NCBI GenBank assembly: GCA_947041165.1
Contig: CAMRCY010000016.1
Location: forward strand, 1-47,489
Length of the DNA stretch: 47,489 nucleotides
DNA from: an uncultured Deferribacteraceae bacterium
Lineage (GTDB): Bacteria > Chrysiogenota > Deferribacteres > Deferribacterales > Mucispirillaceae
Reading direction: 5' to 3'
Below, piece after piece: positions 1 to 47,489 of the stretch. The notes beneath the pieces are model-generated. The model was given only the letters and a program-made list of their open reading frames with translations. It was not told the DNA's origin and ran no database searches. The position numbers were made by a program, and so were the translations under genes. Numbering within the stretch: the stretch's first letter is position 1; every line of letters begins with the position of its first letter.

Positions 1-63
1 AGTGATATTAGTGATATTAGTGATATTAGTGATATTAGTGATATTAGTGATATTAGTGATATT
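1..63. repeat. Seven perfect tandem copies of a 9-bp unit
   Basis: AGTGATATT is repeated seven times without mismatch and reaches the left window edge, so the full copy number is unknown. Perfect identity suggests recent slippage expansion. Its position exactly at the edge fits an assembly break in a repeat. Confidence 0.95.
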
Positions 64-96
64 ATAATTAATGAAGTTTTAAAATTGTGCAACTAA
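1..96 (+). CDS. Possible 3' end of a truncated Ser-Asp-Ile repeat protein
   Basis: The window opens with seven exact copies of the 9-mer AGTGATATT (1-63). Read in frame 1 they encode seven Ser-Asp-Ile tripeptides, followed by IINEVLKLCN and a TAA stop at 94-96. The frame is open to the window edge, so this could be the C-terminus of a low-complexity protein whose start lies outside. A 9-bp unit leaves two of the three plus-strand frames open, because only the frame reading TGA is interrupted. Openness alone is therefore weak evidence, and the repeat may be non-coding. Confidence 0.25.
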   Translation, partial: SDISDISDISDISDISDISDIIINEVLKLCN

Positions 97-319
97 AATA
101 TCGGTATTAATGATATAAAAATATTCATATAGGTTTTAGAGTGTTAAATTTAGAAATGTATATTACCGATAAAAAATATCAAACTGGGAAACTCGAACAT
201 TGATATTACATCTATAACATATCAACATGCCTCAACAGTTAAATTAAGAATTGATATTGTATCAGCAAAATATCATACGACCATGAACTAGAAAACCTAA
301 CACCATAAACTATCCACTT
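97..319. other. AT-rich intergenic stretch with no recognised gene
   Basis: There is no supported ORF, tRNA or clear terminator here. A 16-nt string, AGAATTGATATTGTAT (247-262), also occurs inside each unit of the 98-bp tandem repeat at the other end of the window (for example 47272-47287). In such AT-rich DNA this may be chance. Confidence 0.5.
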
Positions 320-670
320 TTAAAGATAGATGTTCACTATGTTTTTCTTAACTTGCATAAGGTTCACTTGTTGCTCAGTTGGAAATTGTGATACTTTTTG
401 ATTGTTTGATATATCAACTTTATATTTGATATATATATTCAAATCTTTATTATACTTGATTTTGTTGTAGAAACCCGATGTGTCATATTTGTCATAAACT
501 TCCGAAACTGCCTTTTGAACAGGAGTCTCAACAGTCTTGTTAACCTTGCGATCATTAACTGCACTCTCGTTACGAGCAAGCAGATTTTTACCATCGTTTA
601 ATAGGTTTTGTCCGTTTTGAGCAACTCTATTCGCCATAGAGTTCTCATAATATTTGTTTACAGTATTCAA
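320..670 (-). CDS. Small protein, weakly FlaG-like
   Basis: This 116-residue ORF starts with TTG at 670. A GAGGG ribosome binding site (complement of 678-682) lies 7 nt upstream of that TTG, which favours it over the internal ATG at 637. The N-terminal two thirds are polar and Asn/Lys rich, with no signal peptide or membrane segment. The C-terminal part (about residues 73-103) contains YIKYKVDI and then KVSQFPTEQQVNLM. This resembles the end of FlaG proteins, which typically have a short beta segment followed by IRQIPPEE. If it is FlaG, it would influence flagellar filament length, which suits the flagellar genes further along the window. The similarity is short and I cannot confirm it; an unrelated small protein is equally possible. 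Confidence 0.5.
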   Translation of the reverse strand: MNTVNKYYENSMANRVAQNGQNLLNDGKNLLARNESAVNDRKVNKTVETPVQKAVSEVYDKYDTSGFYNKIKYNKDLNIYIKYKVDISNNQKVSQFPTEQQVNLMQVKKNIVNIYL

Positions 671-730
671 CTAATTACCCTCAACGCAAATGTTTTGCTA
701 TTAATAAGATTCAATTGTTTAAAAAATAAA

Positions 731-995
731 AGAGACTGCTAAGTCTTTACCTAACGATATTTATTACCTATAATTGCTATTCGTGTAAAAGCCTACCCTA
801 ATGGTTAGCGTTGCATTTAAATGCAAAAAATTATCCCTAAAACGACTATCCGTAAGTTTTCCGTAAAATAGTCTAAAGAATAGCAAATAAAAACCGATAC
901 AGTAGATAGCATCGAAACACTACCGTATCATAGAAGCACAGAGTGCACATCACGTACTTCTATAGCAGTAACAGAGTAACCATTAATGGTTATTC
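731..995. other. Hairpin-dense intergenic region: candidate structured RNA or palindromic element
   Basis: Six or more inverted repeats lie within 265 bp. They are 731-737 with 742-748 (tetraloop GCTA); a long-range 9-bp stem 774-782 (TTGCTATTC) with 878-886; a 16-bp perfect palindrome 811-826; 844-849 with 868-873; 896-905 with 920-929 (one mismatch); 930-936 with 957-963; and a second 16-bp perfect palindrome 977-992 whose arms extend to 974-995. The 774-886 stem encloses three smaller hairpins, giving a multi-branched fold. I found no tmRNA, RNase P, SRP or tRNA signature on either strand. It could be an uncharacterised non-coding RNA, an element-derived palindrome cluster, or ordinary AT-rich pairing. 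The surrounding gene-free region is 671-1318; 1000-1318 shows nothing further. Confidence 0.5.
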
Positions 996-1318
996 ACTAT
1001 GATTTTCTCAAAAAATACTGTTTATGTCAACATAAACATTGATACATACTATAAATACTCTCGTGTTTATTCAATAACTCAACCCTTATCATATAAGCTT
1101 AATATCAAAAAAATCTAAATAATTGTCCACAAAATATCTATAGGCATAAACCGAATTTAATTTTATTCTTCAATTTTATGATTATTATAACTTGACTATT
1201 TAACTCATAATGTTAATAATATCGCTGCATCTTGACAACTATATTAAATCACATTATCTATAACACTGATATATGGTTGTTAAATTTAAAGATATGTAAA
1301 AGTTAAAGATAAAATAAT

Positions 1319-2101
1319 ATGAATTTAAAATACGATATAATCTCATCAGGAAGTTCTGGAAACTCATCGGTTTTTAGGTTAGGCAAAAAATTTATATTTG
1401 TTGATATGGGGCTACCACTTAATCAGATCCAACCCTTTATTGAAGACAAAATAGAAGAAAATGGATTTTCTCATTTTGATATTGATGAAATCATACTGTT
1501 TATAACTCATGAACATAACGATCATATCGCTGGTATGAAACCGTTTTTGAGCAAATACTCACCTAAAATATATTCGTCTGAAAGAACAGTTGAAAGACTT
1601 ATAAAAAATGGATTTGATGAAGATCTGTTCTATACAATGGAAGCTGATGTTGAAGTTACTTTTAATGATTTCTCAGTTAAACCGTTTAGAATTAAACACG
1701 ACGCAGTTGAACCTTTTGGATATAGATTTAAGTTTGAAGAAGCTGATGTTAGTTATCTAACAGATGTTGGAATTATATCTGACTATATTTATAAAGCTGT
1801 GGAAGACACTGAAACAATTATACTTGAATCAAACTATGATCCTGAATTGTTGAAAAATTCAGAGTATCCAAATTTTTTGAAAACTAGAATTGCATCAAGT
1901 TTTGGACATCTATCAAATGAAGATGCTCATAACCTCATTTGTAAACTAAGTATGAAAAAATTAGAAAAAGCTGTGCTTGTGCATGTTTCTGAAAATTGTA
2001 ACAGTTATGAAATTGTGCAAAAATATGCAGAAAGCTGTTTTCAGAACTTTAATGTGGTTACAACTGTCGCTAAGCAGAAAGAAAATTACTCGATAATTTA
2101 A
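1319..2101 (+). CDS. MBL-fold metallo-hydrolase (YycJ/WalJ-like)
   Basis: This is a 260-residue cytoplasmic protein of the metallo-beta-lactamase superfamily. The N-terminus carries ISSGSSGNSS, typical of the YycJ branch. The metal-binding motif THEHNDHIAG (HxHxDH, about residues 63-72) is intact. Further expected histidines follow in IKHD (about 127) and SSFGHLSNEDAH (about residues 198-209), and an Asp in LTDVG fits the second-metal ligand position. Family members act as nucleases or DNA-repair factors (the B. subtilis homologue is WalJ), but the substrate here is unknown. No strong ribosome binding site precedes the ATG. The next gene starts 263 bp downstream, so it is probably monocistronic. 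Confidence 0.85.
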   Translation: MNLKYDIISSGSSGNSSVFRLGKKFIFVDMGLPLNQIQPFIEDKIEENGFSHFDIDEIILFITHEHNDHIAGMKPFLSKYSPKIYSSERTVERLIKNGFDEDLFYTMEADVEVTFNDFSVKPFRIKHDAVEPFGYRFKFEEADVSYLTDVGIISDYIYKAVEDTETIILESNYDPELLKNSEYPNFLKTRIASSFGHLSNEDAHNLICKLSMKKLEKAVLVHVSENCNSYEIVQKYAESCFQNFNVVTTVAKQKENYSII

Positions 2102-2178
2102 TCGATTAACTATTAATTTATTTCTATTTTAGCCGATTATAATATACGGTGACAAGATCTCTTAAAGTAATATTTCAA

Positions 2179-2214
2179 TGTATACATATGACACCCTTAC
2201 TTTTGTATACATAT
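2179..2214. promoter_or_regulatory. Candidate operator: paired TGTATACATAT direct repeats
   Basis: The identical 11-mer TGTATACATAT occurs at 2179-2189 and 2204-2214, 25 bp apart. Each contains the palindrome TGTATACA. The pair lies about 150-185 bp upstream of the antiporter gene. The spacing is about 2.4 helical turns. It is consistent with a dimeric regulator site, but no regulator is known. Confidence 0.4.
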
Positions 2215-2364
2215 AAATATTGGTATCTTCAAGTTAAATCTAAAAATGAAATAATAAAGGTACAAATTAAATAAGATAAATAACCCGTCTTAAACAGATT
2301 ATTTATTTTGTTAAACTGATTTTATATATAATAACAAAACAAAAAACTATCTCAGGAGGATATT

Positions 2365-3852
2365 TTGCGTAAAATTAAATTTCTAATATTAATGTCATTG
2401 TTTGCATTAGTTCCAAAAATGTCGTTTGCATCATCAGGCGTTGGCGATGCATGGTATCTAGGTGGAGCAGATTTATCTAGCTTATGGATTATTCCATTTG
2501 TTGGGATGCTTCTCTCTATCGCTTTAGGCCCTATACTTTTTGCTAAATTTTGGCACCATAACTATGGAAAAGTATCTGTTGCTTGGGCACTTGCTTTTAT
2601 TATTCCGTTTACAATTCATTACGGAGTTTCAATCACAGCTTACGAAGTTATACATATTCTTCTTATAGATTATGTTCCGTTCCTTATTCTATTATTCGCA
2701 CTATTTGTTATATCTGGTGGAATAAGACTTAAAGGATCTTTATCTGGATCGCCTGTTGTAAATACTTTGATCCTTTTAATAGGAGCTATACTTGCAAGTT
2801 GGATGGGAACAACTGGAGCTGCTATGCTTCTTATTAGACCATTACTTAGAGCCAATGCTCATCGTAAATATAAAGTTCACACAGTTATCTTTTTTATATT
2901 TACTGTTGCAAATATCGGTGGTTCATTAACACCAGTTGGAGATCCTCCATTATTTCTTGGATTTCTTAAAGGTGTAGATTTCTTCTGGACATTAAAACAT
3001 ATGTTCCTACCAATGCTATTTACTCTTACAGTATTATTTATAATATATTTTATTATGGATACAATTTTATATAAGAAAGAAGGCAAACCTGTTGCAGAAA
3101 ATAGTGGCGATGAAAAACTTGGACTTGAAGGTTCAATTAATTTCGTTCTAATTATAGGTGTTATTTTTGCAGTTGTTATGAGTGGTGTTTGGAAACCAGA
3201 TCCATCTGCTCCGATCGGTGCATCTATTTTTGATAACGCTCCTATCGCTTTCTCTATCTATCATGTACCTATGTATCTGAATGAATTAAGTAGATTAATT
3301 TTACTATTAATTCTTGCATGGCTATCTATTAAACTTACTAGAAAAGAGAGTAGAGAATTAAATGGCTTTAACTGGGAACCTATACTTGAAGTTGGAAAAT
3401 TGTTCTTCGGTATCTTTATCACTATGATCCCTGCACTTAAAATATTACAAGCTGGAGAGAGCGGTGGACTTGCAAGTGTTGTATCTCTTATAAGTGATGA
3501 GAACGGTAACCCAGTTAATCTAATGTACTTTTGGATAACAGGTATACTTTCAAGTTTTCTTGATAATGCTCCAACTTATTTAGTTTTCTTTACAACAGCA
3601 GCTGGTGACGTTTCAAACCCTGTAAATATACAAATGCTGATGAATGAAAAATCACACACACTTCTTGCAATCAGTATGGGTGCAGTATTTATGGGTGCTA
3701 ACACTTATATCGGTAATGCTCCAAACTTTATGGTTAGATCAATATCTGAAAATCAAGGTGTTAAAATGCCTTCATTCTTTGGATATATGGTTTGGTCTAT
3801 AGCGATACTTATGCCTCTGTTCTTAATCGTAGGATTTATATTTATTCCATAG
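2365..3852 (+). CDS. Sodium:proton antiporter-like permease (NhaD/CitMHS type)
   Basis: This 495-residue polytopic inner-membrane protein has a signal-like N-terminus (residues 1-22, ending SFASSG) and about a dozen hydrophobic segments. Two inverted halves of the ion-transporter superfamily are visible. The first contains WMGTTGAAMLL and NIGGSLTPVGDPPLFLGF (about residues 145-200). The second contains FLDNAPTYLVFF and MGANTYIGNAPNFMVR (about residues 395-455). These paired GD/GN-PP/PN hairpins are typical of NhaD and ArsB/CitM permeases. Sodium extrusion in exchange for protons is the most likely role; arsenite or a carboxylate substrate cannot be excluded. The start is TTG, chosen because AGGAGGA (2354-2360) lies just upstream. 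Confidence 0.8.
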   Translation: MRKIKFLILMSLFALVPKMSFASSGVGDAWYLGGADLSSLWIIPFVGMLLSIALGPILFAKFWHHNYGKVSVAWALAFIIPFTIHYGVSITAYEVIHILLIDYVPFLILLFALFVISGGIRLKGSLSGSPVVNTLILLIGAILASWMGTTGAAMLLIRPLLRANAHRKYKVHTVIFFIFTVANIGGSLTPVGDPPLFLGFLKGVDFFWTLKHMFLPMLFTLTVLFIIYFIMDTILYKKEGKPVAENSGDEKLGLEGSINFVLIIGVIFAVVMSGVWKPDPSAPIGASIFDNAPIAFSIYHVPMYLNELSRLILLLILAWLSIKLTRKESRELNGFNWEPILEVGKLFFGIFITMIPALKILQAGESGGLASVVSLISDENGNPVNLMYFWITGILSSFLDNAPTYLVFFTTAAGDVSNPVNIQMLMNEKSHTLLAISMGAVFMGANTYIGNAPNFMVRSISENQGVKMPSFFGYMVWSIAILMPLFLIVGFIFIP

Positions 3853-3913
3853 TTTGATTGTACTATTATTTGTTTATAAGATTTTAATTGTAAAAATTTA
3901 ATCTTAATATATT

Positions 3914-3955
3914 TATCCCCCAAAAGCTAATAACTTAAGGGGGATATTTATTTGG
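3914..3955 (+). terminator. Hairpin terminator after the antiporter gene
   Basis: TATCCCCC (3914-3921) pairs perfectly with GGGGGATA (3939-3946), with a 17-nt loop, and is followed by TTTATTTG. The five consecutive G-C pairs stand out against the AT-rich background. The stem lies 62 bp after the stop codon. Confidence 0.7.
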
Positions 3956-4104
3956 GAAAATATGTAGATTAGAAATAATTAACTAAATAGTTTCTAGGTA
4001 TTTTAAGTTGATATAACTCAACACAGTAAAATATATTAGTACATATAAAAATTTTAGCTGGATACAGCTTTGTTCTATAATATAACTCTAATCGCAAATA
4101 TATT

Positions 4105-4158
4105 ATAAAAATATTATTTATCAACATCGACTAATTTATACTCTAAACTTCTAAACAA
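4105..4158 (-). pseudogene. Relic copy of the 3' end of the DUF362 gene
   Basis: About 50 bp at 4105-4155 is nearly identical to 4243-4293, the last codons of the neighbouring DUF362 gene, at an offset of 138 bp. Read on the minus strand it gives LFRSLEYKLVDVDK and a stop at 4114, against KFGSLEYKLVDVDK in the intact gene. Several differences are synonymous (GTA/GTC and GTG/GTT for Val, TTC/TTT for Phe). An in-frame TGA sits just upstream in the relic, so only this fragment survives. It looks like the remnant of a once-coding duplicate. Confidence 0.6.
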
Positions 4159-4251
4159 TCATGATATCAGAAGACTGCACAGCTGATGTTGATATATTTA
4201 CATTGCTAAATAGTTTTAGCTATCATCATATAACTTAATAAAATAAAAATA

Positions 4252-5322
4252 TTATTTATCCACATCTACTAATTTATACTCTAAACTTCCGAACTTAATT
4301 CTTTCTGCGTGTGTAAATTGATCTGTTGGATCAAGATGAGGCCACGCCTCTTGAAATAAATCTTTGCCTGCTGTGTGGTTAATAATATCATAAGATGCTT
4401 TATCTATTGCAACTGGATCGGTTGATGACATAAACCCTATATCATGAATCATCGGTGCATCGTTACCATCATGACAATCGCACGCTGGAACAATTGATGT
4501 TAATATATTTATATAGATCGGGGGTTTTGTGTAATGGTTATGAACAGCTGATGCGTATTCAACAATTCTTTGCTGAAGCTTATCACATGAAACATCAAAA
4601 TCTGATTGAATAGCAGTTTCAGGACAAGTTGCAATACATTTTGCACAACCAGTACATTTATCATTTATTGTCGCTGTCTTAGATATCTCAATCGCTCCCC
4701 AATTACAAACCATCTTGCATCGTCCACAAGCTGTACATTTATGAGGATTAACCGATGGTCTTACATCTGAGTGCATATCCATTTTGCCCTCTCTTGATGC
4801 ACAACCCATTGCAAGGTTTTTTAATGCTCCACCGAAACCTGTCATCTCGTGTCCTTTAAAATGTGAAACAACTAATAACTTATCTGCATTTGCAATATCA
4901 GTTGCGATCTTCGCATCTGTGCATACTATTGCATTTGGGATAGGAAGGCTTATGCTATTTTCTCCCCTTAATCCATCTGCAATTATCACGGGAACTTGTA
5001 ATGTTGAATAATTAAAACCGTTAAGCATAGCGTTGTGAAGATGATCTACTGAATTTGTACGCATACCTGTATATAAAGTATTTGTATCTGTTAAAAATGG
5101 TTTAGCTTTCACTCTATTTAAAATCTCTAAAATCGGACGTAAAAATATCGGACGTAAAAAAGCTGTGTTTCCTAACTCTCCAAAATGAACCTTGAGAGCT
5201 ACAAGTTCGTCCTTTTCATACAGATCTGTTATTCCAGCTCTATTTGCTAATTTTTTAATCTTATTTAACGGAGACTTATGATGATTGCTCTTCATAGAAG
5301 AAAAATATACCACTGAACTCAT
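4252..5322 (-). CDS. DUF362 protein with two [4Fe-4S] ferredoxin clusters
   Basis: This 356-residue protein is of the DUF362 family. The N-terminus MSSVVYFSSMKS and the later KVHFGELGNTAFLRP and SHFKGHEMTGFGGALKNL are family landmarks. Around residues 190-240 are two CxxCxxCxxxC motifs (CTACGRCKMVC and CTGCAKCIATC) for two [4Fe-4S] clusters, so an electron-transfer or redox role is likely; the substrate is unknown. The start at 5322 was chosen over an upstream TTG at 5340 because GAGGG precedes it at proper spacing. A small in-frame duplication gives FLRPIFLRPI. It is convergent with the antiporter gene, and a relic of its 3' end lies downstream at 4105-4158. Confidence 0.8.
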   Translation of the reverse strand: MSSVVYFSSMKSNHHKSPLNKIKKLANRAGITDLYEKDELVALKVHFGELGNTAFLRPIFLRPILEILNRVKAKPFLTDTNTLYTGMRTNSVDHLHNAMLNGFNYSTLQVPVIIADGLRGENSISLPIPNAIVCTDAKIATDIANADKLLVVSHFKGHEMTGFGGALKNLAMGCASREGKMDMHSDVRPSVNPHKCTACGRCKMVCNWGAIEISKTATINDKCTGCAKCIATCPETAIQSDFDVSCDKLQQRIVEYASAVHNHYTKPPIYINILTSIVPACDCHDGNDAPMIHDIGFMSSTDPVAIDKASYDIINHTAGKDLFQEAWPHLDPTDQFTHAERIKFGSLEYKLVDVDK

Positions 5323-5432
5323 TTTTAACCCTCTTAACAATTTATTTCAATTATATTAGATAACTACGACTTTATTATAGGTTTTCTTGGTGAGAATAAC
5401 AACTATAAATATGAATGTAATATAGATTATTG

Positions 5433-5460
5433 TTGACAGAAGAATAGAAATAATGATAAA
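5433..5460 (+). promoter_or_regulatory. Candidate sigma-70 promoter for the IclR gene
   Basis: A consensus -35 TTGACA (5433-5438) is followed after 16 bp by GATAAA (5455-5460) as a weak -10. The IclR-family start codon lies 39 bp downstream. The perfect -35 is the main support. Confidence 0.4.
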
Positions 5461-5498
5461 AATAATACAGCGTTTTAAAAAGAGAGCAATAAATTAAT

Positions 5499-6302
5499 AT
5501 GATAAAAGATTCGAATGGCATTAAAAGAGCAAAAACCGACTACAAAGTTTTTGCTGTGAGCAACACCATAGCTATTCTAGAATTATTAGGAGAGTTTGAG
5601 CAGGAACTTACTCTCTCTGAAATAAGTGATAGGCTATCACTCACTAAAAGTAACACATCTAAACTGTTAGCTACACTTGAACATTTTGATTATGTTGAAT
5701 ACAATAGAAATAATGACAGCTTTACATTAGGTGTGAAAACTTTCCAAATTGCACAAACATATATCAAAAAATTGAACATAGCAGAAATTAGTTATCCTTA
5801 TCTTAAAGAGATTACCGATATTCTCGACGAATCATCGTATGTTGGTATTGTTGACAACGGTACAGTTGTTTATCTAAACATGGTAGACACATCTAAACCG
5901 ATTAGACTTAAACCTCGTGTTGGACATATCGGACATGCATATGCAACTGCAATCGGTAAAGCACAACTATCTAAACTTGATAATCAAGAGATAGAAATTC
6001 TTTTTAGAGATGGATTTCAATCTGTTACAGAAAATACTGTTACAACAATCGCTGATCTTATAAAAGAACTAGATGTAATAAGAGAGATCGGATACGCTAC
6101 TGATAATGAAGAGTTTGAAAAAGAGGTTGTCTGTGTTGCCGTTCCTGTAATGGATTTTATGGGCAAAGCAACTGCTGGTATCGGTGTTTCTGCTCCTAAA
6201 GTTAGAATGAGCAATGAACGCATAACTGATGAAATCGCTCCTCTACTTATAAAAACAGCTATGCAACTATCCTTTAAATTCGGCTACAGTGAATCCAAAT
6301 AA
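5499..6302 (+). CDS. IclR-family transcriptional regulator
   Basis: This 267-residue protein has an N-terminal winged helix-turn-helix (about residues 20-80, with LTLSEISDRLSLTKSNTSKLLATLEHF cut here only by description: LSEISDRLSLTKSNTSKLL) followed by the IclR effector-binding domain (about residues 85-260). The domain includes YVGIVDNGTVVYLN, HAYATAIGKAQLS and VAVPVMD, all typical positions. IclR proteins are dimeric repressors or activators responding to small organic acids. The effector and targets here are unknown. It diverges from the DUF362 gene with a 176-bp gap, so that gene is a plausible target. GAGAG precedes the ATG as a modest ribosome binding site. Confidence 0.88.
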   Translation: MIKDSNGIKRAKTDYKVFAVSNTIAILELLGEFEQELTLSEISDRLSLTKSNTSKLLATLEHFDYVEYNRNNDSFTLGVKTFQIAQTYIKKLNIAEISYPYLKEITDILDESSYVGIVDNGTVVYLNMVDTSKPIRLKPRVGHIGHAYATAIGKAQLSKLDNQEIEILFRDGFQSVTENTVTTIADLIKELDVIREIGYATDNEEFEKEVVCVAVPVMDFMGKATAGIGVSAPKVRMSNERITDEIAPLLIKTAMQLSFKFGYSESK

Positions 6303-6496
6303 CGTCTTGATAGTTTAAAACTTTTAGAATAATTTTATAATCGTTATCGATATTTTGATGAAGATAATCTATATACTCTCATCTAAACCGTAATATATTT
6401 ACTATATAAATAACTTTTATAATTATTATCACCACCTAACCCTTATATAAGTATTCAACCTATTATTCAGATCTACATAACTTACTGAAACTCTCT

Positions 6497-6800
6497 AAAC
6501 TATTAAATCATGTTACGCTTATTCAAATAATTTAAGTTATTCAATCACGTTACGCTCACATAATCTCGCAAGTTATATCTATCTAAATACTGAATAATCT
6601 AAAAACTTGTAAATCAGTTTAACTTACTTTAATTACATAAATTGATTAACCCGTAGAGCTTATTCAAATAATTTAAACTATTAAATCTTGTTCCGCTCAC
6701 ATAATCTCACAAGTTATATCTATCGAAATACTCAACAATCTAAAAACTTGTAAATCAGTTTAACTTACTTAAATAATATAAATTGATTAACGAACTCTCT
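6497..6800. repeat. Degenerate 141-bp tandem repeats upstream of flgI
   Basis: Two full diverged copies begin at 6518 and 6659 with CTTATTCAAATAATTTAA and share long identical blocks, including AAACTTGTAAATCAGTTTAA. A partial third copy (6497-6517, containing AAACTATTAAATC) precedes them. I see no ORF. They fill much of the 725-bp gap between the IclR gene and flgI. The rest of the gap (6303-6496 and 6801-6978) is AT-rich with no recognised feature. Confidence 0.85.
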
Positions 6801-6978
6801 AATTGTTGCAATTTCATAACTTATTAATATTCTATCAATTCTAAAATCTACCACATATTCAAATTCTCTAATTTATTATAATATGAAAATATTCAAAATG
6901 GTATTTATCAAATCCTACTTGCATCCTTGCTATAAACCACTAATTATATCTTTATCTAATTACTATTTTTACATTCTA

Positions 6979-6994
6979 TGGCACAATAATTGCT
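6979..6994 (+). promoter_or_regulatory. Sigma-54 (-24/-12) promoter for flgI
   Basis: TGGCAC (6979-6984), five bases, then TTGCT (6990-6994) match the RpoN consensus TGGCAC-N5-TTGCW exactly. The flgI start codon is 34 bp beyond the -12 element, leaving room for a short leader. Sigma-54 control of middle flagellar genes is common in Proteobacteria and Campylobacterota. The activator is not in this window. Confidence 0.88.
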
Positions 6995-7028
6995 TGTCTT
7001 ACCTATATTATTTTAAAACGGATGTGCA

Positions 7029-8120
7029 ATGTTTAAAAGATTGATAGCATTTACCCTTATTATTGTTGTGATTTCCTTTGTTAAATCTTCAGCTGGAGTT
7101 AAGCTTAGAGATATCGCATCGGTTGAAGGAATAAGAAATAACCAATTGTTTGGTTATGGACTTGTTGCAGGTCTTAACGGTACTGGCGATAAGCAGGGTA
7201 CAGAATTTACTATTCAATCATTAGTAAATATGTTGGATAGATTAGGTATCACTGTTCCTCAAAACGATGTGCGTGTTAAAAACGTTGCAGCGGTTATGGT
7301 TACAGCCAAACTTCCTCCGTTTGCTAAAACAGGTTCGCTTATAGATGTTACTATATCATCAGTTGGCGACTCGTCATCATTAGAGGGTGGAACATTACTT
7401 CTAACTCCTTTAGCTGCTGCAAACGGACAAGTTTATGCAGTTGCACAAGGGCCTCTATCTATTGGTGGATTAAACAGTACTAGCGAAGATGGCGTTGAAA
7501 ACCATCCTACTGTTGGGATTATCCCAGGTGGAGCTACTGTGGAGAAAGAAGTTGAGTTCGTTATGGATACTTCTTATATAAGTATATCATTCTCAGGAAG
7601 AGGAATTGCAGATGTTGTTCAAGCCAAATCAGCTATTAATAGTTTTATAGGTGTAGACATCGCAGAAATACAAAATCCTTCAACAATAAAAATTGCTATA
7701 CCGTTAGAGTTTGAGCCTAGATATTATGACTTCATGAGCTCACTATTAAATATTGAAATTCAACCTGAAGCATTTGCAAAAGTGATTATAGATGAAAGAA
7801 CTGGAACTGTTGTTATGGGTTCTGATGTGAAAATAAGTGCAATAGCTATTTCGCACGGTAGCCTTAGTATAACAATATCTGATCAGTTAGATATTAGAAA
7901 AGCACCAACTGCTGATATAGATCAACCTTTACAGCCTCAGCCTGATAATCCAAATCCTGCAACTGAGCAGGTTAGAGTTGTGATGATGCCTGAAGCTGTA
8001 ACTATATCTGATCTTGTTAAAGCATTAAACGCATTAGGAGTTTCTCCTAGAAACTTGATATCAATACTACAAGCAGTGAAATCTGCTGGTGCACTATATG
8101 CCGATCTGGAGATTATGTAA
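7029..8120 (+). CDS. flgI: Flagellar P-ring protein FlgI
   Basis: FlgI (363 residues, normal length) forms the periplasmic P-ring, the bushing around the flagellar rod in the peptidoglycan layer. A signal peptide (residues 1-22, ending SSAG) precedes the diagnostic VKLRDIASVEGIRNNQLFGYGLVAGL region, of which LFGYGLVAGLNGTGDK is the core. The C-terminus (ISDLVKALNALGVSPRNLI) is also typical. Its presence implies an outer membrane. A sigma-54 promoter lies directly upstream. The TAA stop shares one base with the flgJ ATG (TAATG), so the two are translationally coupled. Confidence 0.95.
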   Translation: MFKRLIAFTLIIVVISFVKSSAGVKLRDIASVEGIRNNQLFGYGLVAGLNGTGDKQGTEFTIQSLVNMLDRLGITVPQNDVRVKNVAAVMVTAKLPPFAKTGSLIDVTISSVGDSSSLEGGTLLLTPLAAANGQVYAVAQGPLSIGGLNSTSEDGVENHPTVGIIPGGATVEKEVEFVMDTSYISISFSGRGIADVVQAKSAINSFIGVDIAEIQNPSTIKIAIPLEFEPRYYDFMSSLLNIEIQPEAFAKVIIDERTGTVVMGSDVKISAIAISHGSLSITISDQLDIRKAPTADIDQPLQPQPDNPNPATEQVRVVMMPEAVTISDLVKALNALGVSPRNLISILQAVKSAGALYADLEIM

Positions 8121-8599
8121 TGACAGTTAATAACAGTAATAAACAAAACATATTAGAGTTAGGTAGCAGTAACCCTGCTAAAACTATGAGTGCTAGTGAT
8201 CAGAAAAAACAAGCTGAACTTAAAGAAGCAGCTGCTGCGTTTGAAGGTATGTTTCTATCTATGATGATGAAAACAATGAGAAAAGCATCTGAATCTTTTG
8301 AATCAACGTTAGTTAAAAAAAGTAATGCTGAAGATATATTTACTGAAATGTTAGATAATGAATATGTCGATCTTATTAGTAAAGCACCTGATACTGGACT
8401 TGGGAATTCTCTATATCAATATCTTGTTGATACAACAGATGAATATTCTTCACTTAGAGAACCTAATAAAAATGATATCAGTAAACAGAATGGTATCGGT
8501 AAAAGCAACACTCAATCGATTGATAAATTAAAAGAAATGGAGTCTTTGAAAAATGAAGACACATTATTAAATTTGAAATATAGCATTAAAGGAATATGA
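8120..8599 (+). CDS. flgJ: Rod-binding protein, FlgJ N-terminal domain only
   Basis: This 159-residue protein carries the FlgJ rod-binding domain at about residues 30-115 (LKEAAAAFEGMFLSMMMKTM, DIFTEMLDNEY, GLGNSLYQYL). It lacks the C-terminal muramidase domain of enterobacterial FlgJ. Single-domain FlgJ is common in other phyla and needs a separate peptidoglycan hydrolase. It probably acts as a rod-cap scaffold. The tail beyond about residue 115 is polar and not conserved. It overlaps flgI by one base. Confidence 0.88.
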   Translation: MTVNNSNKQNILELGSSNPAKTMSASDQKKQAELKEAAAAFEGMFLSMMMKTMRKASESFESTLVKKSNAEDIFTEMLDNEYVDLISKAPDTGLGNSLYQYLVDTTDEYSSLREPNKNDISKQNGIGKSNTQSIDKLKEMESLKNEDTLLNLKYSIKGI

Positions 8600-8681
8600 C
8601 CAAAAAAAGAAAATGGTTATGATTATAAATAAGTTAGATTTGTTAGAAGTATTTGTTGGATAGTATGGTAGATATTATTAA

Positions 8682-8710
8682 TTGATAAGATTTTGAAATT
8701 GTAATATACT
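8682..8710 (+). promoter_or_regulatory. Sigma-70-type promoter for flgM
   Basis: TTGATA (8682-8687), 17 bp, then TATACT (8705-8710) form a strong housekeeping-type promoter, 54 bp before the flgM ATG. It would give flgMNKL-fliW-csrA expression independent of the sigma-54 promoter at flgI. Confidence 0.65.
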
Positions 8711-8764
8711 AGCAATCTATTCACAGACGTTTGTAGAGATTATTTTAGAGAGGATTTAGTAGAT

Positions 8765-9088
8765 ATGAAAATTAACAACAACCTGCCTTTTATACGTAAA
8801 GATAGTGCTAACTCTTCTTCTAAAAATGTATCGTCTAAAAGTAGCAATGCTTACAGTACAGCTGAAATAAAACCAGCCACTACTCAAGCTGCTGCGAAAG
8901 ATACAGTACAGCTCTCATCTAACAGCAAACTTCTCAAAGATATGGTACAGCAACTTAAAGATATGCCCGATCCACGCAAAGCGCTTATTGATGAGTTACG
9001 TACAAGTGTTGCTAACGGAACATATAATGTTTCTAGCGATCGTATCGCTGAGAGTATTGTAAATAAAGTTTATTCGAAACAATCTTAG
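8765..9088 (+). CDS. flgM: Anti-sigma-28 factor FlgM
   Basis: FlgM (107 residues) binds and inhibits sigma-28 (FliA) until it is exported through the completed hook-basal body. The first 50 residues are Ser/Asn/Lys rich and look disordered. The C-terminal half carries the FlgM signature: VQLSSNSKLLKDM, DPRKALIDELRTSVANGTY and SDRIAESIVNKV. It is followed by flgN and flgK, the classical neighbourhood. Its presence implies that fliA exists elsewhere in the genome. Confidence 0.9.
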   Translation: MKINNNLPFIRKDSANSSSKNVSSKSSNAYSTAEIKPATTQAAAKDTVQLSSNSKLLKDMVQQLKDMPDPRKALIDELRTSVANGTYNVSSDRIAESIVNKVYSKQS

Positions 9089-9173
9089 TTAAGCTTTATC
9101 TAAAATATTTCTACTTATTTATTGTCATTTAAATCCAGAGTCTTTTGTATGTTTACAAAGGAGGTACTGAATT

Positions 9174-9647
9174 ATGGCGTCTATCAATACTCTAAAAGAG
9201 TTACTCAGATCTCAAATCTCTTTATACACAGAGATAATTGAAGTTCTAACACAAGAAAAAAATGCGATCGTTTCGTGGAATTTTAGTGAAACAAATACTC
9301 TTTTAGCAAAGAAAGAGAAACTTATCCATAAAGAACGATTATTAGAGGAAGCTAGAAAATCTTTAGCTGAAAGAGTGAAAACTGAGTTAAATGCTAAAGA
9401 CAATACATTATCTTCTATTATCAAAGTAGCTCCTGATGAAGATAAAGATGAGCTATTCCAAATTAAAAAACAGTTTGAAAAAATTGTGGTTGGAATTAAT
9501 AACGAGTCAATTGCGTTAAAAATTCTTTATTCAACAAATGTTAAAGTTATGAATGATCTATATGCACGATTTGGTATTCTTTCTAGCAATACTTATGATA
9601 AAAAAAAGTCAAACAATTCTGCATCATCAGTCCATATAATGGGTTGA
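9174..9647 (+). CDS. flgN: FlgN-family flagellar export chaperone
   Basis: This 157-residue, largely helical protein shows the FlgN pattern: an N-terminal amphipathic helix (LKELLRSQISLYTEIIEVL), a charged central coiled coil (KKEKLIHKERLLEEARKSL), and a C-terminal helix with NVKVMNDLYARFG. FlgN escorts FlgK and FlgL to the flagellar export gate, and both genes follow directly. A strong AAGGAGGT site precedes the ATG at about 8 nt. Sequence conservation in the family is low, so gene order contributes to the call. Confidence 0.85.
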   Translation: MASINTLKELLRSQISLYTEIIEVLTQEKNAIVSWNFSETNTLLAKKEKLIHKERLLEEARKSLAERVKTELNAKDNTLSSIIKVAPDEDKDELFQIKKQFEKIVVGINNESIALKILYSTNVKVMNDLYARFGILSSNTYDKKKSNNSASSVHIMG

Positions 9648-9678
9648 TGTTAGTTTACGGTATAAGGAGTCTTTTATT

Positions 9679-11427
9679 ATGAGTAATCTTTTTGGAATGT
9701 TATATACTGGAGTATCAGGAATAATGGCGTCGCAAGTCGCTATGGACGTTGTCGGTAATAACTTAAACAATTTAAGAACACCTGGATACTCTAGGCAGAT
9801 GGTTTCTATTCAATCAAAACAACCGATACAAACTGTTTATGGCCCGATGGGAACTGGTGTTGAAGTCACTGGTATCGAGCGAGCACATGATGAGTTGCTA
9901 ACTAAAGCTGTTAGAACTGAGAGTTCTTCATATAATTATTTTGCATCTATGCAGAATAGTTTAGGCGAAGCAATGTTATATTTTAACGAGTTAGAAACTG
10001 GAGCTGGTTTAGGTGATCCATTAAAACAATATTTTAGTGCTTGGCAAGAGCTGTCTTCGACCTCTCCTGATAATACCGATGAAGCTGCTATAAAAAGATA
10101 TGCACTATTAGAAAAATCTGAAACTCTTGCAAAACAGTTAAGAGAAGGATATGGATCGATAGAAACTGTACAAAACAATATAGATGTGAAACTTGTAAGT
10201 AATGTTAAACAAATTAATGATATCACCTCTAATATCGCAATATTAAATGCTTCTATTATGTCATCTGAAATAAGTGGTGGATCTGCAAACGATTTAAGAG
10301 ATCAGAGAGATCTTCTTATTGATCAACTATCAACTTTTGCAACGGTTACTACTAATGAAAGTGAAAATGGACAGGTAGCAATATTTATAGGTGGACAAGT
10401 TGTAGTTGATAGAGATCAATCTCATAATCTTGAAGCATTGCCTAATCCTGAGAAAGATGGTGCACTCGATATATACTTCTCACCTGTTTTAGCGATTGGT
10501 GCTATAAGCAATGCTAAACCAATAAATATTACGGAAAGCTTAATAGGTGGATCTATCGCTGGCGATATTAAATCAAGAGATGAACTTTTAGAAGGTTATC
10601 TTGGTGAACTTGATATTCTTGCAAGAGCCCTTATTAACGAAACAAATAAAGTCCATTCTGTTGGACAAGGACTACTACGTTTCGATCAGCTTGCAGGTAA
10701 TAACTCTGTAAGCAATCCACTATTTCCATTAGGTAGCGAATCTGGAAAGCTACCGTTTGAAATATCAAATGGAACATTTTCTATTAATGTTTATGATAAA
10801 GATGGAGCTGTAGTCAATACTGTGGCTATTGATGTTGATCCATCAAAAGACACTTTAGCTTCAATAGCTGACAAAATAAATTTATCTTCAGCAGGTATGC
10901 TTGGTGCTACTATTGGAGAGGATAATAATATAGAAATATTCTCTAATTCTGGAAACACATTCGGTTTCGCAAATGATACATCAGGATTTTTAGCAGCAGC
11001 TGGATTAAACACATTCTTTACAGGCACATCAGCAAAAGATATCGATATATCAGTGGTTATTCAAAATGATCCAGAATATATAGCAACAGGTTCATCAGGT
11101 GCACCAGGGGATAATAGTGTTGCAAAAAATATTGCAGGAATACAATTTACATCTCTTCCAGGAACATCAGATAGAACTATAGGTGAATCATACGGTTTCT
11201 TTATAGGTATGTTAGCATCTGATAAATCACAAATTGATACATTTACTAAAACTAAAGAGTTATCATTTCAGCAAAGTGTTATGAGAAATGAAAGTGTTAG
11301 AGGTGTAAGTGAGTTTGAAGAATTAACAAACATGACTCTGTTTCAAAGAACATTTGAAGCAAATTCAAGATATATCAATGTTATTGATGAAATGATCAAT
11401 ACAGTTGTAAACGGTTTAGGGGCTTAA
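9679..11427 (+). CDS. flgK: Flagellar hook-associated protein 1 (FlgK)
   Basis: FlgK (582 residues, within the family range) forms the first hook-filament junction layer. The N-terminal D0/D1 region has the rod/hook signature (MLYTGVSGIMASQVAMDVVG, then NNLNNLRTPGYSRQ). The heptad-rich stretch at residues 90-220 is also typical. A variable domain (about residues 350-480) includes FEISNGTFSINVYDKDGA, a beta-rich insert seen in longer FlgK proteins. The C-terminus NMTLFQRTFEANSRYINVID is the conserved D0 helix. It lies 31 bp after flgN with an AAGGAG site. Confidence 0.95.
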   Translation: MSNLFGMLYTGVSGIMASQVAMDVVGNNLNNLRTPGYSRQMVSIQSKQPIQTVYGPMGTGVEVTGIERAHDELLTKAVRTESSSYNYFASMQNSLGEAMLYFNELETGAGLGDPLKQYFSAWQELSSTSPDNTDEAAIKRYALLEKSETLAKQLREGYGSIETVQNNIDVKLVSNVKQINDITSNIAILNASIMSSEISGGSANDLRDQRDLLIDQLSTFATVTTNESENGQVAIFIGGQVVVDRDQSHNLEALPNPEKDGALDIYFSPVLAIGAISNAKPINITESLIGGSIAGDIKSRDELLEGYLGELDILARALINETNKVHSVGQGLLRFDQLAGNNSVSNPLFPLGSESGKLPFEISNGTFSINVYDKDGAVVNTVAIDVDPSKDTLASIADKINLSSAGMLGATIGEDNNIEIFSNSGNTFGFANDTSGFLAAAGLNTFFTGTSAKDIDISVVIQNDPEYIATGSSGAPGDNSVAKNIAGIQFTSLPGTSDRTIGESYGFFIGMLASDKSQIDTFTKTKELSFQQSVMRNESVRGVSEFEELTNMTLFQRTFEANSRYINVIDEMINTVVNGLGA

Positions 11428-11529
11428 AAGTCATCTGCTTATAAATAATTAATAAATTAATTACTTAGGTAGTGGTAGAAATTGTATTTAGAATTAATTA
11501 AAAAATCAATAAAATAAAGGTAATAAAAT

Positions 11530-14500
11530 ATGAGAATTACATTTAACATGATGTCAATGAAGTATAACAGTTCAATAAGCTCATCATTAAATGGACTGAT
11601 TGAAGCAGGGGATAGAGTGAATGCACAGCAAGATCTTTTGAAACCTGAGCAAAATGCATCAGGATATGTTTCAGCTTACAACATACAAAGAACAATTGAT
11701 GAACTTAATCAGTTTAAAGAAAATGGTGAAACGGCAACTGGTTGGATTGGAAACAGTGAAACAGTATTAACTGATGCATTAGCAAAACTAAAGCAAGTTA
11801 AAGCTGATTTTGCAGTTGGTGGTGCTAACGCAACAAATGATGCTGATGCAAGAGCTGCTATGGCAAAAGAAGTTGCTACAATAATGGAATCTCTGATGGC
11901 ACATGCTAATAGTACTTATCTTGGCAGACATATATTTGGTGGGTTTGAAACAGGTACTCCACCTTTTTCTGGAAGCGGAAGCTCTATATCAAATATATCA
12001 TCAAGCGCGCTTGGATCAACTAGTATAGAAACTAAACCTGTGTATTCAGATATGGGTGAGCTTGCAAGTGGTACTTATAAAACAAAAATCAGTGTTGTTA
12101 ACGGTATTGCAACTGTAAGCATACTTGATTCTAACGGCAAACCTGTTCCACTTGATTCTAATGGATCTGATGAAGCAAATCAGAAAGGAAATTCTACATC
12201 AAATACATTATCGTTTAAATATAAGCCTGGACAAGTTGTAAATACTGGACTAGGTTTCTCTATTCAAATGCCTGATAAAGATATTACAAATACTGAAATG
12301 ACTGTTGGATTTGATTATAAAGCTGGATCAGAAGTTAGTTACTCTGGTGATATGGGTTCTATATTGTCACAGATTGGATACGATCAAAATGTTGCAATGA
12401 ACACTCCTGGTAGTGATATCTTTATGCAATCTTTCAAAACATTGCTATCGACAAAAGTATTAACATCTAACGGTTCTATAGCCAATCTTGCAACACTATT
12501 ATCTGAACTTGATGGAAATAAATTTGCTACAGGCGATTCTATGAACATCTCTGGGACAGATAGTCAAGGACGTCCCATCGGTGCTGCAACAATTGTATCT
12601 CCTATTAATCCTGAACTAAATCATAACAACACAACTGATGAAGAAAGAACTTTAAAAGTTGCTTACGGTAACAAAATGTATCAAGTTGTTATTCCTAAAG
12701 GAGATTATGCTTCAGCTGAAAAATTAGCTGAAGCTGTACAAGAACAATTAAAAACTGCTGAGTATATCGGTTCTATAAATGTTCCTGCTGAAGGATATGA
12801 TGAACTTAACGATTTTAAAAACTCAATTGAACAACAGATAGATAGTGGCTACTTTACTCCTGCAACTGGGGATGAAAAGAAAAAAACCGTTGATCTTTCT
12901 AATGATGTTTCAGTTACTTCTGATGGTGATAGATTATCTTTTTATACAAACAAAGCAGGTGATAATGTTCAACTTGCTATATCTGGCGCTGAAGGAAACA
13001 GTTTAGGCTTCACAAGTGGAGTGACTGTTGCTGAAGGTAAAGATACTCAATTTGACTTTGGAACAACATATAATAATAATGGTATCGAAAATGTTAGCAC
13101 TACACATCCTAATATAGATTTCTCTGCTGGTGGACAATTTGAGTTCTTTATTAATGGGAAACCAGTATCTGTAAATCTTCCTGCAAGAGGGCCTATAACT
13201 ACTAATGATGTTACAGCGACTACTGGATATAATGGAACTAATGATTTCAATATAACAATTGATGGTAAAAATGTTAACGTTCCTGCTGCACAGCTTAACG
13301 GTAAAACTGTTGCTGAACAAGAAAAAATAATAAACCAAAAATTGATAGATTCAGGATTTGGCGGAAGTAACTCTGTATCTTTAACTAACACTGGTGGAGT
13401 ATACACTGTTGATCTAAATAGTGCGACTGCTCCTACTAAAAAAGATATAGAATTTGAACTTCAAGCTGCATTAAATTCAGCAGGATTTAATGGTGATATA
13501 TCTTCTTCATTAAATTCTGTAAACAGTTCAGATCCTAACGATCTTGGTAAATTTGATATCTCATTCGCTGTTGTTAATAATAATATGAATGATTCAACTC
13601 AGATCAATACTGTTTATTTAGATAATAATGCTGTTCCTCCTACTAAAGACATGCAGACAGATATACCAAATATTAAACAAACTCCTGGTCAGAATAATAC
13701 TACCATGGGCGACTATATGAAGTTCTTAAATGATCTATATGGTGAAACTGCAAAAGTTTCATTGGTTGATGGTAAAGTACAAGTAAAAGATATTCGTAGT
13801 GGCGAAAATAGTGAATTAACTTTCTTTCAAAACTCAACAGAGTCAGGACTTCAATCCAATGATGATAACGATCTTGTAATCGGCGGAAAATACAGTGGAC
13901 AAGGTGATGTTACTTGGGGTGTTGATATGACCAATAGCGTTGGTGCTGATGGTTCTAGAACTGTTCACATATCAATTAAAGATATCAACGGTCTTGAAGT
14001 ATATAATCAAAGTGTTAATAACTATCTTGGTGGAGAGATCACATTGCCGAGTGGTGTAACTATTACTCCTAACGAAAACCAATTTCCAACTCCTCCTGAA
14101 ACAAGTTTAACATCATCTTTTAATCTAGATCTTGTTGATGATACAAAAGTATCATTTGGAGTAATGAAAGTTACTGATAATGGTAGTAATGATAACTTAT
14201 TTAGAGTATTAACAAATCTGGAACATGCATTAAAATATAACCTCGATAAAAATGGTTTTAGTTTTGCTAAACCTGAAGGAAGTCCTTGGGAAAACTCATC
14301 ACTTGGATCAAGTTCTATGCCAAGCTTTGATGGAACATATAAAGGTAATTATAACGATAACTGGAAATATGAAGTAATGCAAAATGGTTCTAAAGATGAT
14401 TTCTATATACAAAATGAATCGTATTCATCATCTGGTAAAGTAGGTTTTGATCAAAATACAATTAACAATCTTGGTAATGAAATATCATTCGGTGTTAATA

Positions 14501-15888
14501 TGTATGATAATGTTACTGGTAAAAGCTCTACAGTAAATATGGATATAGATCTATCAAAAGCTAATCCACCATTAACTGATGCTGCATCAACTAGTGCTTA
14601 TATAGCTAAAGAATTAAACAATAATCTAGAATTAAAAGCACAAGGAATTACCTATGCTGTAGATAGCGATGGCAAAATTGTAATGGAATCTAATAGTGGA
14701 ACAAAAATAGTTTCATTCGCAGAAAATCTAGAGCCGTTACCAGGTGGTGCAAATAAAAACATTCTAAGTGATTTCATAATGGGATTTGAACCTTTAAAGA
14801 ATGAGCCAGTAACAACTGCTTTCCCATTAACTTTAACTGATACCGATTTCTATATAACAGATATAGGAGATACTGCAAATCCATCTAAAAAGATCACTTT
14901 GCCAGCTCCTGCTACTTATGCGACTAAAGAAGAGTTACTTACTGCAATTAATACAGAATTAACTGCTAGTACTGCTGGTAGAGTTACAGCAGCTATGAAT
15001 GAAACTACTGGTGCATTAGAGTTCTCAGGTGCTGGTGCTAATCCAGATGATCCACGTGTATTTGTTAATTCATACGGTAATGATGAGCTAGGAATTACAA
15101 CTTCTTCTGATACTCGTACTCAAGTTTCTGCCACATCTCCTCAAAATCCTACTATCAGCCTTGCAGATAAAACTGATGAAGAGAGAACTTTAACTTTTAA
15201 CTATATCGATGCTGCTGGTACTCAAAGAACCAAATCAATTATGTTAGATAAGAAAGATTATGAAAGCAATGAAGCATTAGCTCAAGAGATTAATAGAGTA
15301 ATCGCATTAGATCCTGATCTTACTGGACTTGATGCTAAAATTAATACTCAAGGAAGGCTAGCATTCACAACTGATCCTGCTACAATGAGTGGCTTATCGG
15401 TAGAGAGTGATCATCAAGGTACATTAGGATTTCCTAAAGCAGGAGATCAAGCAACTATAAAAGTTACCTCAGAAAATGGTGGGACTATTCAAGAAGTTAC
15501 TGTCGATACAGCTACTGATTCTACATATATTGCCGATGGCTTATATCTATCTTTTGGTAAAGGGGAACTAAATGCTACCGACTATTTCACAATAGGCATT
15601 GGAACTGGTATTGAAGAACAGATAGATTATCTTGACCAAATTGAGAAACAACTTTTAGAAGCTGTTGCTGATGTTGGTAGTAGATTATCAAGAACTGAGT
15701 CTGTAACAACTTTTCATACAACTGTGATCGGAGCAAGCGAGGCTACTAAATCAACTTATCTTGGATCAACTCCTCAAGATATTGCAGCTGCAATGACTGA
15801 TCAAGCACTTGCTAAATCAGCTTATGAAACAGCTTTAAGAATAACTAGTAGTATCTTCGATATATCATTGTTAGACTTTTTAAGGTAA
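11530..15888 (+). CDS. flgL: Giant flagellar hook-associated protein 3 (FlgL)
   Basis: This 1452-residue protein is several times longer than a usual FlgL (about 300 residues in enterobacteria). Residues 1-150 are a FlgL N-terminal domain (MRITFNMMSMKYNSSISSSL, TGWIGNSETVLTDAL, TYLGRHIFGGFETGTPPF). The last 120 residues are the matching C-terminal helices (LEAVADVGSRLSRTESVTT, ALRITSSIFDISLLDFLR). The middle, about 1150 residues, is beta-rich and Asn/Thr/Ser/Gly rich, as in surface-exposed D2/D3 domains. At least two related modules are visible, starting with DEERTL at residues 370 and 1216 and ending near LGF at about 490 and 1298. It probably forms the hook-filament junction with a large external ornament. 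It reads through as one unbroken frame. Confidence 0.92.
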   Translation: MRITFNMMSMKYNSSISSSLNGLIEAGDRVNAQQDLLKPEQNASGYVSAYNIQRTIDELNQFKENGETATGWIGNSETVLTDALAKLKQVKADFAVGGANATNDADARAAMAKEVATIMESLMAHANSTYLGRHIFGGFETGTPPFSGSGSSISNISSSALGSTSIETKPVYSDMGELASGTYKTKISVVNGIATVSILDSNGKPVPLDSNGSDEANQKGNSTSNTLSFKYKPGQVVNTGLGFSIQMPDKDITNTEMTVGFDYKAGSEVSYSGDMGSILSQIGYDQNVAMNTPGSDIFMQSFKTLLSTKVLTSNGSIANLATLLSELDGNKFATGDSMNISGTDSQGRPIGAATIVSPINPELNHNNTTDEERTLKVAYGNKMYQVVIPKGDYASAEKLAEAVQEQLKTAEYIGSINVPAEGYDELNDFKNSIEQQIDSGYFTPATGDEKKKTVDLSNDVSVTSDGDRLSFYTNKAGDNVQLAISGAEGNSLGFTSGVTVAEGKDTQFDFGTTYNNNGIENVSTTHPNIDFSAGGQFEFFINGKPVSVNLPARGPITTNDVTATTGYNGTNDFNITIDGKNVNVPAAQLNGKTVAEQEKIINQKLIDSGFGGSNSVSLTNTGGVYTVDLNSATAPTKKDIEFELQAALNSAGFNGDISSSLNSVNSSDPNDLGKFDISFAVVNNNMNDSTQINTVYLDNNAVPPTKDMQTDIPNIKQTPGQNNTTMGDYMKFLNDLYGETAKVSLVDGKVQVKDIRSGENSELTFFQNSTESGLQSNDDNDLVIGGKYSGQGDVTWGVDMTNSVGADGSRTVHISIKDINGLEVYNQSVNNYLGGEITLPSGVTITPNENQFPTPPETSLTSSFNLDLVDDTKVSFGVMKVTDNGSNDNLFRVLTNLEHALKYNLDKNGFSFAKPEGSPWENSSLGSSSMPSFDGTYKGNYNDNWKYEVMQNGSKDDFYIQNESYSSSGKVGFDQNTINNLGNEISFGVNMYDNVTGKSSTVNMDIDLSKANPPLTDAASTSAYIAKELNNNLELKAQGITYAVDSDGKIVMESNSGTKIVSFAENLEPLPGGANKNILSDFIMGFEPLKNEPVTTAFPLTLTDTDFYITDIGDTANPSKKITLPAPATYATKEELLTAINTELTASTAGRVTAAMNETTGALEFSGAGANPDDPRVFVNSYGNDELGITTSSDTRTQVSATSPQNPTISLADKTDEERTLTFNYIDAAGTQRTKSIMLDKKDYESNEALAQEINRVIALDPDLTGLDAKINTQGRLAFTTDPATMSGLSVESDHQGTLGFPKAGDQATIKVTSENGGTIQEVTVDTATDSTYIADGLYLSFGKGELNATDYFTIGIGTGIEEQIDYLDQIEKQLLEAVADVGSRLSRTESVTTFHTTVIGASEATKSTYLGSTPQDIAAAMTDQALAKSAYETALRITSSIFDISLLDFLR

Positions 15889-15954
15889 CTTAAATTTTAT
15901 ATAAATAGTAAAGTAGTAAAATGTATAAATTATCAATTTTTTTATGAGGTGTGT

Positions 15955-16392
15955 ATGTCTATCCTAAAGATAAACTCTGCAAAGTTGGGAGAGATAGAAT
16001 ATAGTGAGAGTGACGTGGTTACTCTTTGTTCTCCGCTATTGGGTTTTAATGAATTAAACGAGTTTCTATTAATTTCTAACGAATCATCGTATCCATTTAT
16101 ATGGTTTCAGTCGGTAGAAAATAATGATATCTGTTTTATTCTTGTAGAAGCTACTACATTTTTCACAGATTATGAACCAAATATTCCTAAACGTGAAATG
16201 AAAGTATTAAGTATTGAAGATATGGAAAATATGAAAATCTTTTCTATTGTTGTTATTCCTGAAGATCCAACTAAATCTACAGCCAATTTACGAGCTCCTC
16301 TTATCATCAACTTAGATAAAAAAATTGCTAAGCAAATAATACTTGATAATGATGTTTTTCCAATAAAGAGATCTCTCTTTGCTGCTAAATAG
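15955..16392 (+). CDS. fliW: Flagellar assembly factor FliW
   Basis: FliW (145 residues) binds CsrA allosterically and relieves its repression of flagellin translation. Family features include the small beta-barrel core and the [20 protein letters not shown] and FFTDYEP segments. The start at ATG 15955 is preferred over an in-frame GTG at 15949, because that GTG is part of the ribosome binding site (GAGGTG). csrA follows after 11 bp, the classical fliW-csrA pair. Confidence 0.93.
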
Positions 16393-16403
16393 GGGTATTA
16401 GTT

Positions 16404-16637
16404 ATGTTGATACTATCTAGAAAAAATAACGAAAGTATAATGATTGGTGATGAAATTGAAATCATTGTTGTTGATGTTGTTGGTAAAACTGTTAAACTAG
16501 GCATTAATGCACCAAGAGATATATTTGTTCATAGAAAAGAGATCTATGAAGCAATTAAAAATGAAAATATTCGTGCAATATCTAAAGATAATGTAATTTC
16601 ATTATTTCAGCTATTTAACGATAGGAAGAAACCATGA
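16404..16637 (+). CDS. csrA: Carbon storage / translational regulator CsrA
   Basis: This 77-residue RNA-binding dimer is recognised by [40 protein letters not shown] and its usual length. CsrA binds GGA motifs in mRNA leaders, classically repressing flagellin, and is antagonised by FliW, the gene just upstream. Its stop overlaps the next start codon (ATGA at 16634), so csrA is translationally coupled to the exonuclease gene. Confidence 0.97.
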
Positions 16638-17269
16638 TCGAGAGCTTCACTGCTTCTGAAAATAAACTGCGACACCTAGAGGATATCTCTAATGATATTA
16701 TAAATGAACTTGAACCACTTTCATTTGGTGGAGATATATATCTATTAGAGGCTGATGATCCTGATATTGATAAACATATTGAAGAGATTAAACTTGCTGA
16801 AAAAATTGGGTTTGATACTGAATCAAGACCAGCATTTATTAAAGGACAAACTTTTCCGATAGCTTTAGTACAAATCGCAACAATAGATACAGTTTATTTA
16901 TTTAGAATAAAAAAAAGCAAGATTAATTCTGGATTGATTGAGATACTTAATAGCAATTCTATATTAAAAATAGGGTTAGGACTTACAACTGATATTAAAA
17001 AACTTAAAGAATTATCTAGAAAAATTGAACCGAAAAATTTTGCAGACCTATCTGTTATGGCTAAATCTAAAGGATTTAAGAAAAGTAATGCAAGATCACT
17101 TGTTGCTAGATATTTAAATAAAAAATTACTTAAAAGTTCTCAAATAACTAATTGGGCAAAAAAAACATTAACAGATAAACAGATTCAATATGCAGCTGTT
17201 GATGCTTGGAGCATGATACCTCTATATTCTGAACTCCTTAACGACGATACTAATTATCTTAAAATATGA
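16634..17269 (+). CDS. RNase D-like 3'-5' exonuclease (DEDDy family)
   Basis: This 211-residue single-domain protein belongs to the DEDD exonuclease superfamily. Exo I is [10 protein letters not shown] (D61, E63), Exo II is [11 protein letters not shown] with the expected Asp (about 120), and Exo III is [10 protein letters not shown], with the Tyr and Asp of the DEDDy subtype. The HRDC domain of full RNase D is missing, as in many short 'ribonuclease D' homologues. It probably processes tRNA or other RNA 3' ends. It is joined by ATGA overlaps to csrA before it and to the formyltransferase-like gene after it. Confidence 0.88.
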
Positions 17270-18156
17270 AACCGATTATCTTTCTATCTGGACTCTTAGG
17301 GGAGCTCACATTAATAGAATTAATCGGTAAAAATCTTAATATCGATATAGTAACAAATCGTAAAAACTCACTTAGGAAAAGAGATACTGGAGATATATCT
17401 TCGTACTCAAACCTTCTTAATATCTCTATCATAGATACTGATAATAAAGATACTTTACTATCAGTTGAAAACCTCTCACAATACGATTTCATTCTAACAA
17501 TTGATTGGCCTAAATCTTATTTTAAAGATATTGCCACACACCTTTGTATACCGATCTATCACACTCATCCATCTCTACTTCCAAAATATAGGGGCTACTC
17601 TGCTATTACTGAACAGATACAAAAAGGTGTAGCTATTTCTGGATTAACTATCTATAAAGATTGTGCCGAAATAGATGCTGGTGATATTATACATCAAAAA
17701 GAAATATCAATTGATCATGATGATATCCCTGCAACATTTATGAAAAAAGTGAGTGATGAAATTGTCAATTTCTTATATAATATAAACACAATTGCTGAGT
17801 TTAGCCTAAAACCACAAGAGTATAAATTAGCATCATACACATCAAGAATTAGAGATCAAGATCATCTAGTTGATTTTAGCCAATCGGCGATATACATTTA
17901 TAATTTTATACGTTCATTTGGTTATCCATATAAAAACTCCTTCTTCTATTATAAAGATTGTAAGTACTATATCGTTGCAGCTCATTTAGATAAATGGTAC
18001 GGCAAATATGGTGAAGTTGGAGAGATCATATCTGTTAATAATGAGTATATAGAAATAGCACTCGGAAGTGGAACGATACTTATAACCGATATAGATTCTG
18101 ATGATGGTAAAATTAGTTTATTAAATTCACTGTTTATAGTAGGAGATAGATTATGA
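17266..18156 (+). CDS. Formyltransferase-like protein (Fmt / sugar N-formyltransferase fold)
   Basis: This 296-residue protein has a formyltransferase core at about residues 70-165 with HTHPSLLPKYRGYSAI (99-114) and EIDAGDIIHQKE (135-146). The catalytic triad of the family is Asn-His-Asp. Here His101 and Asp140 align, but the Asn position appears to be His99. The N-terminal 60 residues are divergent, and the C-terminal 100 resemble an Fmt-type beta domain. Its ATGA overlaps with the exonuclease before it and the glycosyltransferase after it suggest sugar formylation (10-formyl-THF dependent) rather than initiator tRNA formylation. This is inferred from context. A dedicated fmt may exist elsewhere. 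Confidence 0.75.
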   Translation: MKPIIFLSGLLGELTLIELIGKNLNIDIVTNRKNSLRKRDTGDISSYSNLLNISIIDTDNKDTLLSVENLSQYDFILTIDWPKSYFKDIATHLCIPIYHTHPSLLPKYRGYSAITEQIQKGVAISGLTIYKDCAEIDAGDIIHQKEISIDHDDIPATFMKKVSDEIVNFLYNINTIAEFSLKPQEYKLASYTSRIRDQDHLVDFSQSAIYIYNFIRSFGYPYKNSFFYYKDCKYYIVAAHLDKWYGKYGEVGEIISVNNEYIEIALGSGTILITDIDSDDGKISLLNSLFIVGDRL

Positions 18157-19754
18157 AGTTTTTCAAAATTGTTATTCTTAGAATATATAAAAAGATGAAA
18201 GATATCGGAGTATACAATACTCTACTACTAACCTTTCATAAAATCAAAATTCAGTTTACTAATAGGTCAATAGATATATCTCCTAACATATCAACTGAAA
18301 GGAAAGCATATGAAGAAGGGTATCAATTTAATAACACTCCACTTATAAGTATAATTGTTCCACTATATAACACTCCTGAACTATTTCTAAAAGAGATGCT
18401 TAACTCTTGTGTTAATCAAACTTATAAAAACTGGGAACTTGTTTTAGCAGATGGATCAACGATAGATAATGTTGAACGAATTTGTAAAGAGTATCAATTA
18501 AATGATAGTAGAATTGTGTATAAAAAACTTGATGAAAATAAAGGCATCTCTGATAACAGTAATGAGGCTTTAAATATCGCAACTGGAGAGTATGTTGCAT
18601 TATTAGATCATGATGATATTCTTCACTCATCAGCATTATTTGAAGTGGTCTCAGCAATAAATAAACATGATCCTGATTTTATATATACTGATGAAGCATT
18701 AACTTATCCACATAGTTTAGTTGTTCCTGTTATTAAACCTGATTTTGATATCTTCTATCTAAAATCGTCAAATTATATATGTCATCTATCAATCATCAAA
18801 AGAGATCTCTTAGATAAAATTGGTCATTTTGATAGTGATTATAACGGTTCTCAAGATTATGATCTATTTTTAAGAGCAGTTGATAAAACAGATAAAATTT
18901 ATCATATACCTAAAATATTATATTTTTGGAGAGCGCATGCTGAGTCTACATCTCTTGATGCCTCATCAAAATCATATACAACTCAAGCATCTATTAAAGC
19001 CTTAACCGAACATCTTAAACGTAATAATATTAACGGTAAGATTGAAAGTAATGAAGTGAATAGGTTTAATATCGTATACAAAAATATCCTAAAACCTAAA
19101 GTTTCAATTATTATAAGTAACATAGAAAATAGCAATAAAAAAATTATAGAAAATATTAAACAAAATATCGATTATGACAATTATGAAATTATTGAATTCT
19201 CTAAATATCAAACCAATCAAACATCATCAACATATATTGATGATACTGAAACTCTTGAACGCTTAAATAAAATTATAACTGATTTAGATACTGAGTATAT
19301 ATTATTGATAGATGCAGATATTAGATTGAATGATAGTTTTTCACTTGATACTTTAATGGGATATGCACAACTTGATAATGTTGGTTCAGTTACTCATCCT
19401 ATACTTTATACCGATAATAAAATCCATACTTTAGGGTTATCTGTTAAAGAACATATTGCGACATATAATAGTAGAGACGAAAATTTTAATTATTTAAAAC
19501 TTACCGATCCTATAAATAAATATACACATAAAATAGATGCTGTATCTGATAAATTTATATTATTTCCAAAAAAAACTTTTAGAGATACTAAAGGGCTTGA
19601 TACAGATCTATCTTATGAAATATCAATAATATTTTTTACATTAAAATTATCAAAGTTGATGTATGATAATATAATTGTCAATTCATCTCATCTAACCTAT
19701 CTAGGTAAAAAGAGCATAAACAAAACTATTAAAATATATCAACCTGATATATAA
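18153..19754 (+). CDS. GT2 family glycosyltransferase
   Basis: This 533-residue protein has a GT-A glycosyltransferase domain at about residues 60-290 (ISIIVPLYNTPELFLKEML, NQTYKNWELVLADGS, and LLDHDDIL as the DxD-type metal/nucleotide-sugar motif). The second half (about residues 310-530) begins PKVSIIISNIENSNK and looks like a divergent second GT2 domain without a clear DxD. The lack of a signal peptide or membrane segment indicates a cytoplasmic location. It shares an ATGA overlap with the formyltransferase-like gene and is the last gene of the flagellar transcription unit. A role in flagellin or surface-glycan decoration is a contextual inference only. Confidence 0.82.
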   Translation: MKFFKIVILRIYKKMKDIGVYNTLLLTFHKIKIQFTNRSIDISPNISTERKAYEEGYQFNNTPLISIIVPLYNTPELFLKEMLNSCVNQTYKNWELVLADGSTIDNVERICKEYQLNDSRIVYKKLDENKGISDNSNEALNIATGEYVALLDHDDILHSSALFEVVSAINKHDPDFIYTDEALTYPHSLVVPVIKPDFDIFYLKSSNYICHLSIIKRDLLDKIGHFDSDYNGSQDYDLFLRAVDKTDKIYHIPKILYFWRAHAESTSLDASSKSYTTQASIKALTEHLKRNNINGKIESNEVNRFNIVYKNILKPKVSIIISNIENSNKKIIENIKQNIDYDNYEIIEFSKYQTNQTSSTYIDDTETLERLNKIITDLDTEYILLIDADIRLNDSFSLDTLMGYAQLDNVGSVTHPILYTDNKIHTLGLSVKEHIATYNSRDENFNYLKLTDPINKYTHKIDAVSDKFILFPKKTFRDTKGLDTDLSYEISIIFFTLKLSKLMYDNIIVNSSHLTYLGKKSINKTIKIYQPDI

Positions 19755-19779
19755 CATATAGCTTATTGCACAATTGTAT

Positions 19780-20178
19780 TTAATCTGTTATATCACAATT
19801 TTCAAACCTAACAGCTATAACATCAACTTCAATATTTGCATCTTTAGGTAACCCTGCAACTGCAATACAACTTCTTGAAGGACGGTTATCTTTCATATAC
19901 CTTGCATAGACTTCATTAAACATTTGAAAATTATCCATATTTTTAAGATATATTGTTACTTTAACAATATTAACTAGTGATAAGTTAGCAGACTCTAATA
20001 CAGCTTTGATATTGTTCATTATTTGATCTGCCTCAGCTGTGAGGTTTTCTACTAAAAAATTTGTTTCTGGATTAATCCCTATCTGTCCTGATAGATAGAT
20101 GGTATTATTTATTTCGATACCTTGTGAATAATGTCCAAGGGGTGCTGGTGCATGACTACTCTCTAATACCTTTTTCAT
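19780..20178 (-). CDS. ridA: RidA family reactive-intermediate deaminase
   Basis: This 132-residue protein has the normal length and motifs of RidA/YjgF: APAPLGHYSQG at the N-terminus, YLSGQIGINPETN, and the C-terminal PSRSCIAVAGLPKDANIEVDVIAV containing the signature Arg. RidA hydrolyses reactive enamine/imine intermediates (2-aminoacrylate) produced by PLP enzymes. AGGAGAG precedes the ATG. It stands alone, convergent with the GT2 gene 25 bp away and divergent from marC. Confidence 0.93.
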   Translation of the reverse strand: MKKVLESSHAPAPLGHYSQGIEINNTIYLSGQIGINPETNFLVENLTAEADQIMNNIKAVLESANLSLVNIVKVTIYLKNMDNFQMFNEVYARYMKDNRPSRSCIAVAGLPKDANIEVDVIAVRFENCDITD

Positions 20179-20293
20179 AATTACTCTCCTACTTTAGATA
20201 TATCTATCAAACGATAAATACAAATACATGTCAACTAATTTAACTTGCATTTTAAAAAAAACTGTATACCCTATCAACTTATAGGAGATCATA

Positions 20294-20917
20294 ATGCAGA
20301 ACGAATTTATTATAGCTATATCATCAATCTTTGCGCTTATTAATCCATTTAATAGTCTTCCTCAATGTTTATTAATGACAGAAGGGCTTTCTAAAAATAC
20401 TAGAAAAAAAGTGTTCTCAGCAGTTATATTAGTTTCATTTATGATCGTTATCTTTTTCATTTTGACTGGTGGCTTCATTATGCACCACTTTTTCAATATA
20501 GAATTTTATCATCTGCGTGTTGCAGGTGGAATTATCCTTATTGCTATGGGTTTGAAAAAATTGATGTTTCCAGTTAATGTTACAATCAATCTAAACCCAG
20601 CTGATACCGATAGAGATATAATAAAGAAAGCGATTATACCGATGGCGTTTCCTATGATGGTTGGACCTGGAACATTATCAACTATTATGGTTATGACAAA
20701 CGATGTCGGATTATCTATCACTGTGATGTCTGCAACTATTGCATTTGTGTTAATGTTCTTTCTGTTCTACTTTTCAAATCTTATTGAGCTGATCGCTGGA
20801 AAACTTATTCTACTTGTTATATCAAGAATTATGCAGGTGTTTATCGTAGCAATTGGTGTGAAAATATTAGTGTCTGGAATTGTTGGAACATATAAGGCTA
20901 TTATCTTAACACTTTGA
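20294..20917 (+). CDS. MarC family integral membrane protein
   Basis: This 207-residue protein has six hydrophobic segments, the MarC/UPF0056 topology. Family hallmarks are SSIFALINPFNSLPQ, GGIILIAMGLKKL and PMAFPMMVGPGTLST. The function of the family is not established; early antibiotic-resistance claims were not upheld. It resembles the NAAT amino-acid transporter family. A good AGGAG site lies 7 bp before the ATG. Confidence 0.9.
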   Translation: MQNEFIIAISSIFALINPFNSLPQCLLMTEGLSKNTRKKVFSAVILVSFMIVIFFILTGGFIMHHFFNIEFYHLRVAGGIILIAMGLKKLMFPVNVTINLNPADTDRDIIKKAIIPMAFPMMVGPGTLSTIMVMTNDVGLSITVMSATIAFVLMFFLFYFSNLIELIAGKLILLVISRIMQVFIVAIGVKILVSGIVGTYKAIILTL

Positions 20918-20971
20918 TAATTGTTGCATCTAGTAATTTAGATTAATTACATTCAACAACTAATCTTTCTA

Positions 20972-21421
20972 TTAATTACATTTAATATTTGGTGGACATG
21001 CTGATACTGGTTGAGGCATATACATCTCTCCAGGCACATATGGAGGCTCGATCATGAGGTTTTCGTACTCATCAGCACAATATACTCCAACTGGACAACC
21101 ATCACCTATATATGACTCTCTAAGATTAACCTCAGGTGGTTCTTCTCCTAATAAATGATCATCATAAAATTCACCAAGATATTTCTGTGGATCTTCCTCT
21201 TCAATATTCACAGGTTCAGGAACTTCTAATCTATCTATCTGAGTACTACCCATATCAGGTTCTGCAGGCTCATCTATATCTTTCACATCTTTATCAGCTG
21301 GTTCAGTAAGTTTCGGTTCTGATGATATATATTTCTGCTCGATTTTTTGTGAATATAAATCTATAGTGCAAAATAGCAATATAAAAAATATATAAAAATT
21401 TAATGAAATTAATCTGTTCAT
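20972..21421 (-). CDS. Small secreted protein with paired CPx4C motifs, function unknown
   Basis: I do not recognise this 149-residue protein. The start at 21421 gives a plausible signal peptide (MNRLISLNFYIFFILLFC...LYSQ). A longer frame to 21466 lacks a sensible leader. The mature part is acidic and Pro/Glu/Asp rich for about 70 residues, then has two matching motifs, CPVGVYC and CPPNIKC, near the C-terminus. The spacing suggests two intramolecular disulfides or a metal/haem site, so an extracytoplasmic location is likely. It is divergent from the gene at 21496, which also has a leader and cysteines; the two might be related in function. Confidence 0.6.
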   Translation of the reverse strand: MNRLISLNFYIFFILLFCTIDLYSQKIEQKYISSEPKLTEPADKDVKDIDEPAEPDMGSTQIDRLEVPEPVNIEEEDPQKYLGEFYDDHLLGEEPPEVNLRESYIGDGCPVGVYCADEYENLMIEPPYVPGEMYMPQPVSACPPNIKCN

Positions 21422-21495
21422 TTCAACCTGCTCAACATTATTTAATAGTTGATATCCTCTTGACATCCACCCTTAATAACTTCTATACTTTATAT

Positions 21496-21867
21496 ATGTT
21501 TATTCTAAAATTGGCAATAATAATCTTATCTATACCGTTTCTCACAGCTATTTCAACGATAGATGCTATGCGTTATGGATCATCTATACTTATATGTATG
21601 AGAGATGATGGTATAACAGAAGATGTTGTAAGGTATTGGACGCTTGTTAAAAGTGCTGATGAAAATAAAATACTTAGCACTATGAATAAACGTATCTATA
21701 GACTTGAACAGTGTGAAATTTTCACTTGTACATATAATCCAGGATCAATGGAAATCTGCAAACTGCCTGTTGATCCACCGAAATATAAAACAGATGTTGA
21801 AAAATATAAGAGTGAAGCCGATAAAGAAATTGAAGCACAAAAAGCAAGAGATGCTGTAAGACAGTAA
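21496..21867 (+). CDS. Small secreted hypothetical protein
   Basis: This is a 123-residue protein of unknown family. The ATG at 21496 was chosen because it starts a good leader (MFILKLAIIILSIPFLTAIS); a longer frame from 21403 would run through the leader of the divergent neighbour. The mature part has four cysteines (ILICMRDD, QCEIFTC, EICKLP) and a Lys/Glu-rich helical tail (YKTDVEKYKSEADKEIEAQ). There is no convincing ribosome binding site. The 3' end runs into a repeat region (21856-22020). Confidence 0.5.
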   Translation: MFILKLAIIILSIPFLTAISTIDAMRYGSSILICMRDDGITEDVVRYWTLVKSADENKILSTMNKRIYRLEQCEIFTCTYNPGSMEICKLPVDPPKYKTDVEKYKSEADKEIEAQKARDAVRQ

Positions 21868-22020
21868 TAGCGTGCAAGCAATAAATTATCATAATAGTGA
21901 TAGTGACAGTTATAGTAATATTATACTAAGAATAGAATAGCTATAAGACAGAACAGTAACAGTTATAATATTATACTAATAATAGCGACAGTTGTTAAGA
22001 CAGTAATAGTGTGCAATAAT
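21856..22020. repeat. Degenerate direct repeats after the small secreted gene
   Basis: TAAGACAGTAATAGCGTGCAA at about 21857-21877 recurs with one change at about 21996-22016. Between them, ACAGTTATAGTAATATTATA (from 21906) recurs as a shortened copy from 21957. The last codons and stop of the preceding ORF lie in the first copy. The rest of the gap to 22085 shows nothing more. Confidence 0.75.
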
Positions 22021-22085
22021 TATAACTGCATAGCAACAAAGTTATCTCAAAACTATTGACGACAACCATAAGTAGTAAAATAATT

Positions 22086-22844
22086 TTAGGTTTTTTTAAC
22101 TATATTAGATTTTCTTTCGATCTCTAAATTTAAGGCTATTTTATCCTCAGGTTTTAATTTATCAAAATGTTTAGATTTAAAATTTTCTAAAATATCAAAC
22201 CGTACAGACTCAATATATTTTATAGATTTAGATAATTGATCATCTGTGATCGATCTTTTAATTGTTAATCTTTCATTGATATATCCAACAATATTATCTA
22301 TCGACAATCTTAACAAAAGTTCGTAATCTTCACAAACTCGTAAAGCCTCATCAAAACCATTAACTAATTCAAACAGTTTTTTCTCAATCATTATTGTTGA
22401 TGGGGATACTCGACATTTATCTAATATTTTAGAAAAAATCTCTCCACCATATCTACCCATATCTTTGTTTTGATTAATAAACTTGTTTTCCCTATACCAA
22501 AATTCATTGGTATGAGATATCTTGAATTCGTTCTCTAACATAAATTGATATTGTTTACTACATTTTGAAGGAAGATAGATATCATCTGAATCAAGAAATG
22601 CGATGTGATCAGATTTTGATAAGGACACACCTATATTTCTTGCAGTCGATACTCCACTATTTATATCTGTACGAAAATATCTGACAGATGGTAGATATTG
22701 CTTTATATCCTTATAAGAAAGATCATCTGAGAAATCATCAACTATAATAATCTCATCAGCAAACCTCTGTGACAATACTGAATCTATCGCATCTCTTAAT
22801 TGATACCTACGATTATAAATCGGGATAATAACTGATAATGACAT
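22086..22844 (-). CDS. GT2 family glycosyltransferase
   Basis: This 252-residue single-domain GT-A enzyme starts SLSVIIPIYNRRYQLRDAID, followed by EIIIVDDFSDD (nucleotide binding) and IAFLDSDDIYLPSK, the DxD motif. The acceptor-side region contains RVSPSTIMIEKKLFE and FDEALRVCEDYELLLRL, typical of GT2 with the catalytic E/D-D pair. It probably transfers a sugar to a lipopolysaccharide or other surface glycan. There is no membrane helix. It stands alone on the minus strand. Confidence 0.88.
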   Translation of the reverse strand: MSLSVIIPIYNRRYQLRDAIDSVLSQRFADEIIIVDDFSDDLSYKDIKQYLPSVRYFRTDINSGVSTARNIGVSLSKSDHIAFLDSDDIYLPSKCSKQYQFMLENEFKISHTNEFWYRENKFINQNKDMGRYGGEIFSKILDKCRVSPSTIMIEKKLFELVNGFDEALRVCEDYELLLRLSIDNIVGYINERLTIKRSITDDQLSKSIKYIESVRFDILENFKSKHFDKLKPEDKIALNLEIERKSNIVKKT

Positions 22845-22982
22845 TACACACTTTTATATTAATTATTGTGCCTAACCATATATTTAAAATATAGAGCTAA
22901 GCTAAACATTTTTAAATCTTTGTTGATCGTTGTGAATGAAACACTCATCACTATTTGTTAAGAGATTATAATTGAAAAATTA

Positions 22983-23066
22983 ATCTCTATAAAGCAACTA
23001 AATTAAACTTAAACATTTAATCTCTATAAAGTAAATTAGTTGAGATTAAACATTTTACCTATAAAG
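22983..23066. repeat. Three degenerate copies of a ~36-bp repeat
   Basis: ATCTCTATAAAG occurs at 22983-22994 and 23020-23031, and CTATAAAG again at 23059-23066, each followed by similar AT-rich sequence, with offsets of 37 and 35 bp. They sit directly downstream of the Lrp-family gene (minus strand). Confidence 0.6.
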
Positions 23067-23080
23067 TAAATCGATTAAAA

Positions 23081-23527
23081 TTAAACTCTATGTTCCCTAT
23101 CAAGTAGCGTTGAGAAAACTAACATCGTGTTTGTGTTCACAACACCAGTTAACGCTCTAATCCTTTTAATAATCACAGCAAGTTCAGTTGTGTTTTTAGC
23201 AATTATTTTCACAAGTAACGAGTATTCACCTGTAATATGATAACACTCAATCACATCATCAATCAGTGCAACTTCATTACTAAAATCTTCAAGATGCATC
23301 GGATTATCTATACTCACACCGATAAAGGCTGATATGTCGTAATCTAATTTACGGTGGTTAATCTTAGTTGAGTATCCAGTAATTATACCGTTCGTTTCTA
23401 ACCTCTTGATTCTATCTATTATTGAAGGAAGTTTCATTCCAACCTCTTTAGATATATCCGTATAGGATACACGACCATTATCAATTAACATGTTAATAAT
23501 CTTTACATCAACAGCATCTAGACCCAT
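23081..23527 (-). CDS. Lrp/AsnC family transcriptional regulator
   Basis: This 148-residue protein has an N-terminal HTH (LDAVDVKIINMLIDNGRVSY, TDISKEVGMKLPSIIDRIKR) and a C-terminal RAM ligand domain (DDVIECYHITGEYSLLVKI). The start at 23527 is preferred over an upstream frame to 23593, because GGAGGAG lies just before it and the product then starts like other Lrp proteins. These regulators respond to amino acids and commonly repress their own genes. It diverges from purC over a 256-bp gap, and the AT-rich segment 23594-23640 is a plausible binding site. Confidence 0.9.
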   Translation of the reverse strand: MGLDAVDVKIINMLIDNGRVSYTDISKEVGMKLPSIIDRIKRLETNGIITGYSTKINHRKLDYDISAFIGVSIDNPMHLEDFSNEVALIDDVIECYHITGEYSLLVKIIAKNTTELAVIIKRIRALTGVVNTNTMLVFSTLLDREHRV

Positions 23528-23723
23528 ATTTACTCCTCCACCATGTTTAGCTATTTTGCAAAATGTATAAAACCATATATTGCAACAATACATATATCTT
23601 AAAAAAATATATATACTGTATATATCTAAGATATGATCTATTTAGTTTAATTGCAATATTTATTTAAGTTTATAATTAAAAGCCACTATAATTATTTAAA
23701 TTATCCACTTAAAAGATTTATAA

Positions 23724-23752
23724 TTGCTATTTTATGTTTTATAAATTAAAAT
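23724..23752 (+). promoter_or_regulatory. Candidate sigma-70 promoter for purC
   Basis: TTGCTA (23724-23729), 17 bp, then TAAAAT (23747-23752), 31 bp before the purC ATG. I see no purine or PRPP riboswitch-like structure. Confidence 0.5.
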
Positions 23753-23783
23753 CGTTATCTAAATATATAGGTGGTGAAATATT

Positions 23784-24674
23784 ATGTCTGCAATCTTAGA
23801 AACAAACTTATCTGCACTTAAACTCTTAGGTAGAGGAAAAGTAAGAGATATCTATGAAGTTGAAGAGAATTTACTTATTATTTCAACAGATAGAATATCT
23901 GCATTTGATGTAATTCTTCCAAACGGTATCGCATCTAAAGGTAAATTTTTAACTGAATTATCTGAGTTCTGGTTTGATTTCACATCTGATATTGTGAAAA
24001 ATCACCTTATTACAACTGATATAGATAAAATGCCAACAATCTGTCATCAATATAAAAATATTCTTGAAGGTAGAAGTATGCTTGTTAAAAAAGCACAACC
24101 GTTACCTGTTGAATGTGTGGTTAGGGGATATATAACAGGATCAGGTTGGAAAGATTATAAAGAAACTTCTATGATATCTGGATTAACTATTAAAAGTGGT
24201 ATGCAAGAATCTGAAAAATTTGATACTCCACTATTTACTCCAAGCACAAAAGCAGATGTTGGTTTACACGATGAACCTATTTCATACGAAAGAGTTGTTG
24301 AACTTATTGGTGATGATAAAGCATCAAAATTGAAAAAATATTCTATTGATTTATATAACAAAGCTAATAACTATGCATCTGAACATGGAATAATTTTAGC
24401 CGATACAAAATTTGAGTTCGGTATGTATAACGACGAAATCATATTGATTGATGAAGTTTTAACTCCTGACTCTTCAAGATTTTGGAGCAAAGAAACTTAT
24501 GCAATAGGTAGAGGACAAGATAGTATGGATAAACAAGTTATAAGAGATTATCTTGAAACATTAGATTGGAATAAACAACCTCCAGCTCCTGTTATTCCTG
24601 ATGACATAATCAACAAAGCTATTGAGAAATATTCATATATTACAAAACTGTTATTAAAATCAACTGGTAAATAA
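23784..24674 (+). CDS. purC: Phosphoribosylaminoimidazole-succinocarboxamide synthase (PurC)
   Basis: PurC (296 residues, the longer yeast-type length) joins CAIR and aspartate with ATP to give SAICAR in purine biosynthesis. Landmarks are GRGKVRDIYEV (ATP binding), STDRISAFDVILPNGIASKGK read here as STDRISAFDVILPNGIASKG, VRGYITGSGWKDY, TPSTKADVGLHDEP, and DEVLTPDSSRFW near the C-terminus. An AGGTGG site precedes the ATG. The next gene starts 6 bp downstream, so the two are probably cotranscribed. Confidence 0.96.
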   Translation: MSAILETNLSALKLLGRGKVRDIYEVEENLLIISTDRISAFDVILPNGIASKGKFLTELSEFWFDFTSDIVKNHLITTDIDKMPTICHQYKNILEGRSMLVKKAQPLPVECVVRGYITGSGWKDYKETSMISGLTIKSGMQESEKFDTPLFTPSTKADVGLHDEPISYERVVELIGDDKASKLKKYSIDLYNKANNYASEHGIILADTKFEFGMYNDEIILIDEVLTPDSSRFWSKETYAIGRGQDSMDKQVIRDYLETLDWNKQPPAPVIPDDIINKAIEKYSYITKLLLKSTGK

Positions 24675-24680
24675 ATTATT

Positions 24681-26483
24681 ATGAAAGATAAAGAACTTTT
24701 AGATAAAGCATCTGATGCTGGACTTGAAATATTTGAAAATGAAAGTATTAATTTAAACTCATCTGATGAAACTTCATTTGAGTTTGAAGCTGTGTCTAGA
24801 TATAAATTTAACAACGCTTTCTACTATCTAAAATTTTCTTCCTTTGAAGCTGTTATATTAAAAGGTATATATAAAAACTTTCATAGAGTTATTTCTGGTT
24901 CAGATGATCTGCTTGATTCATCTGACTGGAGCAGAATTTGTCAAGTTATAAACACGCTTGAAGATATTAACTTAGTTGATATCTCTATTGATTTTGTGAT
25001 CGCACATAATAAGGTTTTTATAAAATCTATATCTAAACTTGATGAGTTAAACTCACTGAACCATAACCTTAAAGATCTCTCAATCGAGAAACCTTATACT
25101 GGTGCTGAATGTGAAATTAGTGATCGGTTTTATTTAGACGGTGAAACAATATTATCTAATAGTTTTATTGATGATTATTTTCCTGAAACTGTGTCGCCTC
25201 TCACTGCATCTATATTAGAACAGAACCCCGATATTTTATATCCGTTATTTATATCGGCTGGACTTAAAACCATCTCGCCATCTGTTGTGAATGTTTTTAA
25301 CACTCCTTATATAACATTGTTGAATTATGAAAAATCTTTAAACTATATAGGAATTAACTCTTATCAATTTAGACTTAATTATCAAACTCCACTATATTTA
25401 CAATCTAAAAGTAAAACATCTAAATTAAAACGATCTTTATTTCCTGATTTAATTGAAGAGATTGGTGAGATCTTAGATGAGTTAAAACATAAATCTAAAT
25501 CAACTAATGTTCTAGCTATCAAAGATGATTTCTTATTTAATGTTTATATTAAGGTTTTTATTATTCACACATTTCTTGTAGTTGAACTGCTCTCTGCATT
25601 TAACGATCTTTCTGAACTCACAGCAGACAGAAATAAATTATTAAAACTAATCTATAAAACTCGTAAAGAGAACCTGTTTAGTAAAAGTGATAATCTCGAT
25701 GTTTATACGTTCTTCGATTTCTTATCTAAAAAAATTAAATCAAATAGCAGTATAGATAACTATGAAAAATCTGATTACGATATATTAATGAAAGAACTTA
25801 AAATTAAACATTCATTGTTTGCATCAACAAAGATTAAAAACTTAGTTGAACGTATTCACAAGTTATTAGATATGAGAGATGATTTTACAATCACATTATC
25901 AAACCTTATGGGATACATGAAAACTTCATTAAACAAGTTTTTTACAAACCACCTAAAACCTGGATTTATTAATTCTACCGATGGATTTTATTATTTAGAT
26001 TACGATGATGTAAGCAAACTCTTTAACGGTAATTACTACGGTGATCTTTTTAACGCTATCTCTTTTAAACGAAATAAGTATTATAGATTTTCAACATTAT
26101 TTAAACCTAAAGAGGTTTATGTTAAAGATATTTTAACTGTAAATGAAACAAATAAATATATATCAGATGCAATATTAAAAAATAAAATTATAGATGTTCT
26201 ATCTTTAAACGATAAAGATAGTAGCGGTGTTATTACAACCGATCTAAATTTAGATAGTTATAAAGGAAAAATTATACACTTTTCAAAAGTATCTGTATTT
26301 GATTTAAATAAATATAAAGATGCTGAAGGTTTTCTTTTTGATTCTATACCTCTATATTCTGCGATAGTTGAATTCGGAGTATTAAACGATATACCTATGT
26401 TTTCTGGTATTAGATATGCATCTGGCATTTTAGATTGTAAAGAAACAGTAATCAAATCTAATAAACTGAAGATATTAGATTAA
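24681..26483 (+). CDS. Degenerate PEP-synthase / rifampin-phosphotransferase-like protein
   Basis: This 600-residue cytoplasmic protein has no obvious family, but three landmarks occur in the order found in PEP-utilising enzymes. Residues 93-120 (LVDISIDFVIAHNKVFIKSI) resemble the end of the ATP-binding domain, which in active enzymes reads like DIEW..DG.LYILQ. Residues 167-179 (FPETVSPLTASIL) resemble the conserved NFPGPVSPLT linker. The C-terminus (IPLYSAIVEFGVLNDIPMFS...ILD) resembles the swivelling phosphohistidine domain SHAAIVAREYGIPAV, but the catalytic His position is Tyr. The bulk of the ATP-grasp part is missing. It is probably catalytically inactive or repurposed. It sits between purC and an outer-membrane protein gene. 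This is inference from short motifs. Confidence 0.55.
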   Translation: MKDKELLDKASDAGLEIFENESINLNSSDETSFEFEAVSRYKFNNAFYYLKFSSFEAVILKGIYKNFHRVISGSDDLLDSSDWSRICQVINTLEDINLVDISIDFVIAHNKVFIKSISKLDELNSLNHNLKDLSIEKPYTGAECEISDRFYLDGETILSNSFIDDYFPETVSPLTASILEQNPDILYPLFISAGLKTISPSVVNVFNTPYITLLNYEKSLNYIGINSYQFRLNYQTPLYLQSKSKTSKLKRSLFPDLIEEIGEILDELKHKSKSTNVLAIKDDFLFNVYIKVFIIHTFLVVELLSAFNDLSELTADRNKLLKLIYKTRKENLFSKSDNLDVYTFFDFLSKKIKSNSSIDNYEKSDYDILMKELKIKHSLFASTKIKNLVERIHKLLDMRDDFTITLSNLMGYMKTSLNKFFTNHLKPGFINSTDGFYYLDYDDVSKLFNGNYYGDLFNAISFKRNKYYRFSTLFKPKEVYVKDILTVNETNKYISDAILKNKIIDVLSLNDKDSSGVITTDLNLDSYKGKIIHFSKVSVFDLNKYKDAEGFLFDSIPLYSAIVEFGVLNDIPMFSGIRYASGILDCKETVIKSNKLKILD

Positions 26484-26495
26484 CGGAGTTCCATT

Positions 26496-27446
26496 GTGCT
26501 ATTAAAACATTTATTAAAATTTTTATCTCTGTTACTGTTTTTAACAGTGGTTGCTCCTGCTTACGCTGAAAGACATCCATCACCATTATATTATCCGTAT
26601 CAAGATAATCAGATAGATTATAGATATATTAATTCAGATAACTATGATGCTGCAAAATTTGATATATCTGGATCTAACCAATTAGGTAACTCAAACTTTT
26701 CTTATCAACTATCTAACTTGACTTCGATAACTAATAGTGATTCAAGCTTAACAAGTGTTGGAGTTGGTTATTCGCACACAGTTGGCAATCATTGGTTCGG
26801 TGCAAGTATCGCCTCATCATCTAATCAACCGTTTACACTTTTAAATCTAATTGATTTTGAAGGGTTTTACGCTTATAAATTAATTGAAACTAAAAAACCT
26901 GAAACAACATTTGATGATGGTTCTAGTAGAACTGGATATCATAGATTATATTTAGGAATATTTTACTCAACATATTCACCGTTTGGCGAAAAATTTCCTC
27001 TTCCAATGATAAGATATGAATATAATGATCCTCGTGTTACATTTATTGCAGGCTATCCTCTAAACTATCTTAAATTAAAATTCTCAAGATACCAAGGTAT
27101 AGAAATTAATTATCAACCTGTGTTAGATCTTACAATAGGATATCTTCTAACTCCTAACGATAGCAATACTTTTGCATTTGAGTTTCAGATAGAACATGAA
27201 AGATATCTATTAACCAATATAGTAAACGATCTCTACTTTAGTAGAAGTAAATATTATAGCGAACTATACTGGGTTAGACTTAAATATTCTGTAAGTATTA
27301 AAAACTTTATACAAGTTTCACCTTATTTTCAACTGCTTCTATCTGGAAAACATTATGTTGGAAAAACATTTTATGATACAGACGGTAATACAAGCTATAC
27401 AGGATTTGGTTACTCATTTGGAACAACAATAACAGTTATGTTTTAA
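26496..27446 (+). CDS. Probable outer-membrane beta-barrel protein
   Basis: This 316-residue protein has a signal peptide (MLLKHLLKFLSLLLFLTV...APAYA, cut before ERHPS) and a Ser/Tyr/Asn-rich beta-prone body. It ends in TTITVMF, a C-terminal aromatic like the Bam recognition signal of outer-membrane proteins. The function is unknown. The start is GTG with CGGAG 7 nt upstream, 12 bp after the preceding gene. It is the last gene before dnaA. Confidence 0.7.
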   Translation: MLLKHLLKFLSLLLFLTVVAPAYAERHPSPLYYPYQDNQIDYRYINSDNYDAAKFDISGSNQLGNSNFSYQLSNLTSITNSDSSLTSVGVGYSHTVGNHWFGASIASSSNQPFTLLNLIDFEGFYAYKLIETKKPETTFDDGSSRTGYHRLYLGIFYSTYSPFGEKFPLPMIRYEYNDPRVTFIAGYPLNYLKLKFSRYQGIEINYQPVLDLTIGYLLTPNDSNTFAFEFQIEHERYLLTNIVNDLYFSRSKYYSELYWVRLKYSVSIKNFIQVSPYFQLLLSGKHYVGKTFYDTDGNTSYTGFGYSFGTTITVMF

Positions 27447-27482
27447 TCTATGTTTCATGTTTTTGGTTATGTTTGATTAACT

Positions 27483-27507
27483 TATATTATCAAATGTTGA
27501 TAATATA
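27483..27507. promoter_or_regulatory. Perfect dyad upstream of dnaA
   Basis: TATATTATCAA, then ATG, then TTGATAATATA: an 11-bp perfect inverted repeat with a 3-bp centre, 37 bp before the dnaA ATG. It could be an operator of dnaA or a terminator for the outer-membrane gene. A T-rich but interrupted tract follows. Confidence 0.6.
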
Positions 27508-27543
27508 GTTATATTTGTTTTGGTTACTTAAATAGGGAGCGAT

Positions 27544-28890
27544 ATGAAAGATAATAGTACTTGGTTAAATATTCTTGAAATTCTTAAGAACGAACTTACT
27601 GAAGCAGAAATTAATCAATGGCTTTCACCGCTTAACATTAAAACATTGAACGGTAATCCGATTATATTAACTGCTCCTAATAAATTTTTTAAAACATGGG
27701 TTGAAGATAATTATCTCACCTTAATTAAAAAAACATTTAAAGAAAATTTAGGATTAAAATCTGATATCGACATAATTATATCTATCGAAAATAAAGATGA
27801 TCAAACAATTCGCACAGTATCAGTTGAAAGAAATGTTACAACAACTGATACAACTTTTGATCTACCACTAAATAAAAGATTTACATTTGATAACTTCGTT
27901 GTAGGCACATCTAACCGTTATGCACATGCTGCTTGTTCATCACTCATAAGTGGTAAAACAACAGCGAACCCATTATATATATACGGCGATGTTGGACTTG
28001 GTAAAACTCACCTCATGCACGCAGTTGGTAATGAGTTTAAAGAACGCTTTCCTAAATATAGAATACTTTATACAACTGGTGAATCTTTCGTTAATGATTT
28101 TGTTACATCTATGCGTCTTAGCAAACTTGATAGTTTTAAACAACGATACTTAAACATTGATCTTTTTCTATGTGATGATGTACAATTTATCGCTGGTAAA
28201 AGCAGAACGATGGAAGAATTCTTTTTTACATTTAGTCAACTTTATGCAACTCAGAAACAGATCGTTCTTACATCTAACACATCTCCTAACAACATTAAAG
28301 AACTTGATCCTAGATTATCATCAAGATTTACATCAGGACTTATGGTCGATGTATCAACACCATCTGTTGAAGAGAAAGAAGCTATCATAAAAAAATATAT
28401 CGAGATCGAAGATCTAACAACTCAACGGTTCTCTGATGACATAATAAGATATCTTGCAAACAATCTTAAAAGTGATAGTACTCGTGAAATCTTAGGTGCA
28501 ACTCTTAGAATATTTACATTAGCATCCATAGATAATGAAGATATAACTATTCAATTTGCAGAGAAACATCTTAAAGATTTCTTAATGAAAAGAGATAAAA
28601 CATTATCGCCCGATAGCATACTTGAACTTACTGCAAAATATTATCAATTAAAAGTTAGTGATTTAAAATCTAAAAATAGATCTAAAACGATCGCTCTTGC
28701 AAGAAGTATTGCTATGTATCTTATACGTGAAAAAATGTCGTTATCGTACACAGAGATCTCTTCTATCTTTAGTAGAGATCACTCAACAGCACTTCACGCA
28801 GTAAATAAAATTACCGATGAATTATTAACAAATCATGAACTAGAAGGCACAATAAATGTCCTTCTAGATAAGATGAAACTTATCCATTAA
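27544..28890 (+). CDS. dnaA: Chromosomal replication initiator DnaA
   Basis: DnaA (448 residues, normal length) binds DnaA boxes at oriC and melts the origin. Domain I is at about residues 1-75, followed by a short linker. The AAA+ core has Walker A GDVGLGKTH, Walker B LFLCDDVQFI, and sensor/arginine-finger regions. Domain IV ends with the DnaA-box-binding signature SRDHSTALHAVNKI. A GGGAG site precedes the ATG at 4-5 nt. Its 3' neighbour is dnaN, the standard origin gene order. Confidence 0.98.
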   Translation: MKDNSTWLNILEILKNELTEAEINQWLSPLNIKTLNGNPIILTAPNKFFKTWVEDNYLTLIKKTFKENLGLKSDIDIIISIENKDDQTIRTVSVERNVTTTDTTFDLPLNKRFTFDNFVVGTSNRYAHAACSSLISGKTTANPLYIYGDVGLGKTHLMHAVGNEFKERFPKYRILYTTGESFVNDFVTSMRLSKLDSFKQRYLNIDLFLCDDVQFIAGKSRTMEEFFFTFSQLYATQKQIVLTSNTSPNNIKELDPRLSSRFTSGLMVDVSTPSVEEKEAIIKKYIEIEDLTTQRFSDDIIRYLANNLKSDSTREILGATLRIFTLASIDNEDITIQFAEKHLKDFLMKRDKTLSPDSILELTAKYYQLKVSDLKSKNRSKTIALARSIAMYLIREKMSLSYTEISSIFSRDHSTALHAVNKITDELLTNHELEGTINVLLDKMKLIH

Positions 28891-28891
28891 G

Positions 28892-29146
28892 TTTTCCACA
28901 ATAAAAGTTGTTATTTACGATATGTTTAGATAAGTTTTACCAGTTATCAGTATCTTTGTTTATCTGTTATGCACATTTGTATGATTAGATAATACGAAAA
29001 ATAGATTAAATAATATTTATATAAATGTTTTGATCACTTTAGACGATGATAGATTATGTGATGACAGAAGTTGTTACTATGTTTGAGTATTTTTTGAATG
29101 TTGTTATGAGTTCTAAAAGTTATTATAATATAAGAAGTAAATTTAC
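28892..29146. other. Candidate oriC in the dnaA-dnaN gap
   Basis: The 321-bp gap holds two DnaA-box matches to TTWTNCACA: TTTTCCACA (28892-28900) and TTATGCACA (28967-28975). These are followed by very AT-rich sequence (28981-29140) suitable for unwinding. The plus-strand intergenic bases become T- and G-rich from about 27.4 kb rightward, whereas left-hand gaps such as 6.3-7.0 kb are C-rich by eye, which fits a skew switch here. Confidence 0.65.
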
Positions 29147-29175
29147 TTGTACAAAGTTATAAGTTGTCCTATAAT
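29147..29175 (+). promoter_or_regulatory. Sigma-70-type promoter for dnaN
   Basis: TTGTAC (29147-29152), 17 bp, then TATAAT (29170-29175), 51 bp before the dnaN ATG. The -10 is consensus. Confidence 0.65.
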
Positions 29176-29226
29176 AACAACAAAGTATAAATATAAATAG
29201 AAATTTATAGCATGAGGATAGTTTTA

Positions 29227-30333
29227 ATGAAATTTTCAGTCATAAAAGAAAAGATACTTACTCATCTGCAATATGCAAATGGATTTACAAGTAGTAAGTT
29301 TATTAACCCGTTACTTCAAAATGTTTACCTCTCTGTTGAAGAGAATGTATTAACAATGCGTACGACTAATTATCAGATAGGATTTTCTGCAACTATCGAT
29401 GTTGATATGGTTGAGTCTGGTTCTTTAACAGTTAGTTGTAAGAAACTTTTAGATATTATAAAAGAGCTTCCTGAAACTGCTATTGTAGAATTTAACTTTA
29501 ATGATAACCGATTAAATATTAAATCTGGTAAATCATTATTTAGACTTGCAACAACAGATATTGAAACATTTCCTACGATGGCTCCTATAACTGGAGAGTA
29601 TTATCTTAAACTATCATCTAAAGATTTAATCAGTTTATTTAAAAGAGTTTCATTCTGTGTTTCTAATGAACATCAGAAAGTTGAATATACTGGAGCCCAT
29701 TTTAATGTTTACGGAAATTGTTTAGAGGTTTATGCAACAGGACTTCAAAGAGTTGCTATTGCTAACACAATTTTTGATATGAATTTCTCAGATGAGTTCA
29801 TTGTAAACATTCCTAAAAAAACTGTTACAGAGTTAATGAAAATAATTGAGAACAGAGATATTGTTGAAATATCTACTGATAAGAAACAGATGTCATTTAA
29901 ATCTGGTAACATAACTGTATACACTAAATTAATAGAAAAATTTGTTAAAGGCGTTTCAAAACTATTTCTAAATGATTATCCTATTCAAGCAAGACTTGAG
30001 AAAAAGACTTTTATGGAAACAGCTAAACGTATTGCAACTATAACTGATGAAGATTCTCCTGGGATTTCTTTATCCTTTGAAACAGGAAGATTAACATTAT
30101 CAAGTTTAGAAACTGAGCATGGACTTGGTAAAGAAACTATTGAAGGTATCGAATATAAAGGCGATCCATTTAATATAATATTTCATGCAAGACTTCTTCA
30201 AGAGATATTAAACAATATTGAATCTGACCACTTTCTTCTTGAAATGAGTAGTCATCGTTCACCTGCATTAATTACTCCTGAATCAGATAGATATAGATAT
30301 TTAATTGTTCCGATCTCAATTGACAAAATATAA
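29227..30333 (+). CDS. dnaN: DNA polymerase III beta subunit (sliding clamp)
   Basis: DnaN (368 residues) forms the ring that tethers the polymerase to DNA. The three-domain clamp fold is suggested by KFSVIKEKILTHLQYANGF at the N-terminus, the FKRVSFCVSNEHQKVEYTG middle, and the C-terminal LLQEILNNIESDHFLLEMS. The start is ATG 29227; an in-frame ATG at 29212 is part of the GAGGA ribosome-binding sequence. The TAA stop shares one base with the recF ATG, so the two are coupled. Confidence 0.96.
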   Translation: MKFSVIKEKILTHLQYANGFTSSKFINPLLQNVYLSVEENVLTMRTTNYQIGFSATIDVDMVESGSLTVSCKKLLDIIKELPETAIVEFNFNDNRLNIKSGKSLFRLATTDIETFPTMAPITGEYYLKLSSKDLISLFKRVSFCVSNEHQKVEYTGAHFNVYGNCLEVYATGLQRVAIANTIFDMNFSDEFIVNIPKKTVTELMKIIENRDIVEISTDKKQMSFKSGNITVYTKLIEKFVKGVSKLFLNDYPIQARLEKKTFMETAKRIATITDEDSPGISLSFETGRLTLSSLETEHGLGKETIEGIEYKGDPFNIIFHARLLQEILNNIESDHFLLEMSSHRSPALITPESDRYRYLIVPISIDKI

Positions 30334-31355
30334 TGCTTCTTTCTCAGTTAAAGCTATTAAATGTTCGTAATCATTTAAAATTAGATTTAACATTTAGCAA
30401 AGAAACTTTATTTATTGGTGCTAATGGGATCGGTAAAAGTTCTATATTAGAATCGATCTATCTTCTTCTATCTATGCGTGGATTTAAGCGTCAACCGCTA
30501 TCTTCACTTATATCATTTGATGAGAAGTTTTTAAGAGTTGAAGGTATTATGTTTCAACAATCTGATATCAGTGAACAAGAGATAGTTTTAAAATATCATA
30601 ATAAAAAAACATTAACTATTGATGGAGAGAGTGTTGCTAACTATAACGAGTATTTATACTCTCATTTAGTTAAAGCTTATACTCCTGATCATCTTGGGAT
30701 ATTATCAGTATCTCAAACTGATAGACGCTCCTTTATTGATCGATCAATCTTCTACATAGATATAAATTATATCAATGAACTTAGGTCTTATAATAGATAT
30801 GTTGATCAAAAGAATGAAGAGATATCTAAAGATAGTTGTGATCAGCTATACATAAATATTTTAAATGAAAAGATTTTTCATCTATCAAACATAATATATA
30901 AAAAAAGATTAGCTACAGTTGATAAAATTAACATGGGTTTATCAGCTTACTGTGGCGAAGATTTTAAAGAGTTTTCTAATTATTATCTTCATTATGAAAG
31001 TAATAGTTTAGATGATAGCTTATTTGGTAAAGAGATTTATATTAAAAGATCTCTCTATGGATCTCAACGAGATAAGTTTTATATGTATAAAGATAATAAA
31101 GCGATTGAAAGATATTCATCCTTTGGACAAAAAAAGATATTTTCATTGTTAGTTATGTTAACTTTAATCAATATGATTGAAGGTGTGCGTGGTGAAGAGG
31201 TTATCTGTTTGTTAGATGATTTTGAGTCTGGACTTGATAAAAATAATTCTGAGAAATTAAGAAATATATTATCATGTGGACGACAAACCATATATTCAGG
31301 TTTAGACAATGAAAGAAAAGGTTATGAAACTGTTGTAGATATATCAGATTTATAA
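30333..31355 (+). CDS. recF: DNA replication and repair protein RecF
   Basis: RecF (340 residues) loads RecA at gaps through RecFOR. Walker A is GANGIGKSSILE (about residues 31-42), the ABC-type signature lies near SFGQKK (about 266-271), and Walker B is VICLLDDFESGLD (about 290-302). It overlaps dnaN by one base (TAATG) and is followed by gyrB. Its presence helps to exclude lineages that lack recF here. Confidence 0.94.
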   Translation: MLLSQLKLLNVRNHLKLDLTFSKETLFIGANGIGKSSILESIYLLLSMRGFKRQPLSSLISFDEKFLRVEGIMFQQSDISEQEIVLKYHNKKTLTIDGESVANYNEYLYSHLVKAYTPDHLGILSVSQTDRRSFIDRSIFYIDINYINELRSYNRYVDQKNEEISKDSCDQLYINILNEKIFHLSNIIYKKRLATVDKINMGLSAYCGEDFKEFSNYYLHYESNSLDDSLFGKEIYIKRSLYGSQRDKFYMYKDNKAIERYSSFGQKKIFSLLVMLTLINMIEGVRGEEVICLLDDFESGLDKNNSEKLRNILSCGRQTIYSGLDNERKGYETVVDISDL

Positions 31356-31427
31356 TGATAGTAAAGGGTTTTTTTCTAATATTTTGTGTTTTAATAAAAA
31401 AGAGATGATAAATTTTATAAAATCTAT

Positions 31428-31433
31428 TATAAT
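31428..31433 (+). promoter_or_regulatory. Candidate -10 element for gyrB
   Basis: A consensus TATAAT lies 67 bp before the gyrB start. The -35 is poor (TGATAA at 31406-31411, 16 bp away). This makes gyrB possibly independently transcribed from recF. Confidence 0.35.
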
Positions 31434-31473
31434 GCCAAGATATGTAATAAAATATATTTAGATAAGTATTTAG

Positions 31474-33885
<2,412 letters not shown>

Positions 33886-33933
33886 TTTTTTCATCATCAT
33901 GCTATCGTTACTTTTCAATTAGGAGATATAAAT

Positions 33934-33942
33934 TGTGGATAA
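33934..33942 (-). promoter_or_regulatory. DnaA-box match at the gyrA start codon
   Basis: TGTGGATAA (complement of TTATCCACA) covers the GTG start of gyrA exactly. A perfect box lies just inside the gene nearest the origin hub. It could be chance, because a GTG start followed by Asp-Asn makes it likely. Confidence 0.3.
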
Positions 33943-36379
33943 TAAACATATACTAGAAATAAGTATTGAAGAAACATTAAAAAATAGTTATCTAGATTAC
34001 GCTATGAGTGTTATAGCAGGGCGAGCCTTGCCTGATGTTCGTGACGGGCTTAAACCTGTTCACCGTCGTGTTCTATATATTATGAATGAAATGGGTCTTC
34101 AATTTAATAAACCGAATAAAAAATCAGCTAGAGTTGTCGGGGATGTGATGGGTAAACTTCACCCTCATGGTGACACAGCTATCTATGACGCACTTGTACG
34201 TTTAGCACAAGATTTCTCTATGCGTTACCCTCTTGCTATCGGACAAGGTAACTTTGGGTCGATCGATGGAGATTCTCCTGCTGCAATGCGTTATACTGAA
34301 ACTCGTATGGCAAAGATCACTAGTGATCTTATGGCAGATATTGATTCTGATACAGTTGATTTTATTCCAAGTTACGATGGATCTATGGAAGAGCCAGTTG
34401 TTTTTCCAACTAGAATACCTAACCTACTTATAAACGGTATATCTGGTATCGCTGTTGGTATGGCAACAAACATTCCTCCACATAACCTAACTGAAGTTAT
34501 GGATGCTCTTTTATTTCTTGTTGATAATCCTGAAGGAACAATTGACGATATATGTGAAATAATCAAAGGGCCTGATTTTCCTACTTCTGCTATCGTTATG
34601 GGTAGAGGAGAGGTTATTCAAGCGTTTAAAACTGGTAGAGGATCTGTAAAAGTTAGAGCTAGAACTGAAATTATCGAACTTAAAAAAGGTGGTAAAGAGC
34701 AGATAATCATAACTGAAATTCCTTACCAAGTTAATAAAGCTTCGTTAGTTGAAAAGATAGCTGAACTTGTTAATGCTAAGAAAATGGTTGGTATTACTGA
34801 TATTCGTGATACATCAAATAGAAAAGGTATTAAAATATTAATAGATGTTCGTAGAGGAGAGTCTGCTGAGGTTATCCTTAATAGACTATACAAATTCACT
34901 GCCTTAGAATCTACATTTAGTTATAATATGGTAGCGTTAGTTAACGGTAAGCCTCAAGTATTAGGTTTAATGCCGATATTACAGGCGTTTTTAGCCCATA
35001 GAGTAGATGTTGTTACTCGTAGAACAAAATACTTGTTAAGAAAAACTCTTGAGCGTATGCACCTTGTTGAAGGTTTAAAAATAGCTGTAGAAAATATCGA
35101 TGCTATTGTAGAATTAATTAAATCATCTCCTGATACTGCAACTGCTAAGAAAAATTTAATATCTAAATATGAGTTATCTGATATTCAAGCTCAAGCAGTA
35201 CTTGATATGAGACTTGCTAAAATCACTGGACTTGAAATTGATAAACTTATGGAAGAGTATGCAAGATTATTAAAGGATATAGATTATTATAACTCACTAC
35301 TTGATTCTAAAAAGAAACTTATGAATATGATTCGTAATGAGCTTGAAGAAGTTAAAACAGTTTATGGTGATGTTCGTAAAACAGAGATATCAAATGAAAT
35401 AACTGGTTTCAATATGGAAGATCTTATTCCTAATGATGAAACTATCGTTACTATTACTCATAACGGATATATTAAACGTACATTGCTATCGAACTTCACT
35501 GCACAAAAACGTGGTGGTAAAGGTAAAACTGGGGCATCATCTAAAGGTGAGGATTTTGTTGAACAGTTAATTCCTACTACTAACCACTGCTTACAGATGT
35601 TCTTTACTAATAGAGGAAAAGTGCATTTCTTAAAAGTTTATCAAGTGCCTGAACAAAATAGAGATAGTAAAGGTAGACATATATCTAACCTATTAACATT
35701 GGATCTTGATGAGAAGATTGCTTCTATCTTGACTGTTTCAGATGATGATAATACTAAATGTATATTCTTTGGAACAAAACAAGGTGTTGTTAAACGTGTG
35801 TTAGTTTCTGACTTTAAATCTAGTAGATCAGGAATGATAGCTCTTAAATTAAGAGAAGATGATGAAATTGTATCAACACTATTAACTTCTCAAGATGATG
35901 ATATATTTATTACAACTAGCCAGGGTAAAGCAATTAGATTTAATATATCTGAAGTTAGAACAATGGGTAGAACTGCAACTGGTGTTCGTGGGATTTCTCT
36001 GAACGCTGATGATTTTGTTGTATCGTTAGAAGTTATTAAAACTGAATCACAAATCTTTGCTGTGACTACTGCTGGACGTGGAAAATCTACTCCTGTTGAT
36101 GAATACAGAGTTCAATCTCGTGGTGGTAAAGGTGTTATCTTAATGAAACTTGATAAAGGCAGTACTGTTGTTGGTGCTAAACAAGTTACTATGGATCACG
36201 ATATTATGCTTATTACGAAAAGTGGTAAAATAATAAGAACATCAGTATCTAAAATTAGATTAACATTGAGTAGAGGTGCTAAAGGTGTTTCTATAATGAA
36301 TACATCTGGCGATGAGATTATTTCATTAGCTGTTGTATCATCTGATATAAATGATGATGAAGAGTTTTTAGAAAGTTAA
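33935..36379 (+). CDS. gyrA: DNA gyrase subunit A
   Basis: GyrA (814 residues) breaks and rejoins DNA. Motifs include [35 protein letters not shown] (quinolone pocket, with Thr where E. coli has Ser83 and Asp at 87), and MRYTETRM, containing the catalytic Tyr. The C-terminal beta-pinwheel carries a GyrA-box KRGGKGK, which supports gyrase rather than Topo IV. The start is GTG with AGGAG 9 nt upstream. The Thr is normal in many species and is not evidence of resistance. Confidence 0.97.
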
Positions 36380-36471
36380 TAACTAGGTTACCTTATGATA
36401 ACGTATAGTTTTTATATATGTTAAAATAATCGTAGCCTTATAGTAGATATCAATATTTTGCGGAGGAGTCT

Positions 36472-37326
36472 ATGTCTTTATTATTAGACGGGAAAGTAGT
36501 TTCAGCGAGTATTCGAGAGCAATTAAAACAATCAGTTGTTGGTTGTAAAGAGAAGTATGGTCGTGTTCCTGGTATCGCTGTTATTATTGCAGGAGATGAT
36601 CCAGCATCACATGTTTATGTGTCATCTAAAGAGAAAGCTGCATCTGATATTGGATTTCATTCTATAGTTGATAGAGTTTCTGATACTATCACTACTGATG
36701 AACTTTTAGCATTGATTGATAAATATAATAAAGACGAAAAGATCGATGGGATTTTAGTACAACTTCCTGTTCCTAAAGGTGTTGACGATAAAAAGATTTT
36801 ACGTGCAATTGATCCAACTAAAGATGTTGATGGTTTTCATCCATTCAATGTTGGGTTATTAAATATCGGTGAAGATACTTTAATAAGTTGTACGCCTGCT
36901 GGAATTATGGAAATTCTAAAACATTACAATATTGATACTGCTGGAAAAGATTGTGTTATTATCGGCAGAAGCAATATAGTTGGAAAACCGATGGCTGCGA
37001 TGATGATTAAAGCTAATGCTACAGTTACTGTTTGTCATTCTAAGACAAAAGATATTGAAAAGAAATGTAGTGAAGCAGATATATTAGTTGCTGCAATCGG
37101 AATGCCTAAATTTGTCAAAGCCTCTTTTATTAAAAAAGGAGCTGTTGTTATTGATGTTGGTATGAACAGAGATGAGAATAACAAACTTTGTGGTGATGTT
37201 GATTATGAAGATGTGAAAGATATTGTTTCAGCTATTACGCCAGTTCCTGGTGGAGTTGGGCCAATGACAATCACAATGCTTATGTCGAACACGCTTAAAT
37301 CATTCATGCTTAGAATGGATAGATAA
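36472..37326 (+). CDS. folD: Bifunctional methylene-THF dehydrogenase / methenyl-THF cyclohydrolase (FolD)
   Basis: FolD (284 residues) interconverts 5,10-methylene-, 5,10-methenyl- and 10-formyl-THF. It shows the dehydrogenase/cyclohydrolase signatures YVSSKEKAASDIGF (with the catalytic Lys), VQLPVPKGVDD, DVDGFHPFNVG, and the NADP-binding IIGRSNIVGKPMA. The C-terminal TPVPGGVGPMT is intact. It supplies 10-formyl-THF, the donor for formyltransferases, one of which may be encoded at 17.3 kb. GGAGGAG precedes the ATG. Confidence 0.97.
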   Translation: MSLLLDGKVVSASIREQLKQSVVGCKEKYGRVPGIAVIIAGDDPASHVYVSSKEKAASDIGFHSIVDRVSDTITTDELLALIDKYNKDEKIDGILVQLPVPKGVDDKKILRAIDPTKDVDGFHPFNVGLLNIGEDTLISCTPAGIMEILKHYNIDTAGKDCVIIGRSNIVGKPMAAMMIKANATVTVCHSKTKDIEKKCSEADILVAAIGMPKFVKASFIKKGAVVIDVGMNRDENNKLCGDVDYEDVKDIVSAITPVPGGVGPMTITMLMSNTLKSFMLRMDR

Positions 37327-37366
37327 GTTATTGTGATTCATATAGAATTTTATTATATTTAATTTT

Positions 37367-37401
37367 AAAGTTAACTAATTGTTTGATTGGTTAACTTTTT
37401 T
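37367..37401 (+). terminator. Rho-independent-type terminator after folD
   Basis: AAAGTTAAC (37367-37375) pairs perfectly with GTTAACTTT (37390-37398) and is followed directly by T residues to 37401. It lies 41 bp after the folD stop. The stem is AT-rich but the 9-bp perfect arms and T-tract are typical. Confidence 0.75.
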
Positions 37402-37474
37402 AGTAATTACAGATATTATGGTGATAACGGTTATTAAGTTTATGAGTAGAATATAAAGTGAGAATATATAGTAT

Positions 37475-39004
37475 ATGAGTAAAGAAAATCAATTGAATAA
37501 TGTTGATAAAGAAACGACTAGTAATTGTAATAGTCGTGTTAATAGTAACAGCAATATTAATAGCGACAGTATTAATAGTCGTGTTAATGGTAATTGCAAT
37601 AGCAATAGCAATAGTCGTGTTAATAGTATGAGCAATATTAATAAAGAAACGATCGTTGCACCGATAACTGTTGTGCTAACTTCTCCTGTCATAGTGGTGC
37701 GTATTTCAGGCGTAGAGGCGATTAAGACATTCAACCTTATACAGGATAGAAAAGGTATGTCAATCGCATCTATAGAGCCAAATAAGGTGTATTTTGCTAA
37801 GTTTATATCTTTATATGATGGGTTTTGTGATGATGTTTTAGTAACATATTTTAAAGCACCATATTCATATACTGGCGAAGATGTAGTTGAGATATCATTT
37901 CATGGTAATCCTATCCTTATCGCATCTGCTTTAAGATCTTTTTATGATCTAGGGTTTAGAGATGCTAGAAATGGTGAGTTTACTATGCGAGCATTCTTGA
38001 ATGATAAAATATCATTGAATGAAGCTGAAGCTATACAAGAATTCATTTCATCAGATTCAGATATATCATTACGATATGCTTATGAACAGATGAATGGTTC
38101 TGTTGGTGTTTTGTTTGACAGTTTTAAATCTGAACTACTTAACTGTAAAGCTATATTAGAAGCTGATATTGATTTTGCTGAAGATACAGATATTTCTAGT
38201 ATTTATGCTAGATTGCTCATGATAGTTAATCCGTTATTAGCTCAGATTGAGGAGCTTTTAATATCTTATAAATCATTAAGATCTATTAGTAATGATGTTA
38301 ACTTAGTTATTGTTGGTAAGCCGAATGTAGGAAAATCATCTCTACTTAATAAACTTTTAGATAGCAATAGAGCGATCGTTTCATCTGTTGCAGGCACTAC
38401 AAGAGATTTTATTAGTGAAAGGTTTTTGATATCTGGAATACCAGTAACAGTTACAGATACAGCAGGGATCAGAGAATCAACTGATGAAATTGAAAGTATA
38501 GGTATATCGAAATCATTAGAAGTTGTTAGTAAAGCTGACATTGTTTTGATATTGTTTGATCTTAATGATGGTGATTTATCTATTCTTGATGACAAAAACA
38601 TTGATACAATTATAAACTCTAGTAATGGCAATAAGGTTATTAAGGTTGGTAATAAGAGCGATTTAGAACATAGTATCGATCTATTAAAGTTTGATATAGT
38701 TATATCATCTAAGACTGGTGAAGGTATTGACAAACTATTGTTATTGATTAAAGAGATTGTTTCAAGCAGTAGAGATATTAAACCTAACTCTATCGGCATT
38801 GTGTCAGAAAGACATGCTATGTTATTAGATAGCGTTAAGCTTTCGCTTGAGTCTGTAGTTAACAATATTAGTAATAGCTTTCCAGAGGATATGATCATAT
38901 TAGATTTAAATGAGTCTATTAGAAAGATAGAAGATATCACTGGTGAGAACTATACAGAGGATGTTCTCTCGATTATCTTTAATAAGTTTTGTATCGGGAA
39001 GTAG
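37475..39004 (+). CDS. mnmE: tRNA modification GTPase MnmE with repetitive N-terminal extension
   Basis: MnmE (509 residues as called, usually about 450) works with MnmG on U34 of tRNAs to install the cmnm5 group. The TrmE N-domain begins at KETIVAPITVVL (about residue 58) and contains PYSYTGEDVVEISFHGN. The G domain has GKPNVGKSS, AGTTRDF, DTAGI and NKSD, and the end is the catalytic CIGK. Residues 1-57 are an Asn/Ser/Arg/Val-rich extension not found in ordinary MnmE. An alternative ATG at 37628 (residue 52) lies right before the conserved domain but has no ribosome binding site. The conserved start region is somewhat altered (PVIVVRISG), so I retain the full frame. Confidence 0.93.
   Translation: MSKENQLNNVDKETTSNCNSRVNSNSNINSDSINSRVNGNCNSNSNSRVNSMSNINKETIVAPITVVLTSPVIVVRISGVEAIKTFNLIQDRKGMSIASIEPNKVYFAKFISLYDGFCDDVLVTYFKAPYSYTGEDVVEISFHGNPILIASALRSFYDLGFRDARNGEFTMRAFLNDKISLNEAEAIQEFISSDSDISLRYAYEQMNGSVGVLFDSFKSELLNCKAILEADIDFAEDTDISSIYARLLMIVNPLLAQIEELLISYKSLRSISNDVNLVIVGKPNVGKSSLLNKLLDSNRAIVSSVAGTTRDFISERFLISGIPVTVTDTAGIRESTDEIESIGISKSLEVVSKADIVLILFDLNDGDLSILDDKNIDTIINSSNGNKVIKVGNKSDLEHSIDLLKFDIVISSKTGEGIDKLLLLIKEIVSSSRDIKPNSIGIVSERHAMLLDSVKLSLESVVNNISNSFPEDMIILDLNESIRKIEDITGENYTEDVLSIIFNKFCIGK
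37529..37627. repeat. Short repeats in the 5' part of mnmE
   Basis: AATAGTCGTGTTAATAGT occurs at 37529-37546, 37574-37591 (one change) and 37610-37627, encoding NSRVNS-like units. AATATTAATA and AGCAATAG microrepeats fill the rest. Also, GATAAAGAAACGAC (near 37505) resembles ATAAAGAAACGATC at the canonical MnmE start (near 37642), as if the gene start was duplicated with the expansion. Confidence 0.85.
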
Positions 39005-39084
39005 GTTTGTGGACTTTATATTTTGAAGATTGACTGCACATTATTGTGATGCTAGGTTGTATTAGTTAACTTTATAGCTAGATA

Positions 39085-39100
39085 TGTTTCACGTGAAACA
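39085..39100. promoter_or_regulatory. parS site 1 (ParB/Spo0J binding)
   Basis: TGTTTCACGTGAAACA is an exact match to the 16-bp consensus palindrome of chromosomal parS. ParB binds it, spreads along DNA and loads condensin near the origin. Confidence 0.95.
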
Positions 39101-39186
39101 TTGATATTATGTAGATGTGTTAAAGTTATAAATTATTTGGTGTGGTTAAGTTGTATCTATTCTTATAAACTACAAGTGTTGTTAAA

Positions 39187-39202
39187 TGTTTCACGTGAAA
39201 CA
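39187..39202. promoter_or_regulatory. parS site 2
   Basis: Exact 16-bp parS palindrome, 102 bp from site 1. Confidence 0.95.
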
Positions 39203-39291
39203 TTGTGATGATTGGTTGTCATAAAAGAATGTCATCAGTTTCGGCAGTATTTAAAATTGATACCTAAGAAAGTTTTATTATATTATGGTTG

Positions 39292-39307
39292 TGTTTCACG
39301 TGAAACA
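39292..39307. promoter_or_regulatory. parS site 3
   Basis: Exact 16-bp parS palindrome, 105 bp from site 2. Confidence 0.95.
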
Positions 39308-39401
39308 TAATAGCGATAACTTGATGTGAAGTGTTCTTGATTGTATTGGGACAATCTAAAGCTAGTGACTTAGATAGTTCGGTGTTTTTGCAGGGTAGTC
39401 A

Positions 39402-39417
39402 TGTTTCACGTGAAACA
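39402..39417. promoter_or_regulatory. parS site 4
   Basis: Exact 16-bp parS palindrome, 110 bp from site 3. Confidence 0.95.
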
Positions 39418-39488
39418 TAATTGTTATACTGTTGGGTTTGTGATCGTTAAGTAGTGCTGTGTTTATTAAGCAGTATTATGTTTATTAG

Positions 39489-39590
39489 TAGTGCAGTTAT
39501 TGAGTGGCATTATAGTGTTAGTGTTAGGTTGTAAGTACTATGTTGATTGGTAGTGCAGTTATTAAGTAATATTATAGTTATTAAATAGTG
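39489..39590. repeat. Two ~35-bp diverged repeats, 62 bp apart
   Basis: TAGTGCAGTTATT is present at 39489-39501 and 39551-39563, each followed by a related AGT..ATTATAG stretch. It lies between parS sites 4 and 5. Confidence 0.6.
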
Positions 39591-39684
39591 TTATGTCCAT
39601 TAGTGGTGACTAGACTATTTTATATAATTATAACTATGCAGGATAAATATTTGTTAGTTGTTTTATGTTTGTTTAGAAAACATA

Positions 39685-39700
39685 TGTTTCACGTGAAACA
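39685..39700. promoter_or_regulatory. parS site 5
   Basis: Exact 16-bp parS palindrome, 283 bp from site 4 and 36 bp before the mnmG start. It probably overlaps the mnmG promoter or leader. Confidence 0.95.
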
Positions 39701-39735
39701 TTATGTGTGTAGTTTGTAAATAGAGGTTCCTAAAA

Positions 39736-41562
39736 ATGTTTAAGAAGTATGATGTAATAGTTATTGGTGCAGGGCATGCAGGTTGTGAAGCAGCATTAGC
39801 ATCGGCACGCATGGGTGCAAGTACATTGCTATTAACTATATCTATTGAGAGTGTTGCGTTAATGCCATGTAATCCAGCGATAGGTGGGATAGGTAAAGGT
39901 AATCTAGTTAAAGATATGGACGCCTTAGGTGGCGAAATGGGATTGAATATAGATGCAACTGGGATACAGTTTAGAATATTAAACAGAAGTAAAGGCGTAG
40001 CTGTGAGAGCAACAAGAGCTCAAGCTGATAAGTATCTTTATAAAGATAGAATGCTTACAACAATATTTGATACACCGAACCTAGACTTAAAGCAAGGGAT
40101 TGTTACAGATATTAATGTTAATAATAATGAAGTGGAGTCAGTAAGCGTTGCATCAGGTGAACAGTATTTCTGTAAGAAGATAGTTGTTACAGCAGGGACT
40201 TTTATCGATGGTCATATATATATCGGCAGTATGAGAATGTCTGCAGGCAGAATGTATGAACCTGCAAGTGTTGCTTTAGGAGAGTCGTTAACTAAGCTTG
40301 GTTTAAATCATTTCAAGATGAAAACAGATACGCCTGCAAGGATTAGGTTTGATTCTATAGATATCAGTGGACTAGAAGTTCTATCATCTGACAGTGGAGA
40401 TATAACATTTTCTGGAGAGGGAGTTAAGAATAATCTAAAGAATATAGATTGTTATCTAACATATACTAACGAGGAAACTTGTAGAATAGTTGCTGATAAT
40501 ATTAAAACATCACAATTATATAGTGGAGAGATCGCTGTAAAAGGCCCGAGATATTGTCCATCTATTGAAGATAAGATCAAAAACTTTCCAGAGAAAACCT
40601 CTCACAATATAGTTATAGAGCCTGAAAGTTTAGATATGTTTGAGTGTCATATTAATGGTATGTCAACATCTCTTCCATATGATATACAAGTTGCAGCTTA
40701 TAGATCTATTAAAGGATTAGAAAATGCTGTATTTACAAGACCAGCATATGCGATAGAGTATAATGTTTACGATCCGAAAGATTTGTATTACTCATATGAA
40801 TCAAAGAAAGTAAAAGGATTATACCTTGCAGGACAGCTTAATGGAACATCAGGATATGAAGAGGCAGCTGTACAAGGTTTCATGGCAGGGGTTAATGCTG
40901 TTCTATCTATTGATAAGAAAGAACCTTTAATCTTAGGCAGAGATGAAAGTTATATCGGTGTTCTAGGTGATGATATAATGAGTAAAGGTGTTGATGAGCC
41001 TTATAGAATGTTTACATCAAGAGGCGAGTATAGACTTCTATTAAGGGAAGATAGAGCAGAGGTTCGGTTGTTAGGATATGGATATAAGCTTGGACTTATC
41101 GGTAAACAAAGATATGATAGGTTTTTAAATGATAGAGAGTTAATAGATTTAGAGATAAAAAGACTTATTAAGTTAAAGGATAAAGATAAAAACATATCGT
41201 ATCATGATCTATTAAAAAGACCTGAAGTGCTATATAGAGATATGATTAAAGAGAGTGGTATTGATGCTGGAAATCTATCTGAAAAGTTGATAGATCAATT
41301 AGAGGTAGAGATTAAGTATAAAGGGTATATAGATAAAGAGCAGAAAGAAGTTGAGAAAGCAAGTATCTATGATGATATTTTAGTGCCTAATTCTATAAAT
41401 TATAAATCTATTCCAGGGCTTAGATTAGAGTATGCAGAGAAGATTGCTTTATTACAACCTAAGAGTTTAAAAGAGATAAGAAGTGTTCCAGGGATTTCTC
41501 CATCTGCAATATCGGTTATAGCAATTGAGATATCAAAGATAGCGAAAGAAAATAATACTTAA
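39736..41562 (+). CDS. mnmG: tRNA U34 carboxymethylaminomethyl synthase MnmG, paralog 1
   Basis: This 608-residue FAD-dependent MnmG homologue (usual length about 620-630) partners MnmE in cmnm5U34 synthesis. The N-terminal FAD motif is VIGAGHAGCEAALASARMG. The key cysteines are present in PCNPAIGGIGKGN and GPRYCPSIEDK. Also present are LAGQLNGTSGYEEAAVQG and EPYRMFTSRGEYRLLLRED. The usually invariant KTGTPPRI is KTDTPARI here, with Asp for Gly. The start has AGAGG 9 nt upstream. A second mnmG follows 165 bp later, and which of the two is the main enzyme is unclear. Confidence 0.9.
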   Translation: MFKKYDVIVIGAGHAGCEAALASARMGASTLLLTISIESVALMPCNPAIGGIGKGNLVKDMDALGGEMGLNIDATGIQFRILNRSKGVAVRATRAQADKYLYKDRMLTTIFDTPNLDLKQGIVTDINVNNNEVESVSVASGEQYFCKKIVVTAGTFIDGHIYIGSMRMSAGRMYEPASVALGESLTKLGLNHFKMKTDTPARIRFDSIDISGLEVLSSDSGDITFSGEGVKNNLKNIDCYLTYTNEETCRIVADNIKTSQLYSGEIAVKGPRYCPSIEDKIKNFPEKTSHNIVIEPESLDMFECHINGMSTSLPYDIQVAAYRSIKGLENAVFTRPAYAIEYNVYDPKDLYYSYESKKVKGLYLAGQLNGTSGYEEAAVQGFMAGVNAVLSIDKKEPLILGRDESYIGVLGDDIMSKGVDEPYRMFTSRGEYRLLLREDRAEVRLLGYGYKLGLIGKQRYDRFLNDRELIDLEIKRLIKLKDKDKNISYHDLLKRPEVLYRDMIKESGIDAGNLSEKLIDQLEVEIKYKGYIDKEQKEVEKASIYDDILVPNSINYKSIPGLRLEYAEKIALLQPKSLKEIRSVPGISPSAISVIAIEISKIAKENNT

Positions 41563-41727
41563 ATTCAAGTTTGTAGTGCTTTAGTTAGATAGATCGGTTT
41601 ATAGTCGAAATATAGATAAAAGATTAAAATAGTATTATGATCTTTGTTATGTATTAAAGAAGTTTATATATAATAGTTGATTAAAGTATAGTATTAAGTT
41701 TGATATGTAAATGTAAGGAATTATGAA

Positions 41728-43602
41728 ATGGTAAATAAAGATATATATGATGTTATAGTTGTTGGTGCAGGTCATGCAGGTTGTGAGGCAGCATTAGCTT
41801 CAGCTAGACGTGGTTTTAATACAATGCTTATAACAATATCGATCGATAAGATGGCGTATATGAGCTGTAACCCTGCGATAGGTGGATTAGCTAAAGGCTC
41901 ATTAGTTAAAGACCTAGACGCCTTAGGTGGCGAAATGGGTAAGAATATAGATGCAACATTTATACAATTTCAACTACTAAACGAGAGTAAAGGAGTTGCA
42001 GCAAGAAGTTCTAGAGCACAAGCCGATAAGCGTAAATATTCAGAGCGAATGAAGAAGAGTATGTTTAGTCAATCTAACCTAACTGTTAAGCAAGCGATTG
42101 TTTCAGATATATTGGTTAATGATAAAGTTGTATATGGAGTAAGAGCTGTATCTGGTGAAGAGTATCATTCAAGTAAGGTTGTGGTTACGACTGGTACATT
42201 TTTGAATGGAAAGATATTTGTTGGTGATAAGAGTTATGAAGGTGGAAGGATGAATGACATATCATCAACACATTTAGTTAGTTCGTTAACATCACTAGGT
42301 TTCGAGCCTATAAGATTAAAGACAGGAACGCCTGCAAGGGTTGATAAGCGAAGTATAGATTTTGATAAAGTACAAGCATATAAGAAAGAAACTACAAGAA
42401 AAGGATTTTCATTTGAAACAGATATATTGGATGATGATAAGATAGATTGTTTCATAACATACACTTCTGAGATAACACATAAGGTTGTTAGGGATAACAC
42501 ACATAGATCGTTATATTTCAATAATAAAGATAAGGCTTTAGGTCCTAGATATTGTCCATCTATGGAGGATAAGGTATCTAAGTTTCCAGATAGGGAGCGT
42601 CATTTAATTGTTTTAGAGGAAGAAGGGATCGGCAGCAATGAGATATATATTAATGGGTTCTCATCATCACTTCCGATAGATGCACAACTTGCGGCATATA
42701 GAACTATTATCGGATTAGAGCGAGCAGAGTTTATTAGGCCAGCATATGCGATAGAGTATATAGCATATCAGCCAACAATATTGAAGAAGAGTTACGAAAC
42801 AAAGTTAATAGATGGATTATATTTTGCAGGACAGATTAATGGAACATCAGGATATGAAGAGGCAGCAGTTCAAGGATTTATGGCAGCGGTTAATGCCACA
42901 TTATCGATTGAAGGTAAAGAGCCGTTTATACTTCAAAGGGATGAAAGTTATATAGGTGTTATGACAGATGATTTAACGACTATCGGTGTTGATGAGCCAT
43001 ACAGGATATTTTCATCAAGGGCTGAGCATCGGATGAGATTAAGAGAGGATAATGCTGAGGCTCGGTTATTAAAATATGGTAAAGATTTAGGGTTAATAAC
43101 AGATAAAAGGTATAGCAGGTTTTTGGATGATTGTGTTGTTGTGAGTAATACAATTGAGAAGTTAAAGGATACTAAAATAAGGATATCAGATAAGAATATA
43201 GTTGATATAATATCTAAATATAATATAATACTTAGTGAGAGTGTGACGGCGTATGATTTCTTAAAACGTCCTGAGGCAAGCTACGCTATTTTGGAAGAGA
43301 TGAACTTAGTTGATCCGATAGATGCGAAGCTTAAAGAACAGGTTTGGATAGAGATATTTTATGAAGGATACATTAAGAAAGAGGAGCAAGAAATTGCTAA
43401 ATCTAATAAGTTAGAGTTTATACGCATTCCACAGAGTATAGATTATGGTTCAGTTTCAGGATTAAGGTTAGAGCAGGTTGAAAAGTTAAAGAGGATAGTT
43501 CCTGAAAATTTAGGACAAGCTTTACGAATTCCTGGAATGACACATAATGCAATATCGATGTTAGAGATCGCTATAGAGAAGATTAAAAAAAGTATAATAT
43601 AG
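41728..43602 (+). CDS. mnmG: tRNA U34 carboxymethylaminomethyl synthase MnmG, paralog 2
   Basis: This 624-residue MnmG is closer to the canonical sequence: VGAGHAGCEAALASARRG, MSCNPAIGGLAKGSLVKD, KTGTPARVD, GPRYCPSMEDK, FAGQINGTSGYEEAAVQG, and DEPYRIFSSRAEHRMRLRED. Both catalytic cysteines are present and the KTGTP motif is intact. It is followed 12 bp later by rsmG, the classic gidA-gidB order, so this copy is probably the orthologue and paralog 1 the extra gene. TAAGGA precedes the ATG by 8 nt. Confidence 0.93.
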   Translation: MVNKDIYDVIVVGAGHAGCEAALASARRGFNTMLITISIDKMAYMSCNPAIGGLAKGSLVKDLDALGGEMGKNIDATFIQFQLLNESKGVAARSSRAQADKRKYSERMKKSMFSQSNLTVKQAIVSDILVNDKVVYGVRAVSGEEYHSSKVVVTTGTFLNGKIFVGDKSYEGGRMNDISSTHLVSSLTSLGFEPIRLKTGTPARVDKRSIDFDKVQAYKKETTRKGFSFETDILDDDKIDCFITYTSEITHKVVRDNTHRSLYFNNKDKALGPRYCPSMEDKVSKFPDRERHLIVLEEEGIGSNEIYINGFSSSLPIDAQLAAYRTIIGLERAEFIRPAYAIEYIAYQPTILKKSYETKLIDGLYFAGQINGTSGYEEAAVQGFMAAVNATLSIEGKEPFILQRDESYIGVMTDDLTTIGVDEPYRIFSSRAEHRMRLREDNAEARLLKYGKDLGLITDKRYSRFLDDCVVVSNTIEKLKDTKIRISDKNIVDIISKYNIILSESVTAYDFLKRPEASYAILEEMNLVDPIDAKLKEQVWIEIFYEGYIKKEEQEIAKSNKLEFIRIPQSIDYGSVSGLRLEQVEKLKRIVPENLGQALRIPGMTHNAISMLEIAIEKIKKSII

Positions 43603-43614
43603 GAAGTACACAGT

Positions 43615-44244
43615 TTGATAGTAGGTAAAGATATATATGTTGATGATGGTATAGTAGAGAAGTTAGAATTGTTTTATGAATTGCATAAAAACGCTACACT
43701 TAATCTTACTAATATTAAGGATAGAGATGAGTTTTATTGCAAGCATTATTTAGATAGTGTTTATTTATTTCATTTAGCAGAGATTGCAAAGTCTGTTAGA
43801 TATTTTAAAGCAAGTGATAAGTTGGCAGATGTAGGATCAGGTGGTGGTTTCCCAGGGATAGTAATAGCTATATGTTACCCTGAAATGAAGGTTACATTGA
43901 TTGAGTCTACACGCAAGAAGTGTGACTTCCTAAAAGATGCTGTATCTAAATTAGATCTAAAGAATGTTACAGTAATAAATGACCGAGTAGAAAACCTTGA
44001 GGGTTTTAAGTTTAATTATGTAACAGCTCGTGGTGTTGCAAAGGTTGATAAAGTTCTAAAGCAAACAGCGAATGTTTTAGGAAAGAAGTTTAAGATTATT
44101 TTATATAAAGGTGAGATGCTAGAAGAAGAGTTAAAAGATGCGTCAGGCACTATAAATCACAGAGGGTTAGATATTGAAATTACCAGGATTGAAGAGATTT
44201 TTAAACGTAGTTATTGTATTATTAGTGGGGATATCAATAAGTAG
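43615..44244 (+). CDS. rsmG: 16S rRNA (guanine-N7)-methyltransferase RsmG
   Basis: RsmG (GidB, 209 residues) methylates G527 of 16S rRNA. The conserved CKHYLDSVYLF and the SAM-binding KLADVGSGGGFPGIVIAI are present, together with LIESTRKKCDFL and VTARGVAKVDKVL. The start is TTG with AGGAAG 8 nt upstream. The 3' end overlaps the next gene's start by 71 bp. Confidence 0.95.
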   Translation: MIVGKDIYVDDGIVEKLELFYELHKNATLNLTNIKDRDEFYCKHYLDSVYLFHLAEIAKSVRYFKASDKLADVGSGGGFPGIVIAICYPEMKVTLIESTRKKCDFLKDAVSKLDLKNVTVINDRVENLEGFKFNYVTARGVAKVDKVLKQTANVLGKKFKIILYKGEMLEEELKDASGTINHRGLDIEITRIEEIFKRSYCIISGDINK

Positions 44245-45736
44245 TTGTGCGAGCGTTTCATCTCAAAGAGATTCTTTTGATATATATAAATATGTTAATC
44301 AAGAGTTGAAAACAGATGATATTGTTAAGCTAAGGTTTTATGCTGCAGGCAATGATAGCAGTGTAGCTAATTCTGCAACATTATTTTTAGGTTACTACTA
44401 TTTAATAAGTGGTGATAGAGCATACGCTAAATTTTTATTTGAAAAAGTTAATCTAAATGAAATAGCTGATGAAGATATAAGAATGTTTTATGATCTATGG
44501 TTATACGATTTGCTTGTTGAAGTAAAAGATAGAAATAGAGCAAAAAGAATTGCCAATAGATTGAAGAATAGAGAGATGACAGTTCAGTATCAAAGTGTTT
44601 TAGAAAGTTATTGCGATCAGCTTAATGTAAAGCTTAAAGATGGTGAATCTCCTATTAGATGTATAGATGATAGACTTAGGATTAAATCGTTAAAAAATAT
44701 AAATAAAATCAATACAAATATAAAGAACATAGAAGATGGAATAGTTAATATGGATCAGAGCACAGGTATTCCATTGATCGTTCCAGATAGTGCTATCAAC
44801 AATAGAGAGATGAGTGGCAGTAATGATATCAGTATTATTGATGAGAGTAACAAGAAGCAAGAAGAGAGAAGTTATGTGCGTTCTGTTGATGAAAATGTAG
44901 TGATAAATATTATTGATTCAAACATAGAAAATCAACATGTTAAAGGTATGATATATAATATGCAAACGCTCGGATCAAAATATACAATCAAAACTGTTGA
45001 TAGAGATTATGTGATAGAAGAAGATAATGAAGTGTTAATTAATCTTGATAATAGAACTATTTTAGTTAACGGTAATTATGTCAATTTTAATACTTCATTT
45101 AATCAGTTATTAGATATGACTGCAACCTTGTCGGTCTTTGATAGGAATGCAGAGGTGTTGATTACTGTTTCAAACGATAAACAAGATGAAGCAAGATATA
45201 TGCAAGAACTGTTAGCAAACATGAATATTAGAGCGGAGATATATGTTGCAAGTAATGGTTCAACAGATCTACAAAACTATCTACAAAATTATTATGAAAC
45301 AAATGAAGAGAAGAGTATCGTAAATGTTATCATAAGTGATGATGATCAGCTGGAAACTATTCTTCCGATTGTAAGATATACACAGACAGATGATAACCTG
45401 CATAAAGTTGTGGTTGTAACAAGTTCGTTAAGTTCGTTAAGTTATAATGATGATTATAAAGTATATTTTAAGAAGATACACATTGTTACACCAAACCTAT
45501 ATATTATTGATGACAAGATCGGATTGTTGTCAGAGAAGTATAATGCATTTTTCGGTGAAGAGATGAGTTATAGCAGTATGATAGGTTACGATATGATAGA
45601 GTTTATAACTAGTAATATAAATGATGTACAGGGAAAATATTTAACAAATATAGTTAACATAGAAAATAATAATACAGTTAGATATCCTAAAAAATATTAT
45701 ATCAATTTGAACTATAAATTAAGAGAGATAAGGTAA
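44174..45736 (+). CDS. Lipoprotein with a possible PBP-activator / periplasmic-binding fold
   Basis: This 520-residue protein starts with TTG, supported by AGAGGG 7 nt upstream. It has a lipoprotein leader (MKLPGLKRFLNVVIVLLVGI, then SISSC, lipidated Cys25). The N-terminal part (about residues 30-160) is helical and TPR-like. A Ser/Asn-rich linker follows. The C-terminal 230 residues alternate short beta and helical segments (AEVLITVSNDKQDEARYMQ, VVVVTSSLSSLSYND) as in type I periplasmic-binding folds of LpoA and related PBP activators. It overlaps rsmG and lies 3 bp before an MltD-like gene, so a peptidoglycan role is plausible. The match is structural guesswork, not a clear family hit. Confidence 0.6.
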   Translation: MKLPGLKRFLNVVIVLLVGISISSCASVSSQRDSFDIYKYVNQELKTDDIVKLRFYAAGNDSSVANSATLFLGYYYLISGDRAYAKFLFEKVNLNEIADEDIRMFYDLWLYDLLVEVKDRNRAKRIANRLKNREMTVQYQSVLESYCDQLNVKLKDGESPIRCIDDRLRIKSLKNINKINTNIKNIEDGIVNMDQSTGIPLIVPDSAINNREMSGSNDISIIDESNKKQEERSYVRSVDENVVINIIDSNIENQHVKGMIYNMQTLGSKYTIKTVDRDYVIEEDNEVLINLDNRTILVNGNYVNFNTSFNQLLDMTATLSVFDRNAEVLITVSNDKQDEARYMQELLANMNIRAEIYVASNGSTDLQNYLQNYYETNEEKSIVNVIISDDDQLETILPIVRYTQTDDNLHKVVVVTSSLSSLSYNDDYKVYFKKIHIVTPNLYIIDDKIGLLSEKYNAFFGEEMSYSSMIGYDMIEFITSNINDVQGKYLTNIVNIENNNTVRYPKKYYINLNYKLREIR

Positions 45737-45739
45737 ACA

Positions 45740-47161
45740 ATGACCAATTTATTTAGAATAAGTTTTACGAGATTAATGGTACTCCTTTCTCTCTTTATAA
45801 CTATTAGTTGTGCGAAGAATAAAGAACTCGTTTCATACGATGAAAGTTCGTTAACACATCTGTTAAGTGATGAACATAATTTAGAAGATCTTGAAAGCAG
45901 TATTGAAATTACAGAGTCGAATGAGCTGTTATTATTAGTTCCAGATATTAGTCTTTACTCGTCAATAGTTGAGGGTAGAGAGAATATTACAGAGTATGAA
46001 TATTTTTATGAGATGAAAGAGTTTAATGTTCCGATAGTTATGACACCAAGAGTTCAACGCTATATAAAATACTTTACTGAGAAAATACCAAAAGTAACAC
46101 AGAAATGGTTAGATAGAGCAAATAAATATATGTATGTAGTAGAAGATGTTTTTCTAGAAGCAGAGCTACCATCAGATTTAGTAGCTTTAGCCTTTACAGA
46201 GTCGGGATTTAACAATCATGCTATTTCACGAGTAGGTGCAACAGGAATGTGGCAGTTTATGCCAAGCACTGGTAGAATGTATGGAATGAAGAACGATTTT
46301 TGGGTTGATGAGCGAAGAGATTTTGAGATTTCAAGTAGATCAGCAGCGAGGTTTTTAAGCGATCTTTATAAAAGGTTTGATGATTGGTTCTTAGCATTAG
46401 CAGCTTATAATGCAGGGCCAGGAAGAATACATCGTGCATCAGTAAAACATAAAACAGATGACTTCTTTAAGATTGCAAGCACAAGAACTTTAGCGCTTGA
46501 AACAAGAGATTATGTACCAAAGTTTATTGCATTATTAATCATTTATAAAAACTATCTTAAATTTGGTTTTGAAGCTCCTAAAAGCACTCCATTATTTTTC
46601 TCTAAAATAGATATAAATTCACAAGTTAATTTGTTTTGGTTATCTGAGAAATTAAATATTAAATTTGAAGATCTCATAGAGTTGAATCCATCATTAAAAG
46701 TAGGTATAACACCACCTGTTAAAACATATTCATTAAGAGTTCCTTATGGAAGAGGTAATGAGGTTCTTGATCTATTAAGCAAGACAGATAAGGCTGAGAG
46801 ATTGCAATACACCCTTGTTAATGTTAAAGGTGGAGCAAATATTAAAAAGCTAGCAAAAAAATATGGTGTAAGTTTATCAAGATTAAAAGATATAAATTGT
46901 CTTGATGGAAATACAGTTTTACAAAGTAAACCGTTATTACTTCCAATAAGTAAATATTCAGATAAAGATATGGATAAAGGTATATCAAAATTATTAAACA
47001 AATATACCCCAAAATATTATGTTGTCAGAAGTGGTGATACTTTTATCGCAATCGCACATAAACATGGAATGAAAACTACATCATTAAAACGCCTTAACCC
47101 TAGAATAGGTAATGTGCATAAATTGCGTATAGGACAAAAAATAGTTATCAAAAGTAGATAA
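45740..47161 (+). CDS. mltD: MltD-like membrane-bound lytic murein transglycosylase with LysM
   Basis: This 473-residue lipoprotein has a leader ending FITISC (Cys24). The SLT catalytic domain spans about residues 115-245 with DLVALAFTESGFNN (catalytic Glu154), VGATGMWQFMPSTGRMYGM, and LALAAYNAGPGRI. Three LysM-like modules follow. The last is clear (YYVVRSGDTFIAIAHKHGM, then RIGQKIVIKS, residues 425-473), and the first two are divergent. It cleaves glycan strands to 1,6-anhydro-muropeptides. It lies 3 bp after the lipoprotein gene, so the two are probably cotranscribed and coupled. Confidence 0.93.
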   Translation: MTNLFRISFTRLMVLLSLFITISCAKNKELVSYDESSLTHLLSDEHNLEDLESSIEITESNELLLLVPDISLYSSIVEGRENITEYEYFYEMKEFNVPIVMTPRVQRYIKYFTEKIPKVTQKWLDRANKYMYVVEDVFLEAELPSDLVALAFTESGFNNHAISRVGATGMWQFMPSTGRMYGMKNDFWVDERRDFEISSRSAARFLSDLYKRFDDWFLALAAYNAGPGRIHRASVKHKTDDFFKIASTRTLALETRDYVPKFIALLIIYKNYLKFGFEAPKSTPLFFSKIDINSQVNLFWLSEKLNIKFEDLIELNPSLKVGITPPVKTYSLRVPYGRGNEVLDLLSKTDKAERLQYTLVNVKGGANIKKLAKKYGVSLSRLKDINCLDGNTVLQSKPLLLPISKYSDKDMDKGISKLLNKYTPKYYVVRSGDTFIAIAHKHGMKTTSLKRLNPRIGNVHKLRIGQKIVIKSR

Positions 47162-47203
47162 TTGTAAAAACAGATAAAAAGATGTTGTTTACACATATAT
47201 ATG

Positions 47204-47489
47204 GAAAGCGTTGTTAGATATAGATAATTTAATGGATAGGTAAGTTAATTACATTTTAAATAAGTGTCGATAGAATTGATATTGTATTGAACCGATATAC
47301 AGAAAGTGTTGTTAGATATAGATAATTTAATGGCTGGGTAAGTCAATTATATTTTAAATAAGTGTAGATAGAATTGATATTGTATTGAACCGATATACGG
47401 AAAGTGTTGTTAGATATAGATAATTTAATAGCTGGGTAAGTTAATTACATTTTAAATAAGTGTCGATAGAATTGATATTGTATTGAACC
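47204..47489. repeat. 98-bp tandem repeat reaching the window end
   Basis: Copies begin at 47204, 47302 and 47400 with GAAAG(C/T)GTTGTTAGATAT. The third is cut at 90 of 98 bp by the window edge. Few substitutions separate the copies (for example GGATAGGTAAGTTAA against GGCTGGGTAAGTCAA). No ORF spans them. The array starts 42 bp after the mltD stop; total copy number is unknown. Confidence 0.95.

Follow-up and report, generated by a model that had tools for sequence, protein, structure and literature searches.

Five identical parS sites between mnmE and a duplicated mnmG as the probable single centromere cluster of a Deferribacterota bacterium

The intergenic gap between mnmE and mnmG of an uncultured Deferribacteraceae gut bacterium harbors the same palindrome five times, and this raises the question of what the repeated sites do and whether the distance between them has a meaning of its own. 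The window analyzed in the present work is the whole stretch of DNA represented by the entire 47.5-kb contig C16 (47,489 nucleotides); it belongs to a genome (G000) of 2.14 Mb, 70 contigs, and 98.6% completeness. An initial annotation of this region had described five exact parS sites, the first four at intervals close to ten helical turns, so that bound ParB would lie on nearly the same DNA face, and had remarked that parA and parB do not follow rsmG.

A pattern search of the window retrieved five exact copies of TGTTTCACGTGAAACA, starting at positions 39085, 39187, 39292, 39402, and 39685, with site-to-site spacings of 102, 105, 110, and 283 bp; the sites of the initial annotation were thus recovered with the same coordinates and spacings. 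The first one (39085..39100) is a perfect 16-bp palindrome located 81 bp 3' of the mnmE stop codon; it is followed by exact matches at 39187..39202, 39292..39307, 39402..39417, and 39685..39700, and the start codon of the first mnmG copy (mnmG1) lies 35 bp beyond the last of them (no strand is assigned to the sites or to their spacers). Dinucleotide-preserving shuffles of the window gave on average 0.27 matches with up to three mismatches and never reached five; moreover, the number of perfect parS sites expected from base composition in the 2.14-Mb genome is about 0.0007. According to these data, a chance origin of the five sites is excluded. A genome-wide count, which the initial annotation had proposed, returned no perfect sites other than the five in the window, and allowing up to two mismatches added one match with two mismatches (contig C30), a yield not exceeding that of the reversed-pattern control. 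This match is not a credible parS, and the array is the sole parS cluster in the genome.

The array is embedded in the gene order dnaA-dnaN-recF-gyrB-gyrA-folD-mnmE-(five parS)-mnmG-mnmG-rsmG-unclassified ORF-mltD. The dnaA gene (27544..28890, + strand) and the start of dnaN (29212) place the presumed oriC at a distance of about 10 kb from the array; the parS sites are therefore clustered near oriC, the placement of which is presumed from gene order. The left neighbor of the array, here as in all the four sampled members of the genus, is mnmE (37475..39004, + strand), whose frame begins (37475-37650) with about 50 low-complexity residues rich in N, S, and R, so that the true start may be located downstream. 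On the right side, mnmG1 (39736..41562, + strand) and the second mnmG copy (41728..43602, + strand), both matching the MnmG equivalog TIGR00136 above its cut-off, precede rsmG (43615..44244, + strand). Downstream of rsmG, in agreement with the initial annotation, there is no parAB; the place is occupied by an unclassified ORF (44174-45736), having no match in Pfam or NCBIfam, and then by a gene coding for an MltD-like lytic transglycosylase (45740-47161).

The tandem mnmG pair did not appear in the initial description of the locus. The two paralogues share about 51% identity, and the tree traces both to a single duplication basal to the family that contains the genus (f1; clade support 100/99); both copies are faster-evolving in the study genus, where the length of their stem branches is about 0.8 changes per site. 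The search for structured RNAs in Rfam, carried out over positions 26000-47489, did not retrieve any match. Elsewhere in the window, an ORF of 1452 residues (11530-15888) follows flgK, in the position of flgL, and far exceeds the typical size of FlgL.

The parA and parB genes, whose location the initial annotation had left to be checked, form a canonical operon, which is found on a different contig, C14 (locus L039). The chromosomal parB (4616-5560) codes for a protein of 314 amino acids with the Pfam domains ParB_N, HTH_ParB, and ParB_C, and parA (5557-6327) is directly upstream of it; the order of the genes in the region 3018-6327 of the same locus is parA-parB-bactofilin-tpiA-secG. Among proteins of solved structure, this ParB is nearest to those of the ParB family and to Noc; it harbors the CTP motif GERRWRA and the recognition region GKSR...EGHGR. 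An R and a G are absolutely conserved at two positions of parS-binding ParB proteins, whereas Noc has a Q and an R (PMC7383237); at these specificity positions the protein analyzed here carries R and G, and it is thus of the parS type rather than of the Noc type. The genome also encodes an SMC protein, with a score above its cut-off. Altogether, it encodes three ParB-like proteins. The second one (L040, 2425-5957) is flanked by TrbC/VirB2-like and T2SSE/VirB11-like genes, which points to a mobile element, so that this locus is probably an integrated conjugative element; the third one was discarded as the chromosomal ParB, since its score falls under the ParB cut-off.

We then checked the locus in the genus, in the family, and in the order; the literature searched contained no relevant paper on parS in Deferribacter or Mucispirillum. 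Three to five parS sites are present in the gap between mnmE and mnmG1 in all four species sampled from the genus (G000, G035, G036, and G037), and in the last three the array likewise contains the only good parS sites of each genome. The spacings are 102, 105, 111, and 50 bp in G035 (one site of which has one mismatch), 113 and 109 bp in G036, and 103, 106, and 104 bp in G037. Two other genera of family f1 (g2 and g3) harbor one parS before mnmG1 and a second one between the mnmG copies; in g2 each parS precedes an mnmG copy by a few tens of bases, an arrangement suggestive of the doubling of a parS-mnmG unit. No remnant of such a site was detected between the mnmG copies in the study genus, where the best match has six mismatches. 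A perfect or one-mismatch parS was found in all the 46 genomes of the order searched; in the other families, the mnmE-mnmG-rsmG locus mostly has one or two sites. Among the loci read, these are located at the mnmE-mnmG junction in families f3-f6 and inside rsmG in families f2-f6, some genomes carrying both, and family f7 is variable. In several genomes of the order the palindrome abuts the mnmE stop codon.

The parAB genes are usually origin-proximal. In the study genus they share a contig with the array in G036 (parB at 72947-73184, array at 37511) and in G037 (39397-39725 and 3394, respectively), that is, about 35 kb away and on the side opposite to dnaA. In other families of the order, parAB is separated from parS by between about 42 kb and over 100 kb (e.g., G018, G011, G013, and G015), several families exceeding 100 kb. 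Given this separation across the order, the absence of parAB after rsmG characterizes the order as a whole and is nothing peculiar to this genome. In the set G006, G011, G013, G015, G018, and G023, several genomes that are finished or nearly so have parAB more than 100 kb away from both parS and the origin.

The only parS sites of the genome, together with a canonical parA-parB operon and an SMC protein, indicate that the array is almost certainly a single centromere cluster; we assign a probability of about 0.93 to the array being the centromere of the chromosome and the sole parS cluster of the bacterium. The five sites and their absence from the rest of the genome, the conserved locus, the complete parA/parB/smc set, and the parS-recognition residues of ParB are directly established. 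By analogy with known systems, ParB, encoded with ParA on the other contig, would bind the five identical sites; upon binding CTP it would close to a clamp, slide onto the flanking DNA, and build the partition complex. ParA would then move this complex, and SMC would be loaded at the array, so that the newly copied origin region would separate first. In principle, the palindromes might instead be operators or nucleoid-occlusion sites acting on mnmG, as their position just upstream of mnmG1, whose start is 35 bp away from the last of them, might suggest. This is very improbable, since the sites have the exact parS consensus rather than that of a Noc site, the ParB harbors parS-type residues and scores 220.6 bits against the Noc model, whose cut-off is 315, and the parS sites of other families are located within rsmG or at other places that do not precede a promoter.

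If the array is the centromere, the next question is whether the spacing of its sites reflects a rule. The proposal of the initial annotation, a separation of ten helical turns that would place the bound ParB dimers on a common DNA face, drew on spacings (102, 105, and 110 bp) close to 105 bp, and similar values do occur in the three relatives. However, at 10.5 bp per turn sites 1-4 point to 0, 257, 257, and 69 degrees, and thus do not lie on nearly one face; the fifth, at 51 degrees, does not complete a helically phased array either, and spacings of 110 and 111 bp miss the register by half a turn. The 11 different spacings of the genus have no significant phase clustering at 10.5 bp (R = 0.36, p ~0.23) nor at periods of 10.0-11.0 (p 0.17-0.68), and, among the matches listed, 101 independent arrays of other bacteria, with one spacing sampled per locus, give no 10.5-bp signal (R = 0.114, null 95% limit 0.170). 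The approximate distance is therefore conserved in G035, G036, and G037, whereas the helical phase is not: the drift from 102 to 113 bp spans a whole helical turn, and what the relatives contradict is the phase alone. Once CTP is bound, ParB clamps slide away from parS, and this makes a fixed DNA face unnecessary. The literature searched contained no relevant paper on helical phasing of parS. Helical phasing is thus rejected by the sites themselves, by the spacings of the genus, and by the 101-115 arrays found elsewhere among the matches listed, and we consider it highly unlikely.

Regularly spaced parS sites are not confined to this genus. At least 115 contigs from many phyla have three or more perfect parS at spacings of 96-126 bp; this sample was selected for such spacing and is not representative of bacterial parS spacing overall. 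Among the matches listed, the hosts include Bacilli, Clostridia, Treponema, Bifidobacterium, Alphaproteobacteria, Patescibacteria, and others, and of the array stretches fetched, 33 also encode gyrA and 40 parA, with rsmG too on some. Among the same matches, neighboring spacings separated by similar spacers differ by a mean of 2.7 bp versus 10.0 for the null, whereas dissimilar spacers are not significantly regular (8.8 bp versus 9.95 bp by chance pairing, P = 0.08). Judging from their sequences, regular parS arrays generally look like tandem duplications, not like the product of a spacing rule. The array of the study genus shares with them three or more perfect parS at a spacing of 96-126 bp; its location between mnmE and a duplicated mnmG was found, among the stretches read, in this genus only.

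The alignment of the spacers with those of G035 allows the comparison of two scenarios for the regularity of about 105 bp. Spacer A (39101..39186, 86 nt) and spacer B (39203..39291, 89 nt) are 77% and 75% identical, without gaps, to the first and second G035 spacers, respectively. The third spacer (39308..39401) measures 94 nt and its G035 counterpart, with which it is not alignable, 95 nt; the fourth (39418..39684) measures 267 nt against 34 nt in G035 and contains degenerate, G/T-rich internal repeats, i.e., a 45-nt unit present twice (39472 and 39534) and 19-nt units. Spacers A and B together have 42 substitutions (about 24% of bases) and no indels over 175 positions. Within the syntenic region, the 14 intergenic gaps that could be aligned have 219 substitutions and 30 gap events in total (0.14 indels per substitution, summed by hand), a rate at which about 5.8 indels would be expected in spacers A and B versus none seen (P ~0.003); a wider set of 28 intergenic gaps gives 0.31 indels per substitution (bootstrap P ~0.0002), both values referring to two spacers chosen for the test after their equal lengths had been noticed. 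The scarcity of indels in these sequences hints at a length constraint, and a weak distance constraint on parS spacing is possible.

In one scenario, distance rather than phase would be selected, a separation of about 100-113 bp favoring, e.g., independent clamp loading or short-range bridging. Consistent with it, only two adjacent spacings across the four species fall outside 102-113 bp, spacers A and B have no indels against 0.14-0.31 per substitution in other orthologous gaps, the third spacer keeps its length while being unalignable, and the mnmE-mnmG gap as a whole varies from 310 to 731 bp. Nevertheless, the fourth spacing is 283 bp in G000 but 50 bp in G035, and, among the matches listed, near-equal spacing elsewhere is confined to visibly duplicated spacers and the distribution of spacings between 96 and 126 bp in other bacteria is almost flat; furthermore, the two spacers were tested only once their equal length had been seen. 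We thus consider such selection doubtful, and regard as a tentative and rather unlikely idea that a distance of about 100-113 bp, free of any helical register, is maintained in the centromere of this genus while the spacer sequence turns over. In the other scenario, which appears somewhat probable, the regularity would be a mere trace of tandem duplication and common descent, without present function. Spacers 1 and 3 of G037 are duplicates (79% identity, z ~12), spacer A of G000 resembles spacer 3 of G037, and spacer 3 of G035 resembles spacer 2 of G036 and spacers 1/3 of G037; in addition, regularity tracks spacer similarity in the arrays found elsewhere among the matches listed. Against it, the absence of indels in 175 diverged positions would be unexpected under free drift, and the third spacer of G000 is similar to no other spacer, yet its length fits. 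A recent tandem duplication within G000 finds no support, as its spacers 1-3 have no mutual similarity in comparison with dinucleotide shuffles, and TRF did not find any long-period tandem array in the region. Since spacers 1-3 are not detectably related, duplication is deduced from the relatives rather than seen in this genome, and on these comparisons it would explain part of the regularity of about 105 bp.

Returning to the array as the centromere, its origin may be depicted as follows. The array would have arisen in the genus by local multiplication of one parS at the mnmE-mnmG junction, a site still present across the order, and the loose spacing of about 105 bp, devoid of helical register, would derive from old duplication and possibly from weak selection on distance. 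The presence of a single parS at mnmE-mnmG and/or inside rsmG in five other families supports the ancestral site, and the duplicated spacers 1 and 3 of G037 show that parS sites have multiplied by duplication.

The comparison with known parS systems places the array among the origin-proximal clusters. Myxococcus xanthus has 22-24 parS about 30 kb from ori (PMC3899335, PMC3778016), 22 of which lie within a 3.12-kb fragment (PMC3899335). As in G000, this is a dense cluster near the origin; however, the M. xanthus cluster adjoins parAB, which is apart from the array in the study genus (by about 35 kb in G036 and G037), and G000 has five sites, all identical, against 22-24. The bactofilins of M. 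xanthus work with ParABS (PMC5703909), a link that the bactofilin gene after parB in G000 recalls. In Pseudomonas aeruginosa, any one of the four oriC-proximal high-affinity sites parS1-4 is enough for segregation (PMC4368675); that species has six more, distant parS, whereas G000 has none. Corynebacterium glutamicum has ten parS, with several identical 16-bp sites near oriC, of which one suffices and more give larger ParB complexes (PMC7083940); the ten form three nucleation zones, while those of G000 are found in one intergenic gap. The sopC/parSF centromere of the F plasmid, a compact set of twelve 43-bp tandem repeats with ParB-binding inverted repeats (PMC6238139), is likewise a regular array of ParB-type inverted repeats, but it is plasmid-borne and belongs to a 16-bp motif family different from that of G000 parS. 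Streptomyces and Listeria have up to 20-23 parS, and one parS often suffices (PMC7333895). In vitro, the condensation force grows with the number of parS, at least 5-7 sites being needed for detection (PMC8299390). In every testable feature, the array of G000 fits the known origin-proximal parS clusters. ParB binding, clamp sliding, segregation, and SMC loading would accordingly take place at this array as they do in those systems, if the analogy holds.

The reasons for the clustering of parS and for the variable number of sites are, according to a review, an open question (PMC7333895). The study genus represents a natural series in this respect, from one ancestral mnmE-mnmG site in most families to three to five sites within a single gap in four closely related species, in which site number and spacing can be compared without noise from distant sites. 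The phasing idea can be dropped whichever scenario applies to distance. Selection on distance, if real, would amount to a new design rule for bacterial centromeres; otherwise, the genus would offer a well-documented case of centromere growth through local duplication.
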